Shown here piece after piece: positions 1-64,000 of a stretch of 64,000 nucleotides of DNA. The stretch comes from Clytia hemisphaerica (lineage: Eukaryota; Cnidaria; Hydrozoa; Leptothecata; Clytiidae): assembly GCA_902728285.1 (NCBI GenBank), contig CACVBU010000250.1, positions 832,145 to 896,144 of the forward strand, in the 5' to 3' direction. Numbering within the stretch: position 1 is the stretch's first letter; every line of letters starts with the position of its first letter. Both the position numbers and the translations under genes were made by a program. The notes beneath the pieces are model-generated. The model was not told the origin of the DNA, did not search any database, and was given only the letters and a program-made list of their open reading frames with translations.

Positions 1-640
1 CTTCTTCCAGATATCTGAGCCCAGGATTTTTTCTGCGTTTCATTTTTCAAGACAACACACGGCCAACTGCTCTAACTTGGGGCGGCAATTTGGCCACCAT
101 TTTGCCGAACCTCCAAAGTCATTTGATTTGAGTCAATGAACGGCGTATTAAAAAATACACAATTTCTCTTTCGCGCCGAGTAGGCTATACCAGAATGTCT
201 GGAACGAAGAAGACCAAATTAGTGGCAAAACGATGGAGCGTTTAAAGTCACTTGTGCGGCAAGTTACAGACTCGTTATTTGTTAATCCCATCGGGCGATA
301 GACAGTTAGGCGGCAGGCGTTCTCTAATTCTCCAATCGGCGTCCGGTCACTTTGAATGAAAACAAAAAAGTTAAAAAGGGCGCGCTATCAGTGAAAGTAC
401 AGGCCAGATATCAACAGTCCTATGTTTCGACCAATCGTCCCAAGATAGAGCAGTTGACGGCAGATGGTTAGAAGACCAACGAATCTCTTTGATTTTTGAT
501 GTTCATAGCACTCATTTTAGGGTACTCATTCATACATCAAAAGAAGCGTATTCCAACGTACATTAAGGAAATTGCTGTGTTGGAATTATTTTTTGTAACC
601 GAAAAAAGTTATTACCCAAAAACATGGTTTTTGACGTCAT
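1..640. other. Non-coding stretch, nothing recognised
   Basis: No open frame with protein-like composition, no exon bounded by splice sites and no RNA gene was seen. Confidence 0.5.
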
Positions 641-900
641 AACGGACGTCATAAAAGTTAAAAATTGAATATCTCGAGAAATACTCATCAAAATCACTTA
701 TTTTTTTTTAAATTCTTGATGACGTCAGCAAAAAATTCAAAAAACGAAAAATTGGAATTTCTGATGATGTAATAAAAATTTTGAAAGTTTTTTAAATCAA
801 TCGAAATAGTTTATTGATGCTATTTTTCGGTGAAATTTGAAGTGATTTTGATGAGTCCTTTTCATGATATTCAATTTTTAATTCTTATGACGTCATCATT
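641..900. repeat. Fold-back (palindromic) element with TGACGTCA-type sites
   Basis: The left arm (about 643-699) and the reverse complement of the right arm (about 840-898) share GACGTCATAA, AAAATTGAATATC and CTCATCAAAATCACTT, so the segment can fold into a long hairpin around a loop of about 140 bp. It looks like a non-autonomous inverted-repeat element. No target duplication was identified. The GACGTCAT motif recurs in other hairpin elements of this window. Confidence 0.6.
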
Positions 901-2594
901 AGGAGTAGGACTTGCCGTAACTTGCTTCAGCTGTCTATGGCCCATTGAAAGGTAAATCGAGGTTTTTTTCAAGTTTTTGCCTTTATAGTTTCAACTATCT
1001 TTGAAATGTTAGTATACTTTCTTAGTGTTGACTTTTTTGTAAATTGGATTTCATCTCAAACTCGGCCATGTCCATGTGTTTCGTGGTAATGTTTTCTTTT
1101 TTATTGCTATGGGTCGTGTGTCTATTTCATTTTACTCTAACTATAATTATTTTTATCTCGTCTGTCTTCATGTGAAGGTGCTTGATGGGTGACTTTTCAG
1201 GACACATTTATTAGGTGGGTGAACAACAAAGAAGTAGCATAAAACCAAAATATACATAGCATTATGACCGTATGAACAGATTGTGATTGATGGAGAAAAA
1301 TATAAAATGGTCAGCTGCTGAATATAAATTATGCCAGTTCATATTAATTAATTAATTTCATTTATAGATGTGTATTTCACAGGTCTATTGACCTCTACGA
1401 AACAATCTAATTTTTACAGTTAGGCGATTGGCTCAAAAGACAACTTAAATGATAAAAGTACCTATATATGCGGTATGCAGTGCTGACGAGTCCTAATAAG
1501 GACGAATTGCGCAGATTGGGACAAGCTGCACGCATACGTCAAAAATGCGTGTTTAAATGTCTCGTATTTTCATTTCAAAATCCTCGCTCTTGCAAAAGTT
1601 GTAGTTGAGAAAAGAAGTTATGGCACAAAACTAAGACTTAAGAAACACAATAAAAGAGATACTGGCAGAGGAGCAGAAGAAAGAAGACTCTTCAATCTCA
1701 AAGCTAAAGCAGAGGCTCGAACGAAAAAGATCTTACGACCAGACAACTTTTTCTAAGCGCAGACATGAGGAACAATTTAAGCACACAGTAGAAGTTATTG
1801 AAAATTTTGACGATGCCATAGAAGCACTTGCAGCCGGAGAAAATGAATCTACCACGGCTAAAAAAGTGAGTTTCTCGGAGTTTTGAGAATTCAGGATAAT
1901 CGATGGAAAGCGGAGTTAAACGGCGTTTTACGGACATAGAGTTTCCTAATTTCGGTAAACTCCGTCAAAATAATCGTAAATTTTCATCGTAATTTTCCTC
2001 AGTTTGCATGCGTGTCTAAAAGTTGGTTTTATACAAGTGCGTGTCGTGAAACTTCGGAAAACCAATTTTCGATTTTCATAACATCGGGAGATGAAAAAAA
2101 TAGTTTTACGGAGTTTTCCTGATCAAATTTTATCCGATCGGGATATTGGATTAAAGACGGATTTTAGTTCCCATTCTTCTGAAAACGCGGTTCATTCATT
2201 GAATATTGTTTGGCGCCAGAGTTCATTCAAAATGGTGTTTTCAAGAGGGGAAGTTACAAAAAGTCTACGAAACCAACAACCAGGTAAATTTTCTTGTTAA
2301 TTTCTAATTGTGAAATAAAGGAAATTTTCTATTCTTTTAATTGACCAATTTGCTTTTTCAATTGAAAAGTCTTTTAAGTTATAATTTTAACTAGGAAATG
2401 TTCAAGACTGACAAAATCTTCTCTATCTTAGATCTTAGCTCGCAGATTATTTCTTTGGACTTTCCTCGCCACTGAGAACGTATCAACTTCCAAAGCATAC
2501 ATCAAAAACCAAATGGACAATAAAGATAAGTATTTTCGTTAGCATATTTATTTTGATCGATAATTTCACTTTGGGTTAGTGTAATAACCAGAAA
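901..2594. other. Non-coding stretch with scattered AAACTCCG-like words
   Basis: No gene is supported. Between about 1880 and 2120 the text repeatedly shows forms of TAAACTCCG and its complement CGGAGTTT. The same vocabulary returns at 4560-4900, so both may be decayed copies of one simple repeat. Short open frames here show no protein character. Confidence 0.4.
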
Positions 2595-3378
2595 AAAGTT
2601 TTTTATTAGTACGTTGTAATCCAGTCATACATATTTAGTATCAACAAATTTATACAAGCACACTTGTTTGATTTGACGTTTTAAGACGGGCGAAATCTTC
2701 TAGAGAACTACCCTTTTGGAGGGTCTGTTCGGTGCTAGTATTTTTCTGTCTTTTTGAAAATGAGAGTTTTTTATTGGCAAGTTTTCCAGTCATCCAGTCA
2801 TACATATTTTGTATTAAAAATATATGTAAGCACACTTGTTTGATTTGACGTTTTAAGACGGGCGAAATCTTCTAAAGAACTACCCTTTTGGAGGGTCGGT
2901 TCGGTGCTAGTATTTTTCCGTCCTTTTGAAAATGAGAGTTTTTTATTGGCAAGTTTTAACCCAGTCATACATATTTTGTATTAAAAAATATATGAAAGTA
3001 GCACACTTGTTTGATTTGACGTTTTAAGACGGGCGAAATCTTCTAAAGAACTACCCTTTTGGAGGGTCGGTTCGGTGCTAGTATCTTTCTGTCTTTTTGA
3101 AAATGAGAGTTTTTTATTGGCAAGTTATAATCCAGTCATACATATTTTGTATTAAAAAATATATGAAAGCACACTTGTTTGATTTGACGTTTTAAGACGG
3201 GCGAAATCTTCTAAAGAACTACGCTTTTGGAGGGTCGGTTCGGTGCTAGTATTTTTCCGTCCTTTTGAAAATGAGAGTTTTTTATTGGCAAGTTTTAATC
3301 CAGTCATACATATTTTGTATTAAAAAATATATGTAAGCACACTTGTTTGATTTGACGTTTTAAGACGGGCGAAATCTT
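2595..3378. repeat. Tandem satellite, unit about 168-171 bp, 4 to 5 copies
   Basis: The word GCACACTTGTTTGATTTGAC starts near 2659, 2830, 3001, 3169 and 3337, a spacing of 171, 171, 168 and 168 bases. Each unit also contains GACGGGCGAAATCTTCTA, GGAGGGTCGGTTCGGTGC and GAGAGTTTTTTATTGGCAAG. Units differ by scattered substitutions and small indels. The array begins inside a unit near 2595 and stops abruptly after GACGGGCGAAATCTT. One chance open frame crosses it and is not a gene. Confidence 0.9.
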
Positions 3379-4911
3379 AAGTACTATACTACTCTTTAGG
3401 ATATGAGACTTCTTCTACATATTTGAAAGTTCTGTTGCGTAGGCTGAATTTATATCTGATTTTCTTTCAGATTGATGACATCACTTTACATCAAAGCACG
3501 TAATTGACATATTTGTTGACAAATCAAAAACAATTCATCACATTTCACGCCTTCATGTCCCAAAGGTATAAACAATATAAAATTAAATATAAAAACCAAG
3601 TAATTGTTTTAATTGAATCAAGTAATTGCGAAAAAAAGAATTATTTAATATCATATTTTTTTAAAGTTTAATTTTTACGTCTGAGTAAAAGTCGATCATC
3701 TATGCATAAATCTGTTTGCTTAAAACAATACACAAATCCCTTAAATATACCTTACAATTCATTTCAGTTCTTTATCAACATTTTGCCACGCAAACTTTCG
3801 GGTTGTTAAAATCTAATTTATAAAAGAAACGAAACAATCAAGTGACGCAACACGGGTTCTTTTGCTTTGATGATTGGTCTGAATAACTGCAATGTTTTTG
3901 CAAGCTCTAGCATTTTTGAAGCAGCGATTAAGACCTCAATAACAATGAAATAATGTCAATCTGGCTTTACAAATAAAATTTCAATCCCCGTTTTTACCAT
4001 TGAAAATACGTAAAGTGCAAGTAAACTTTTTCAGGTCTTTACGAAAATTCGGTTTATAATTACATCCCTGTCTCAGTGACTTGTTAAGATTTTGTGACCG
4101 GTGGGGATCAGTCTTCTTGTTCTAGTAATTTCCTTACTTTAACTAACAATATCCTTTAAAATTTATCTTATTTATGAACAATGTTAATTTTTGTGACTAA
4201 GTGATGTAATTAACAATTTTATATTTAGTATTTATTATATACAATTAATTGACTAATTTAAAACTATTTAGTATATTCACAATATTCATGTACCAAACAT
4301 TTATTTATTTTTTCAACTAATAAGATTAATGACATTTTAGAATAAGAGTAAATTTAAAAATCTATTTCATTTATCTACATTTTCATTTCTCAATCCAGTT
4401 CCCAAATGCAATCATTTGGATTGAAACATCCTTTGAATTAAACTTTTAATAGTATCAACCGTTTCTGAAAGATACAAAGTCCATAGTTTTTACAAACGCA
4501 TCCTATTTTCGGTTGTCTGGTTTTTCACATTGCTGCAAACCTCGTTAAACCTTGTCACTTTTTACACACATCGTAAAACTCCGTGTAACTCTGTCGGTTT
4601 TACGTACGTTGCTAAACTATGTTACCTAAGTATACCGCAGTCCGGACAACTGCGTATAACCCCTTTTTAACGCTCAATACAAGGCAACGTTTGCAAAGTT
4701 TTCCTATGTCCGTAAAACTAGGTATTGTTTTACGCACTCCGTAAAACTCAGGATGGACGGGTTCATGGAACTCAGGACAACTCCGTGGTTCGCTTCCTGA
4801 AATAGAACGATGTCAGGTAAAACTACGTCAAACGGTGTCTTATAACTCCGGAAAACTGTCTTTTTACGAAGTTGTCCTGAATCGTAAAACTGTCTTTTTC
4901 TGCCGTGTACC
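3379..4911. other. Non-coding AT-rich stretch, degenerate short repeats at 4560-4900
   Basis: No gene is supported. From about 4560 to 4900 there are loosely repeated words of the form GTAAAACTCCG, for example near 4573, 4708, 4739 and 4880. This is the vocabulary already seen at 1880-2120. The rest is AT-rich without visible structure. Confidence 0.45.
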
Positions 4912-5253
4912 ATGACATTCATGAAGCAAGGTAAGCTCCTTTTAGAAGATAGGATTCAGATGCTAAGACTTGCGGACAGGGAAGGATGGACGGTAGTGAA
5001 ATTTTATAAACAAAATCTGTTGATTTCGAATGGGGAATTGAAAGAAAAACAGTTGAAAGAGGCCAGAAAATCTGCCGAAAAAATGAAACAAAACATCGAG
5101 ATTGAACAGGGAAAGATAAACAGGTCATCTGGTTTTGACGATGTTACATGCTACAATTGTAAAAATTGGGCATTATTTGACATATTGTCTTTTTGTGCAA
5201 AAAAAGCAGCCACAAATCCCTTATTTGCCAAAAATTTCATCAACATCAACTAG
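4912..5253 (+). pseudogene. Possible gag-like fragment of a mobile element
   Basis: An open frame of 113 codons. Residues 15-55 (ADREGWTVVKFYKQ, then a charged helix ELKEKQLKEARKSAEK) recall, from memory, the conserved segment of gag-like proteins in invertebrate tyrosine-recombinase retroelements. A CxxC pair (CYNC) follows where a zinc knuckle would be, but the expected GHxxxxC continuation is missing, which suggests decay or a frame change. It lies just beyond the truncated 3' end of the minus-strand DIRS element and points the opposite way, so it would belong to another element. It may instead be a chance ORF. Confidence 0.3.
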
Positions 5254-5377
5254 CAGGCACAGTTTATCAAGTTCCTCATCATCAAAGTCAAAAAGCAGAA
5301 GAGATAAGTGATTAACTGGCAAAACGAGCAAAAATGAAAACATTGTGTTAATATAATAATTTTGATTTCTTTGTTCT

Positions 5378-8300
5378 TTACATTTCCTTTGAAGAAGAGG
5401 CTGACCTCTTGGAGTGAGCCTGAAAAATGTTGATGTCAATGCCCGTCATTTTTAACATCTCTTTTACCCATCTAGCTGTTGTATCCTTTCCTACGGGCTT
5501 GTGTGGTTCGACATAGCTCAAAAATAATTTAGAGGTTTGCTGTTTTTTCCTAAACACCTTTGTAACTTTGATGTATTCGGTAAGGGCTTGATATGGACAA
5601 AGCTTCCTATTTCCCTCAAATTTCCTAAATTCTATTGGTTCATTTTTCTTTCCTTGTTTGAAATGCTTGGGTGGTGTACTTAAATGAAAAATGAAAGTCG
5701 TTTCTGATTTCCCCATGAGATCAATATCCAGGTCCGTAAGTTCCGAGCCTCTATTTGGCGCCAGGATTCCCAAAAGTGTTACAGTTTTAAAAGTAAGTTC
5801 CTTTAGTTGTAAATGTTCGTTTTCTGGTAATTCCCTCATACAATTCAACACTGTGTCGATGTCCCATATTTCCGTATATTTAGGCATCGGGGGTCTCTGT
5901 CTTGAAACTCCTTTTAGTAAGGAAGTGACCAGTGGATGTTGCCCCACTGGTAGCCCTTCAACAATTCTATGGTAAAAGGATATGGCTGATCTATGCCCAT
6001 TTATGGTGTTATATTCTTTACCCTCTTCGAATAAGGTTGTTAAGTAGTTGACTACGGTCTCTATAGTACTTGAAATGGGATCAATTTCCCTTTTACGACA
6101 CCAGCTACTGAAGTTTTTCCAGGCTGACATGTAATGTCTCCTAGTTCCCTTTGCTTTGGATTGTTGGATAAGGGTAGCAGCAGTTTGTGATATGCCCTCT
6201 GAAGACTCATGTTCCCTGATATCTCCCACACTGCCAAGTGCAGTGTTTTGTTTCGAATGAGAGGGTGCGTTTCCTCCAATGGGTGGGTTAGAGTGTCCCT
6301 TTCCATTTCTATCTTCCTTGGGTTTGAGATTAACATCCCCAGTAAAACTGGATACCAGGGTTGGGTTGTCCAGATTGGGGCTATCAAAATTACTGTAGCT
6401 CGAGACCTTTGCGCTTTCTCCAGGCACCTCCCTATCAGAGAAAATGGGGGAAATGCATATGCTAGAGTTTGGTCCCAGGTCTGAGTTAATGCATCTATTG
6501 CTTGACAATCCGGGTCTGGTCTCCAACTGAAATAGGTTTCCAGTTGGTGGGCTGTTCTGGAAGCAAATAGGTCGATTTCTGGAGTTCCCAAAGTTTCCAC
6601 TATCTGTATGAAAACCCTCCTTTTTAGCTTCCAATCGCTCCAGTCTGTCGAGTTCCTGGACTCGAAGTCGGCTTCCTTGTTCAAGCTCGATGGGATGTAT
6701 TCTGCAGTAAGAGTGATCCCTTTCTGGGTCAAGAAAGACCATATTTCCTTGGCTATGTTTACTAGAGTCAAATTTGTTGGTCGACCCATTTTCACAATGT
6801 GAGCTAGAGCTACCTGATTGTCTATCAATAGATGTATTGACTTCAGATGATTTCCCTTCACAAAGGTTTTCAGAGCTATGAGAGCTGCTTTCATCTCCAG
6901 GACATTTATATGTTCCTCTTTTTCCCAACTTTGCCATAGTCCTCCTGACGAGATCTGACCACAGTGGGCCCCCCATCCTCCTTTTCTTCCCTTTGCCGCA
7001 TCTGAGCTTATAATTAAATCTGGGGGTAAGATGTTTATGTTTTTCCCATTTCCTGTCGAAAGGTTTTCTACCCACCACTTTAGCTCCTCCGTCGCTTTGT
7101 TGTCCAAGCTCATTGCAGACTCGTATCTCTGTTCGCATCTCGCTAATTGCGTGTTCATGCATTTTTGAAGGAACCTTATTTGGAGTGGTGCTAGGGTGAA
7201 GGCTGGGGCGATTGCCATAAGATTCCCTATTAGGCTCGCTAGTTTCCTTATGGGAAAAGTTTTCAGACTCAACATTTGAATGCATAATTTCCTCAGTTTT
7301 TGCACTTTCTCTAGTGGGACTTTGAAGGTCATATCGCAGCTGTTTATTAAGACTCCCAGATACTCCATCTGTTGGTTTGGTACCAGTACAGACTTCTGTA
7401 GATTTATTGTAAACCCTAGATTCTCCAGAAGAAAGATTGTTGTGTCCCTTGAGAAGATTGCTTCTCCTTTCGACCCTGCTACTATCAATAGGTCGTCTAT
7501 GTATATGAGGACTCTTATTTGTAACCTTCTCAACAGTGAAATGGGTACTTTTGTGAAGAACCTGGGAGCTGGTCCCAATCCGAACATCAGGCATTGGAAT
7601 TCGTATAGGCTTCCTTCCCAGCTGAATCTCACATACTTCTTTGATTGGGGATTCAACTGTATTGCAAAATAAGCGTCCTTCAGGTCGATTTTGACCATGA
7701 AGTCCCCCTTCTGGAGGATGTTTTTCACATCCTTCAAAGTTTCCATTTTGAATTTTTGATATGGAATGTATGAGTTCAGTTCCTTTAGATTTATAACTGG
7801 CCTGTATTTTCCTGGTTCCTTTTTCTCTCTTAAAAATAGAGTGGACAAAAATTGACCTTCTGTGTTTAGAACTCTCTTCACAGCCCCTTTCTCCAGTAAG
7901 GTTCTTATCTCTGCTCTTATCAAGGCTTTCATTTTGGAATTGAAATTTATTTGTTGTGGTCTTGTTTTTTGAATTGGCTTCCCTATTATTGGGATCACTA
8001 AGCCTGAAACTGTTTCCAAGATGAATTTGTCCTGAGTCAGTTTTGACCAATTGTTTTGAAAAAATCCTGTCCTTCCAGTCTGTGTCAACTGGGGATTTGA
8101 TAAATCCTCTATGAGGTTTTTTATACTTGGGTGTATTTTCCCAAATTTTTGTGACTCCCCGTTTGTCAGCAGAGGTTTTGCTTGACTGGAGAGAGGTTCT
8201 GTGAAGTTTGACAGAATTTTTCTTACCTTTGCCTCTTCGGTTTTGAATTCTGTGGTGCAAGCCAGCCTGTTGTTCATCGGTGTATTGTTCGTGCCCCTCT

Positions 8301-9367
8301 CCGTGGCTTGTTGATCGGGAGGAGCTCCATGAAAAGGGAGTGCGATTAGCTGTTTGTACTCTTTTTGAAAAGAGGAATTGTTTGAGTGACTGGTTGTTCA
8401 CTTTTGCCTGTTTTGTGAGGGATTTTATTGTCTCCTCTCCAAAAGGTTTTCCATTACTTTCTTGTAACTCCTCTAATAGGGTCTCTCTGAGCCACACACT
8501 GATATGGCTTTCACGAATGCCAAGTCCCATCAAAGCATTTTTCCTTCGGAAGAAATTGCTGGCATTGAGGGCCTGTCCTAACAGCAGTATCGACTGTTGG
8601 AAATGAGTGGCCACCTCTTCGAGATCGAGTTTTTCATTCTCGTCTCCTGATCTTGCTCTCTCAACGCTCTGCCAGATTTTGGCAAGCGGAGCCAAGATAT
8701 CTCTGACTTTATTCGATATCCGGGATATCGATTTGTCCACGGCCAGGGTTTTAGTTCCCATTGACCCTTTTTCTCTGAGTAAGCAATCGAATAATGAATC
8801 AATTTTTAACTCAGGTGAGACGTTGCTTGGGACTGGTGTTTCTTCCAGTATGTCCCTCTCAAGCTCTTTATCAGGTATGTAATTCCTGATGTGCTTCTCC
8901 AGATACTTCACAAGTCTGGGATCAAGTTTCCAGTCATGTTCATTGACGTCCATCTGGAATAATTCTGGTTTGTCGTCACTCGAGTTAGATGATGAGGTAG
9001 AGGAACTTCTGCTTCTTTTTCTGGATTTTCGTCTCTTTTTGACTTGCTTTTTCTTCTTTTGCTTCTTCTTCTTTTTCTCCTTTTTCCGTCTCTCCTCAGA
9101 GGAATCGGAGCTACTTGAGCTGCTTGATGATGAACTGGAACTTCTGCTGGAGGAGGATGAGGGAGAGGGTGTTCTTTTCCCCTTTTTCTTCTTGTCTCTT
9201 CCTCTTTCCTTTAAACTACCATTCCTATCAGTTCCTTCAACGTTTGTTTTTGTTAAATCTGCATCATTTAATTGATTTTCCTCACTGATTGTGTTGTTCT
9301 CATTAGATTTATTAGATTTAGTCACATCATATCTCACTTTAGTTTTTTCGGTCGTTGGCGACGCCAT
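5378..9367 (-). CDS. DIRS gag-like protein and tyrosine recombinase in one 1329-codon frame
   Basis: The frame opens with ATG at 9367 (MASPTTEKTK). Residues 60-140 are a long Ser run followed by Lys/Arg-rich and RS-type sequence; residues 145-340 are a helical gag-like domain (NEHDWKLDPR, NASNFFRRKNALMGLGI). The C-terminal 270 residues form a tyrosine recombinase: SKAKGTRRHYMSAWKNF opens the core-binding part, GILAPNRGSELTDLDI carries the first catalytic Arg, and QAHSKRSASSS the HxxR pair. The stop comes seven codons after HxxR, so the W..FY segment with the nucleophilic Tyr is absent. A GT (TGTAAAG) overlaps the stop, but no exon with such a segment was found downstream. Residues of about 370-1000 overlap the RT frame and show no domain. 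Open frame certain; production of one fused protein doubtful. Confidence 0.75.
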   Translation of the reverse strand: MASPTTEKTKVRYDVTKSNKSNENNTISEENQLNDADLTKTNVEGTDRNGSLKERGRDKKKKGKRTPSPSSSSSRSSSSSSSSSSSSDSSEERRKKEKKKKKQKKKKQVKKRRKSRKRSRSSSTSSSNSSDDKPELFQMDVNEHDWKLDPRLVKYLEKHIRNYIPDKELERDILEETPVPSNVSPELKIDSLFDCLLREKGSMGTKTLAVDKSISRISNKVRDILAPLAKIWQSVERARSGDENEKLDLEEVATHFQQSILLLGQALNASNFFRRKNALMGLGIRESHISVWLRETLLEELQESNGKPFGEETIKSLTKQAKVNNQSLKQFLFSKRVQTANRTPFSWSSSRSTSHGEGHEQYTDEQQAGLHHRIQNRRGKGKKNSVKLHRTSLQSSKTSADKRGVTKIWENTPKYKKPHRGFIKSPVDTDWKDRIFSKQLVKTDSGQIHLGNSFRLSDPNNREANSKNKTTTNKFQFQNESLDKSRDKNLTGERGCEESSKHRRSIFVHSIFKREKGTRKIQASYKSKGTELIHSISKIQNGNFEGCEKHPPEGGLHGQNRPEGRLFCNTVESPIKEVCEIQLGRKPIRIPMPDVRIGTSSQVLHKSTHFTVEKVTNKSPHIHRRPIDSSRVERRSNLLKGHNNLSSGESRVYNKSTEVCTGTKPTDGVSGSLNKQLRYDLQSPTRESAKTEEIMHSNVESENFSHKETSEPNRESYGNRPSLHPSTTPNKVPSKMHEHAISEMRTEIRVCNELGQQSDGGAKVVGRKPFDRKWEKHKHLTPRFNYKLRCGKGKKRRMGGPLWSDLVRRTMAKLGKRGTYKCPGDESSSHSSENLCEGKSSEVNTSIDRQSGSSSSHCENGSTNKFDSSKHSQGNMVFLDPERDHSYCRIHPIELEQGSRLRVQELDRLERLEAKKEGFHTDSGNFGNSRNRPICFQNSPPTGNLFQLETRPGLSSNRCINSDLGPNSSICISPIFSDREVPGESAKVSSYSNFDSPNLDNPTLVSSFTGDVNLKPKEDRNGKGHSNPPIGGNAPSHSKQNTALGSVGDIREHESSEGISQTAATLIQQSKAKGTRRHYMSAWKNFSSWCRKREIDPISSTIETVVNYLTTLFEEGKEYNTINGHRSAISFYHRIVEGLPVGQHPLVTSLLKGVSRQRPPMPKYTEIWDIDTVLNCMRELPENEHLQLKELTFKTVTLLGILAPNRGSELTDLDIDLMGKSETTFIFHLSTPPKHFKQGKKNEPIEFRKFEGNRKLCPYQALTEYIKVTKVFRKKQQTSKLFLSYVEPHKPVGKDTTARWVKEMLKMTGIDINIFQAHSKRSASSSKEM
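6061..8277 (-). CDS. DIRS reverse transcriptase - RNase H - methylase-like polyprotein
   Basis: This 738-codon frame lies wholly inside the gag/recombinase frame, in another register. RT motifs appear in order: KYRPVINLKELN, FMVKIDLKDAYF, RFSWEGSLYEFQCLMFGLGP, and the active site VLIYIDDLLIVA at about residue 260. RNase H follows: ISSDAAKGRKGGWGAH, NVLEMKAAL, HLLIDNQVAL and LNKEADFESR supply the acidic residues. The last 200 residues (IDLFASRTAHQLETYFSWRP, YAFPPFSLIGR, LIAPIWTTQPWYP) match the methylase-like domain described in DIRS elements. It copies the element's RNA; integration needs the recombinase. The first ATG (MNNRLACTTE) is near the gag end and a frameshift may supply translation. 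All catalytic motifs look intact. Confidence 0.92.
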   Translation of the reverse strand: MNNRLACTTEFKTEEAKVRKILSNFTEPLSSQAKPLLTNGESQKFGKIHPSIKNLIEDLSNPQLTQTGRTGFFQNNWSKLTQDKFILETVSGLVIPIIGKPIQKTRPQQINFNSKMKALIRAEIRTLLEKGAVKRVLNTEGQFLSTLFLREKKEPGKYRPVINLKELNSYIPYQKFKMETLKDVKNILQKGDFMVKIDLKDAYFAIQLNPQSKKYVRFSWEGSLYEFQCLMFGLGPAPRFFTKVPISLLRRLQIRVLIYIDDLLIVAGSKGEAIFSRDTTIFLLENLGFTINLQKSVLVPNQQMEYLGVLINSCDMTFKVPLEKVQKLRKLCIQMLSLKTFPIRKLASLIGNLMAIAPAFTLAPLQIRFLQKCMNTQLARCEQRYESAMSLDNKATEELKWWVENLSTGNGKNINILPPDLIISSDAAKGRKGGWGAHCGQISSGGLWQSWEKEEHINVLEMKAALIALKTFVKGNHLKSIHLLIDNQVALAHIVKMGRPTNLTLVNIAKEIWSFLTQKGITLTAEYIPSSLNKEADFESRNSTDWSDWKLKRRVFIQIVETLGTPEIDLFASRTAHQLETYFSWRPDPDCQAIDALTQTWDQTLAYAFPPFSLIGRCLEKAQRSRATVILIAPIWTTQPWYPVLLGMLISNPRKIEMERDTLTHPLEETHPLIRNKTLHLAVWEISGNMSLQRAYHKLLLPLSNNPKQRELGDITCQPGKTSVAGVVKGKLIPFQVL

Positions 9368-9420
9368 CTTGATCCGAAAACGAAAGTGAGAAGAGGACTT
9401 AGCCGGCGTTCCACAGCCTT

Positions 9421-10098
9421 TTGTGAAGACTCACTCTAGACTGCGTCCGCTCGGCATAATGAATTCATCTGATTTTAAGCGATATAAAATTTGTAGTTTC
9501 AGTGCCGTTCTTGAAGTAGAAACTATACGGAAATTCGAAATTTCCACATTAGTTTCCTGCTTGAAATACTAACCGGAAAGTTACACCTAGTTTCCGATAA
9601 TTTCCAGTGTAAATATTAGCTGCAGACTCCAAATTTCCGAGATAGTACACCGTGATGATTCTACGGAAATCCTGGTTGTTTTATTGGAAATTCACAATTT
9701 CCAGCTCGCTTCTCAGGTGGATACTTTAATTTCTAGATGAGAATTTATGTGGAAACTTCTAGTTTTTGTGTATCCAGTTTCTCCTTTTGGAAACTTCATT
9801 TTTTTCAATTAAGAAATTTGTCCGAAAAAGCCTTTTGTGCGAAAATGTACCCAAGGAAGGTGGAAGTAATTTAAAACTAGTGGAATATTGAGAAAAAATG
9901 TAAGTCAGATTAATTTATCGTTATGGTGAAAGGTTCTTTCAAACGTAAAGGTAACTATTATTTACAATGGTGCTAAAAAAATTCTCAAATTGAAATCACG
10001 TTACAAATGATGTAATAAAATGAATGTATAGTAAAATGACATAAAAAATATCCAGTGGAAAGCCATCATGCGCTATATGGAAATAAAATTTCAATAAA
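9421..10098. repeat. Non-coding DNA with degenerate GGAAATT/AATTTCC words
   Basis: Between about 9520 and 9780 the words GGAAATT, AATTTCC and TTTCCGATAATTTCC recur on both strands, for example near 9529, 9595, 9666 and 9690. This looks like short decayed inverted repeats just upstream of the DIRS element, and could belong to its 5' untranslated region or to an older repeat. No gene is visible from here to 10098. Confidence 0.35.
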
Positions 10099-10396
10099 CA
10101 TAGTGTACACGCTTTTTTTTATAAGAACAATTTTATAAGAACACGAGGCTGAAATTTGGCCAAAATTTAAGAACAAAGAAAGAACAAGCTGAGCCTCAGA
10201 TTTCAGAAATTACTAAAAAAGTACTGACTTTAAGGGATTTTAACAGATTTTAAGCCATTTTAAGTTCTTAAATAAAGAAACTAGGCGCAATTAAGAACAT
10301 CATAAGAACATTTAAGCCTAAAAAATTCGGAAAATTAAGAACAGCCCAGCCTGAGCCAAAATTTACTGGTTCTTATAAAAAAAAGCGTGTACTATG
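10099..10396. mobile_element. MITE-like element, ends CATAGTGTACACGC / GCGTGTACTATG
   Basis: Terminal inverted repeats: the left end reads CATAGTGTACACGCTTTTTT and the right end, reverse complemented, CATAGTACACGCTTTTTT; both continue into ATAAGAAC. The interior repeats AAGAACA and TTCTTA words. It is about 298 bp with no coding capacity, so non-autonomous. No convincing target duplication flanks it. Confidence 0.65.
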
Positions 10397-11011
10397 AGTG
10401 AGTCGCAAACGTTGTGAATAACCTTTTTTTTAATTGAAAAAATGTCATGGTATTTCTAAGAAAGTTTTACTTTGACACTTTTTTGAGTCCCGAAGAAAGA
10501 AAATTATGCGTATTTAAATTTAAAAGCGATTTAAAAACTCAACCAAACTTAAAAGCTCTCTCAAAAATCTTGAAAACATTAGTTACAGGTAGCTACTTTT
10601 ATTATACAATGGTTTGAAAGAAATGTAATGTTACAATAAATATACCGGGTCTCACTTTTGACGTTTGGTGGCCCACTGAGACCGAACAAAGCCTGGTTTG
10701 AACTCAAAACCACTGTTATTAGAAAGAAGAAGATAGCCTAACTTAAATTTTGATGTTTAATTCTTTAAGTTTGGTCAAGTGGTTGTCAAGATATGAGCTT
10801 TTGAAGTCAAAATTCACTTGTGAAAAACATGTAAAAAGGGCATCAAATTTATGCTTTGATGATTGGTTAAAAAAATGCAAAAATTACGACAGCTCAGCGT
10901 TTTTGAAGCAGCGATTCAGACCTCGGAAAAATATAATGTCAATCTGGTTTTACGACCAAAGTTTTTTGAGCCACCTGGTACAATTATAAGTATATAATAA
11001 ATAATAATTAC
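10397..11011. other. Non-coding; possible downstream intron or 3' region of the 11-13.6 kb gene
   Basis: No exon was recognised. The last visible exon of the minus-strand neighbour ends with a good GT donor at 11011-11010, so at least one more exon should lie below it; I could not find it here. Confidence 0.35.
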
Positions 11012-13598
11012 CTGAATTTCACAGGAGATACTGATGAAACTCGTTGAGCTTTCAGGGCAGGTTTATCCCTTTTCGCCATTGATTCTTCGTGACGGCGATC
11101 AAGTTTCCGTATGAGTTCTGTCAATTCAAGGGGACGATCTTTCAGGGTTTTCCTTTTAAACGAGTTGTTTGCGCCATCCTCTTCATCCGTCATGTCATTC
11201 GGGTTTACACCGGCCCACAATTCCTCCTCCCGACCATCCTTGATATATTTTGTACGTGCATTATAAAGCTAAAATGGAAGTTAAAAGGAACTGAAAGCTT
11301 TTCTTTTCCTTCCTCTGAGTTATATCAACCAATGATTGTTTGAGAAGAGACAATATGTGACCCCCCAAGCGATTTGGAGTACATTAAAAATGAGACCCGT
11401 CTTGGTGCGGACAGATCGATAAAATGTGCGGCAAAAAAGCGGCGAAAAGATTACCGTGCGGTAAAATGATACCTTTGTATCTACCAGAAATTATCCAAAA
11501 ATCTTTCCTAGAAATTCCATTCAAACGCACTTGATCGGCCACTAAAGAGCACCATTAGAATAAGTGCGGTCATGGTGCGGACATTTTTGTTTTTATTGTT
11601 TTGCTTGTTTGAGCTCGAGGCTGAAATTCTTACGGCAATCGAAAGAAATATAAACAAACGGCGGGGACCGCACCATCGTCCACTTTCGTCGGCACTTTGT
11701 CTGCACGGATCATACAGTACTGTGCGGTCTTCTGGCCGCTTTTTTCAGCTTTTAGTCGCACAATTAACCAGTCCAAAAGCGGCAGAGGCATGACCGCACC
11801 AATACCGGTCTCATATTTAATGTACTCCAAATCGCTTGGGGGTCACATATCTTGTACGCACTAAAACAAGTGTGAGCTTAGTTTAGAGTTTTGATTACCC
11901 ACGACGTAATTTTTTGTGAGGCTAGCTTAAGCATTTAAGGTTGCAAAGCTTACCCGTTGTTTTCTGGAACGATATTTCTTCTTAAGCTTGTCTTCTCTGT
12001 ATTTCCCTGGATCATTCAGCTCTGCATCGTGTTCGCGTTTAATTGATGTAAAATGTGTCTTCAAACCCGCTGTAAGAAAAGTCCAATCAGTATATTCATT
12101 CACATTTATAATTAGGAACCTAAATTTACCACCTAAATTGTTATCACTTCGTTTTTCTAATTACAATAATAAACCAATACATATTATGATCGACGGTTGT
12201 AGTCATCCTTAGCCAAGCTTGGCAAAGTTTTCATTGACTCTGCTTATTTCAGTAAGAGATGAGGTAAAGATACAGATTAAAAGTAGTCCCATGTGTTACC
12301 TAAAATCACATCTTCAGGTTGTTTTCCCTTCAACTGGGCATGAATGTCCGCAAGGATTTGGTCCGTTATGTTCCCATTAACCTCTGAATTCCATCTAACA
12401 GAAACAAAAGAAAAAATACTTTGTTAATCAAAAGGTGATACAACGTCAAAATAACTACCAAAATGACTGTTCGTTTCACTCGAATAGATACTTTAAATTG
12501 TAAGACTTGAATTGTTACAAAGTTTACCAAACTGTTATAAATTGGACCTAAAATGCAAACAAATCAAAGAATTATACAACTTACTGTTCAAGTAATTCCA
12601 TTTTTCTTCCTCTGGGCACAAACCATAAGTCCGCACGATCCTTTTCTAAACAAGAAAATAATGTCTATGAGCTATGAAAATTTCAAAATTTCTAGCATAA
12701 AACTTTCCAAAAGTTAATTCTAACTCACCCCTGTATCACCAATCCCAAGATAGCCCTACTTTAAAGGTATTAGGTCTCAAAATCAAAGTGGGCAGAGGGG
12801 TACCAAGCCCCCCTTAAAAATGACACCCCCTCTTTTAGCAGCTGTCTTGAAAAAGCAACATACTCCATCAAGAGTTGTAGAAACAAGAGTTTTTGCTTCA
12901 TTTAAAAGAATGGAAATATAATAATTGTTGAGAAATTTAAAAGTGAATGGAAAACACTCTTTTGCAAGTTGCCAAATCTTCCAAGCCCCCCTCTTTTTGT
13001 CCAAGCCACCCCTTTTATTTGAAATTTTCACAAGCCCCCCTTCTTTTAAATTCAGTAAAATCTCAAAAAAAAACTCAAATCCAAATTAGCAACTTTTTTC
13101 TTCTGCAATAAAAAATAACAGAAAGCCTTGCAAATCTGAGAAATGCCTTTATTGTCAATTTAAGAATGAAAAATGTTTTTAGCCCATTTTAAGCTTTTGG
13201 TTCATAAGCAACCTTACAAGCAACTCCAGGCCTGACCCTAAAAATGGAGTTGCTTATTAAAAAAGAGGACCAAACTACAAATGTGGGTTTTTTTTTGCTC
13301 CTTCAAGTGACGATGATAAATGAAAATATTAGTGACAAAACTAAATTTAAACCATTGGAAAGTCTTTAGTAATATTAATTTAGGGTAATGAATCAAAGTC
13401 CTGCAAAGTCTTACCTGCAAAAATTTTGGAACAGTTACTTTTGTTGATTTTTTAATTGTTTCCAGGTGCTGGCTCAATTTGTTTTCGATGGATTGAAGTT
13501 TTGTTTCGAGGGCTTCATTCTTTTCCCCTTGGCTTTTAACTAGTTCACCAACATTCCTGATAGATTGGGATATTGTGTCTCCCATGTTCGTGATTTTC
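11012..13598 (-). CDS. Unrecognised multi-exon gene with coiled coil and charged basic C-terminus (partial)
   Basis: Five exons join in phase: 13415-13598, 12595-12645 (or starting at 12640), 12300-12394, 11954-12069 and 11012-11268, all with GT-AG borders. The first holds MGDTISQSIRNVGELVK and a heptad-like helix (NEALETKLQSIENKL) ending VPKFLQ. The next give ADLWFVPRGRKMELLEQW, GNITDQILADIHAQLKGKQ, LKTHFTSIKREHD and the basic KLKKKYRSRKQR. The last has an acidic GVNPNDMTDEEDG followed by basic sequence. The helical-then-basic layout recalls C14orf93-like proteins, possibly nucleic-acid binding, but that is a weak guess. The gene continues past 11012. Reading straight from exon 1 requires the 12640 acceptor, or an unseen exon in between. 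No stop or frameshift was met, so it may be a living host gene; introns hold mobile elements. Confidence 0.6.
11353..11850. mobile_element. MITE-like element with long inverted ends ATATGTGACCCCC
   Basis: The left end ATATGTGACCCCCCAAGCG and the right end (reverse complement ATATGTGACCCCCAAGCG) match for more than 50 bases, continuing through GATTTGGAGTACATTAAA and into GAGACC and TTGGTGCGG. Inside, GTGCGG and GCGGT words recur. Size is about 498 bp with no coding function. It sits in the intron between the 11954-12069 and 11012-11268 exons, so it is spliced out of that gene. Confidence 0.8.
12775..13050. repeat. C-rich repeat related to the 13800-14218 element
   Basis: It contains AAGCCCCCCTT, CACCCCCTCTTTTAG and CAAGCCCCCCTTCTTTT, and a segment CCCCTTTTATTTGAAATTTT like CCCCTTTTAATGAAAATTT of the element at 13800-14218. 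Clear terminal repeats were not found, so it is probably a decayed or truncated copy. It lies in the first intron of the minus-strand gene. Confidence 0.45.
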
Positions 13599-13799
13599 CT
13601 AAAAATTAAAGAAACAGTTATAATGTTATTCAAAGATAAAATGTAATTATCAATAGGACTGCAGTACAAATTAAAGAAATTCATCTGAATTCCAGTTAAA
13701 AAAATCATTGCATTACTTTTTTGTTAATAGATAATCAATGATACCTATAATAATTTAGGGTATTATAATTAAGGTTAAAATACGAAAAAGTAATATACT

Positions 13800-14218
13800 C
13801 ATAGTGCGGAAAGGGGTCTGATTCCCTTCTTGGCATCCCCCCCAACCTTTAAAAATGCCTATCCCCCAAGGGATTTGGGCTAAATTTTCGAAAATATATA
13901 GTGAATAGTGCGATCCGATAATCCCCTTCTCGCTGCTACCCCCTTGTAAAAATCAATTCCCTTGTTTTCTCTCTCTATTTGTTTATGGTAAAAAGTGAAG
14001 GGAAACAGTAAAGAAAAATGAAGTCTGGCAAATATAATACCACTTTTTAGTGAAAATGAAGTAACAGTGTTGGAAAATAATCTACAAAATATGTGAGCCC
14101 CCTTCTTAAACAAGCCCCCCTCCTTGCTATCCCCCCCTTTTAATGAAAATTTCTGATCCCCCTTCTTCACTTTTTTGGAAGGTGTCATCCCCCCTTAAGA
14201 AAGGGGGTCCGAACTATG
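13800..14218. mobile_element. MITE with 5-bp target duplication ATACT
   Basis: The ends are inverted: CATAGTGCGGA on the left and TCCGAACTATG on the right (CATAGTTCGGA reversed). Identical ATACT flanks stand at 13795-13799 and 14219-14223, a clear target-site duplication. The 419-bp body is rich in CCCCC(T) runs and encodes nothing. It lies between the kinase gene and its minus-strand neighbour. Confidence 0.85.
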
Positions 14219-14223
14219 ATACT

Positions 14224-14555
14224 TTTTTCTTTGTTACTGTTGTTTCTCTTCTTTTAAATGTTAATGTCATTTTTCAAATGTCGCTAAAAAATAAGTCATT
14301 AAAACAATTTAAATAGACTGCCATAACAAAAACACACATGAAAAACAACAAAATGACAAAGATTTTTCTCTTTTGATATCCAAAAATATATAAAATTGTA
14401 AACTTTTCCTAAACCGTGTAATTAGAGACTCAAATCCATGAAATTAGGAATTGATCACACTGTTTTTGTAACAGCTAAGCTTTAGAGAAATAGCTTAGGA
14501 AAAATATCATCATACTATTGAAGGTAAAATACCAAAGTAATAAAAATGTGCAATA
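14224..14555. other. Short gap downstream of the kinase, nothing recognised
   Basis: AT-rich, presumably the 3' untranslated and termination region of the minus-strand kinase. No other feature was seen. Confidence 0.35.
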
Positions 14556-17500
14556 TCATTTCATTTTCACCAACACAGTCAATGCTGTTTTAATGGGGAT
14601 TCGAAAATCTGCCTCGTTTACTTTCATACTTCTTCCTAGTTCTACAACTTGGTCACAAGGCACAAGAGCATATAAATGTTTAAGTATGTGTCCAAGAGAA
14701 AATATATCGGTTTGAACGCTTTGTTTTGATCCTGGTATGTTTCTCAGTTCATATGCAATGTGACGATGATATGTATTGTATTTTTTTGCAGTGTCACTTC
14801 CTGGTTGAATATTGTATGTTTTTGGATTGGAAAAGTGTGTAGCTTTTCCAAAATCGATCAGCTTCACACAGGTGTTTATAAATACAAAATTATCAGCTTT
14901 TAAATCATTATGAAGTATCTTGAAAGAGTGAAGTACCATGACAGAATTCAAAACATCAATGAATATGAGCTTCAGTTGGGAAAAATTTGTCAATTGTTTC
15001 ACTTTACGGTATAAAGTAGGGGAAGCTTCCAATGTTTCTTGATTACCAAGGAATTCCATCAAACTCCAGGGGATTAAGGCGGGTCAAAAAGCTTGCAGCT
15101 TTACAAATCAATTTCAGAAGCTCATTTTGGGCTCAAACGAAGCGTATGACTAAGTAGAATAAGATTCAGTCTAGGCATATGTTTTGTCATTTTGAAATTT
15201 TGAGTAATTCGCAAAAATCCTCAATTTTGCGCTATTTTGATGACGTCATAAAGATTGAAATTCCAATAACTTTTGATAGAATTATCAAAATAATTTCAAA
15301 TTTTGACCAAAGATGCATATTATTAATGTTTTCAGAATTAGAAAAAAATTTCAACGAAATTTGATGATGTCATCACTTTTCGGCCAAAAAAACTAAAATC
15401 CTTAAAAAATGCTGACGTCATCAAGATTTTAAATTTTTTCTAAAATCGTTTGAAGATTTGCCTTGAAATGCATCTTTGGTGAAAATTTGAAATTATTTTG
15501 ATGATTTTATCAAAAGTTATTGGAATTTGAATTTTTATGACGTCATTAAACTATCGCAAAATTGAAGATTTTTGCGAATTACGCAAAATTTTTAGATAAA
15601 AAAACATCTGCCTAGACTGGGTCTTATTCTACTTGGTTATACGTTTCATTTGAGCCCAAAATGAGCTTATGAAAATGATTTGTAACGTTCCAAGAATTTT
15701 GACCTCCACGGACCCGCCTTATTCTCCTGGAGAAATAGAAAAGGGCTGTAAAATTCCAAAGATGTATGGGAAATATTTTTCACCAGAAATGGTCATTCCT
15801 ACAACAGCCTCACTTAAAACATCATATTTAGACGATGTTTCATCTGACATTGTTTTGCAAGCGACCACAATATTGAGCCTTTTTAATCTAAAAGCTTTCA
15901 CATTTCCAAATTGACCATTGCCTATTGTACCATTTTCAATTTCAATAACATCTTCTTCGTGAAAGATGGGTATCTCTGATAGTAAATCTGAAGTCTTTTT
16001 GCCTCTATTATGTTTGGGTACTTTAGGTTTTGTTGTTTGGCATAAACCAGTGGCAATGCATGTTTTATATTCTTTAGTAGATGTTATATTGTTATATCTT
16101 AAACTATGCTTTGCAAGAAGTCGACTTTGTCGATTCTACAACATCCTCCAGACATTGAACCTTCTCCTTTTCTTCATTTAACTTTTCATTATAATTTTTC
16201 TTTGTTGATTCTACAACATCCTCCAGGCATTGAACTTTTTCCTGTTCTTTAGTTAGATTTTCATCATAGGTTTGGTGGGCCTTCCATAACTGTTTCCTTT
16301 GTTTTTTCTTCAAATTCTTCATTGTATTTTTAAATTTTTTCTTTTCCCTGAGTTTAGAAAAAATGGACATTCTTTTTTTCCAATAAAAATATATAAGACC
16401 AACCACTGCCCAGTTAATCTAAATGTTATGTGTTCTTCATGTCAACTTACGTTTAAAGGGACATCAGTGAAAATTAAAAACCATTTTTTCATTTTTGTTT
16501 GTTTTAGAAGCAAACCTTTTAATTCTAGGTCAAAAAATCTGAATAGTTCAAAAGAAGATTTCAATTAAATTTTAAATAAAATTAAAACCTACCTGTAAAG
16601 TTCACCTTCATTGACATTGCTGCCCGTAGGTGTGACAACATCTCATGAACCAATGCAATTGTTGCTTGGGGTGTTTAGTCCTCGGTTGCGTAGTTGAGTG
16701 TTTTCATGGATACTGCAAACTCAAAATAATATCTTATTAACATACTAAACAAATATGGAATTTTAAAAATACTTCATAATATTGCAATGGGAACTTTGTT
16801 TTGCTGCTTGAAATTTCACTGGCTCATACCGCAGTAAACAGTCATAAAGGTTAACTTGCATCACTGGACTGATGAAGGAGAATTGACAGTCCAACTGAAT
16901 TATACAAGCAATTTTACACTTAATGCCATAAGAGGTCTGCTTTGATGCTACTGTTTAATAAGGGGAAATGAAAACATCATAAATTACCGTGGGGTCTTGT
17001 CCAATGATTGGTTTCCAATGTCAGAATCTTCGTCACCACTAAATCCATTAAATGAATTGCTTAACTTATGCATTGGATCTTCACGTGATCTGGAAAAAAT
17101 TTATTATTCATAAAATAAGACACCTAATTCTACTTCAGGTTCCTGGTATAAATAAATGCAGGATTAAAAAAAATTTCAAATTCCAATAAACATTGGAAAA
17201 CCTAATTGCTAAGAGTTAAAAAACTGAAAATAGAGGAAAAATAGACTAAAATCCGATTATTAAGAGTACGCGCAGTAGAGCAATTAAAATTTCATGGGTT
17301 AGCTTTCAAATTCCTTTCCTTCTTTAGAACTGAAAAGCTGAAAGTTCATCCACAAGATTTTTCAGGGACTTAATTTTGTGAAGGGTTTTGTTATTTCACA
17401 TAATTTGGGCATTTTATTAAAAACTATTTTGCCATGGTAAGGCTTCTTCAAATGGGGAACTAAATTTTAAGCACACAAGATAATATCCCACAAAATTTTA

Positions 17501-17613
17501 TCACATATTAATAAAGGAATTTTCTTACCTGGATTTCTTAGCCTCCAAGCAAGCAGACGCAGATGCTAAGGACGTTGATGTTGCTGATGAATTAAGTACT
17601 GGACTTTTTGCCA
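14556..17613 (-). pseudogene. Multi-exon protein kinase gene, disrupted
   Basis: Exons join in phase: 17529-17613, 16988-17089, 16593-16712 and one starting at 16347, giving a Ser-rich stretch, SREDPMHKLSNSFNG, ELYREKKKFKNTM and two near-identical coiled-coil repeats (EKVQCLEDVVESTK). The kinase N-lobe (15733 to about 16000) shows the glycine loop GTIGNGQFGNV and VACK lysine; the C-lobe (14556-15063) shows HNDLKADNF, DFGKA, IAYELRN and a truncated-looking end. HND in place of HRD occurs in some invertebrate kinases. Three lesions: an in-frame TGA at 16643-16645, a one-base frame change near 16130 between the coiled coil and the kinase, and a 669-bp element in the hinge. Removing the element with a 2-base duplication restores SILMEFLGN. 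A possible first exon (MPSSTEFPSP) ends at a donor near 18260, but its phase does not fit the next exon directly. Confidence 0.75.
15064..15732. mobile_element. Long-inverted-repeat element inserted in the kinase hinge
   Basis: Both ends begin CTCCAGG, then TTAAGGCGGGTC on the left and (reverse complement) ATAAGGCGGGTC on the right. The arms stay similar for about 300 bases: AGCTCATTTTGGGCTCAAA, AAGTAGAATAAGA, CAGTCTAGGCA, TGACGTCAT and CAATAACTTTTGAT all occur in inverted order. AAA stands on each side, so the target duplication is 2 or 3 A/T bases. No coding capacity. It separates the two lobes of the kinase at what was a continuous exon. Confidence 0.88.
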
Positions 17614-18570
17614 CTAAAAATAAATAAAGTCTATAGAAAGCATCGTGACCCAAGAGACCTTACTCTATGGACCACCTAACAATTTTATTCTTCCTCTCTC
17701 ATAGGTGGACTATTTACCCTACATGCAAAAAATATGTCTTGACAATGCCTTTTTAATCAAATTTCTATTTATTGTGAGTAGAGTAAATGTCTAATAAACC
17801 GGTAGTGTAATTTCTGTGAGCCAGAGCAGAAATCCATCTGAGTTGGAAGAATTGTGAACTGAACGAGAAGTTCTGAGAGATTACCAAGATTTAGGGAAGT
17901 AAACTTCTTTTGTCACCATATGTAATGTCAAAATAGATATCAGGTTTTAAGGCTCACTTGAAAAAAGCAGCACATACAAAAAGAAGTGTAGACCCAGATA
18001 TTCTAATTGCCATCATCATATCAAAACAATAGACAACATAAGGATGTTAAACTGATTTGGTCTATCTATGCTCAGGAAACACAAGGTTACATGCCAGGTC
18101 TCAAGGCAGCCTAGAATAGGGAGCACATACACAAATGAGAGTAGACCCAGGCAATGTTTATGTTGTGTTTCATTCGCTATTTTATTCTACTTTAATGTCT
18201 ATACTCTACAGCAATCAGTCAGTTCGTAGAAATCACTTTCGAAATCAAACTAAAAGCTTACCAGGGAGATGGAAATTCCGTTGATGATGGCATGTTGTAT
18301 TCAATAATATAACAATAGTGACAAAAGACAATTAAGTTGACGATTAAATCGAAGAGAATATTGACGACAAGACAACAGTTGCTCGATTACGAAAGGAAGG
18401 AACTCCGTGCAGTCACGCGGGAATATGGTGTAACTTGGTCACTCTCACTTAGGCACGTCTATCATTCACTTTCATCAATTGTATTTGCGTGCGACTGACC
18501 AAGTATCCTATTTTAGCCTCTCTCCGCTTAGCGTTCTAGAAGCTAAAAAAATGGTAGCCGTATTAGCGTA
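17614..18570. other. Upstream region of the kinase; nothing further supported
   Basis: A donor-like GTAAGC near 18262 (minus) follows an ATG reading MPSSTEFPSP, a possible kinase first exon. The rest shows no exon, repeat or RNA gene that I can support. The promoters of the divergent kinase and of the plus-strand zinc-finger exon at 18571 would lie here. Confidence 0.3.
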
Positions 18571-18816
18571 ATGGTAGTGGCACGCCAGCAGCAAAGTTGC
18601 ATTTTCGAGATTGAATCTGTACATGTTAGAAATCTGTCCAACGAAAAAATTTGCCCTCGTTGTAATGAAGAACTCAGCAGACAAGCACTTCATCGTCATA
18701 AGCAGCTTTACTATAGAAATGGCTTTTGGAAAAAGAAAAAAAGTGGTAAACAAGGTAAGATGTTTTTGTAGTTTTAATTATATATCTAGTTCAGTTAGGT
18801 CGATAGCTTAACTCGC

Positions 18817-18900
18817 AGTATACGTCGATATCGTCATATACACCGATATTGCTGTATACAACGAGTGACGCTCGACGTATACACCGATATCGGCTTATAT
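18817..18900. repeat. Short cluster of TATACACCGATAT / GATATCG words
   Basis: GTATACGTCGATATCG, ATACACCGATATTG and GTATACACCGATATCGG follow each other within 85 bases and are partly self-complementary. It lies in the intron after the zinc-finger exon. No function can be given. Confidence 0.4.
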
Positions 18901-19882
18901 ATTACTCAGGTAAGTTATGGCATGTCTCAAAAACCTGAAAATTACCATAATTTTTGAAGGCTATTAGCCGGCAGAAAATGAGCAAACCAATGATTTACTA
19001 CGAAGGATATCATAATGAAGTTTCACTGTAGGGGTGTTACCTAATTGTTTTCGCCCTCATTTTCGCGAAAAACCGTAAAAACTAAAAAGTGCTGACGTCA
19101 GCAAAACTTGTTTTTTTAATAACTCCAGTTTGGCTAATGGTAGAAACATGAAATTTGGACCAACGTTGTGTATTATTAAAAGGATCATTTTGCAAAAAAA
19201 AAATTTTCAAAGTTTTGCTTTCGTCAGCAGAAATCTGCAAAATACGAAATTTTGCAAAAAAGTGCTGATGTCAGCAAAATTTCAAAAAGGAAATTTAGGT
19301 TTAGGAAATTAGTCGGACATTTTTACCTGCACTTTTTAAGCTCTTCAAATATTGTTTTTTAAAGTGCTTATAATATAACCACACATATCCTGAAACAATT
19401 AAAAAAAAAACACATAGGTTTTCTATTTTGTAGGGAGATTCACACAAAACTCCTACACAAATCAAACATTCAAGTGTTTTTCTTTTTAATCGTTTTTAAC
19501 AACTTAAAAGTCATTAAATTGTTCACGACATTCACAATTGAACTATTTTATTGTCTCTCATTAATAGCAACAGAGTAAAAGTACAAAATAAAAGTGACAA
19601 AAAATCAAATTTCTAAAAGAAAATCAAACAAAAATTCTACCATTGTATAATACCGTGGTATATCAAGAATTGTTCAATGGCTGTTTTGCCTACTGGTATA
19701 TAATAATCAAAATTATATCCACATGGGGAACTCCTAAAAGAAAGTAGACAGGTAGAGAAGACTAAATTGGGTTTTTAAAATCAGCTTGGAGCATAAAAAC
19801 CTGCAGGACACCATCTTTTTACAGAAATATTTTTATCCATGATAATTTTGTCTTACTTTAAAGCATTATATTTTGTTTTAGC
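18901..19882. other. Intronic or intergenic DNA with two GCTGACGTCAGCAAAA-like words
   Basis: AAAAAGTGCTGACGTCAGC at about 19084 and AAAAAGTGCTGATGTCAGC at about 19257 form a direct repeat around a region with no gene. They carry the TGACGTCA core found in the fold-back elements of this window. Confidence 0.4.
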
Positions 19883-20652
19883 ATGATGTTATGGCTCCAG
19901 AAGAAAATTTTAATGATAATGGAAATGATGACCTTGATGATCTTGTAATATCAATGATTTCTTCTTATTTACAGGACGATACTCCAGATCACAGAATTGA
20001 TGCAGAAGTTTTGGATGATACTGATTCGTGTGACGAATTTGAAGATACCCCTCAAAACGAATCAATTATTTTTGATGATGGAAACGAAAAAATCATTATT
20101 ATGCTTATGTACCAACCTTTTGCCCTTCAAACAACATACTCAATTTCAGACAATGTTATGGGGATCTTGTTGAAATTGTTCCACTCGTTTTTGACACAAT
20201 TGAAGTCGCATGACGGTGTTGATGATAAGTTTTTGAAAAGTTTTGCGGGATTTATTTTTGCGAATTTTTGTTTTTGAAAAGTTTTGAATACATGATTTAT
20301 TTTTGTGAATGGGGGCCAAATCCGCCCAAATAAATTACTAAGTCAAGTTGCTTAAGATGTTGGCCATTTTTCAGGGTTGAACCCTTAGCAACTCACTTGC
20401 TTATAAAAAATGTGTATATGGGAACCTTATTTACTGTATTTAAGTGTCTACATTAGCAATATACTTTTCCAGTCACTGTATTTTTATAGTGTCTACATTT
20501 TAAACACAGGCTGTACTTTCCAATCTTTTTACTACGAAGTGAAGCTAAAGCATTGTCACTTTTTTGGTCTTGGCATTGCAATGAACGTTTAAAACAATTA
20601 ACAAAAGGTTCGAAAACATTGTGCGATTATTTACGTTTTATTCTATTGACAG

Positions 20653-23305
20653 GTGAACTGGTTTCTATCGAAGAAGCTGATGAAAGACGGATAAATTATG
20701 AAAAAGATGGACATGGATGTTTTATTTAAAAAATTTCTAACACGCAAAAATAAATACCATAAGGTAAGTGTTGTTAAAAACTTACCTTAATAAGGTAGTC
20801 AGTTAAATAGGTACTGCCAAATGAGCTTAATTTTTTTTTATTCTAAGGTCAAAAACAACTAGTCAATTTGGTCTGGTCTAAGAAAAAAATTTAGATTTAG
20901 ATTCAGATTTGATTTGATTTTAATTTGAATGAGACTAGTGATATTAGTTTGAGTTCAACAATTTATCTCTTCAGTTTGGATGCAACATTGATGGAAGGCT
21001 ACGGAAAATATATCAACGATTCACCAAAGTGCCTAGCCAATGCAATAATGAAAAGACAGATAGTGGATCAAAAAGTTCGTCTTTATCTTGTCGCATCCCA
21101 AGATATTGAGCAAGGAACGGAAATCTGGTAAGTTGGCTGGTGGACGGGAAACATTTATCTTTTTAGGGTCAGCCTGGGTCAGCCTATGGTTCGTTCAAAA
21201 AAGAAACAAACCTTTCCTCACAAAAAAATAATCCTTTCAAAATCATAAACTATGAATGGAAATTTAGAGGTTTCAGGCAAGAGGGTGTTATAAGCGTAGA
21301 GTTATCCACTTAGTTTCAAAAAGAAAAATGCTTACATCCGGGTGTCTGAATCTGTCCTACCTGATTATGAATCATCGATTCATTTCTTTCTTCCAAACAA
21401 TCTTTAATAATTTCCACCACCAAAAGAAAATGTTTTGTTTCGTTAAACAAAATTGCTAAAAGAAAACCTGAAAACTAAGACCAACAACACGAGGAATAAT
21501 TACAACTGTTACTACAACTGTTGTTAGTCATCCAGTTTTACCACTCGACTGGACAGCATAAATTAAATAACTTTGTTATGAAAAAAAAAAACACAACAAC
21601 ATTTTCTTTCAAGTTCATAACTATTGAAAAAACAGAAAAATTCGATTTTGCAATGATTCGCAATGGAATGTCTTCTTTTTGTGACTTGGCGCCCAAATGT
21701 TGTTTTGATATTTTTCGGCTTCGTAGATCAGCCTGGTTTGGACTCGATCTTTCATAAAATGGATTATAAAAAAGTAAGGCCAAACTTAACCGACCCAGTC
21801 CAATCTTGGACGATCTAAGTCATTCTTGGTTGTTCTTGGGCGAGTTGGACGAAGAACAAAAAGGCCGAACCTAGCCGAACATGAATGTTATCTAAATCGC
21901 GTGGCAAGACACATTTGTGGCTTTTTATTATATTCCTTGAAGTCTTTACTCACAAGGCTGGGAAACCAATTTTTTATTCACAAGGCCTGGAAACCAATGG
22001 CTCAACTACTACATGATAGGCCTCTAAGTTACAGAAAATTGGTAAAGTTTAGCTTAATGTGGTGTTGCTGGGTGTTGCGCAAATTTGCCAGTTTATAGAT
22101 ATGAATTTTGAATAGTTATTGGTTGATTGTTTTAACAGGAATGACTATTATGATTCCGAAGAAAACATGGTATGGAGAAAAATGGTAAGAGAAGCAGTCA
22201 GTTTTAGTTTCCTTTAAGTCAATCAATTCATTTAGACTGTTTTAGACTCGGACCTCTGCAGATCATTAGAAAATTTAAACATTTAGGTATTGCAGAATGG
22301 TATAGTTACAGATTAAAACTTTTGAATAATAGATAGTTTTAAAAGTCAATATTGAACTTTTCAGTCTGTGTAATCACACATCTATATTCTTTATTTTTTA
22401 TTGTTCCATTTTAGAACAAATGCTTGGCTCCATTAACGAGCTCTCTTACATCAGAAAGGTGAGATGTTTTAACAAACATAACCTAGGCTAAATTGTTTTT
22501 ACTTAACAAGGATACATGGTTGCTTTTATTTTTAGACCTATCCTAAGGTAGTCCTATAAACTAACCCTTGTCCGCTCGTCTGTCCGTTTGTCCTTCTGTT
22601 ACCAGCTTTTTATCAAAAACCATTCCAGTCACCCATACCATTTGAGATACTGGAGAATGCTCTGTAGATGATTATTATTTCTCAATTTCAGAATAGAGGT
22701 TGACATCATGGAGAGCATTCCTGAAGATGACTTGAGTGATGCTGAATCTGTTGTGTTTGAATACAATTCTGGAGTTCACTTTTGTGTATGTATTTTACTT
22801 ATCACCCCTTTAACGATTGTGCTTTTTCTATGAGACTAAAATTATTAAATACCACAGCCTTTGCATGTTTTTGTTCTAAAATGCATAGTCACTTTTGATA
22901 GGTTGTTATAACATACACTTCTTTCAACAAAGTGGCTAAAATGACCAAAAGTACACAAAGAATCAGAAAAGTTTCAAATGTCTGATTGTGATATTGGTCC
23001 ACAATAACTCCTGTTTGATACTTTGATACATATTAGTAATTTAGGGACCCAGTAATCTCATAGCAGATCTTCCATTGCTCTAAATCAAGGTCTGGTGAGA
23101 CAACATTTAGTAGAAAATATACATAAACAAATCTGCTTTGCCATCTTTGTTTGAAACAAAAGATCGCAACAGACTGATTGAATTTGAAAATTTGAAGGTT
23201 TTTTATTTCGCGAATTTAGGAATACACCTATTAAAATATTTATACAGATCTGCAATACAAATTCTAAATTTTCAGAAGGAGAAAAAGACCAAGCGTTGTT
23301 ATTAA
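20653..23305 (+). pseudogene. SET-domain (KMT5A/SETD8-like) lysine methyltransferase gene, partial or damaged
   Basis: Exons: 20653-20763, 20975-21127, 22139-22184, 22415-22458, 22692-22785 and 23276-23305. All but the first join in phase. Exon 1 reads GELVSIEEADERRINYEKDG, matching the SET segment after the first strands. Exon 2 carries SLDATLMEGYGKYINDSP, NAIMKRQIVDQKVRLYLVAS and IEQGTEIW, the position of the cofactor-binding N-H-S motif (here NDS); exon 3 continues NDYYDSEENMVW where the family has the DYG motif. The tail is acidic (SIPEDDLSDAES) and ends basic (KEKKTKRCY). Lesions: an in-frame TAA after GCFI and a one-base frame change before exon 2. No exon for the N-terminal half was found upstream. 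Histone or protein lysine methylation would be the role if functional. It lies 204 bases before the recombinase-like gene, same strand. Confidence 0.65.
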
Positions 23306-23509
23306 GAACTTGACTTCAAAGGAGAACTGGTATATACCTTATTGAAACATATTTTTGTGGGAACTATATTTCATGGGGGTGTCAATTTTAACAGTTTTTT
23401 TCATTCTGAATTTTAACACCCAAGAAGGTTTAAATTATTTCTTATTTCAGAGACCAGTCTTTGACATAACACAATGAGGTTCTAATAGTTTTAAACTTCT
23501 CTGTAACAT

Positions 23510-26500
23510 ATGGAGATTAGTGATAACTCTGATTATGGTGACAACTCTGATTATGGTGACGATGCTGATGGATTGATTGGTTTAGATGAAATGGTATGTA
23601 TTCTAAGATCTCTAATGTACAGATTCGTTAAAATGATGACAATCATTGGAAATAGAGGAAATTGAAATCGTAAACCAATTTTCGAATTTCTACAAAGGGA
23701 AAATACACGATGGTATTTATTAAATCATTTTTAACTTATTGGGACTGATTGGGATGTAAAATTTTATGCTTTTTCCAATTAAGGGATTTTAAGTACATAA
23801 TTTTTTTCTGAATGATACTAACAAATCGATTGGCATTTTGCCTGCAACCCTCCTGTTCAGTCCAACAATTTATCAATTACAACAAATTTTTGTCTCCATT
23901 ATAAACTGCTTGCGTGGTCACGTATATTGTTAAATGTAAAAGTATTTATAATGTCTATACTGTCACAAAAATTGATAAAATATTCACATTCGTAAGTTCC
24001 TACTATCTTCCTTTGTCCTATTCTGCAAAGGTTAAAATCTATTGATTTTGTCTCCCTCTGTAATTTTAAATAAAAGGAAGATTTTTCATTCCATAAAAAG
24101 ATTTATTTTTGAGCAAACATCAAAGCGACATAGGGATACCTCAATTTTTCTAGAAAAGAAATTTTTGGAAATTTTAAAGTAAGTTTGCATTCAAACAGTT
24201 AACATGCCAAATCTAACAGACCGATTTCAATGAAGACTAACTCAATGGAATGAGAAGATTTTAAACTTCTAAACTATAGAAATACACCAATCATTTTTGT
24301 TAAATCAAAAGGTTAAGATATACAGAATTGATTTTCTCCAGACAGTCAAAAGACCATCGTGTATCCTAAAGAGGCTAAAATAATTCTGAACTCAAACTGT
24401 CCAAAACCAATACCCCTACTGAAAACTTCAAAAAGTCTATGCACAGGCAATTAGAGTATTTTTGTGAAAGATTAAAACAAGATCAACCTCTGTTTGTCTT
24501 TGTTGGTGAAATAAAGTGGTGATAGTGGAAAAAGATGAGAAATAGTACATGCTTACAAGTGTTGTGTTTAAAACAACTTTTAATTGGAAACCTTCTTTCA
24601 AAATTTCAGATCCAAACAAAGTTAATGTTGAATGAAAACACTCTGAAACCAAATGAAAGCAGTCAGACTCCTAATCAAAGCACTCAGAATCTGAATCAAA
24701 GGACTCTTAATACTGACCAAAGAACTTGGAATGTAGCTCAAGGCAATCAGAATCCAGATCAAATCACTCAGAATCCAGATCAAATCACTCAGAATCCAGA
24801 TCAAATCACTCAGAATCCAGATCAAATCTCTTAGAATCCAGATCAAATGAATCAGAATCCAGATCAAATCAATCAGAATCCAGATCAAATCAATCAGAAT
24901 CCAGATCAAATCACTCAGAATCCAGATCAAATCTCTCAGAATCCAGATCAAATCTCTCAGAATCCAGATCAAATCACTCAGAATCCAGATCAAATCTCTC
25001 AGAATCCAGATCAAATCAATCAGAATCCAGATCAAATCTCTCAGAATCCAGATCTAATCACTCAGCATCCAGATCAAATCTCTCAGAATCCAGATCAAAT
25101 CACTCAGAATCCAGATCAAATCACTCAGAATCCAGATCAAATCTCTCAGAATCCAGATCAAATCAATCAGAATCGATGCAACGAACAGGTAACATATTCA
25201 TTTTTCTCAGAAAACTACTATTTGGATATTAATTGGTCGACAAACCATAATGTTGAATTTTTCAGGTTTTACCAATTTCTTCAAACCATTGTAGGAAAAA
25301 AAATTTAGTGTTAGAAATAAATATATTCTACTCTAAATTCATCTATTGATCAGAAATTACAAACTTTTTCAGAAAAAGGTCAGAACCATGGCCTGAAAAT
25401 TTCCTATCCCAAGATACGTAGAAATTCACTTTTAATTCTTTTCAACGAGTTTCAACGTGTCAGTTTTCCTAGCAACTTTGTTATTGAAACTTTCTTTATT
25501 TGCTTTAATTGATTCACTTAAGTTTCTGGAACTGTTGTCTACCTTCTAAATAAACAAAAAAGGTAATTTGTTTTCTGCAAAAATGTCTAATCCATAATGG
25601 CAGAAACATTTTTCTGTTTTGGTTCTTAGGAAGTCTAAAAAACTTTTTTTGAAAATAAAGCCTTGCATACTATTATAAATCAAACGATCAGAAATTTTAT
25701 GCTAATAAAGAAAAAGTCAGAATCATAGTCTGAAAATAAATTATGATCTTGACAATCACTATCTAACAAAGCCAAAAAGTTAGTCACTCAAAGTTGCTAG
25801 GAAAACTGAAATTCCGAAGACAACGAAAAGTGACAAACCTCCATATTTCTAGGTAGATAATTTTCACACCATGTTTCGGACCTTTTTCTTAATCTACCTT
25901 AAAGGAACTTATTTTGGCGGATTTGGCGATTTTGGACGAAATTCGCCAAAATTAAATTTTTTGCTCACTCACCATAACAAGTTCCCGCCAAAATTGAATT
26001 TTTTGTTTCCTTGCCTAAATAACCCCTGAAATTCATCAAAATTGCTCAAAATAAGGCAAAATAGAACAGATTGACGCTGTCATTCGCCAAAATTAGTTCC
26101 CGCCAAAATAATTTTTTTTAGGATATTTGTTTGCTGCCTGCCAAAATTAGTTCCCGCCAAAAAAAGTTCCCTTAAGGTATATGAAATTTCTGATAGAATG
26201 ATTGTCAAGTTTTTGAGCCTTTTTTATCGAGGGGTCAAATAAAATAGGGGAAACCCCTAATTCTGCCATTATGGATTTTTGACCAACATCTAAATAGGGT
26301 AACAGATATTTTTTTAAACCCCATGGTGATGTAGTTTAATTTCCACTGACAAATTATTTTTATCGGCAATAGCCTACAGGGAAAATCCGAGTCCTTAAAG
26401 CAGATTTCATTTTTTCTATATTCTTCACAAAACCATCAAGCATGTTTCAATTGTCAAAAAACTGATTTTTGAAGCCAGAGCTTTCAAAAAATTGTCAGAA

Positions 26501-29500
26501 CAGCATTTTATCGCCCGAACAACAGGTTTTCTTGAATCTTTCAGAGCTGTACTTTATATTTTCTCATAAAATTTTGGACATTGACTCAAAATAGCAATAT
26601 CTAAAATGTGACGAAGCCTGATTTTTTTCCGAAAATGCTGGAAATTGCTTCATTTTTGCAGATTTTCATTGGACTTTCCTAACATTTCATTTTGTTTTAA
26701 ACTTTTGGAAAGCTTGAAAATATAGCCTTGAAAATGCTTGACAGTGACGCTTTATTGAAATATTGGTTTGGTTCAAGTTAGGTTTGCTGATTTCATTGCT
26801 TAACAAGTCTTCTACGAGATTACCTTGAGATCAATGAAGTTCCCCAATCAAAATTTATGGTTTTCCCCCTCTTTAACCCCCCCATCAAATTTCAAATTTT
26901 TCATTTTCCCCCATACTTTCAAAAATTGGGCAAAATAATAATTCCCCCTTTATAAGGGGGGAGGGGGGACACTATGTGTTTGTAAGTACTTCTATTGACT
27001 TGATACTATAGTAAAGCTTCAGTAAAATCCCAATCATTTTCATTTTAAGGTAAATTTGGAGCCAATGCAGACCCCGCTAAACGATTCTGGTATTCAAATA
27101 TCGAATGATCTAAGTATTATTGATACAGATGACGAGTTCCAACCAATACCTCCTTTACCCTTTCTTGCTTCGTTGGATGTAATGCAGTCAACATCTGAGA
27201 CTGAATTGTCAAATCTCTCACTTAAGAAGCACGTGTCCACCGAAAAATGCCCAGTTTCTTCAGAAAAAAATCAAAGTCTATCTACAAAATTAAAAGGAAA
27301 GAAAGAAAACAAGCCAGCTTCACGAAAGAAACCTAAAAGACCATGTATCTTTTGTAAAAACTTGAAACCTCAATCCAGATTGAAGCGACATATACTGACC
27401 ACACACAAAAATGAACCTTCAGTGGTTCCATTGCTTTCTTTATCTGAACGCGAGCAAGACAAAGCAATTGACCAACTAAGAAGAGATAGTGTCAGAGCCT
27501 ATAACATGAAGATGTTAGATAATGGAAATGGGGTGGAATCGTTCCAGCGAGCAAGAACAAGCAACAATCAGTCCGAAATGGTTATGTGTGCAGGCTGCAA
27601 GGATTTTATTGCTAAATCATTCAAATCAAGACATCAATGTCCAAATTCAAACACCCCTGTTGTTCCAGTCGTATCAATCAATGACACTGTTGTTAATTCC
27701 ATCAGTGAACTGAATAGTGGATTCAAAGATCTACTAAATACTCTGCACCTTGATGCTGTAGGAAATTATATCAAAACAGACAAAATTATTCTCATGGTCG
27801 GAGAACGATCTTACAGTGCCATAAAGCGAAAGAAAGACAAGTTGTTGGCAAATTCAAGAACAGTTAGATCCCTAATAAGATTAATGGCACGTGTTTACCT
27901 AACTTTCAAAGAAATATATGACGGCCAATCAGCTGTTGTCATTAACGACATGGCAAACAATGCATCTGACATGTATCGGCGTGAGGGACTATCTATATTG
28001 GCTGAAGCGGCTGACAGATTGGCACTGAAGGAAGATGAAACTACTGGCCAAACAGAAGTTGTGGATGCCCAGAAAAGTGGCCTTAAGATATCTATTCTTA
28101 ATATGATCAAGAAAACTGGTCAATATTTGATTGGTAACTTTCTAATGAAAAATGAAGACAAAAGATCGGACTATGTTGTCATGTTTTTGAAAGTTCTAAA
28201 AGGCTTTGAAAATGATCTGTTTGGAGATGCCTATTACGACATTGCAAACAAACGCAACAAAGTATTAAGGAAGCCAGTGAACCTGCCTAAAGAAGAAGAC
28301 GTCACATTACTTCTTAACGAATGCTCATCAATAATGGCCAAAACCGATCCAATGGCTTTTCCAAAAAACATTGACGACAAATATACTAACATCCGTGCTG
28401 CAACTGTGACATGCCTTATCATGTTCAATGCTCGTCGAGGTTTGTCTATTTTTTTTAAATAGTTAACAAGAAATTAATATCCAATTTTTTTAACTGCCAT
28501 AAAGGAAGAAATTTTAGCAAAAAATAAAACTGATTGATCCAAATCTGAATGAAATTAGATTGAAAATTTAAATTCACATTTCCTAAATAAGCATGTCCAA
28601 AGTAGCCTTTTAGCCAACTGTTAAATCAAGAACACACCTAAATGAATACACTTGTGGTAACTTTACAACCCACGCAGTTAAACATAATTTCATCTATTCA
28701 CATACCTGCAAACACTTCTCAATTTTTAGGTGGGGAACCATCGAGACTTTTCATGGAACATTGGAATGAGGCCCTCAGGGGCGAATGGGTCAACCGGGAA
28801 GATTTGCCTGAAGAGTTCGACGAAACAACCATGTTGGTCACTTACCAAACTGGGAAGGGGAAAGACCACCTGGTCCCAGTGATCTTCCCAGCTGAAACAT
28901 TGCCAGCCATCAAATATCTGGCTGATCCAGAAGTCCGCAAAGCCGCTTGCGTCTTGGAAACAAATCTGTACCTCTTTCCAAGTACACAGAGCGGAAAGGG
29001 ACATGCAGATGGATGGCAGTCGATCGATAACATCCTGCAACGACTGTCACTAACAGGCGCAATTAATGCAACACGTAATCGTCACAGAGTGGCCTCAATT
29101 TTAGCACGGTTAGAGATGTAGGAGAAAGAGAAAGATCTCATATTTAAGCATTTTGGACACTCTGAAGAGATTAACGAAGGCATTTACCAGGCTGCAGGTG
29201 GCTCGCAGCAGTTGCACAGTACCGGCAAGCATCTGATGCAGATTTATGAGAACACCAAGGTAGTTCTAACTCTTGTTTCTTTTTTTTTCTAGGATTTTGC
29301 AATGATGAATTCTTATGCGGTTTTGCGCTGAGTGGAAACTTCATTTTCAAAACTAGATTCACACAATTTTACTATATTTTGTTACCACAGGTCTAAGGAA
29401 AAGATTTTATCGGAAATAAAAACTAGGCGAAATTTAGCCAAAATCTGCAAAGTTAAAGGTTTTGTGTTCATTGAAAGGTCTGATGATGTTGATGTTTAAA

Positions 29501-32500
29501 AACAAGTGCGACAAGATTAGAAAAGGTTTCGAAAAAATGAAAATACATTGAATAAAAAACATTCCTTTAACAAAGACTTTAACTGATACTCTTTCGAAGG
29601 CAGGAAACCCTCGATGGTGATTTAAATGTTTTCACAGGATATCCGATAAAACTAAGTCCTAATCAACGAACAAAGGCATGCAATTGTAAAATCCGATGAG
29701 TTATAAACTTCTTAAAAACAAGCGCCAGAATAAATCACAACTTGCATTTTTAGATAATCAAACTGTTTTAACAATTTTAGTGGCTGTCCAAAAAGTCAAA
29801 CGCAAGAATCCTGAAAGAATTAATCGAAAATCAGGTAAACCCTTGAGATTTTTTTTCTTTAAAGAGATAATCAGATGAATTTAATGGCCCTGAAGAAACC
29901 TCCATTTTTTGGCCCAGTCATTTTTTCCTGAAATACCTTCAGGGAAGAAGTCTTCGCGGAATTTAATTTTGCGGTTCACAGCTCAAAATTCGGAAGTTTC
30001 ACGGGAATTTAATTTCTCAGTTGAGAGAATGTTTTGTTCACAATATGGCCTATTTTGCCCTAAAATTACCAATTTTTGGGGAGTTTTTTCAAATCTTGAA
30101 AATATTTGTGTTTTGCGGAATTTAATTTCGCGAATTGCCAAAAAACTTAAAAGTAAATTTCTTTCAAAGATTTCTTCCCTAAGGGTAGGTCAACCCTAAG
30201 AAATATTTTGTTTCCGGTTCACCGGCTAGGTGACAACTTTTTTCATTGTCACCCGGCAACTTTTCCAATTTCAACATTGTCTGCACTTGCGTGACAAATT
30301 TTTCGACGTTAGACAGTGAATAGTGTGTTCACTTTCATTACGGCAGGCCTGGAAACAGAAGGGAAAGAAATCATCAAAAGGACCAAAAAACTCTTTTAGT
30401 CATTCCGGTGCGAATCAGTACCAAACCCCAAACTTCATCTAAGGCAACTTGTGACATCATCAGCGGCCTATTTGTAAGCCTTTTGACTATTAAAGAAACT
30501 CATATAATACCCAAAAATAGTCAAAGCAAACATCGGTACAAGCTCCACACAGATATGTCTATTTTGGGGCATTCTGGCCAACTTGGTGCATTAGGGGTAG
30601 CAGGCTTGGTGATTTTCGGAATCAGCACCCAAAAAATGTCCAAAAATCTATTTCAAGTAGCCAAATTAGTAGTCCTGCCATTAGGCAAAAACAGTACACT
30701 CGTGATGAGATTCCTGGTCCCTTATCTCAGCTAAGGAAAATAATCGGGTAAAAAGATTTGGAGGTTTTTCTCAGGGTCTTAGAGTGAGTTTTAGGATCTG
30801 GGTGTTGTTTAAGTGTGGAGAGCTTTACGGACGCGGTTTGACCTTTGTTCCTGTTCAGGTGTCACGTGAAGATGAAAGGCTCTAGTTGAGCATAACTTCT
30901 CGGGACAATCTTCGATTTTTTTGAAGTTTTGCCAAACTAAATATGAACCTTGGAGGTTATTTTAGTCAACGGAACATTTCTGATCGATTGGTATATAATA
31001 TGTATGGGTTTGAGTTGGAAACAAATATTCTCAGATAATTAATGAAATCGAAAACGAAAGTGCTCCAGATCTCCGGGATAGGAAAAATTTTGGACCATGA
31101 TCCTGACCTTTTTTGTGATGAATGGAAAGTTTCTGTTGGATTGGTTTATATAGTCCATGGGTAGTGTGAAAATTTTGTCTCTAAAACATGTCATATGATA
31201 TGCCGTTGGAAACGTTTTCTCACACTGATTCTAAAAAACATCACAACATATATCTGAACACGGACTTGGTCCAAGTTGTCATCAGTAATTAAAAAAACAG
31301 TGAAAGTAAAAAGTGGTTCATTTGAGACAGTACCTTCTGGTGAACAAAAAATATTAATATTGTAAAAAATACGATAAACCCTGCCTTTAGATTTTAGGTG
31401 CTGACCCTCTTAGAAGCGCAAAAATTAGTTCGCGTGAAAATGAGTACCCTGAAATTAATTGAAATCTTTCTATTCTTCAGGAAATTATTTAATTGATGGT
31501 AGCGATGGCTCAGAATCTGACTTAGGTATGTTATTCTTACTTAAAATTCATTGAGAGGCTAATCTATGATTATGTTGATCTAAATCAAACTTGCTTTTAA
31601 CAGGACAAAGAAACTTAGAATGGAGTCGTTTTGAGGTCAACTTTTATGTAGGCTACGGGCGTTCCCTAAATAATTTTGTTACCCTGTTGTTTTTAAATTG
31701 TTCTTGTCGGTGATTTCTACTGTTTTAGAGAATCCAAATCGGGGGGGGGGGGGTACTTTGGCTAAGGATAAGTTGTTCTTTAACCCTTTCAGTCCCAGAG
31801 TTTTCACAGCTACTTTCCCAGAGCCGTAAAATGAGTTTTTGAATGCATTTACTCATGCTTCAATATCTCTAGAATCACTAAAACTACTCCTCTCAAGTTT
31901 TCACCCTTTTTCACTTATAGTATGAGGATCATTTTGATAAAAAAAAATTTGCAAAATGACGTCATCAGCGTGTCACGTGACCAGAGAAAGGCAAAAAAAA
32001 ATTTGAAAACAGCAATTTTTTGCCATTCAATGGTAATTTTTTTTATGAAAAAATTATTTAAACCCATTCATTCTTCTGATAAATGTTTAGCACAACAGTA
32101 TCTATTAACTGAAAAAAGAATTGTTTGACTAGCCCTTATAGAAAAATCATAATGATTGATAGAAGTTGTAAAAAATCCCATTTTCGGCCTTACAGATTTT
32201 GCTTGCAAAAATTTTTGTAAATACTTTTGTAAACAAAACTTTTTACTCGAACAAGCTTTTTTCACGCGGTCTTTTGCACACGACGAGCTATCTTATCTTC
32301 TTTGAAAGCTGTTTAAAGAAATCTCTTTATTTCCTGCCAAAACATCACAATTTGAAAAATAAATCAGAGACCGCTATGCAGTCCTCTGGGAAAAAACGAC
32401 GGGTCCAAAGGGACCGCAGTGCGGTCGCGTGGGACTGAAATGGTTAAATTCTGATTCATTATTGAAAGGAAATGAGTCATCAATACGCTATAATGCAGTA

Positions 32501-34290
32501 TAATGCACAATAGCAACAAAAAAACACACATGAGGCAGTTCGCTGGAACAAATTTAGACCATACGCATCCCCTATATCCAATCAAGTTAGAAGGGATGCG
32601 TGCCGCCTACATCATATCGAACTAAGAGTGTGTGATTTGTTTTACTCTTTTGTTTAACCCTTGTGCACCTCAGTCCCCACTCAGTCTGCGGAATATTTGG
32701 GTTCAAAAAGTAAATGTGACGAATCTAATATCTTCAGACAAGTGGGACCTTGAACCCTAGTCTCGTTTACCTTTTTTTGCGTGTTGAATTTTTTTCACTC
32801 TTGACCTTACTTATTTGGTACATTACTTCATTTGTAGTTCGATTAATTTCAGAAGCAGATGGTGAGAAGTTTCGCCCTGATGAAGATGAAGAGGAAGATG
32901 AAGATGAAGAGGAATCGGTCATTAAAGGTTCAGCTTTAGTCATCTAAATTTTAAGTTTTTAGGTCAATTCCTGGTGAAAAGCAGAAATACAAAAAAGTCA
33001 CCCAAAATTAGTTCCCTTAAAGTATAGTCTCGATTTCCAGAATATTATATAAGGCGAGAGAGTTTTTATAAGCTTATTGTATAGGATGATTGGCGCAGTT
33101 GTTACATGCTATTTTCTATTGAATTTTGGTCAAATTTTTCCTCAACTCAATACGGAATTTAAAAGTTGTATTCCATTGTTATCGTCACGGGATGCAATTT
33201 AGAAGCACTTTTTCCAAACATCTTTAAAATTTAATTCTCATCACAAGGTTAAATTAATATGTCCAATTTTTTATTTCAGATATACCGAAACAGAGAACTT
33301 ACCACAGATGGTCCGAAGAGTCTAAATCCGACTTTGAGAAAACCTTTACGAAATGCTTGGCCGACGACAGAGGATTTCCTGGTAAGATAATTTTTCGATC
33401 CGTATGCATTCTTCTAATTCCAAGATGAGTTTTCTTCACTTTTTGGGCCTACCTCGGAGGTCCTTTAAATTAACTCATGTTCGTCCGTTCGTTTGTCTCT
33501 TACCTTTTCTCGGGACTGGCTCATTATTTCTTTCAGATTTTTTGCAAGATGCGTATTAGCAATGCCCAAAACATGACCGAGTCCGATTTTTGAGAAAAAT
33601 TTCCCAGCCGAAAATGCCGGAAATCGCCTTTTTTTGCAGAATTTCATTGGACTTTATCCTACTATTTCTTTGTTTTTTTGACACGAAAACGTTATCGATA
33701 GCAATGCCCACCATCAAGCGTATTTCAATTGTTAAAAACTGATTTTTGAAGCCGGAACTTTTTAAAACTCGCCGGAACAGCCGTCGCCGGAAAATAGTTT
33801 TTCTTGAATTTCTCGAGCTGCACTTTATATTTTTTTCATGAAATTTTGTACACTGATACAAAATGGCAATACCTAAAATGTGACGGAGCCCGATTTAAAG
33901 AAAATTCCGGCGGAAAATCCCGGAAATATGCCTTAAAAACTTTTTTTTTTTGGCATTTTCTCGAGATTTCATCATAAGTTTTCTCTCTGATTTTATGCAC
34001 AATTTTAACAAAGAAAGAAGCGTGTTAGCAATGGCAAAAACATGGCCTAGTTCAATTTTGAAGAAAATTTTTTTCCGGCCGAAAATTCCGGAAATCGCCG
34101 TTATCGCCTAAAAAAAAGACAGTAGACAATTGTTTTGTTGAATTTCATTATTTTAGGTAAAAAGGAGGCTGCTGCGTTCATGGGACGACATCACGTTACC
34201 GCGAAACAGATAAAGACACGTGTAACTAATTACCGGAAAGATCATAAAGATAAGAAAATAACATTGATGAAAAAAATGGGCATTCATTAA
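23510..34290 (+). CDS. Large gene: 7-residue repeats, C2H2-like fingers, tyrosine-recombinase fold, Myb/SANT-like end
   Basis: Exons: 23510-23593 (MEISDNSDYGD, acidic), 24610-25188 (NPDQITQ repeats), 27050-28439, 28730-29259, probably one ending at 29834, then 31481-31525, 32853-32927, 33280-33381 and 34157-34290; splice phases agree except around 29259-29834. The 27050 exon has two fingers (CIFCKNL..H...TH and CAGCKDF..H..C) and a helical domain. The recombinase fold runs from FNARRGGEPSRL (first Arg, split by an intron) through NRHRVAS (second Arg) to GHSEEINEGIYQ (His and Tyr). Acidic linkers (SDGSESDL, EDEEEDEDEEE) lead to RTYHRWSEESKSDFEKTF, a Myb/SANT-like DNA-binding end, and a natural stop. 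From memory this order matches an uncharacterised fish/cnidarian family, perhaps Crypton-derived. In-frame TAGs at 24832-24834 and 29119-29121 make this copy doubtful. Confidence 0.65.
24745..25172 (+). repeat. In-exon minisatellite, 21-bp unit, about 20 copies
   Basis: The unit is AATCCAGATCAAATCACTCAG with variants CTCTCAG and AATCAG, encoding NPDQITQ, NPDQISQ or NPDQINQ. Upstream (from about 24630) the same 7-residue period continues in degenerate form (NESSQTP, NQSTQNL, NQRTLNT), which marks this as the ancestral reading frame. Because 21 is a multiple of 3, a second plus frame (SRSNHSE) and a minus frame (DLIWILR) are also open; I take those as shadows. One unit carries TTAG in place of TCAG, a stop in the NPDQ frame. 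Confidence 0.9.
25189..25894. other. First part of the intron after the repeat exon
   Basis: AT-rich intronic DNA after the donor at 25189. No exon or repeat was recognised before the TA-flanked element at 25895. Confidence 0.35.
25895..26179. mobile_element. TA-flanked MITE, ends CCTTAAAGGAAC / GTTCCCTTAAGG
   Basis: The left end TACCTTAAAGGAAC and the right end GTTCCCTTAAGGTA are inverted repeats with TA at both borders, as in Tc1/mariner-type insertions. The body alternates GGCGAATTT-like and CCGCCAAAATTA words in both orientations. It is intronic in the large plus-strand gene. Related ends occur at 29934-30187, near 33013 and at about 35007. Confidence 0.75.
26340..26760. repeat. Dispersed repeat, copy 1 (pair of 33480-34110)
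   Basis: Shares ACTGATTTTTGAAGCC, AATATCTAAAATGTGACG or close variants, CGAAAATGC.GGAAAT.GC and TTTCATTGGACTTTCCTA with the copy at 33480-34110, in the same order and orientation. No open frame. Both copies are intronic in the same gene. Confidence 0.6.
26865..26970. repeat. C/G-rich repeat end resembling the ATACT-flanked MITE
   Basis: CCCCCTCTTTAACCCCCCC and GGGGGGAGGGGGGACACTATG face each other across about 80 bases. The end ACACTATG resembles the terminal GAACTATG of the 13800-14218 element. Only one end is recognisable. Confidence 0.4.
29934..30187. mobile_element. TA-flanked MITE, ends CCTTCAGGGAAGAAG / CTTCCCTAAGGG
   Basis: TACCTTCAGGGAAGAAGTC on the left and (reverse complement) TACCCTTAGGGAAGAAATC on the right, with TA at each border and GCGGAATTTAATTT-like interior words. 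It is the same broad family as the 25895-26179 element and lies in an intron of the large plus-strand gene. Confidence 0.65.
30188..31480. other. Intronic DNA of the large plus-strand gene, no exon found
   Basis: No segment here has both splice sites and a protein-like frame in the phase required. The open frame at 30408-30734 has no recognisable domain and is not supported. Confidence 0.35.
31741..31753 (+). repeat. Thirteen-G homopolymer
   Basis: A run of 13 G immediately before TACTTTGG, intronic. Similar runs occur at about 46431-46442 and 47088. Confidence 0.9.
31780..32447. mobile_element. piggyBac-like MITE with TTAA borders
   Basis: The left border TTAACCCTTTCAGTCCCA and the right border (reverse complement) TTAACCATTTCAGTCCCA are inverted, each starting with TTAA, the target duplicated by piggyBac transposons. 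CCCTTTCAGTCCC is a piggyBac-like terminal repeat from memory. The 660-bp body includes TGACGTCAT and no transposase. A similar single end, TTAACCCTTGTGCACC, stands near 32654. Confidence 0.75.
33480..34110. repeat. Dispersed repeat, copy 2, with internal CCGGAAAT reiteration
   Basis: Matches the 26340-26760 repeat. Within it, GAAAATGCCGGAAATCGCC, GAAAATCCCGGAAATATGCC and GAAAATTCCGGAAATCGCC recur at roughly 240 and 180 base spacings, so the repeat is itself partly tandem. It lies in the last intron of the large plus-strand gene. Confidence 0.6.
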
Positions 34291-34504
34291 CACTGTTGGT
34301 CGTTTGTTTTTTGTTTTTTTTTGTTAGCTACTTTAATTTTATTCTTATCTCCAACGTTAAATTTTGTTCCATTTTGGCATGCTACCTCCAAAGTTTTTTC
34401 TAGAAGTTTTTTTTATTTAAGGTTTTTCTATTAAAACTCGTTCCGTTTAGTACGTGCGTAGTTTCCTCTTTGCTCTACTTTGAAATTTGCTGCGTTTTGA
34501 GAAC

Positions 34505-34676
34505 TTACTCTTAGGTGCCAAATAAACGGTTGATTAATTTTTAAGAATATTTTCAGTTGGCAAAAAGAAGTCCCCTTATCTTGCTCCAAAAGCTTGATTT
34601 TAGTCTATCTTTACCTTATTATTGGGTTTTCAGAAGTACAATCCCCCCTCCCCGTTTATTTGCCACCTAAGAGTAA
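34505..34676. mobile_element. TACTCT-family MITE, copy A (short)
   Basis: Ends TACTCTTAGGTGCCAAATAA and (reverse complement) TACTCTTAGGTGGCAAATAA, flanked by AACT on both sides (34502-34505 and 34676-34679), a possible 4-bp duplication. The reverse strand matches the interior of copy B at 35503-35797: GTACTTCTGAAA, ATAAGGTAAA and CTGAAAATATTCTTA. Confidence 0.8.
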
Positions 34677-34679
34677 ACT

Positions 34680-35502
34680 TTTTTATCCACATGAAAGTTT
34701 TTTAAATCTATTATTTGTAACATTTTTGTACTAGTATAATAATTTCGTACGATTCATCTTGGGTGAGATAAGTGGTTTAAAGTAAACATTGAAGTCTTTT
34801 AATCCTCTCCTGGGTTTGATCATGAAGCTAATGAGAAGTTTGATGGAATTTCTTTCTTTTTTTCTGTAAAAGTCTAGTGGTCTTAAAAGTATAACTGTCT
34901 TTGAACTCGGTTTTTTGATCAATGTATCATTAACAGCAAAATTAGTCGAGATGTTTTGTGAATTAATATCTCGCGCTTTTTTTGGGAAACGCTTACTTTT
35001 TCCTACCTTAAGGGAAGAAATTTTGGCGAATGTGTGAAAAAGTTTTTTCGTAGAGAATTTAATTTGACGGATCAGGGAAAAAGCTAATTTTGGCGGGAAT
35101 TTAATTCAGCGGATGACAGATTTTTAAATCCGAAATCAGGGTGAAAACATTGATATTGCACTCTTTTAGAGGGTAAATTGGTAAAAATCGGACATAAAAT
35201 TAATGATACACTCACTTTATCGCTTCGTAGCACATTCTGTGCGCATTATCTGTTTGATAAGAAAAGTCCCGTACGAAGAACCTCTGCGATGAAGTATGAT
35301 TTATAAATAGCAACACTTCTCTAATCATCGTCTGCCCTCTCTCACCAACACTCCATTGCAGCGGTCGGTTTGAAAAATCTCAAATGAAAAAAGACGATGA
35401 CAACAGACCCTCTACGGCCATGAATTCAGCCCGTAGATATCGGGCTGTGTACAGACGGGAGGGTTTTCGATATATTAATTAGCGGGGGCGGGTTACGTGT
35501 AT
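34680..35502. other. Intergenic; one TACCTTAAGGGAAG end near 35007
   Basis: No gene. At 35007 TACCTTAAGGGAAGAAATTTT repeats the end of the TA-flanked MITE family, but I could not find its partner end. Confidence 0.4.
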
Positions 35503-35797
35503 TACTCTTAGGTTCCGAATAAACGGGGGGGGGGTTGAAAAATTTTCTAGATTTTAATAAACGGGGGGGGACCTAATTGCCGGGGGGGTTGGAAATTGTA
35601 CTTCTGAAACCCAAAAATAAGGTAAAAATAGGCTAAAATCAGGCTATTTAGAGCAAAATAAGGGGCCTTCTCTTTGACAGCTGAAAATATTCTTAGACAT
35701 TAATAAACGGAGGGGGTCCTAATAAGGTCCGGGGGGGTTGGAAAATTTTCGAAAAATTAACAAGCGGGGGGGCCCGTTTATTTGGAACCTAAGAGTA
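35503..35797. mobile_element. TACTCT-family MITE, copy B, with long G runs
   Basis: Ends TACTCTTAGGTTCCGAATAA and (reverse complement) TACTCTTAGGTTCCAAATAA. The interior has repeated AATAAACGGGGGGGG and CGGGGGGGTTGGAAA blocks, all with G on the plus strand. Opposite orientation to copy A. Non-coding. Confidence 0.8.
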
Positions 35798-36159
35798 GGC
35801 AGCTAAGAGTAGGGATATTGTGCTTAGATTTACCAAAAGAGATCTGCCCTTTTTAGCCAAAGTTCTTCATTTCGTCCTTCGAAATTAGTGGTTGAATCTT
35901 TTTTTCTCAGTGGTTTGATTCCAAGTTACATTTGGAATTTTCGGTTGACGTCATATAACCTTTTTGGTAGGAATTTTCGCTCGTACTCATTTTCGCGCAC
36001 GAACAAAATTTTTATCACGCACTAGCGAATTTTTCTTGTATAATTTTTTGCACACGAGGCATTCATTTCCCCCTAAATTTACCACTTTTAAACACAATTT
36101 TTCGTAAATTTTGGCTTGACTTTGCTTTGGAATCATTATGACGAGGAAGAGCCCAAATT

Positions 36160-36520
36160 AGTGGCTTTGTGACAATTTAGATCGATATATACACAGTGTA
36201 CGATGAGCCTACATTTTTGGCCCTAAGGCGACAATTGATATACTTGATACGCCAAAATCTTTAGCTTTAAGGCGACAATTATTGATATATTTGATACGCA
36301 GAAATCTTTGGCCTTAAGGTGACAATTTTGATTGGTATATTTGATGTATCCAAACTTTTGGCTTAAAGTTGACAATTTGGGTCGATATATTTGATGCGCT
36401 CAAATTTGTGACTTTAAGGTGACTAAATGGGTAGGCACATTTGAATATGTGCTCAAATTTGTGACTTAAGGGTGACAATTTGGATTGGCATTTTTGTATC
36501 GACTTTAAGATGACAAATGA
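36160..36520. repeat. Tandem repeat, unit about 44-52 bp (GGCGACAATT...TTGATACGC)
   Basis: Units run from GCGACAATT or GTGACAATTT through GATATATTTGATACGC to CAAATCTTTGGCCTTAAG, six to seven times, with gradual divergence. Consecutive units start near 36170, 36229, 36273, 36320, 36369, 36420 and 36473. Relatives of the GGCGACA word and its complement TCGCC continue to about 36860. Confidence 0.75.
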
Positions 36521-37022
36521 ATTTCTGATTTTAGATCTAGAAGACGATTCGATTTTTAATTTCATTCGGTAAGATAATTTGATGGTCGAATATCCTACAA
36601 TAAATTTGTCTTAGAGGCGACACAAAAAATGTCGCCTTTAAGCGAAGTCGCCTTAGAGTTGATTTTGAATATGAATTTCTTAAAGGCGACATTAAAATAT
36701 GCAAAAAACGGTATGGCGACAGCAAAATTTTATATGTCCCCTAAATTCCAAGCATTGACTTTTTTAATAGATTTTCATCGCCTAGAAGCCTTGTCAAGGC
36801 TTAATCTATCCGATTGAGGCTTCAAAATGCGACTAAAAAGCGACAATTGAAAAGTCGCCCTAGAGTATAAATTATTACTATGTCGGCCATGCGTAGATAA
36901 AGGCTTTATTATATTTCTCTAATCATATTGAGCCATACAATTTTCCCGTATGCTTATAAATAAAAAAGAGTGTAATCAGATAATACTTCTAAAAATAAAA
37001 CAAAAGAGGTTAACCAATCATA

Positions 37023-37337
37023 CTAATTATTTCTCGCCCCAATGCGATTTAGTTTAAAGTTCGTGTATGCTGCCATAAATTTATCCAACTGACATTTAAT
37101 TGCAGGGATAACCTTAGAGTCCCTGAAAATCGTGTAAGAGAGTAGGGAAAACGCCAGTTGCCATTGCGTGGGGTATTCAATGTAAAACAGACAGTAGAAC
37201 CCTATCATTGTAATGATGGCTAATTCTAGGCGGCTCGACACACTTTCTGGAAAAGTAGCGAGCACCCATGCGCCAAAATTTGTGTCACCATGGACTACGA
37301 CTATTAAAGGATTGGAAGCCAACGACGATAGCTTTGC
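37023..37337 (-). pseudogene. Terminal exon of an unrecognised transposon-associated protein
   Basis: A minus-strand exon follows acceptor TTATTTTCCAG at 37338 and runs to TAA. It reads AKLSSLASNPLIVVVHGD, FGAWVLATFPESVSSRLEL and MIGFYCLFYIEYPTQWQL, with the hydrophobic pattern of the C-terminal tail of uncharacterised fish/cnidarian proteins that travel with transposons (recalled, not checked). No upstream exon was found: the next 1.4 kb on its 5' side holds a plus-strand coding segment. It is probably a stranded fragment. Confidence 0.4.
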
Positions 37338-37397
37338 CTGGAAAATAAAACAAATACAAAGGATAAAGTAATGGTCGATGGTTTGACATATTTTCAG

Positions 37398-38777
37398 GTC
37401 ACGTGGGTTTTTAAATTCCAATTCTTTTGAAGAAATGCAAAACAATTTTAAGGAGGATGACTTTACTCTACGCGATAAAGTCTCGCATAAGAGAGATGTT
37501 ACTGCTCTTAAAAATGCATCCACTCCCATTTCAAGAGATATTTTAAGTATGATATTTGGAGTAACTTCAGAAAGTTTATTGATTTCATTACCTGATTTTG
37601 ACATTACTAATCAGCTTCCGCAAGATATCATACACACTATTTCTGTTTTACAGTATGAGGTTAGACTTATTCTCTTATATTACATTAAAAACAATTATTT
37701 TTCGCGGGATCAGCTGAATGCTTGCATTGAGTCACATGACTATGGATATTCAGAAATTTCAGACAAACCACTTGAAACCATCAACATTACACCAGTCTGT
37801 GTTTACTGTAAAAGAAGCATACAAACTAAAATACAATGCATCACAAGCAAGGTTATTTCTAAGGCTATTGCCAAACTTTTGGCAAAGACAATGGAACTCG
37901 ATACTATCCATGTTGTATTTGTGCTGCTAATCGAATTGATCAGAATCGTACAACTTATTTATTCTCCAGTTACTTCAAAATCGTCAGTTAACAATTTGAA
38001 AACAGATATTGAAAATCATTTGAAAGCATTTAAACGTGTATTTCCAGATCAAATTATTCTCCCCAAACAACATTATCTAATCCATATTCCACGTATGATC
38101 CAGTACTTAGGACCACCTGTTCGATCTTCCTGCTACAGTTTTGAATCTGCACATAAATACTTTAAACGTATTGCACAAAAAACAAATTTCAAAAATGTTG
38201 AATTACCGGTTGCTGAAAGATACCAGCGTCTCTTAAGCGCTGATCTCGGTTTTGAGGATAAGGATTTGAAGACACACCCTCTGTTTTCGTCAGAAATGAA
38301 GTATGGTGTATTATCAGAACTGAAAGACAAGGAGGAAAATACATTAAAAAGGCTAATGATGGAGAACTCGTGCTTACCCGGTATCGAACTGCCAAAAACT
38401 TACCGTCTTAGTTGGGTTTCATTGTTCGGGACTAAATACGCCAAAGGATCGTATATTATAGTTGAAATTGAAATTTTATGCTAATGTCTGGCAAGACAGT
38501 CCATGACGTATCTATGACTCCTGTTTTTGGTGAGATAGTAGATATTTATTTGATCAAAACGTATATTTACTTCAAATACCGCAAATACACATCTTCTATA
38601 TTTTCGTATGCATTCCAAGGATATCGTGCTAACAATACAGATGAAATTAACATGGTTCCCTCAGAAAGACTTGTCGACTATAACGTGTTACATAAAAGAA
38701 CTGTCAATGGAAATGAATATTTGCAACCAAAATATGATGTCAATGATGTCATGAGACATTACATTGTTAAAAATCAG
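37398..38777 (+). pseudogene. C-terminal half of a transposon-type protein (DUF4218-like region), one frameshift
   Basis: An exon opens after acceptor CATATTTTCAG at 37397 (SRGFLNSNSFEEMQNNF). The central part carries QIILPKQHYLIHIPRMIQYL, GPPVRSSCYSFESAHKYFKR and NVELPVAERYQRLL, the K-x-H-(F/Y)-L-x-H..P..G.......F-E-x-x-H..F/YK pattern of transposase-like proteins of the DUF4218 type. At 38478-38484 the frame changes by one base and continues as MTPVFGEIVDIYLI, VDYNVLHKRTVNG and VNDVMRHYIV, the expected C-terminal tail. N-terminal exons are not adjacent. The heads at 18571-20277 look like the same family, but the 17-kb distance argues for separate copies. Confidence 0.6.
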
Positions 38778-38950
38778 TGATTTTATTTGACTCGTTTGTT
38801 ATGCTTTATTTCGAAAATTTAAAACGTCTCTTTCCTGAATTTTAAATAATGTAAGCTTTGTTAATTCGAATAGATTTGTTTATCAAAAACCAAAAAGTAA
38901 AGCCTTGGGATTACAGTACGATTTTCCAAAATTTTCAATCCCGCTTTATC

Positions 38951-39285
38951 ACTTGATGCCCCCGGGGGGGGCAGCTTGGCAAAAGGACCGACGGGTATGT
39001 GCGGGTCCTAAGGGTACCTTTTCCAATATGTTTAAAATGCACTGTAAGGGTCGGAAAAACTAGAGATGCACTGTAAGAGTAGAAAAATATAGATATTTTG
39101 ACCAAAAATGATAGAATTTTGACCATTTTTTGCACGAAAGGGATCGAAAATATGGGGAAAATGCACTCTAAGGGTATGATTTTCACTGACTTTTGCTGCA
39201 TTGTAAGGGTGCAATTTTAAAAGCCAATTTTTGGCCCGCACATACCGTTAGTCCGCAAACCCAGTGCCCCCCGGGGTGATGCCTC
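38951..39285. mobile_element. MITE-like inverted repeat with CCCCGGGGGGG ends
   Basis: The left end GATGCCCCCGGGGGGGGCAG and the right end (reverse complement) GCATCACCCCGGGGGGCAC are inverted, followed inward on both sides by GACCGACGGGTATGTGCGGG or GACTAACGGTATGTGCGGG. The interior contains ATGCACTGTAAGGGT-like direct repeats. No coding function. Confidence 0.7.
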
Positions 39286-39329
39286 TCCGTCAGTCTTGGA
39301 ATTTTTGTAATTTGCTTGCACATTGTTTT

Positions 39330-39660
39330 TGTTCTGACTCGATTGTTTTATGTCTTTTTGGATTTTTTGGGCGAATCCATTGATGATGGTGTTTTCATTG
39401 TTTCGCGATTCTCTAATTCTCCGTACAAAATTATTTTGATTTCCTTAAAAGTCAAATTATTTAGTTTCACTAAAATTATCATATGTGAGAAGTGGGATAA
39501 TTATAATTGGGTGTTGAAGCTATTTATTGCAATTGTCAAAATAATTAATCCGAGAATCCGAAATTATTCGCGATTTCGCAAAAAAGACTCTTGGGATTCC
39601 TTTCATATTAGGCGTGATAATTAACGATAATTATAATGATTTTCAAGATAGTATAAATGT
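39330..39660. repeat. Dispersed block R1, copy 1 (pair of 57945-58240)
   Basis: Shares AAGTCAAATTATTTAGTTTC, ATCATATGTGAGAAGTGGGA, TGGGTGTTGAAGCTATTTAT and TGATAATTAACGATAATTAT with the copy at 57945-58240, same orientation. A shorter relative lies at 41075-41140. No gene. Confidence 0.8.
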
Positions 39661-39709
39661 ACAATTTTCATCTTTCTTCGTCACAACTATTTAGCTGAGT
39701 TGTCGTGTG

Positions 39710-39815
39710 GCGATGTTAATCACTTTAGTGTTGAAAATCGTCTAATAATTTCTATAATTTTTTTTATCCTTTTTATCGATGTTAATCACTTTAGTGTTGA
39801 AAATCGCCCACTATA
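39710..39815. repeat. Two tandem copies of a GATGTTAATCACTTTAGTG unit
   Basis: GATGTTAATCACTTTAGTG plus TTGAAAATCG occurs twice, 66 bases apart. Three copies of the same unit stand at 58283-58455, so repeat number differs between the two copies of this block. Confidence 0.8.
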
Positions 39816-39994
39816 ATAATATAAAATCTTAGTGGTTGTAGACTGACAGGAACATTAGTAGATCGTAATTCTGATTCGAAAACATTGAAACTCGTTCTTA
39901 ATACATGAAAAAGCTGCAATTATAATGCGTTTTCAAAAATGAATTTCATTTGTAAAAATGTAGGAGGTGAAAAGTGTAAGCATATAATAAATGA

Positions 39995-40380
39995 ATTATA
40001 CCTTTTTCATTGGTTGACTTTGTTCCCCTACAATATCATCATATTCCTCTCTCACATCCTTGTCTCATTTTCTTTTCGTTTGCTTTCCTAACTTGAGGAT
40101 TGACGGTTTTCACTTCGTCAACGTACAATCACTACCCTTCCAGAGGTCTTCTTTAGTTTCTAGACCTTCTAGAAAGGTATCCCAGCGATCCAACTCCAAG
40201 GGGATAAATGTTTTTTTTGAATGTTTATTAAATATCACGTTTCTACATTCTTGCAAGTCTTTCTTAGCAAATGTTGGTGCCTTCAACATGACTTCGTTGC
40301 CCCGTGTCCAAGATCTCACCAACATTTACCCATTTACCAGATGCGGACCACTCTTTGTACTCCATGATAACTTTTTCTGA
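39995..40380 (-). pseudogene. Fragment of an unrecognised repeated ORF (copy of 60885-61265)
   Basis: The minus frame reads GNEVMLKAPTFAKKDLQECR, IFNKHSKK and LETKEDLWKGSDCTLTK, nearly identical to the segment at 60885-61265. An internal deletion and frame changes separate it from the flanking lysine-rich part. It is part of the repeated mosaic of 39-63 kb; function unknown. Confidence 0.5.
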
Positions 40381-41190
40381 AGCGTTGTGGTAGGCCCTCC
40401 TTTGTAATGAAGGAATTCGATTTTATATTTTCAATCTGTATAAAGATGAGGAAGCATCCATCCTTGCGTTTTTAACATTGGATCGACCAGATCTTCCAAT
40501 TCTTTAATGTTACTACCAGTCACCTGGTCTGGCAACCCACGGAAACTGTTATGGGTCGTTTCTTTATGCTCTTCAAGAACTTTATTGTCTTAAGAATGAT
40601 CGACTCCTACAAAAAAGAAGAGGTAATGATTACCAAAGTACATTTTTTCAGTAGAGCCGGTGGATTTTGACTGAGATGTTCTTAGCTTTTAGCATTTTCT
40701 CAAAAATTTCACATCCAATCTCAAACTCTCAAAAAGTGTCTAAAATGCTTGCCTTGGTCTAAGCTTTTATTAGAAAAATTCACATGATACAGTATATGAA
40801 AAAGAGTTATCGTCAACATTTTTAATGAAGAACTTGCCAAAAGTACCCGGCAAAATTAACACTTAGCATTCAATGCTTAAAAATGCTTACAAAAAGAAGA
40901 AAAAAATATTACCAGGACTTGTTTTTTTGGCTGTTGCGTTGCTTGGATCGGTGACAATGACTGCGTTGTTTTCTTTTGCCCATTTTCTAATTTTGATTTC
41001 GGGGATTTTTTCTAAGAGCTTTCCAAATTGATTAAAGAGTGTTATTGGTTTATAATTTTTTGTATCATTTTTGCATTGTTTTGCGATTCTCTAATCCTCT
41101 GAAAAGTGTTTATTTTGATTTCCTTAAAAGTTTCCGGATTCGTCTTTTTCACGGCTTTCAAGGGCAATTTGGATACTCATTGGACAATTT
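40381..41190. other. No gene recognised; short relative of block R1 near 41075
   Basis: Unstructured AT-rich DNA inside the repeated mosaic. Confidence 0.35.
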
Positions 41191-42024
41191 TCTCGCCGAT
41201 CGTGGAAATCAGGGCAAACTCATGGAAAAAAAAAACAACAAAAACGAATATTTTCTTGAAATTTAAATAAAACACAACAGTTTTTGTTTTTTTGAACATA
41301 CCAACACTTTATTATGCATATAAAAAGTGTACAAGAAAAATTATTCTTCATTCTTTCTCATCTTCTTTTCCGGTGGTGCTATGATAACCGAGTCATGTAG
41401 TGTCTGATGTATCTCATATTTTATCTGCTCTGTAAGGTCGCTTATCACTTGAAACATTTCTTGAATTCGTTGAAATTTTTACAACAGTAAAATTAGGTCG
41501 CTTATCACTTGAAACATTTCTTGAATTCGTTGAAATTTTACTTATTATTCATACTATTCATGTAAGCTATTCATGAGACGATGTTCATTTTGTGATAAGT
41601 TTTCTCCACACGTCTTTGACATTGTAGAGTATTGATGTTTCGGCTCTCTCCGCCGAGGATAATGATAAAAATTATATTCTACATCTTAAACAGGATTATG
41701 TAACAAATTAATTGCCCCTTTATCTTTATTTCAAATTGAAAATATTCAATGACAATCCAAAATAGCTTGAAGATTACAAGAACATTACATAATAGCAAGA
41801 AAGAAATTACATGTTTACCTTACCTTTGTTTCACACTTTGGCTTACTGTAAAGTTCCTGTGAAAGCATGTTACAAGATTTTGTGACAAATCAAGGATATT
41901 TCTTTCCCATTGAAACGGTTTTGCGGAATGTTGGTAAAGATGTTTGTGAAATTGGCTTTCTTCGATCGAAAAAACGGCATAACAATAATGACAATAAATA
42001 TTTTTTCAAAACTATATAAAGCAT
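41190..42024. repeat. Dispersed block R3, copy 1 (pair of 62712-63436), with PHD-like remnant
   Basis: About 0.75 kb matches 62712-63436 almost base for base, including GATAACCGAGTCATGTAGTG, TAAGGTCGCTTATCACTTGA, GAGACGATGTTCATTTTGTG and GCGGAATGTTGGTAAAGATG. A direct repeat of TCGCTTATCACTTGAAACA at 41450 and 41493 is an internal tandem duplication of about 43 bp. The minus frame at 41590-41660 keeps LGGESRNINTLQCQR and VEKTYHKMNIVS, a damaged form of the PHD-like segment better preserved at 58801-59110. Confidence 0.8.
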
Positions 42025-42025
42025 G

Positions 42026-42540
42026 ATCAAAAATATCCAAATAACAAGCATCAAATGACAAAGATCTCTCTAAAATCTTTAGAATTTATAAGAGTTTTTG
42101 ATAATTATATCCCTCCCTCCAAATAAAATGAAATAAAACCAACTGCATCTAAATAGAAGCTTATTTCTTTCTTCCAAAATTCCACACCAAGTCCGAGCTT
42201 CTTTAACTGTTTTGCAAATCTCAGCCGAGTTTTAAAATCCTTCTGCTTTAAGATTTCCTTTCTTCGTGTGCCGCGATATCCGTAACCCATGCGCTTCAAA
42301 TGACGCCTGAATGTTTGGTTTGAGACCGCTGCCTGGGTTGCTGGTAACGATGTGTGCAATCGCTTTGAAGTAAAACTGCCCTCAAAATCGCGTAGGATCT
42401 TCATCTGTCGTCTAACTACACTATAATCTCTGGTGTTGTTAATCCTTTGTGTGGGTGGGGATCGTCTCCATCAAGTGGATTCGTGCTGTGAAAGTACAAT
42501 GCCCGTCTGGGAATATCTGTGAACCCAAGGAATTCCTTTA
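42026..42540 (-). pseudogene. Tc1/mariner-like transposase fragment
   Basis: Minus-strand frames give VKEFLGFTDIPRRALYF, then after a one-base frame change FTSKRLHTSLPATQAAV, NQTFRRHLKRMGYGYRGT and FKTRLRFAKQLKKLG, and end with EISFYLDAVGF: an HTH domain followed by the first Asp strand of a DDE domain. The rest of the DDE domain is missing. The copy of this region at 59.5 kb lacks the whole 515 bp, so it entered (or the other copy lost it) after the mosaic had been duplicated. No terminal repeats were found. Confidence 0.6.
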
Positions 42541-43010
42541 CCCTTCTCGTTAGGCTTGGACCTGTCGAGGGAAGATTCAACACAATTGAAATCACCAAAA
42601 AGTAAAACTTTGTCATTTACCAAAAAAACAAGACCTGAGCTCTCTGTGAATAAGATCGAAAAATTCAGCTCGTTTACTGACTTTTTCAGCTGGTGCATAA
42701 ATACAGGCTATGAGAAAGTCTTGGTTGTTAGAGTGGAGTCTAAGAAAAGGGCATCGTCCACTTTTGTCTTTTCTGATCTCAGTGATGGAGTGCCCTGGTT
42801 TTGACAAAAAGGCGATTCCCCCAGTTTGAGGTGAGTTGATGATGTGGGAGAACTTTCATTCTCCTTTCCAGAGCTTATTTAAAATACCTTCACACTCATC
42901 GTCAAGATGAGTGTCAAGGATGCAGACGAGGTCACAATTGACAAAGCTGTAGCTCAATGCCTTTCTCTTAGACTCAGAGGATTTTATTCCTCTGACATTT
43001 AAAAAGTCTA
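42541..43010 (-). pseudogene. LINE APE-type endonuclease, copy 1, truncated
   Basis: The frame begins DFLNVRGIKSSESKRKALSY, passes LVCFLDTHLDD, GGIAFLSKPGHSITEIRK and FLIACIYAPAEKVSKRAEFF, and reaches LLFGDFNCVESSLDRSKPN (GDFN motif). An in-frame TGA follows the Lys-Gly-Glu before KFSH, and a one-base change interrupts the frame near GDFN. The C-terminal catalytic His part and the RT are missing. Confidence 0.65.
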
Positions 43011-43049
43011 GCCTAAAGAGAGCTCAAAAATAAACTATGAATAATGTAA

Positions 43050-44460
43050 AAGTTGAAATTAATTCTTCTCTGTTTGTTGGTCATGCTTCTTCTTCTTTTT
43101 CTTCTTTTTGCGTTTTTCCTTCTCTCTCTCGGTGCCTTTCTTGTCTTTCTCGACGTCTGTGGATCTTTTGTGTGTTCGTTTTTTCGACATGGTTGATACT
43201 GTTGATTGTATTGTATCGTTGGATGCGGTGCTCATTTTGTCGGAGTCGTCGGAAATGGTGCCAATCGGGTCGATGGACTTTGCACCAAGATCTAATTTTC
43301 CACCAAAATCTAACTTGTTTGGAGTGTTCAAATGAAAATTAATTTGTGTTGTTGGTTTTGTGCAAAGGGATTCGTATTGAGGTGAGGTATGAAAGGCGTC
43401 GTTGTTGGAAAGTGTCTGGTTTTGTAGTTCGATTTTCTCAGCCAGTTCCTTTTGGGATATCCTATCCCCTATGGTTCTTTCTGTTGGTCGTTTGATGATT
43501 GTTGGTGTTTAAGTTTGGACATTGTTGATAAGGTCGACAGGATTGTGTCGTTTGATGATGTGCTTTTGTCAGTGTCGTCAGAAATTGTACCAATTTGATC
43601 GATGGGTTTCCCACCGAAATCGAATGTGTTTGTGGTTTTGATATCAAATTTAATCTGGGTTGTTGTTTGATTGCAAAGGGACTCTGGTGAGTTATGGAAA
43701 GCGTCGTTGTTGGAGATTGTGGATTGTTTTTTTAGTTCGATCTTCTCGGCCAGCTCCTTTTGAAAAATGTTACCTCCTTTCGAAATTAAGTGTTCGTACC
43801 TTTTTTGTTGTTGGTCTGTCAGGGCAGAGATATCCAATGGGTCTTTTGACTGTACTTTCATTGGCTCAGTAGGGACGTCTATTGTTTTTGTCACGTTGTC
43901 GTCGTTGGTTGGGTCCGGTTCGACGTTCTCTGGAGGTCTGGTCCGAGTGTCTTTTTTCCAAAATGGCGTCTGCCAGTTGGAATCACCCTGAGGCTTTCGA
44001 CCTCAAAATTAATGAAGAAAGTTTCTGCTGGTGTGTCTTTTAAACCTACATGCCAGCCTACCAAAAATATGCCATGTTCGTTGGAGAAGCGATGCCCTAG
44101 AAATTCCACATTTTCCTTCTCAGGGAATGAATTAAAGAGTTCCTTTTCCCCACAATATGCAGGAAAGTTAGGCACGTAAAAATGTGTTGGTTTGTTGTGT
44201 TTGCCAGCTATTTTTGTACCGTTGATGGTTATGCCTTCTCGAACGAGGGTTTCAAAGTCGTGACTTGTTTTAAAAGTAAAAAGGTATCTCGAACGGAATC
44301 TACTGTCTCTTTGGATTTTGTAAATTAAGTCCTTAACAGGCATGTTGAATTTCTGAGCGAGTGTCTTGATAACAGTTGAAGAAATATCCTCAAAAGAATT
44401 GAGGTTATAAAAAATAAACGTTCTTGCCTTTCTTTCTGCAAAGCTGGTTGGCAGTTGGTC
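43050..44460 (-). pseudogene. LINE ORF1 (RRM-like, Lys-rich tail), copy 1
   Basis: From 44460 down: RTFIFYNLNSFEDISS, MPVKDLIYKIQRDSRF and RSRYLFTFKTSHDFETLV form an RRM-like RNA-binding domain; GIFLVGWHVGLKDTPAETFF follows, then a linker (KDPLDISALTDQQQKRYEH, ISKGGNIFQKELAEKIELKK) and a strongly basic tail (43059-43331, KRKKKKKKKK). Frame changes at about 43890 and 43470 divide it into three open pieces. ORF1 proteins of this kind coat LINE RNA. A 125-bp piece of the same ORF1 is found again at 48706-48830. Confidence 0.65.
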
Positions 44461-44467
44461 TTGTACT

Positions 44468-44785
44468 GTTTGCTAGAACAGATCTTAGTTCGACCACAAG
44501 TACTTCTCATATGTTATTTCATCTCAAGTTGTCCTCATAAAGGTCGACCAAAGTCGACATCCCCACTCCATCGCCCTAATTACCATGAGCTCCCTGTACT
44601 TTTTCGCAATACCGAGTTGTTGAAACAGTTCATCGTTTTTGGAACACCAGACACCGCGAATCGATATGATCAAAGCTGCATCTTTGATTTCGTCTCGACC
44701 AGTCAGATTGCGAATGTAATTGTTTATAGCGTCTGTGTTGTAGATTTGCGCTTTGTGGTCCCAGTTATGACGTAGATTGATCGTG
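44468..44785 (-). pseudogene. R2/NeSL-like LINE, extreme C-terminus, copy 1
   Basis: The minus frame reads INLRHNWDHKAQIYNTDAI, NNYIRNLTGRDEIKDAALII, SIRGVWCSKNDELFQQLGI and IRAMEWGCRLWSTFMRTT: the last about 90 residues of an RLE-type LINE polyprotein, after the endonuclease. It is 5'-truncated at about 44785, where it runs into another gene's exon, and its 3' end near 44468 abuts the APE-type LINE. Confidence 0.65.
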
Positions 44786-47210
44786 TTCAAGCAACTGCTC
44801 ATATCCGAGTTCGCTATTTTCCGAAATGGTAGAGTTGGCTAGGTGTTGTACTGTATACATTCTCTTCATGAGGTAAGCTACGGCTTGCCCAGCACTTTTG
44901 CAAACTTTCGCTTGTGCCATTGTCGTGGCCATCACCTTGACGCCAGTGTTGGTCATTATTAGTTCAACGGATTTCTAAGAAAAATGTTTTAAACTTAAGT
45001 AGATATAATCGTTCAATTTTCCCTGCTTTTCACTGAGTTATCCTTGAAAAACTTTATTAGTTTTTGATTAAATTTAACTAAATTTACAATGTGAAAGATT
45101 AAAATTTCTTTTCCTTATTCAAGCCAGTTCCTGGACATGTAAAAGTTAAAGTATTTTAAACAGAGGCAAAAATTACATTCATCAAGAAATTAAAATATTT
45201 CGTTAATTCTAGAATATAATAGAATAAACCAATCACCTGTGGTAGATGACCAGTTAGGTCATTGGCATTAGATGCATGCTCTTCCAATTGCTCTTCTACT
45301 GTAGAGTTGAGTTAAAAGAAGGTATTTAATAAATGTATTTGAAAGATTTGTTCATTTTAGGAAAGTGTCAAACTACTAAGGGCCTATTTGTTTCATCACT
45401 ATTTTTGCTATGTTTACTACAAGTGCACTCGATTCAATTTTTTCTGTCCAGATCTGTAGCACTTTTTGTAAATAAACTTGCAAACTCCCTTTTAGCAAAA
45501 ATAATAAAAACATCAACCTTCTGCAAGCAAAGTAAAGTTTGCAATTTATTCACAGTAAAAATTGCATCTGAAATTAGACTGGATGATACTTTCTTAGCCT
45601 GATTGCCGATTTTAAACCAATAAAATTAGAGAAGTGAAGAGCTGAAACTGTAGCTTGCTCCACGCACGGGTTTATATCTGAAATCAAAATAGCAGTTGTT
45701 TTCATAATGGCGGGATGGTGGTCACACAACCGTAAATAAACAGTGGATTGAAAATTACTTTTCAAAATTCGAAGTACAACCAGGGATCATAAAGATGGCA
45801 GACAACAAAACTTGCAATATTTACTATCATTTTCAAAGTTTTCATGGAATTTCATAGCACTTTTAGCAAATAGCATCTACAGCATTTATAGTAAGTGAAA
45901 CAAATAGGCCCTAAGTAAAAAGTTGATCAAAGAAAACGTCTTTTATACGAAAGAATCCTAACCCAACTTTGAGAATTGACCGTTTTTCAAAGTTTTTAAA
46001 TTTTTCAACATTATGCGCCTTTAAGGTAATATGCTGAGTAAAAGGTGACTGAAAGGACTACATACCTTTAGTCTGCTTTAGTATAAGATGGATCACAGTG
46101 TCCTCAGGGGTCTCACCCCCCTTTACTCAGTCTCCCCCCAAAAAAAATTATTAAAAAATAACAGCCACACTCATTTCAAAACTTTTAGCTCCAAGTAAAA
46201 AAGGGAGCGAAAGACACCATATAGACTATCTTGATCACCTAGACAACTTAATTAAACTTAGCATTAGGAATTAATCTTACATGATTTAACAATAGTCAGC
46301 TTTTAGCTGGTTGTGCTTGTCTGATAATGCACGGCAAGAACTTTGGTGATAAATACAAGTCTCTTCTTGGGATGTGGGAGGAGCTTCAATGTTTGACATG
46401 TTTGACTCTTTTGGCTGATAGGTTGGTGAATGGGGGGGGGGGGTTCCAAAGTTTGTGATGTTGATATGTGTAGATCAGGTTGATAGCTTGGCAAAGTTAT
46501 TCCAGCAGCAATAGAGGATGACCCTTGATAATCCACGGTCGACGATGTTGATTGCTCTGTTGAGATCATATATTGTTGGAGTGTGTTATATTTTTGTTTC
46601 GAAATGCTTGATGTTATCTGGCTTCTCTCTTCTCGTCTCTTTTTTGCATTATTCAATTTTTCGACAGCTCTCAAAAACCATTCGACAAATAATTATCACC
46701 AGGTTTTTACTCAAAAAAAATACACCCAATTTTTTCATAAGGTATACCCGGTCGAAAATCTTTTGGTGCTGTTGAAGAAAAAAATGTTTGCAACTTTAAA
46801 TTTTTGATATCATTTACCTTGGAGAACAACACTGGACTTGTTTTCTGCGAACCTGATTCGGTATCCAATATCTGAATGAAAGAAATGAGTTTCTCAGGAA
46901 ATAACTTGAAGTATTATAAGAAAAATTGCAAATTGAAATTACTCACACGCTAACATTTTTTAAACGTGTTAAAATATTTTAGACAAATATGGGTAATTCT
47001 GGTACACTTGAGACAACAATTCAGTGACATTACAGTATTTCTCATAGTTTCCTCCTCACCCTTTTTGCTGGTGGATTTGCTCTTTGGGGGGGGGGAGTGG
47101 TGCCAAAGGAAAAATGGAAATCCACGAAATGGAAATCTAATATCTGCTTTTACCTGATTTTGGCTTTCTGTTTGAAATTGGTTTCTAATTGGTTGAAAAA
47201 TGGCCAATGT
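44786..47210 (-). pseudogene. Host-like gene remnant with BEN-like C-terminal segment
   Basis: Minus exons: 47154-47210 (TLAIFQPIRNQFQTESQNQ), 46818-46871 (ILDTESGSQKTSPVLFSK), a Lys-rich then Ser/Gln-rich part within 46303-46700 (FLRAVEKLNNAKKRREERSQ), 45237-45298 (EEQLEEHASNANDLTGHLPQ) and 44786-44974 (KSVELIMTNTGVKVMATTMA ... AVAYLMKRMYTVQHLANST). The first two join in phase 0. The last part recalls a BEN domain (hydrophobic helix followed by LANST), a DNA-binding fold of chromatin proteins, but this is tentative. It is cut off by the LINE end at about 44785. The frame around 46700 is broken beside a run of eight T. Confidence 0.45.
45299..46302. other. Intron or intergenic DNA, nothing recognised
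   Basis: No exon, RNA gene or repeat was supported. A C-rich patch (CACCCCCCTTTACTC, near 46115) resembles the C-rich elements at 12.8 and 13.8 kb. Confidence 0.3.
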
Positions 47211-48095
47211 CTGATGAAATCAAAAACAATATTTTTATAATGTTAGAGGCTTTCCAAAAATAGTGGTGATTCAGGATTACACGTGTAATACGAATATATA
47301 TGTTCAATGTAAGTGCTAGTGTTTATTTTGTTATAAATGGCTCGGTTATATGTTTACGATCTTCAATGTTTAGTTTATACAGAAATGTTTCAAAATTATA
47401 ATGTCCAGTAAGTGTTCGTCTATACGGTTGAAATGTTTCAATGAATAATATGTACAATAAATGTCTTTGTAAATCTGTAAAGAATATAATCATAGTTTTA
47501 GGGTAATTCCATCTCAAGTCATCCAGGGCATGTAACCCTTACATCTCAGATTTCTTTGAAATTTTTACCTGTGAAAGTTATCAATGAGAAATGAAAATCC
47601 TGAAAATTTCAGCCTCATACCTTTTTTAGTATCCAGGATATCGCCATCTGAAATTTTGCCCATTTTTGCCTTGCGTCCCTAAATCTGCCATTTTGAATTT
47701 AGGTTTTCTGTAAAATTTCCTGAATGAAGAATGCTACAGGGCTGAAATATTGGATTTCGGGTAATTTTGAGTTGATGAATTCGAAAAGGCACTTAAAACC
47801 ATCAAAAATAAAGTTTTTACATGCTATAGATCCGTTTTAATTCTTCTCCCGTGGTAGACCATGTGACCAAAGAAGGGGCATGGCAATTTTTTTTGGGAAA
47901 ATTTTTTTTTCCATCTGAATTTGGAGTACTTGAACTGCAATTTGACCAAAAAACTAAGAATGTTCTCTTTTAGATCAGTCATAATCAAAGATCAATATTT
48001 TTTAAAGGTTCAAATGGGGAAAACTAGCAAATTTTTCTTACACATAACGATTGTAATTTACAATGAAGTATTGAAAATAGAACTCAAAGAAAATT
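47211..48095. other. Non-coding AT-rich stretch, nothing recognised
   Basis: No protein-like frame or repeat was seen. The 62-codon plus frame at 47921 lacks support. Confidence 0.3.
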
Positions 48096-48705
48096 CTAAA
48101 CCTTGTTAACAAAACAATCATATGAAAAGATAATATTAACACGATCTTTCTCTGAAATTTCATACATTCTTCCGGTTGTTGTTGCTTGTGTCTCAATACA
48201 AGCTAGAATCCATTTTATTGGTACTAGACACTTATCTTGTTTAGTAGGCCGGTAAAAGTTCTTACGAGATCCACGAGGGTGTAAAAATTCAATCCATACA
48301 TCTTGCTTATTCATGTCATTTTTTGTAATCGTTCCTACACCCACCAAAAGTCTCCATAAACACATGCAACATAGCTAAAGTTTTTCAAGGAGGCAATATC
48401 AATCTGCTCAAATACCTTTAATCTAAAATAAAAAAGAATGGAGTTGTTATCCTCACTTGTCAACTTTTTTGTCAAGGTACAAATTGATGGCTTTTTCTTG
48501 TTCCTGGAACAGTATCACCAGCATCAAAACGTTTTTTCAATTCTTCTCTAACTACCTTCATTTCCTCTTGGCTTATCCCAACAAAATGTATGTCCTTTAA
48601 TTCGGTTACACACAAATCTAGCATTGCTTCATAATCTAGTATTTGGTTTTTCAGTGGTCTTTGCAAGCTCCTTTTTGCTACATGTCTCTTAACTATTTCT
48701 ATTCC
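48096..48705 (-). pseudogene. C-terminal part of a transposon-type protein
   Basis: Two minus exons. The upper (about 48478-48705) reads DYEAMLDLCVTELKDIHFVG, EEMKVVREELKKRFDAG and VPGTRKSHQFVP. The lower (48096-48430) reads IDIASLKNFSYVACVYGDFW, a one-base frame change, then VWIEFLHPRGSRKNFYRPTK and a C-terminal tail. GTR.xHxFvP followed by YVACVYDG.WWVG and V.FMHP.G...F.WP is, from memory, the end of a recurrent transposon-encoded protein of fish and cnidarians. The GT-AG intron between them spans about 48430-48477. Confidence 0.5.
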
Positions 48706-48830
48706 CCACAATATGCAGGAAAGTTAGGCACGTAAAAATGTGTTGGTTTGCTGTGTTTGCCAGCTATTTTTGTACCGTTGATGGTTATGCCTTCTCGAAC
48801 GAGGGTTTCGTGACTTGTTTTAAAAGCTGT
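48706..48830 (-). repeat. Small fragment of LINE ORF1 (duplicate of 44152-44275)
   Basis: CCACAATATGCAGGAAAGTT, AGGCACGTAAAAATGTGTTG and CCTTCTCGAACGAGGGTTTC match the ORF1 of the LINE at 43-44.4 kb with a few changes and a 6-bp gap. It sits at the N-terminal edge of the transposon-type protein. Confidence 0.8.
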
Positions 48831-49500
48831 TTTATTTCTGTCAACTCCTGATGGATAGCTTGACTTCAACTGAATTTGTTACGTCGTGTCCTCGTTAAAT
48901 GAGTTTGTTAGCATCTTAGAAGCCATTTCTATCGGTTTACTTATTCGAGCTTGGCAGGACGTCAAATGGACAAATTCGTAATTCTGCGGTATCATCTCCT
49001 CTTGAATCATGTTGTTTTTGTGGTCCTGAAAGCACAAAATAGTATTCCAATTTATTAAATTTGACAAAGAAAGTGATAACCCGTCGAGATTCAAAAGCTG
49101 CACATACTATCATATTCAGAACTGAAAGACTTTAACGTAAATAAATAATATTACCTTAACAGCTTACTTTAATTTGGCGAAAATCAATTCGTTCTTTTCC
49201 ATCGTGTTTTTGCTTCTTGTTTTCAACCTGTTCACATCAAGCTCCAAGTGCTCTTGAACGTACATAAGTTGAACACTTTTTCTTCGGTTATTTTCCTCAA
49301 TTGATGAGCCACAATAAAGCAAGAAACACTACAATTGAACCCATCAGTTTTTACTCTCGTGCTAGTAGCCGTGCCACAAGAGATAAAAATTTTAACTCCA
49401 TTCAGATTTTTCAATGCGTTGTCAAGTTTGGTTTGGATTTTCTTAACTTCAACATTCATGCCTTGTAATGGGTGTAATGCTCTGCACACGATAACCTGGT
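48831..49500 (-). pseudogene. Possible upstream exons of the same transposon-type protein
   Basis: The minus frame at 49232-49489 (VEVKKIQTKLDNALKNLNGV, ISCGTATSTRVKTDGFNCSV) and that at 48889-49103 (EFVHLTSCQARISKPIEMAS) have protein-like composition and donor or acceptor sites at their ends (for example CTTAC at 49155), but I do not recognise them and cannot join them with certainty to the 48.1-48.7 kb exons. Confidence 0.3.
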
Positions 49501-49938
49501 CGACATCAAAAATCTATAAGACAACAGAAGATAACAGGGAAAAAATTGGCATTTTCATAACATTCATAGGTCAATGCACAGACTAGAAAATTAGAAAAAT
49601 ATAGAACCCCTATATCATTTTCTATAGGTCAATCATTGAAATGAGTTATCAATCTCAAGATAAAAAGGGTGTGGCAGGACCTAAGAACAACTTAGACTTC
49701 TCCCTAATTTCCCAGCAATTAGATACTTAAAGTTTTAAAAGAACGAAGTATCATACTATTGAAAAATTCTCAGTTCATTGCACAGAATAGAAAAAAAATA
49801 TATAGAACCCCTGTATCGTTTTCTTTAGTAGCCACTTTCACGGCGCGCTCGCTGTGCTGCAAATTTGTTTTTGTGGGGACGGGATTTTCATAATGGCGGC
49901 ATTTCAACTTTCGATTTCAGTCGAGACACTGCAAAGCA
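49501..49938. other. Promoter or intergenic region upstream of the SWIM-YqaJ gene
   Basis: Contains a direct repeat of about 50 bp, AGAAAATTAGAAAAATATAG at 49585 against AGAATAGAAAAAAAATATAT at 49784, each followed by AACCCC and (A)T(A/C)(T/G)TTTTCT. No coding segment. The gene's 5' untranslated region probably begins in the last 100 bases. Confidence 0.35.
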
Positions 49939-51863
49939 ATGGCGGGAGCTGCAGTTTCTGGCTTCACAAAGGAAACTGCAGCCAGATGGTTGGCTGATTT
50001 AGGAGTGGCTTGTTCTGGAACCAAAGAAGAATTAATTTCTCGAATAAAAACATTCAAAAAATACCCAAAACTTGTATCGAAACTGCAGAAAAGAGCTAAG
50101 AGGAACTACAAATTTTCATGCAGCCTTGACCCCACTGCCATACCAGCCCCTTCAGTAGCCTGGAAAGGTGATGATACACACTACCCAAAGCTTACAGAGA
50201 CAATAATTCAAAAGTACATGGACCATAAGAGGGAAGGAAACAAAGGACAACTGGAAAAAGGCTATCGAATGCTTCAAAGCAGAAAGATTGTGTCAGTAAA
50301 AACTCACACAGAAACTGGACAATACTCCTATGTCAGGGGAATGATGAAGAAGTCCTATGGTACCGTAGAATTTTTTTCAAGGGAGACACTCCCGTTAAAG
50401 CAAATTGTGAATGTCCTGTAGGAACTTGTGGACTTTGTTGCCATGTGATTGCTTTATTACTATACCTGAAGCACTTCAAGGAAAGTGGGAAAAAAAATTT
50501 AGAATTAACCTGCACACAACAACTCCAGAAATGGCATAGACGTTCTAATTCAGTCCCCATGATTGAATTGGCGAAGTTAAAATTAAAATCAGCCAAGAAG
50601 AAACGAAAAATAAGCCCTGCAGATCCTTCAAACCCACGTCAAAAAAGGGATGTTACAACAATGATTGAAAATATAAAAGATAAACTGTCATCACTCCCTC
50701 CAGTAACACCTCATTTTTATTCAGTTTTGTCAAAATCACAAGTTGGACGTAAAAGTTCAGTAGGGGGTTATCTTTGTCACAAGTACAATTTCAACACACA
50801 GGCTGATCATGATTATCTTGAAAATGACAAATATTACAACATTCAGAATTCAGCACAGAAAAAGCTGAAGGTGATTGAAGAAAAAATTGACCAATCATAC
50901 AATTCTAATTCCAATGTAATCACATCTTTGAATGAAAAACAGTGTGAAAAAACTATTGAAAATGAAATTCTTACACTTAAGACTGCCTAGAAATAAACAA
51001 AATTGAATTTACAAGTGTTTATGAAAATGATGTTAACTACAAGTCGTTGCAAAATACTATTCATTCCCAGGAAACAAAAGAAATTAAAATCGACGTTAGT
51101 TTCTTACAAGCACCAAAACCTACAGCAAGCAACTACATTGAAACAGAGCAAAATATCCCAGAACGGCTTGAGATTAGAAAATTTCGAATAACTGGCTCAA
51201 GAGTGCCTGTACTCCTTGGTTTGAAGGGCAAGAAAAAATTTGACAGTTATTGTGAAAAATGGAAAAACTGAAAGAAATTTATCTTATATTCCAAATATTG
51301 CTAGAGGACATAAATTTGAAAATGATGGAATAAAGTATTTTGAAAGAGTGTCCAAATCTACGACCGAAAAGTGTGGCTTTTATACCCATCCATCCAAGAA
51401 GAGCTTCGGTGCAAGCCCGGACGCCCTTGGACCAGATGGGATTTTAGTTGAAATTAAAACACGTGCAAAACTTAAAGATGAATCGAAACAAAAGCCTTTA
51501 GAGAATTTCAATTCTTGTCCAGAGTATTATGTTCAGTGTCAATTGCAAATGGCATGTACCGATGCACATACTTGTATATTAGTGTCGTACAACCCTGATT
51601 CTGACACCGGTAACTGTTTCGCTATCTTGAGGAATCAAAAACTATTCGACATTATTTTAGACGTTTGTGACTCTATTTTATTTAATCGCCCAATTTTAGA
51701 CTGGTTTGAGGAAGACGAGTTAAAAGACATCGGTGAAAGTTTGACTTGGAAAAAAAATCTTGAATATGGAGATCTAGACACTCTTCGAGTATATATAAAA
51801 AATTTGGTAAAAAATATCAAGATTGTAGAATTCTACGATGAAATTGATATGATGATTATCTAA
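49939..51863 (+). pseudogene. SAP - SWIM zinc finger - YqaJ-type nuclease gene with three frame breaks
   Basis: ATG at 49939 (MAGAAVSGF). Residues 9-45 form a SAP motif (KETAARWLADLGVACSG, KEELISRIKTF). After SVAWKGDDTHYPKLTE and a central helix, the SWIM finger reads CECPVGTCGLCCH (CxC..CxH), followed by a Lys-rich linker and VTPHFYSVLSKSQVGRK. The C-terminal domain is YqaJ/lambda-exonuclease-like: RKFRITGSRVPVLLG, RGHKFENDGIKYFE, GASPDAL, LVEIKT and YYVQCQLQMACT give the PD-(D/E)xK pattern. Frame breaks lie at a T7 run near 50376, near 50980 and near 51265; all three domains are otherwise well kept, so the gene is either recently dead or mis-assembled. It appears intronless. Such proteins are widespread in invertebrates and may be transposon-borne; DNA-end processing is the inferred activity. 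Confidence 0.75.
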
Positions 51864-51976
51864 AATTTTAATAGATGTATTATACTGTATAAAAAAATAT
51901 CAAGATTGTAGAATTCTACGATGAAATTGATATGATGATTATCTAAAATTTTAATAGATGTATTATACTGTATAAA
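51811..51976 (+). repeat. Exact 83-bp tandem duplication over the 3' end of the YqaJ gene
   Basis: The 83-bp unit from ATATCAAGATTGTAGAATTC to GTATTATACTGTAT occurs twice without visible change. It covers the last codons, the TAA stop and the start of the 3' untranslated region; AATAAA follows the second copy at about 51975, a possible polyadenylation signal. Identity suggests a recent event or an assembly artefact. Confidence 0.9.
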
Positions 51977-53092
51977 TAAATGACAGCTTTCTAAGTAGTA
52001 GTCTTTATTTCTGCTTATTAGGTTTGCAACGTTCCAGGTATTATAACCCTGATACCACTAGTAGTTCTTATTTCAACTTATTAGGGTTAAGCCGTGTAGG
52101 GGCACTTAATAGACCTTTTTTTTCGAATTCTACCCTAACTAGTCTGAACCAAGTTAGGAAAAGTACTAAAATGGCATAAAAAGGCCAACTTGGTGAATGA
52201 GGGTAGCTGGCTGAATATTGTTTGGAGAATGATAAATGTTAATGCAAATAAATGGAAGCTATAAAATTAGTAGTCATTATTTCCACTTATTAGGTTTGCA
52301 ACGTTCCAGTATTATTTATACCCTTATACCAATACGCCTTTTATGGAAAAATATATACCCTTACTAAATGGTTGACACAGAATCTAGCGCTAACCCTTTG
52401 CTTGGTTTTCTTCTGTCATTTGATTGGCCAGAACATGATTCCTTGCAGGTCTATTGTTATAATTTTTGATAAAACGGAAAGAAATACAAAGTTGTTTGAA
52501 AATAATTATCTGTACATTTTGTTGAATTTTCTATTGATTTGGAACTTTCATTTACAGCTGCCAATATAAAAAGGAAAAAAAAAATTATCAAAAACAAATA
52601 TATATGTTTTATATGCCAGATCAGATGACAAGAGTCACTACTCGTTAACGGTAAAAAGATTAGAAGAACCTGATAATATATTCAAGATAGAGATTGTCAT
52701 TGGTTTCATTGAAAAATTGAAAAAGTACCTGGTCGCTTTAAATATATTCCAAGTTTATCCAACAAGAGACCAATTTGGCTTCTAAATCCGGGAAATTGGC
52801 TTTTTTAAACGTGTTGTAACGTCAAAAGCGAGTCCACCAAAGGTTTTGTTCGCTTGGAATTGAGCACGACAGCCCTAATAAATTCCATTTCCGTCAAATG
52901 CATAATTGTAGTATAGATTTTGATGTAATCCTAAAAGGTAAGTTAAATTTCCAAATAATATTTGTGCTTGGTATTTTTCCAATCAATAATTGAAGCATAA
53001 CGTAGTGAACTATTGAATGAGCTTCCATGCGTGAGAAATGTTTTACGTTGTTCAAACATAACTAGGTGATTCTCAAATGTGTTACTCTCGGG
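51977..53092. other. Intergenic; direct repeat of about 60 bp at 52003 and 52268
   Basis: TAGTAGTCTTTATTTCTGCT followed by TATTAGGTTTGCAACGTTCC at 52003, and TAGTAGTCATTATTTCCACT followed by TATTAGGTTTGCAACGTTCC at 52268, are 265 bases apart, with a third partial copy at 52060. No gene is supported. The 65-codon frame at 52372 has no features. Confidence 0.5.
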
Positions 53093-53361
53093 TACCTAAT
53101 AGCCGGGGGGGTTGGAATAAGCAGGGGGGTTGGAAAAAATCTCAAAATTTAATAAGCGGGGGGGTTGGAATAAAAATGTCCTGGGTGGAAAATGTTTGAA
53201 AAGGAGGCTAATACAGCAGAATTAAGACAAAAAAGGGATCTTTCAAAAACATTTTCCCAAAAATTAATAAGCGGGGGGGTTGGAATAAGAATGTCCTGGG
53301 TGGAAAATTTTCGAAAAATTAATTAGCGGGGGGGGGGACGGCTATTAGGTACCCGAGAGTA
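53093..53361. mobile_element. TACTCT-family MITE, copy C, with G runs
   Basis: Ends TACTCTCGGGTACCTAATAG, inverted at both sides, homologous to the TACTCTTAGGT ends at 34.5 and 35.5 kb. Inside, AATAAGCGGGGGGGTTGGAA and GGTTGGAATAAGAATGTCCT-like blocks repeat three to four times. It lies in or beside the intron after exon 3 of the next minus gene. Confidence 0.8.
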
Positions 53362-53412
53362 ATTTACATCTTTTAAATGACATTTTAAAGAATAAACAAT
53401 TTAAAACCTTAC

Positions 53413-54064
53413 TCGATTTTCATCTTTGACCAAGTCTGAGAATCAACCCTTTCATTGTATAGCGCCAATTCCTCTTTGTGTTCATCTACAAAGGAAAGTT
53501 AAAAAACCTAATAGTATGTAATATACACAAAGCTAATACAAAAGTCTAAGCTTGACCATGAAAAAAGCATTGTGAGAATCTAAATACACCTGTGCTTTTG
53601 GTAAAAATTGTTTGCCTATTAAGTGAACACCCAAAGTAATGAAAATGGCCCATTGAAATGGGAAGAATCATAAAAAATTACTATATTGAAATTCTGTTTG
53701 GCTTTTTCTTTTTAAAGACAATGCCATACCAGTTAGGAGAATGTCTTCCTTCATCTTTTTAGACGGCATTTCGTCTTTCGTCATTGACATTGTTTTGCGT
53801 TTTCCTAAATGAAGTAATAAACACAAATATTTATATGTTGAATACTTCAAGGATTAGCTACTGGTTCAATAATTTTTTGTTGGGTGATAAAACTAAAATA
53901 TGAGAGTAAAAGTGAAAATATAACAGGAAAATATCAAAGTTCTTCTCGCCTGCTTTCTTGGGTGTGGGTGGTATGATTTCTTCTTCTTCTGTTTCTTCGG
54001 CCCCCGATCCAGGTACGAAATCTTCGTCATTTGGATCGTCGGGCTCGGAGTCACTTTCATACAT
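53413..54064 (-). CDS. 5' end of an unrecognised multi-exon gene, acidic N-terminus
   Basis: Exons 53950-54064, 53730-53804 and 53413-53485 join in phase. The protein starts MYESDSEPDDPNDEDFVPGS with a Glu-rich run, then PPTPKKAGKRKTMSMTKDE, MPSKKMKEDILLT and DEHKEELALYNERVDSQTW. The first intron would have a GC donor (GCAG|GCGAGA) with a normal AG acceptor; the others are GT-AG. An acidic start followed by basic patches suggests a nuclear protein, but I recognise no domain. The gene continues below 53413 after a good donor (GTAAGG); the following exons were not found before the YqaJ gene. No disabling mutation is seen. Confidence 0.5.
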
Positions 54065-54089
54065 TTTTTTAACTATAAATAAAAAAAAA

Positions 54090-54345
54090 TTGAAACTTAT
54101 CGGTCCGCTGGGCAAAAAATATTGTACCGCTCAATTTAATTTTTTAAATGCAGTTATATATCATGCCAATGAAGCTCCATATCAAAGTTGTAATAATCTG
54201 CAGAACAAAAGATATTCAAAAAAGTAAAAATCATTTACGCGCTCAATAAAATTTAAAACTTATCGGTCCGCTGAGCAAAAAGTAGTGTACCGCTCAATTT
54301 TATTTTTTTTCAATGCACCTATATATCATACCGTACGTATCGTAT
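54090..54345. repeat. Direct repeat pair of about 90 bp (AACTTATCGGTCCGCTG)
   Basis: AACTTATCGGTCCGCTGGGC at 54094 and AACTTATCGGTCCGCTGAGC at 54256 each continue through GTACCGCTCAATTT, a T run and a TATATATCAT word. The spacing is about 162 bp. It lies just upstream of the start codon of the acidic gene, possibly a decayed dimeric repeat. Confidence 0.7.
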
Positions 54346-55029
54346 CGTACCAGCAGTTTTTATTCTCGGGTTATCCTAAGTCTTTTGACTGACAGGCCAT
54401 TTTTTGACACATAAGAATGTAAAAAAGTTATTATTTTGAGTAGTGTACTTACATAATATATAAAAATATGCAATAAAAATCTAGATTATTTACAGTTAAA
54501 AAATGTAGACGAGACATATATATGTAGTTTTGTTTTTGTCTGTTTAATTGTAGAGTTAGTGTATTTCATAGTATTGTGATTTATTGGAGATGTATTTAAT
54601 GTATTGCATAATTATTTAATGACGTGAGCGTATTAAAGCCAAAAAAAGAAAAACAAAGAAGATAATTGCACACAACGCAAAACAACAATAAATTGAACTA
54701 AAAGGCCATGACAAAGATGGCTCGGAAGAAGACAACGGGACAACAGGAGCAGGAACATTAAAAGGAGCAGGAACATTGACAACAGTTTCATTATTGACAG
54801 CAGGGTGGACAGGACGAGAAGAAAAAAGCTTAACGTGTAATTATAAAAATATTAGTGTCTTTTTATGTTTCATCTTTATTTTATTTAGTATTTTCAACAC
54901 TTTCTCTCCTTGAGGTCAGATCTCTTATCTTCACCATATATAGTTTCTAATATTTTAGAAATGTAAAGATTTTTAGATTTTTGAGTATCAAATATTACTT
55001 CAAAGTTTGCTCAAATTCAATTTATCAAA
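54346..55029. other. Non-coding; 3' flank of the ISL2EU-like transposase
   Basis: No gene. A purine-rich patch near 54720-54790 repeats GGAGCAGGAACATT twice. The transposon's terminal repeats were not identified. Confidence 0.35.
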
Positions 55030-56381
55030 TCATTCTTTGGGTCCAATAGGTGGACAAGTTAAATTTACAGTGTGACACAACATTTGCCATACACAAGTCA
55101 ATAAGTCGCAACGATTCAAGGGCCACACTGCATTCAAAATTCTCCAGTCTCGTACCCTTCCAATAAATCGCTCAACGTGGATTCTTGTGCATGCAATATT
55201 AAAGTTTCTCTCATCCTCGCCTTCAGTAAACTGAGGATTGTCCTTTTGTTTGGGGCGATTCAAAGTAATTCCCTTCTCAGCACAATAATCCTGGACAGGA
55301 AAACCCCTGTCAGTCATTAATTCGTGTCCCTCAAAAAGAAAATCAATAACATTAGTTTTCACGGTTATTTCTGTATCACTAATTGATCCAGGATACATAT
55401 CACTGAATAAAAGACCCATTCCATGTGGTGTTATGCCAATTAAGGCTTTACCTGTGGAATGGTTTTTGTAATTTGAAAACATGAGCGAATTAACAATTCT
55501 GTAGCATCGAGAACTACATCAGACACCTGTCTCAATGAAAGTTTGTGGCATCTTTTCAACTAAGTACCCATGGCTTGGTCTGATATCAACCTGGTTAAAA
55601 ATAGTTGCCAGAAAAACAATCCAAGCATTACCCATGCGACTCATGGTAGCCTCTGACGTGTTCAATAAACTTGCCATGAATCGATAGTCAAGAGCGTGAC
55701 GACAAATCGTCAAAACTGCAAGATACTGAGTTTTCTTGTCAAACAAAATTGAAGTGTGAGGTAGCGTTGAGAGGTACGGTTTGATACATTCAAATAACAT
55801 ATCAAATTGTTCAAGGGATAACCACACAAGTAATTAAACTTTTTCTTGTTTTTACTGATGCTGTCATATGAAAATTCAAGCTTTCTAAGAAAATCCAACT
55901 TTCCCTTCAAGAGCAAAATCTCATTTTGTTGAGTCGACTCAAGAGCTGATTTTTCCTGCAATTTTTGCTTAACTGATGACAGTTCTGTCTTCTTGTCTTT
56001 GCAAATCAATCAAGGTCGCAGTAGATTTTGTCCTTTTTCTCGGTGATGGTGGCAACTTTGATTTTCTTTTTCTTGGTGACATTTTTGTAATAATACGTCT
56101 CTTAGGTTTAGAGTTTATTTTTTGCATCTTGAATCAGTTCTTTCAACTTTACCAATTGGGCTTGGTGGGACAATCACAGTGGGCAAATCACAAGACGAGT
56201 TTCTCTTATTATTTTCCCAGTGCTCACAACAAATATAACCAGCTTTCCAATTCCATCCTTCTGTTTTGAAGAGCCTCTTATATTCAAGTTGAATATTAGG
56301 TTTTCTTGGTAATCGATAACATTTCAGTTTGGAACGAAAAGTGTTGAAGCACAGTGAAGAGCTGCAATTCCAATGTGGCAT
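55030..56381 (-). pseudogene. ISL2EU/IS4EU-type transposase: THAP, coiled coil, HTH, DDE_4
   Basis: I start at MPHWNCSSSLCFNTF (56381): a THAP zinc finger with CSSSLC and ICCEHW as the two Cys/His pairs, YRLPRKPNIQLEY between them and VIVPPSPIG after. A coiled coil follows (ELSSVKQKLQEKSALE, LLLKGKLDFLRKLEF), then the HTH part (LEQFDMLFECIKPYL, ALDYRFMASLLNTSEATMSR), VVLDATEL with the first Asp, FSDMYPGSISDTEI with the second acidic part, MTDRGFPVQDY, and HVERFIGRVRDWRIL with the last Glu. The family cuts and pastes its own DNA. At least two frame changes (near 55825 and 55515) and a short deletion after DATEL inactivate this copy. Confidence 0.75.
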
Positions 56382-56751
56382 GATAAAATCGAATATATAA
56401 TACTTTTTTTGAACTGTTTTGACTGTCTGTTTACCAGTGAGTGAGTGAATTTCTATCTGAACGTCTGAAACTGCCAACTCATACAAACTAGTTTCAGTCA
56501 TCGATTCCGCCCTACAATTTTTTTTCGTAATAATAATAATAAATATTCTAATCCTATCCTATTTATATACAATTTGTTTATGATACAATAATGGTTTTAT
56601 ATGACTAAGCTTGTCGTCTGTCTTCGTGCTAATAAAGTCGTGGGGACGGAAGTGTATTCGGTCTAGGTGTCTTAGGGTCTACCCATATCACCCGCGAAGG
56701 AGCACTAGTTGACTGCTTCCTCTAGCACTGAGAAGGGGTGTGCCCGGGCCG

Positions 56752-57590
56752 AACAGATCTTAGTTCGACCACAAATACTTCTCATCGGTCATCTCATCTC
56801 AAGTTGTCCTCATAAAGGTCGACCAAAGTCGACATCCCCACTGCATCGCCCTATTTACCATGAACTCCCTCTACTTTTTCGCAATACCGAGTTGTTGAAA
56901 CAGTTCATTGTTTTTTGAACACCAGACACCGCGAATTGATATGATCAAAGCCGCATGTTTGATTTCGTCTCGACCAGTCAGTGTTTATAGCGTTTGTGTT
57001 GTAGATTTTCGCTTTGTGGTCCTAGTTACCACGTAGATTAATCGTGTCGCCGTGAATACGCATTCTGCCAGTGACAATGGAAACGTCAACCACAGTGGCG
57101 AACGTTGGTGAAACGACAATCAGGTCTGGTTTGTGTAGCTGCTGATTGTTAATTCGAATATGGTGTTCGTACAGTACCCGAAGGTTGGCTGCTTCACACG
57201 CTGTTTGTAACAGCTTTGCTATGGAATCATGTCGTCGGATGCGTAACGCGTGCGTGTTAGGACATCTACTCAGGATGTGACCGACTGTTTCTTGATAGAG
57301 CTGTTTCGGTTGCTCTTCCTCAATTACAGTTCTCGAGTGTTGGAAGCCTATTGATTCGAAGTTGAATCAGGCGATTGTAAGTCTTCCCGGTGACATATCT
57401 CGGTGGATAGTTTAGCCAGGAGCTACCTTTAGGATTAGATAAACATTCTCCAAGGTGACTGCCATCAATAGAATCGAACAGGTTGCCGATGTGCTGGTTC
57501 TTAGTGTAGCTTAGGGCGTCTTCGACTGTATGCTTGTTAATCATCGCAAGGAGGTCATTGTTGGAGGTCTCAGACGTAGGTTGAGTTGGT
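56752..57590 (-). pseudogene. R2/NeSL-like LINE 3' part with restriction-like endonuclease, copy 2
   Basis: Minus frames in order: MINKHTVEDALSYTKNQHIG, RYVTGKTYNRLIQLRINRLP, a frame break, then VGHILSRCPNTHALRIRRHD, LRVLYEHHIRINNQQLH, KPDLIVVSPTFATVVDVSIV and GRMRIHGDTINLRGN. GHILSRCP is the end of the zinc knuckle, and RRHD, KPD and VDVSI the restriction-like endonuclease core. The tail matches copy 1 at 44468-44785 at the nucleotide level (AACAGATCTTAGTTCGACCA). The reverse transcriptase is missing (5' truncation). Confidence 0.72.
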
Positions 57591-57944
57591 AAGATCCCGT
57601 ATTGAGAGAGTCATAGTTACTTTGACATTTAGAGCACTGGGCAGAAATGGTAATGGTAATTTGTAAAAACAATATTATCAATGAAAAATAATGATTTTTT
57701 ACGATTATTTTTGAAATAAAAAGAATTTTTATATTAATTATGTGCATAATTAATTAAATTGCTAACTTGTTTGACTCTGCGGTAACTGGAATAAAAAATT
57801 GAATAATTCCAAACTTTGCAAATACCTTTATTATAGGTTACTCCATGTTCCCTATAAATTTCATATAGATGAAATTTTTATTGAATTATGGCATTTCAAA
57901 GTCAGCTGTCAACTTTTTCTATAAATTTTTCTATTTAATCCATT
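57591..57944. other. Non-coding junction, nothing recognised
   Basis: AT-rich DNA between the R2/NeSL-like LINE fragment and block R1. Confidence 0.3.
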
Positions 57945-58480
57945 GATGGTGTTTTTCATTGTTTTGCAATTCTCTAATTCTCAGAACAGTGTTATTTTGA
58001 TTTCCTCAAAAGTCAAATTATTTAGTTTCACTAAAATTATCATATGTGAGAAGTGGGATAATTATATTGGGTGTTGAAGCTATTTATTGTAATTGTCAAA
58101 ATAATTAATCCGAGAGTTCCCCTTAATTGAGTCAAATTATTCGCGATTTTGCAAAAAAAGACTCGTTAGATGCCTTTCATATTAGGTTTGATAATTAACG
58201 ATAATTATAATTATTTTTAAGAAAGTATAAATGACAATTTTCATCTTTTTTTGTCACAACTATTTAGCTGAGTTGTCGTGTGGTGATGTTAATCACTTTA
58301 GTGTTGAAAATCGTCCAATAATTTCTAGAAATCTTATTTTCCCTTCTTATCGATGTTAATCACTTCAGTGTTGAGAATCGTCCAATAATTTCTATAAATC
58401 TTATTTTCCCTTCTTATCGATGTTAATCACTTAAGTGTTGAAAATCGTCCACCATAATAATATAAAATCTAATCACTTGA
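57945..58480. repeat. Block R1, copy 2, and three GATGTTAATCACTTTAGTG units
   Basis: The first 300 bases match 39330-39660. Then the unit GATGTTAATCACTT.AGTGTTG plus AATCGTCCAATAATTTCTA occurs at about 58285, 58353 and 58421, a spacing of 68 bases. The corresponding array at 39.7 kb has two units. Confidence 0.8.
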
Positions 58481-58519
58481 AACATTTCTCGAATTCGTTT
58501 AAATTTTACAACAGTAAAA

Positions 58520-58790
58520 TGATCCTAAAAAAGTCATCAAACAACGGCATAATCTCCCTAATCTTTTTCATGCTTTCCAAATTTTCCAACTAACTCATCA
58601 TGGACAACTCATCATGGACAACGCCATCCTCGGCCTATGAAAGAGCTCATGGTTTATCCGCTTCAACTTCGCTTCAAAGGTACTGTTCTCCTCTACGGCC
58701 TAATGATATCCTTAAAAACTAACAGAATTTAATTGAGCTCATATCTTCGTAGCATCAAACTAGGCTTCAAAACCGTAGCAAAAGAAGATC
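58520..58790 (-). pseudogene. Deleted copy of the unknown ORF at 61.8-62.5 kb
   Basis: GATCCTAAAAAAGTCATCAA, AACTCATCATGGACAACGCC and CGCTTCAACTTCGCTTCAAA match 62270-62480, with a 20-base partial duplication (ACTCATCATGGACA twice) and internal losses. It is not translatable. Confidence 0.6.
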
Positions 58791-58800
58791 GCACATTGTT

Positions 58801-59130
58801 TCAATTCGTTGAAATTTTTACAACAGTAAAATTATTATTCATTTCATTTATGTAAGGTTGCAACCTCTTGCGCCTGTCGTCTGCATTTGGATATTGAGTG
58901 ATAAACTTGTCAGTTGTCCCTAAAGTATGGGAAGCCTTAATATCACTGATTTCGAGTTTCATTTCTGGTACATTCATCTTTAGACACGCTAAATATTTTA
59001 TTTCTTCGTCTTCTGATGAGACGATGTTCATTTTGTGATAAGTTTTCTCCACACATCTTTGACATTGCACAGTCTTGATGTTTCGGCTCTCTCCGCCGAG
59101 GTTGCAATACGTTTTTCAGTCTTCTTTGAA
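58801..59130 (-). pseudogene. PHD-like finger fragment in block R3
   Basis: The minus frame reads YCNLGGESRNIKTVQCQRCV, EKTYHKMNIVSSEDEEIKYL, ACLKMNVPEMKLEISD and a basic tail DDRRKRLQPYI. CNLGGES....VQCQRC..TYHKM follows the spacing of the second half of a PHD finger, as in the ORF1 proteins of some invertebrate LINEs. The first zinc-ligand pair is interrupted by a TGA. The copies at 41.6 and 63.05 kb preserve less. Confidence 0.4.
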
Positions 59131-59520
59131 GAGGAAATGATAAAAATGATACTACTTCTTAAATCAATGAAAATCCAAAATGACTTGAAGATAACAAGAA
59201 AACATAACAGCAAGAAAGAAATTACGTGTTTTAGACCAGTTTAGACAGGGTATTCCAAAAATAACTTGCACGAATGAGTACTTACATGATAATTGCATGG
59301 CCAAGTCTTTACTTCTTACCTTTGTTTCACGCTTTGGCTTACTGTAAAGTTCGTGTGAAAGCATGTTGCAAGATTTTGTGACAAATCAAGGAATTTTCTT
59401 TCCCATTAAAATGGTTTTGCGGAATGTTGGTAAAGATGTTTGTGAAGTTAGCTCTTCGATCGGAAAAACGGCGTAACAATAATGACTAGTGACAATAAAA
59501 TTTTTACAAAAATATATAAA
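59131..59520. repeat. Block R3, partial copy 2
   Basis: Matches 41740-42024 and 63180-63436 (GCGGAATGTTGGTAAAGATG, AAATTACATGTTT or AAATTACGTGTTT, CTTTGGCTTACTGTAAAGTT) with an extra 70-base insert near 59230-59310. It joins the LINE directly, whereas at 42 kb the Tc1-like piece stands in between. Confidence 0.75.
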
Positions 59521-59527
59521 GCATGAT

Positions 59528-60793
59528 TTACCCTTCTCATTAGGCTTGGACCTGTCGAGGGAAGATTCAACACAATTGAAATCACCAAAAAGTAAAATTT
59601 TGTCATTTACCAAAAAACAGGACCTGAGCTCTCTGTGAATAAGATCGAAAAATTCGGCTCGATTTTGTGCATAAATACAGGCTATGAGAAAGTCTTGGTT
59701 GTTAGAGTTAAGTCTAAGAAAAGGGCATCGTCCACTTTTGTCTTTTCTGATCTCAGTGATGGAGTGCCCTGGTTTTGACAAAAAGGCGATTCCCCCAGTT
59801 TGAGGTGAGTTGATGATGTGGGAGAACTTTCATTCTCCTTTCCAGAGCTTATATAAAATACCTTCACACTCGTCGTCAAGATGAGTGTCAAGGAAGCAGA
59901 CGAGGTCACAATTGACAAAGCTGTAGCTCAATGCCTTTCTCTTAGACTCAGAGGATTTTATTCCTCTGACATTTAAAAAGTCTAGCCTAAAGAGAGCTCA
60001 AAAATAAACTATGAATAATGTAAAAGTTGAAATTAATTCTTCTCTGTTTGTTGGTCATGCTTCTTCTTCTTTTTCTTCTTTTTGCGTTTTTCCTTCTCTC
60101 TCTCGGTGCCTTTCTTGTCTTTCTCGACGTCTGTGGACCTTTTGTGTGTTCGTTTTTTTGACATGGTTGATACTGTTGATTGTATTGTATCGTTGTTTTC
60201 TTCTTTTTGCGTTTTTCCTTCTCTGTGTTGGGTTTTTTCTGTTGGTCGTTTGATGATTGTTGGTGTTTAAGTTTGGACATTGTTGATAAGGACGACAGGA
60301 TTGTGTCGTTTGATGATTTTCTTTTGTCAGTGTCGTCAGAAATTGTACCAATTGGATCGATGGGTTTCCCACCGAAATCGAATGTTTTTTGTGTTTTGAT
60401 ATCAAATTTAATCTGGGTTGTTGTTTGATTGCAAAGGGACTCTGGTGAGTTATGGAAAGCGTCGTTGTTGGAGATTGTGGATTGGTTTTTTAGTTCGATC
60501 TTCTCGGCCAGCTCCTTTTGAAAAATGTTACCTCCTTTCGAAATTAAGTGTTCGTACCTTTTTTGTTGTTGGTCTGTCAGGGCAGAGATATCCAATGGGT
60601 CTTTTGGCTGTACTTTCATTGGCTCAGTAGGGACGGTTCGACGTTCTCCGGAGGTCTGGTCCGAGTTCCCGTTGTCGCAACGTGTGTCTTTTTTCCAAAA
60701 TGGCGTCTGCCAGTTGGAATCACCCTGAGGCTTTCAACCTCAAAATTAATGAAGAAAGTTTCTGCTGGTGAGTCTTTTAAACCTACATGCCCA
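59528..60793 (-). mobile_element. LINE 5' half, copy 2: ORF1 remnant and APE endonuclease
   Basis: Copy of 42541-44030. ORF1 is represented by HVGLKDSPAETFFINFEVES, the KDPLDISALTDQQQKRYEH linker and the basic tail (59987-60619), with a local duplication of the tail (CTTTTTGCGTTTTTCCTTCT twice). The RRM head is missing, cut at 60793. The APE part keeps DFLNVRGIKSSESKRKALSY, FLSKPGHSITEIRK and LLFGDFNCVESSLDRSKPN in one frame apart from the same TGA as copy 1, and has lost about ten residues after CIYA. Confidence 0.7.
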
Positions 60794-60819
60794 ACCAAAG
60801 CTGCAATCATAATGCGTTT

Positions 60820-61463
60820 TCAATAATGAATTTCATTTGTAAAAACGTAGGAGGTGAAAAAAGAAGAGGAATCATTTAATAAATGAATTATTACCTTTTT
60901 CATTGGTTGACTTTGTTCCCCTACAATATCATCATGCTCTTCTCTCACATCATTGTCTCGTTTTCTTTTCGTCTGCTTTCCTAACTTGAGGATTGACGGT
61001 TTTCCCTTTGTCAACGTACAATCACTACCCTTCCAGAGGTCTTCTTTAGTTTCTAGACCTTCTATCCCAGTGGTCCAACTCCTCAGGGGATAAATGTTTT
61101 TTGAATGTTTGTTAAATATCAGGGTTCTACATTCTTGCAAGTCTTGCTTAGCAAATGTTGGTGCCTTCAACATAACTTCGTTGCCGACAATATCCGTGTC
61201 CAAGATTTCACCAACATTTATCCATTTGCCAGATGCGGACCACTCTTTGTACTCCATGATAACTTTTTCTGAAGCGTTTTCTCAAACTTAAAGGCATGTG
61301 ACTTGCTATGATTGCTCGGTGCGTATATATGGTCCTTCAATATTGTTGCGAAGTCATCCACGTACTCTACTTCACTTATTATGGAATTCCTACCTACCAA
61401 AATTCTCTTCTCCTTAACATTTCCTACCAAATAAATCATCGAGTTAGTCCACATAGACAGCAT
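60820..61463 (-). pseudogene. Unrecognised ORF of the repeated mosaic (two overlapping frames)
   Basis: The upper frame (61218-61463) reads MLSMWTNSMIYLVGNVKEK and ISEVEYVDDFATILKDHIYA; after a one-base change it continues VIMEYKEWSASGKWINVGEI, GNEVMLKAPTFAKQDLQECR and TKRKRDNDVREEHDDIVGEQ. Composition is protein-like, but no domain is recognised. The first nine residues MLSMWTNSM recur in the ORF at 61.8-62.5 kb, so this is either an internal duplication or a recombinant of that gene. A shorter copy lies at 40 kb. Confidence 0.4.
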
Positions 61464-61597
61464 CGTTGTAGATAATTAAAATCTCTTTATCAAAATATTT
61501 CATTGAGAGACTTAATTGGATTGAAACCTAAACTTTAATCCCGATCCAACTACTTTAACCGTAAATTCTATTGAATTCCACTATTGTTGTATTGTAG

Positions 61598-61715
61598 TGT
61601 CTGATGTATCTCATATTTTATTTGCTCTGTAAGGTCGCTTATCACTTGAAACATTTCTTGAATTCGTTGAACTTTTACAACAGTAAAATTATTATTCATA
61701 CTATTCATTCATCAG
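61598..61715. repeat. Block R3, short fragment
   Basis: TAGTGTCTGATGTATCTCAT and TCGCTTATCACTTGAAACAT match the start of R3 at 41.4 and 62.9 kb. Confidence 0.7.
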
Positions 61716-61783
61716 GAGACTCATTCGCACTGACTACTCTGACGGCTTTTTTCTTTTTCCCCTGTTCTATTTGCTTTCTATCT

Positions 61784-62470
61784 CTATTTTTTTCTATCAT
61801 CTTTCAATTTCATCAAATTTTGCAAAGGCTCGTCAGAGTCAGAATCGGAATCGGAAGATATTGTCTTTCTCTTACGTTTTGGAGATTTCGAAAACAATTG
61901 TTTTTTGGCCGTATAGCCACTAAAACCCGCTTCAGAACCTTCAGCCTTCTCACTTCTATCATTCCACGCAAGCTCAAGCAAATACGTCGCAGTTTACCCC
62001 GTAGATGGTTTGGGCTTAAGCGACATACTGGCAACACCTTGGGTCACATCCTTAATCAAACTTTTCAGAGAACTAATCATCGAGTTAGTCCACATAGACA
62101 ACATCGTTGTAGATGCTGCCTATTCCGTAATCAAATCCTGAAATCGTGGGATAAATTGCCCAGGATACGCCAAAAACCTACAAGCTCTTTCAGCCGCCCC
62201 ATCAAAATCATCCACATGCTCCGTATCATTCTTGTTCGACTGCCTAAAATCATCCTTAAATTCAGTCATAATCCTAAAAAAGTCATCAAACAACGGCATA
62301 CTCTCCCTTATCTTTTTCATGTTTTCCGAATTTTCCAAATATGTTTCACTCATCATGGACAACGCCATCCTCGGCCTATGAAAGAACTCATGGTTTACCC
62401 GCTTCAACTTCGCTTCAAAGGTACTGTTCTCCAACATTGCCGCCCCATACGACCTAATGAGACAAATTGA
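61784..62470 (-). pseudogene. Unrecognised ORF with two in-frame stops, nuclear-type C-terminus
   Basis: One minus frame runs through two stops: SYGAAMLENSTFEAKLKR, NHEFFHRPRMALSMMSETYL, ESMPLFDDFFRIMTEFKDDF, RACRFLAYPGQFIPRFQDL, then TAG; MLSMWTNSMISSLKSLIKD and VASMSLKPKPSTG, then TAA; LLELAWNDRSEKAEGSEAG and a basic/acidic end KSPKRKRKTISSDSDSDSDE. The KRKRK plus SDSDSD end resembles a nuclear localisation signal with casein kinase sites. An upstream start part (PRQASAQKSKFDATKIGAQ) is in another frame. No family is recognised. Part of it is repeated at 58.5 kb. Confidence 0.4.
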
Positions 62471-62711
62471 GCTCCTATCTTCGTAGCATCAAATTTAGAC
62501 TTTTGTGCTGACGCTTGCCTTGGGGTATACATATTTCACAAATGAACCAAATAAATCAACGGACAAACAAGAAAGATGTAGGGGTAGAAGTGCTCTTGTG
62601 ATACAGGAGTCTGGATTCTAGGCACCAAAACCGTAGCAATAGAAAATCGCCCACTATAATAATATAAAATCTTGTCGGATACTTGTAGACTAACGGCACA
62701 TAAGTAAATTT

Positions 62712-63436
62712 TCTCGCCGATCGGGGAAATGATGGCAACTCATGGAGAAAAAAAAACAACAAAAGCGAATATTTTCTTGAAATTTAAATAAAACACAACA
62801 GTTTTTTTTTTGAACATATCAACACTATATACATCATATAAAAAGTGTACAAAATTTATTATTCTTCCTTCTTTCTCACCTTCTTTTCCGGCGGTGTAAT
62901 GATAACCGAGTCATGTAGTGTCTGATGTATCTCATATTTTATCTGCTCTGTAAGGTCGCTTATCACTTGAAACATTTCTTGAATTCGTTGAAATTTTACT
63001 TATTATTCATACTATTCATGTAAGCTATTCATGAGACGATGTTCATTTTGTGATAAGTTTTCTCCACACGTCTTTGACATTGATGTTTCGGCTCTTTCCG
63101 CCGAGGATAATGATGGAAATTATATTCTACATCTTAAACAGGATTATGAACCAAATTAATTGCCCTTTTATCTTTATTTCAAATTGAAAATATTCAATGA
63201 AAATCCAAAATAGCTTGAAGATTTCAAGAACATTACATAATAGCAAGAAAGAAATTACATGTTTACCTTACCTTTATTTAACACTTTGGCTTACTGTAAA
63301 GTTCCTGTGAAAGCATGTTACAAGATTTTGTGACAAATCAAGGATATTTCTTTCCCATTGAAACGGTTTTGCGGAATGTTGGTAAAGATGTTTGTGAAAT
63401 TGGCTCTTCGATCGGAAAAACGGCGTAACAATAATG
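62712..63436. repeat. Block R3, copy 3 (pair of 41190-42024)
   Basis: Near-identical to copy 1 from TTTTCTCGCCGATCG through AACGGCGTAACAATAATGAC, lacking only the 43-bp internal duplication. After 63436 the two copies diverge at once. Confidence 0.85.
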
Positions 63437-63439
63437 ACT

Positions 63440-64000
63440 ACAGTATGTGGCCCCCAAAACGGCGATCAAATTTGAAATTTCTCTCAAATCTAGAGGAAAA
63501 GAGATTTTACAAAAATTTTTGCTGCATGAAAACCTTTAACATCTCTACTTTATTTCCTGAAAGTTCTTTTTTTAAATTTTCAATTTCAACAATATTTTTC
63601 AATCGCTTAAAGATAGGTAGCTTTTTTCTAATGGCCCCCAAAACGGAGGTTTGAAATTTTAGCGATTTCTCGAGATATCTTTAAGATATGAATACAAAAT
63701 TTTGACCATAGTTTTGAAATATGATTTAGAGGGTTTTGGGCATAAATTATTTGATAACATTTTTTACAGTATACCCCTGGTTGTCAAAATGCAGGTTTGG
63801 GGCCCCAAAACGGAGGTGTAGCTTAAAATCAAATTATTAAGCCCAGTGGTAATAGAAGGGAAAAACTATGAACATATTTGTGTTTTCCCTTAAATTTACG
63901 ACCCGATAGATGTAAAGTTTATGATTTTTATGAAATATTTCAAGATTTTCGATATTGCAAGTCCAAACTGAAAATTTAGAAATTTTCAAAATGACGATTT
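63440..64000. repeat. Degenerate tandem repeat with CCCCAAAACGGAGG words
   Basis: GGCCCCCAAAACGGCG at 63449, GGCCCCCAAAACGGAGG at 63632 and GGGCCCCAAAACGGAGG at 63801 are spaced about 180 and 170 bases apart, each followed by TTGAAATTT- or TTAAAATC-like text. It may be a satellite of about 175 bp that runs out of the window. The open frame at 63358-63654 is not supported. Confidence 0.5.

Follow-up and report, generated by a model that had tools for sequence, protein, structure and literature searches.

SET–tyrosine recombinase fusion proteins in animals and a probable decayed copy in the hydrozoan Clytia hemisphaerica

A family of animal proteins in which a SET domain is fused to a tyrosine recombinase (YR) almost certainly exists: homologues carrying SET, zinc fingers and YR in one protein were found in Hydra, echinoderms, molluscs and fish. 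The locus analysed here, in a 64,000-nucleotide stretch of Clytia hemisphaerica DNA (the window; contig C180:832145–896144), is probably a decayed copy of such a SET–YR element. With the same degree of confidence, we reconstruct the element as a single long gene, interrupted by large introns, whose product has a KMT5A/SETD8-type SET domain at its N-terminus, followed by a repetitive acidic linker, two zinc fingers, the YR and a C-terminal module. We consider it likely that the family as a whole is a transposon family.

Coding pieces and decay of the window copy

Genome searches were run on the 417-Mb, 951-contig Clytia assembly. Using the Hydra SET–YR protein P0016 as a tblastn query, we obtained three SET matches on the + strand of the window (20652–20726, 20976–21125 and 22137–22184; E = 0.02, 9e-5 and 7.4), colinear with P0016 residues 36–60, 74–124 and 125–140. 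These pieces bear out the claim of an earlier note, made from the letters of the window, that SET-domain coding lies upstream of a YR on the same strand, the third piece being weak alone (Table 1). Downstream, P0016 matches the zinc-finger/YR part at 27104–28441 and 28729–29271 and, weakly, the C-terminal pieces at 33309–33386 and 34156–34284 (E = 0.04 and 0.08); the exon at 33280 also matches Clytia P0034 (E = 1.8e-8). The zinc-finger/YR part is 100% identical to the NCBI Clytia protein P0001 over 92% of the query, and its exons are 43–67% identical to Hydra P0016/P0055 and Clytia P0034. The C-terminal module is common to P0034 and P0016.

Table 1 Features of the window copy (window coordinates)
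Feature	Position	Strand	Evidence or remark
Block common to the window and the C410 copy, colinear, 95–98% identical, inserts on either side	20432..36920	+	Candidate extent of duplicated or mobile unit
SET exon A remnant (GELVSIEEADERRINYEKDGHGCFI), 3' end frame-broken	20652..20729	+	tblastn with Hydra P0016
SET exon B (LDAT...INDSP...EQGTEIW)	20975..21127	+	tblastn, Pfam
Probable SET end (NDYYDSEENMVWRKM; relatives YDYG...W), weak alone	22139..22184	+	tblastn E 7.4; colinear with Hydra P0016 125–140
Putative linker exon MEISDNSDYGDNSD...	23510..23593	+	Open phase-0 join only
21-bp tandem array, 25.7 copies, linker between SET and fingers	24635..25174	+	7-aa repeats in NCBI model
Main exon: acidic motif LNDSG..IIDTDDE, two Cys/His finger-like motifs, YR core-binding domain, catalytic Arg box (NARRG)	27050..28439	+	
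YR catalytic exon (GKGKDHLVPV Lys; TRNRHR; FGHS; EGIYQ Tyr)	28730..29259	+	
In-frame TAG, removing the GHS...Y part from the window copy	29119..29121	+	
Nested short high-copy repeat	31780..32448	.	At least 35 other copies, 94–97%
Acidic linker exon (ADGEKFRPDEDEEEDEDEEES)	32853..32927	+	
C-terminal module, first half (YHRWSEESKSDFEKTF...DDRGFP)	33280..33381	+	
C-terminal module, second half and stop (KKEAAAFMGRHHVTAKQIKTRV...MGIH*)	34157..34290	+	

The earlier note had described two neighbouring genes, the second a zinc-finger/YR gene with its own ATG exon at 23510–23593 and a Myb/SANT-like end. Its finger and YR exons stand, with a phase-consistent intron (28440–28729) joining exons 27050–28439 and 28730–29259 and with R, R, H and Y in order; the TAG ahead of GHS...Y truncates the window copy before the catalytic H and Y, and the NCBI model of the gene ends there. 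The separate start was not confirmed: the proposed ATG exon has an open phase in its favour and nothing else, and the NCBI model begins within the ~24.6–25.2 kb repeat, reading the 21-bp array as protein. Repeats also lie in open frames of the SET-to-YR stretch at other Clytia loci. The division into two genes is doubtful, since relatives are single proteins and a second Clytia copy, C410, is colinear through both halves. Because in homologues a single protein contains SET, fingers and YR, the window SET and YR, ~5–6 kb apart, are most likely parts of one gene. Of the Myb/SANT-like end, there remain C-terminal exons running to 34290, matched by P0034 and weakly by P0016; a Pfam search of this one short spliced sequence against one library returned no Myb/SANT row at E up to 1.

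An acidic motif of the form [LIV]NDSG...[IV][IV]D[TS]D precedes the fingers in 16 of the 233 collected proteins, mostly Clytia and environmental members, including the window (27077–27136); it is also present at the Clytia locus C332. We take the motif to resemble a SUMO-interaction motif.

Several Clytia SET–YR copies are broken, and the window copy is broken at two places. The stretch of the C410 copy that matches the region of the window's TAG is listed as stop-free. In the window, the SET frame stops directly after GCFI (~20727), ahead of two candidate splice donors, a phase-1 site at 20763 and a phase-2 site at 20767; at the same intron, this frame is open to a phase-2 donor in six of the seven Clytia relatives listed, the seventh showing none. 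The C410 copy has ~320 bases between the parts matching window 20432–20728 and 20730 onwards, and the match of a further copy, C22, begins at 20730. As both fall on the SET break, this is the site of a rearrangement, in which bases may have been either lost from the window or gained by the other copies.

Fused relatives and paired loci

A SET domain was present in 51 of 226 collected YR proteins, and in all 51 it was N-terminal. The window YR retrieved 83 proteins, with SET in Hydra P0016 and P0055, crinoid P0064 and abalone P0080 and a partial SET in urchin P0060. Conversely, the abalone SET region retrieved 34 proteins within its length range, 27 of which also carry the YR (E < 1e-10). Among the 116 proteins collected up to this point, 31 had both domains. 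A search seeded with the YR of urchin P0109 yielded 343 matches; among the 120 listed, YR was found in all 120 and SET in 23. That SET is missing from many entries carries little weight, since upstream exons escape environmental ORFs and single-exon models.

In the Clytia assembly, 48 YR matches, some short or weak, merged into 30 loci, and 50 Pfam SET matches merged into 47 loci, a count that includes ordinary host SET genes and from which the window's own SET exons are absent. At four loci (C332, C99, C628 and C248), SET lies upstream of YR on the same strand at a distance of 9.6–22.2 kb, against 0.05 expected; within 30 kb of the Clytia YR loci, there was no pair in any other arrangement. 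The YR of C332 is uninterrupted (10821–12443 of the joined stretch) with its Tyr present, and that of C99 has one frame change. The remaining 25 of the 29 YR loci outside the window have no listed SET within 30 kb, in an exon-wise search that misses short exons. Starting from SET, YR was seen at 2 (C332 and C99) of 20 loci, not all of this SET type (13 read for 10 kb, 7 for 20 kb); C517, C546, C349, C261 and C860 showed no YR in the 20 kb read.

These data bear on whether an unrelated YR element simply happens to lie beside a SET gene. The ~5–6 kb between the two parts in the window and the weakness of its SET part alone would fit such a neighbourhood. Against it stand the fused proteins in many species, the four other same-strand pairs where 0.05 were expected and the colinearity of the C410 copy through both SET and YR parts. 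We therefore reject chance adjacency as very improbable. The pairing of SET and YR, which the earlier note had proposed to look for elsewhere, is thus found again at four of the 29 Clytia YR loci outside the window and in fused proteins across several animal groups.

The fish protein P0090 (Xyrichtys) has the same SET type together with Pfam C1, DDE_Tnp_4 and part of the YR region; it may be a SET riding with another transposase, or a chimeric gene model. A viral origin was also considered and rejected: 28 pattern hits of alignment A1 to viral contigs gave 0 confirmed.

Folds and catalytic residues

Structures predicted for relatives from Hydra and urchin have their matches, among the best 1,000 Foldseek chains, in SETD8 and the Xer/Cre recombinases, and the YR fold, with core-binding and catalytic domains, is present in these predicted structures. 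The YR residues R, K, R, H and Y are invariant or nearly so, the exceptions being P0084, which departs at the Arg box, and Apostichopus P0086 and P0108, which have no Tyr. The first His of the HxxR motif is Thr or Ser in the family. Relative to Xer/Cre, with which it shares the two-domain fold and the R-K-R-H-Y residues, SET–YR differs in its extra fingers and SET and in sequence, with ~8–18% identity in aligned rows.

Sequence profiles recover the YR weakly. In set A1, Pfam Phage_integrase matched 7 of 38 members at E values up to 0.5, the best being 9e-4; in A2 it matched 5 of 22, with a best value of 5.4e-6. Run against PDB sequences, the A1 profile brought up no recombinase; its rows were mostly zinc fingers, none better than E = 0.14. 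For the window's spliced protein, Pfam gave a SET row just below threshold (the 20975 exon; E = 2.6e-4, 21.8 bits, cut-off 22.4) and no Phage_integrase match, and its YR was recognized through the family sets and folds. Both identities, for which the earlier note had proposed profile searches, are supported in relatives by fold matches and by weak but repeated sequence matches.

Closeness to SET8 was assessed in relatives, the window's own SET pieces being too short for this. The SET of abalone P0080 has KMT5A as its best sequence rows (1e-30), and structural ranks 1–23 for the SET fold of urchin P0109 are all SETD8. SET–YR differs from KMT5A/SETD8 in the N-terminal position of its SET, in the fusion to YR and in the NHS motif of SET8, which reads ND[x] in 32 of 33 aligned rows (three of them without a clear YR); methyltransferase activity or specificity may therefore differ.

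Copies and mobility

Besides C410, two Clytia loci share parts of the block: C22 covers window 20730–22481 and 33360–36916, and C558 covers parts of 29879–33844. The right edge agrees within 4 bases (36920 in C410, 36916 in C22), and the left limit, 20432, is merely where the C410 match stops. C410 lacks the nested repeat at 31780–32448 and carries other inserts. This repeat, a young non-autonomous element, was probably inserted after the copies parted, because it is absent there in both C410 and C558.

Three entries from the pipefish Vanacampus, lying on contigs that differ in length, are 97.6–99.8% identical over ~1090 residues. Near-identical copies could also have arisen by segmental duplication: in Clytia, the match between C517 and C546 begins right at the border of the sequence examined, a pattern expected of segmental duplicates or haplotypes, and the shared left ends of other Clytia copy pairs differ from family to family. 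We saw no terminal repeats, target-site footprint, empty site, circle or RNA of the SET–YR element, and no 13-mers shared between the right end and window 12–27 kb. No reverse transcriptase was noted by eye in the ORF lists for 20.4–36.9 kb. The earlier suggestion of one mobile or recently domesticated module fits better than an accidental neighbourhood; its mobile half is retained as likely, and 'domesticated' is not needed.

At the right end of the shared block (36200–36870), the window contains repeated GGCGAC/GTCGCC words and direct repeats spaced 44–53 bases, which are possible candidates for recombinase binding sites. Just beyond the block on the other side, 18905–19288 holds a ~380-bp repeat with dozens of copies (mostly 91–93%) on both strands (fold-back).

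Trees and age

A YR tree of 50 rows chosen from the collected proteins divides into two clades with full support. Clade I places Clytia C332 and the window with Hydra and bilaterians, and clade II places Clytia C99 with echinoderms and fish. Each of the 18 rows selected from clade II has a SET, but these rows had largely come in via a SET search. Judged from these sequences, the SET–YR family would date back at least to the separation of the two YR clades, each of which contains hydrozoans and bilaterians.

In the SET tree, the fused SETs separate from host SET8, represented by only two rows (98/84), and the window SET groups with Hydra (85/76). A single fusion event behind the family is left unsupported by this tree because, poorly resolved, it does not mirror clades I and II.

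Relation to known gene families and elements

A 2023 study describes 65 Hydractinia and 61 S. purpuratus genes similar to KMT5A, with 24 in Hydra and one in Nematostella (PMC10368294). According to its main text, most non-canonical members have an N-terminal SET, C-terminal ends are similar between Hydractinia and S. purpuratus, and 13 genes are switched on early, with nine more by 7 h.p.f. The main text reads the genes as a host methyltransferase expansion and mentions other functional domains; the words 'recombinase' and 'integrase' do not occur in it. Like SET–YR, these genes place an N-terminal SET on longer proteins, have many dispersed, divergent copies and share C-terminal ends. From this architecture and the species, they are probably the SET–YR family. 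We found no paper in the open-access literature searched that pairs KMT5A with a tyrosine recombinase.

The SET–YR genes could instead be a host family of domesticated chromatin regulators, spread by ordinary gene duplication and acting, for example, at zygotic genome activation. Such a family would account for the wide animal range, the introns in Clytia copies, the duplication of some of these along with their flanks, and the large Hydractinia and urchin gene sets, in which some genes are on in embryos and both protein ends show deep homology (PMC10368294). We nevertheless judge it unlikely. Domesticated Crypton YRs lack most catalytic residues, as stated in the abstract of PMC3212892, whereas those of SET–YR are mostly kept; the pipefish copies are dispersed yet nearly identical, several Clytia copies are broken, and the single KMT5A gene reported for Nematostella (PMC10368294) implies that the family's presence is patchy.

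A possible, though on balance doubtful, classification is a plain Crypton: SET–YR would belong to a known animal YR transposon type, CryptonA or CryptonV, its SET part having escaped notice. Such a classification and the transposon reading overlap, differing only in filing. Cryptons (CryptonA/I/F/S in PMC3212892) are, as SET–YR appears to be, animal elements with dispersed copies in which the YR is the only recombining enzyme, and this YR-only DNA transposon logic in animals extends to the CryptonV group in Repbase (PMC5753468). According to the main text of PMC3212892, which does not use the word 'methyltransferase', animal Cryptons have neither a C-terminal domain nor terminal repeats. SET–YR departs from them in the SET, fingers and C-terminal module that flank its YR, the last being common to P0034 and P0016, and in the Thr or Ser of HxxR. 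Moreover, no Crypton/DUF3504 model appeared among the Pfam families listed for the two sets (25 of 45 and 25 of 31). Where PMC5753468 and PMC9341512 name Cryptons, they do so without a SET domain. Simple membership of SET–YR in the Crypton families is not established.

The methyltransferases described for viral mariner elements in PMC3627910 are DNA methyltransferases, not SET.

SETMAR resembles SET–YR in joining a SET to a transposase. It is a single domesticated primate fusion with mariner, built on a DDE enzyme and a SET type other than that of SET–YR.

Proposed mechanism and implications

Our fullest reading, which we advance tentatively and hold somewhat short of evenly balanced, is that SET–YR is an ancient YR transposon lineage carrying in the same polypeptide a putatively active H4K20-type methyltransferase that marks the chromatin being cut, and that its genes, including those set on at hydrozoan genome activation, have been miscounted as a host KMT5A expansion. 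It is plausible that the predicted methyltransferase is active and serves transposition. In this scheme, the fingers and core-binding domain would recognize the element ends or the target. The YR would excise and insert the element via a 3'-phosphotyrosine and Holliday-junction pathway, by analogy with Xer/Cre. The tethered SET would methylate H4K20, or another lysine, on chromatin at the recombinase site; the effect might be, for instance, to make the site accessible or to label it, or to tie the event to the phase of the cell cycle in which host SET8 acts.

If this reading is correct, these transposons bring along their own histone writer, joined to a site-specific recombinase, and are a natural example of targeted chromatin editing linked to the integration of DNA. 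Dozens of hydrozoan and urchin 'KMT5A-like' genes and uncharacterised fish genes would then be selfish elements or their derivatives rather than host regulators, and the early embryonic expression of KMT5A-like genes would need to be reread. One could then also test directly whether methylation of H4K20 aids a transposon in moving, in evading silencing or in timing its moves.

Other elements in the window

Two further features of the window, both on the - strand, attracted our attention. At 5378–9430, a 1350-aa frame overlaps a 778-aa frame with reverse-transcriptase-like text and a recombinase-like C-terminal end; judged by eye, this looks like a DIRS/Ngaro-type retroelement. At 43469–44472 and 59987–60733, frames with long similar text (KPQGDSNWQTPFWKKDTR...) form a dispersed repeat.
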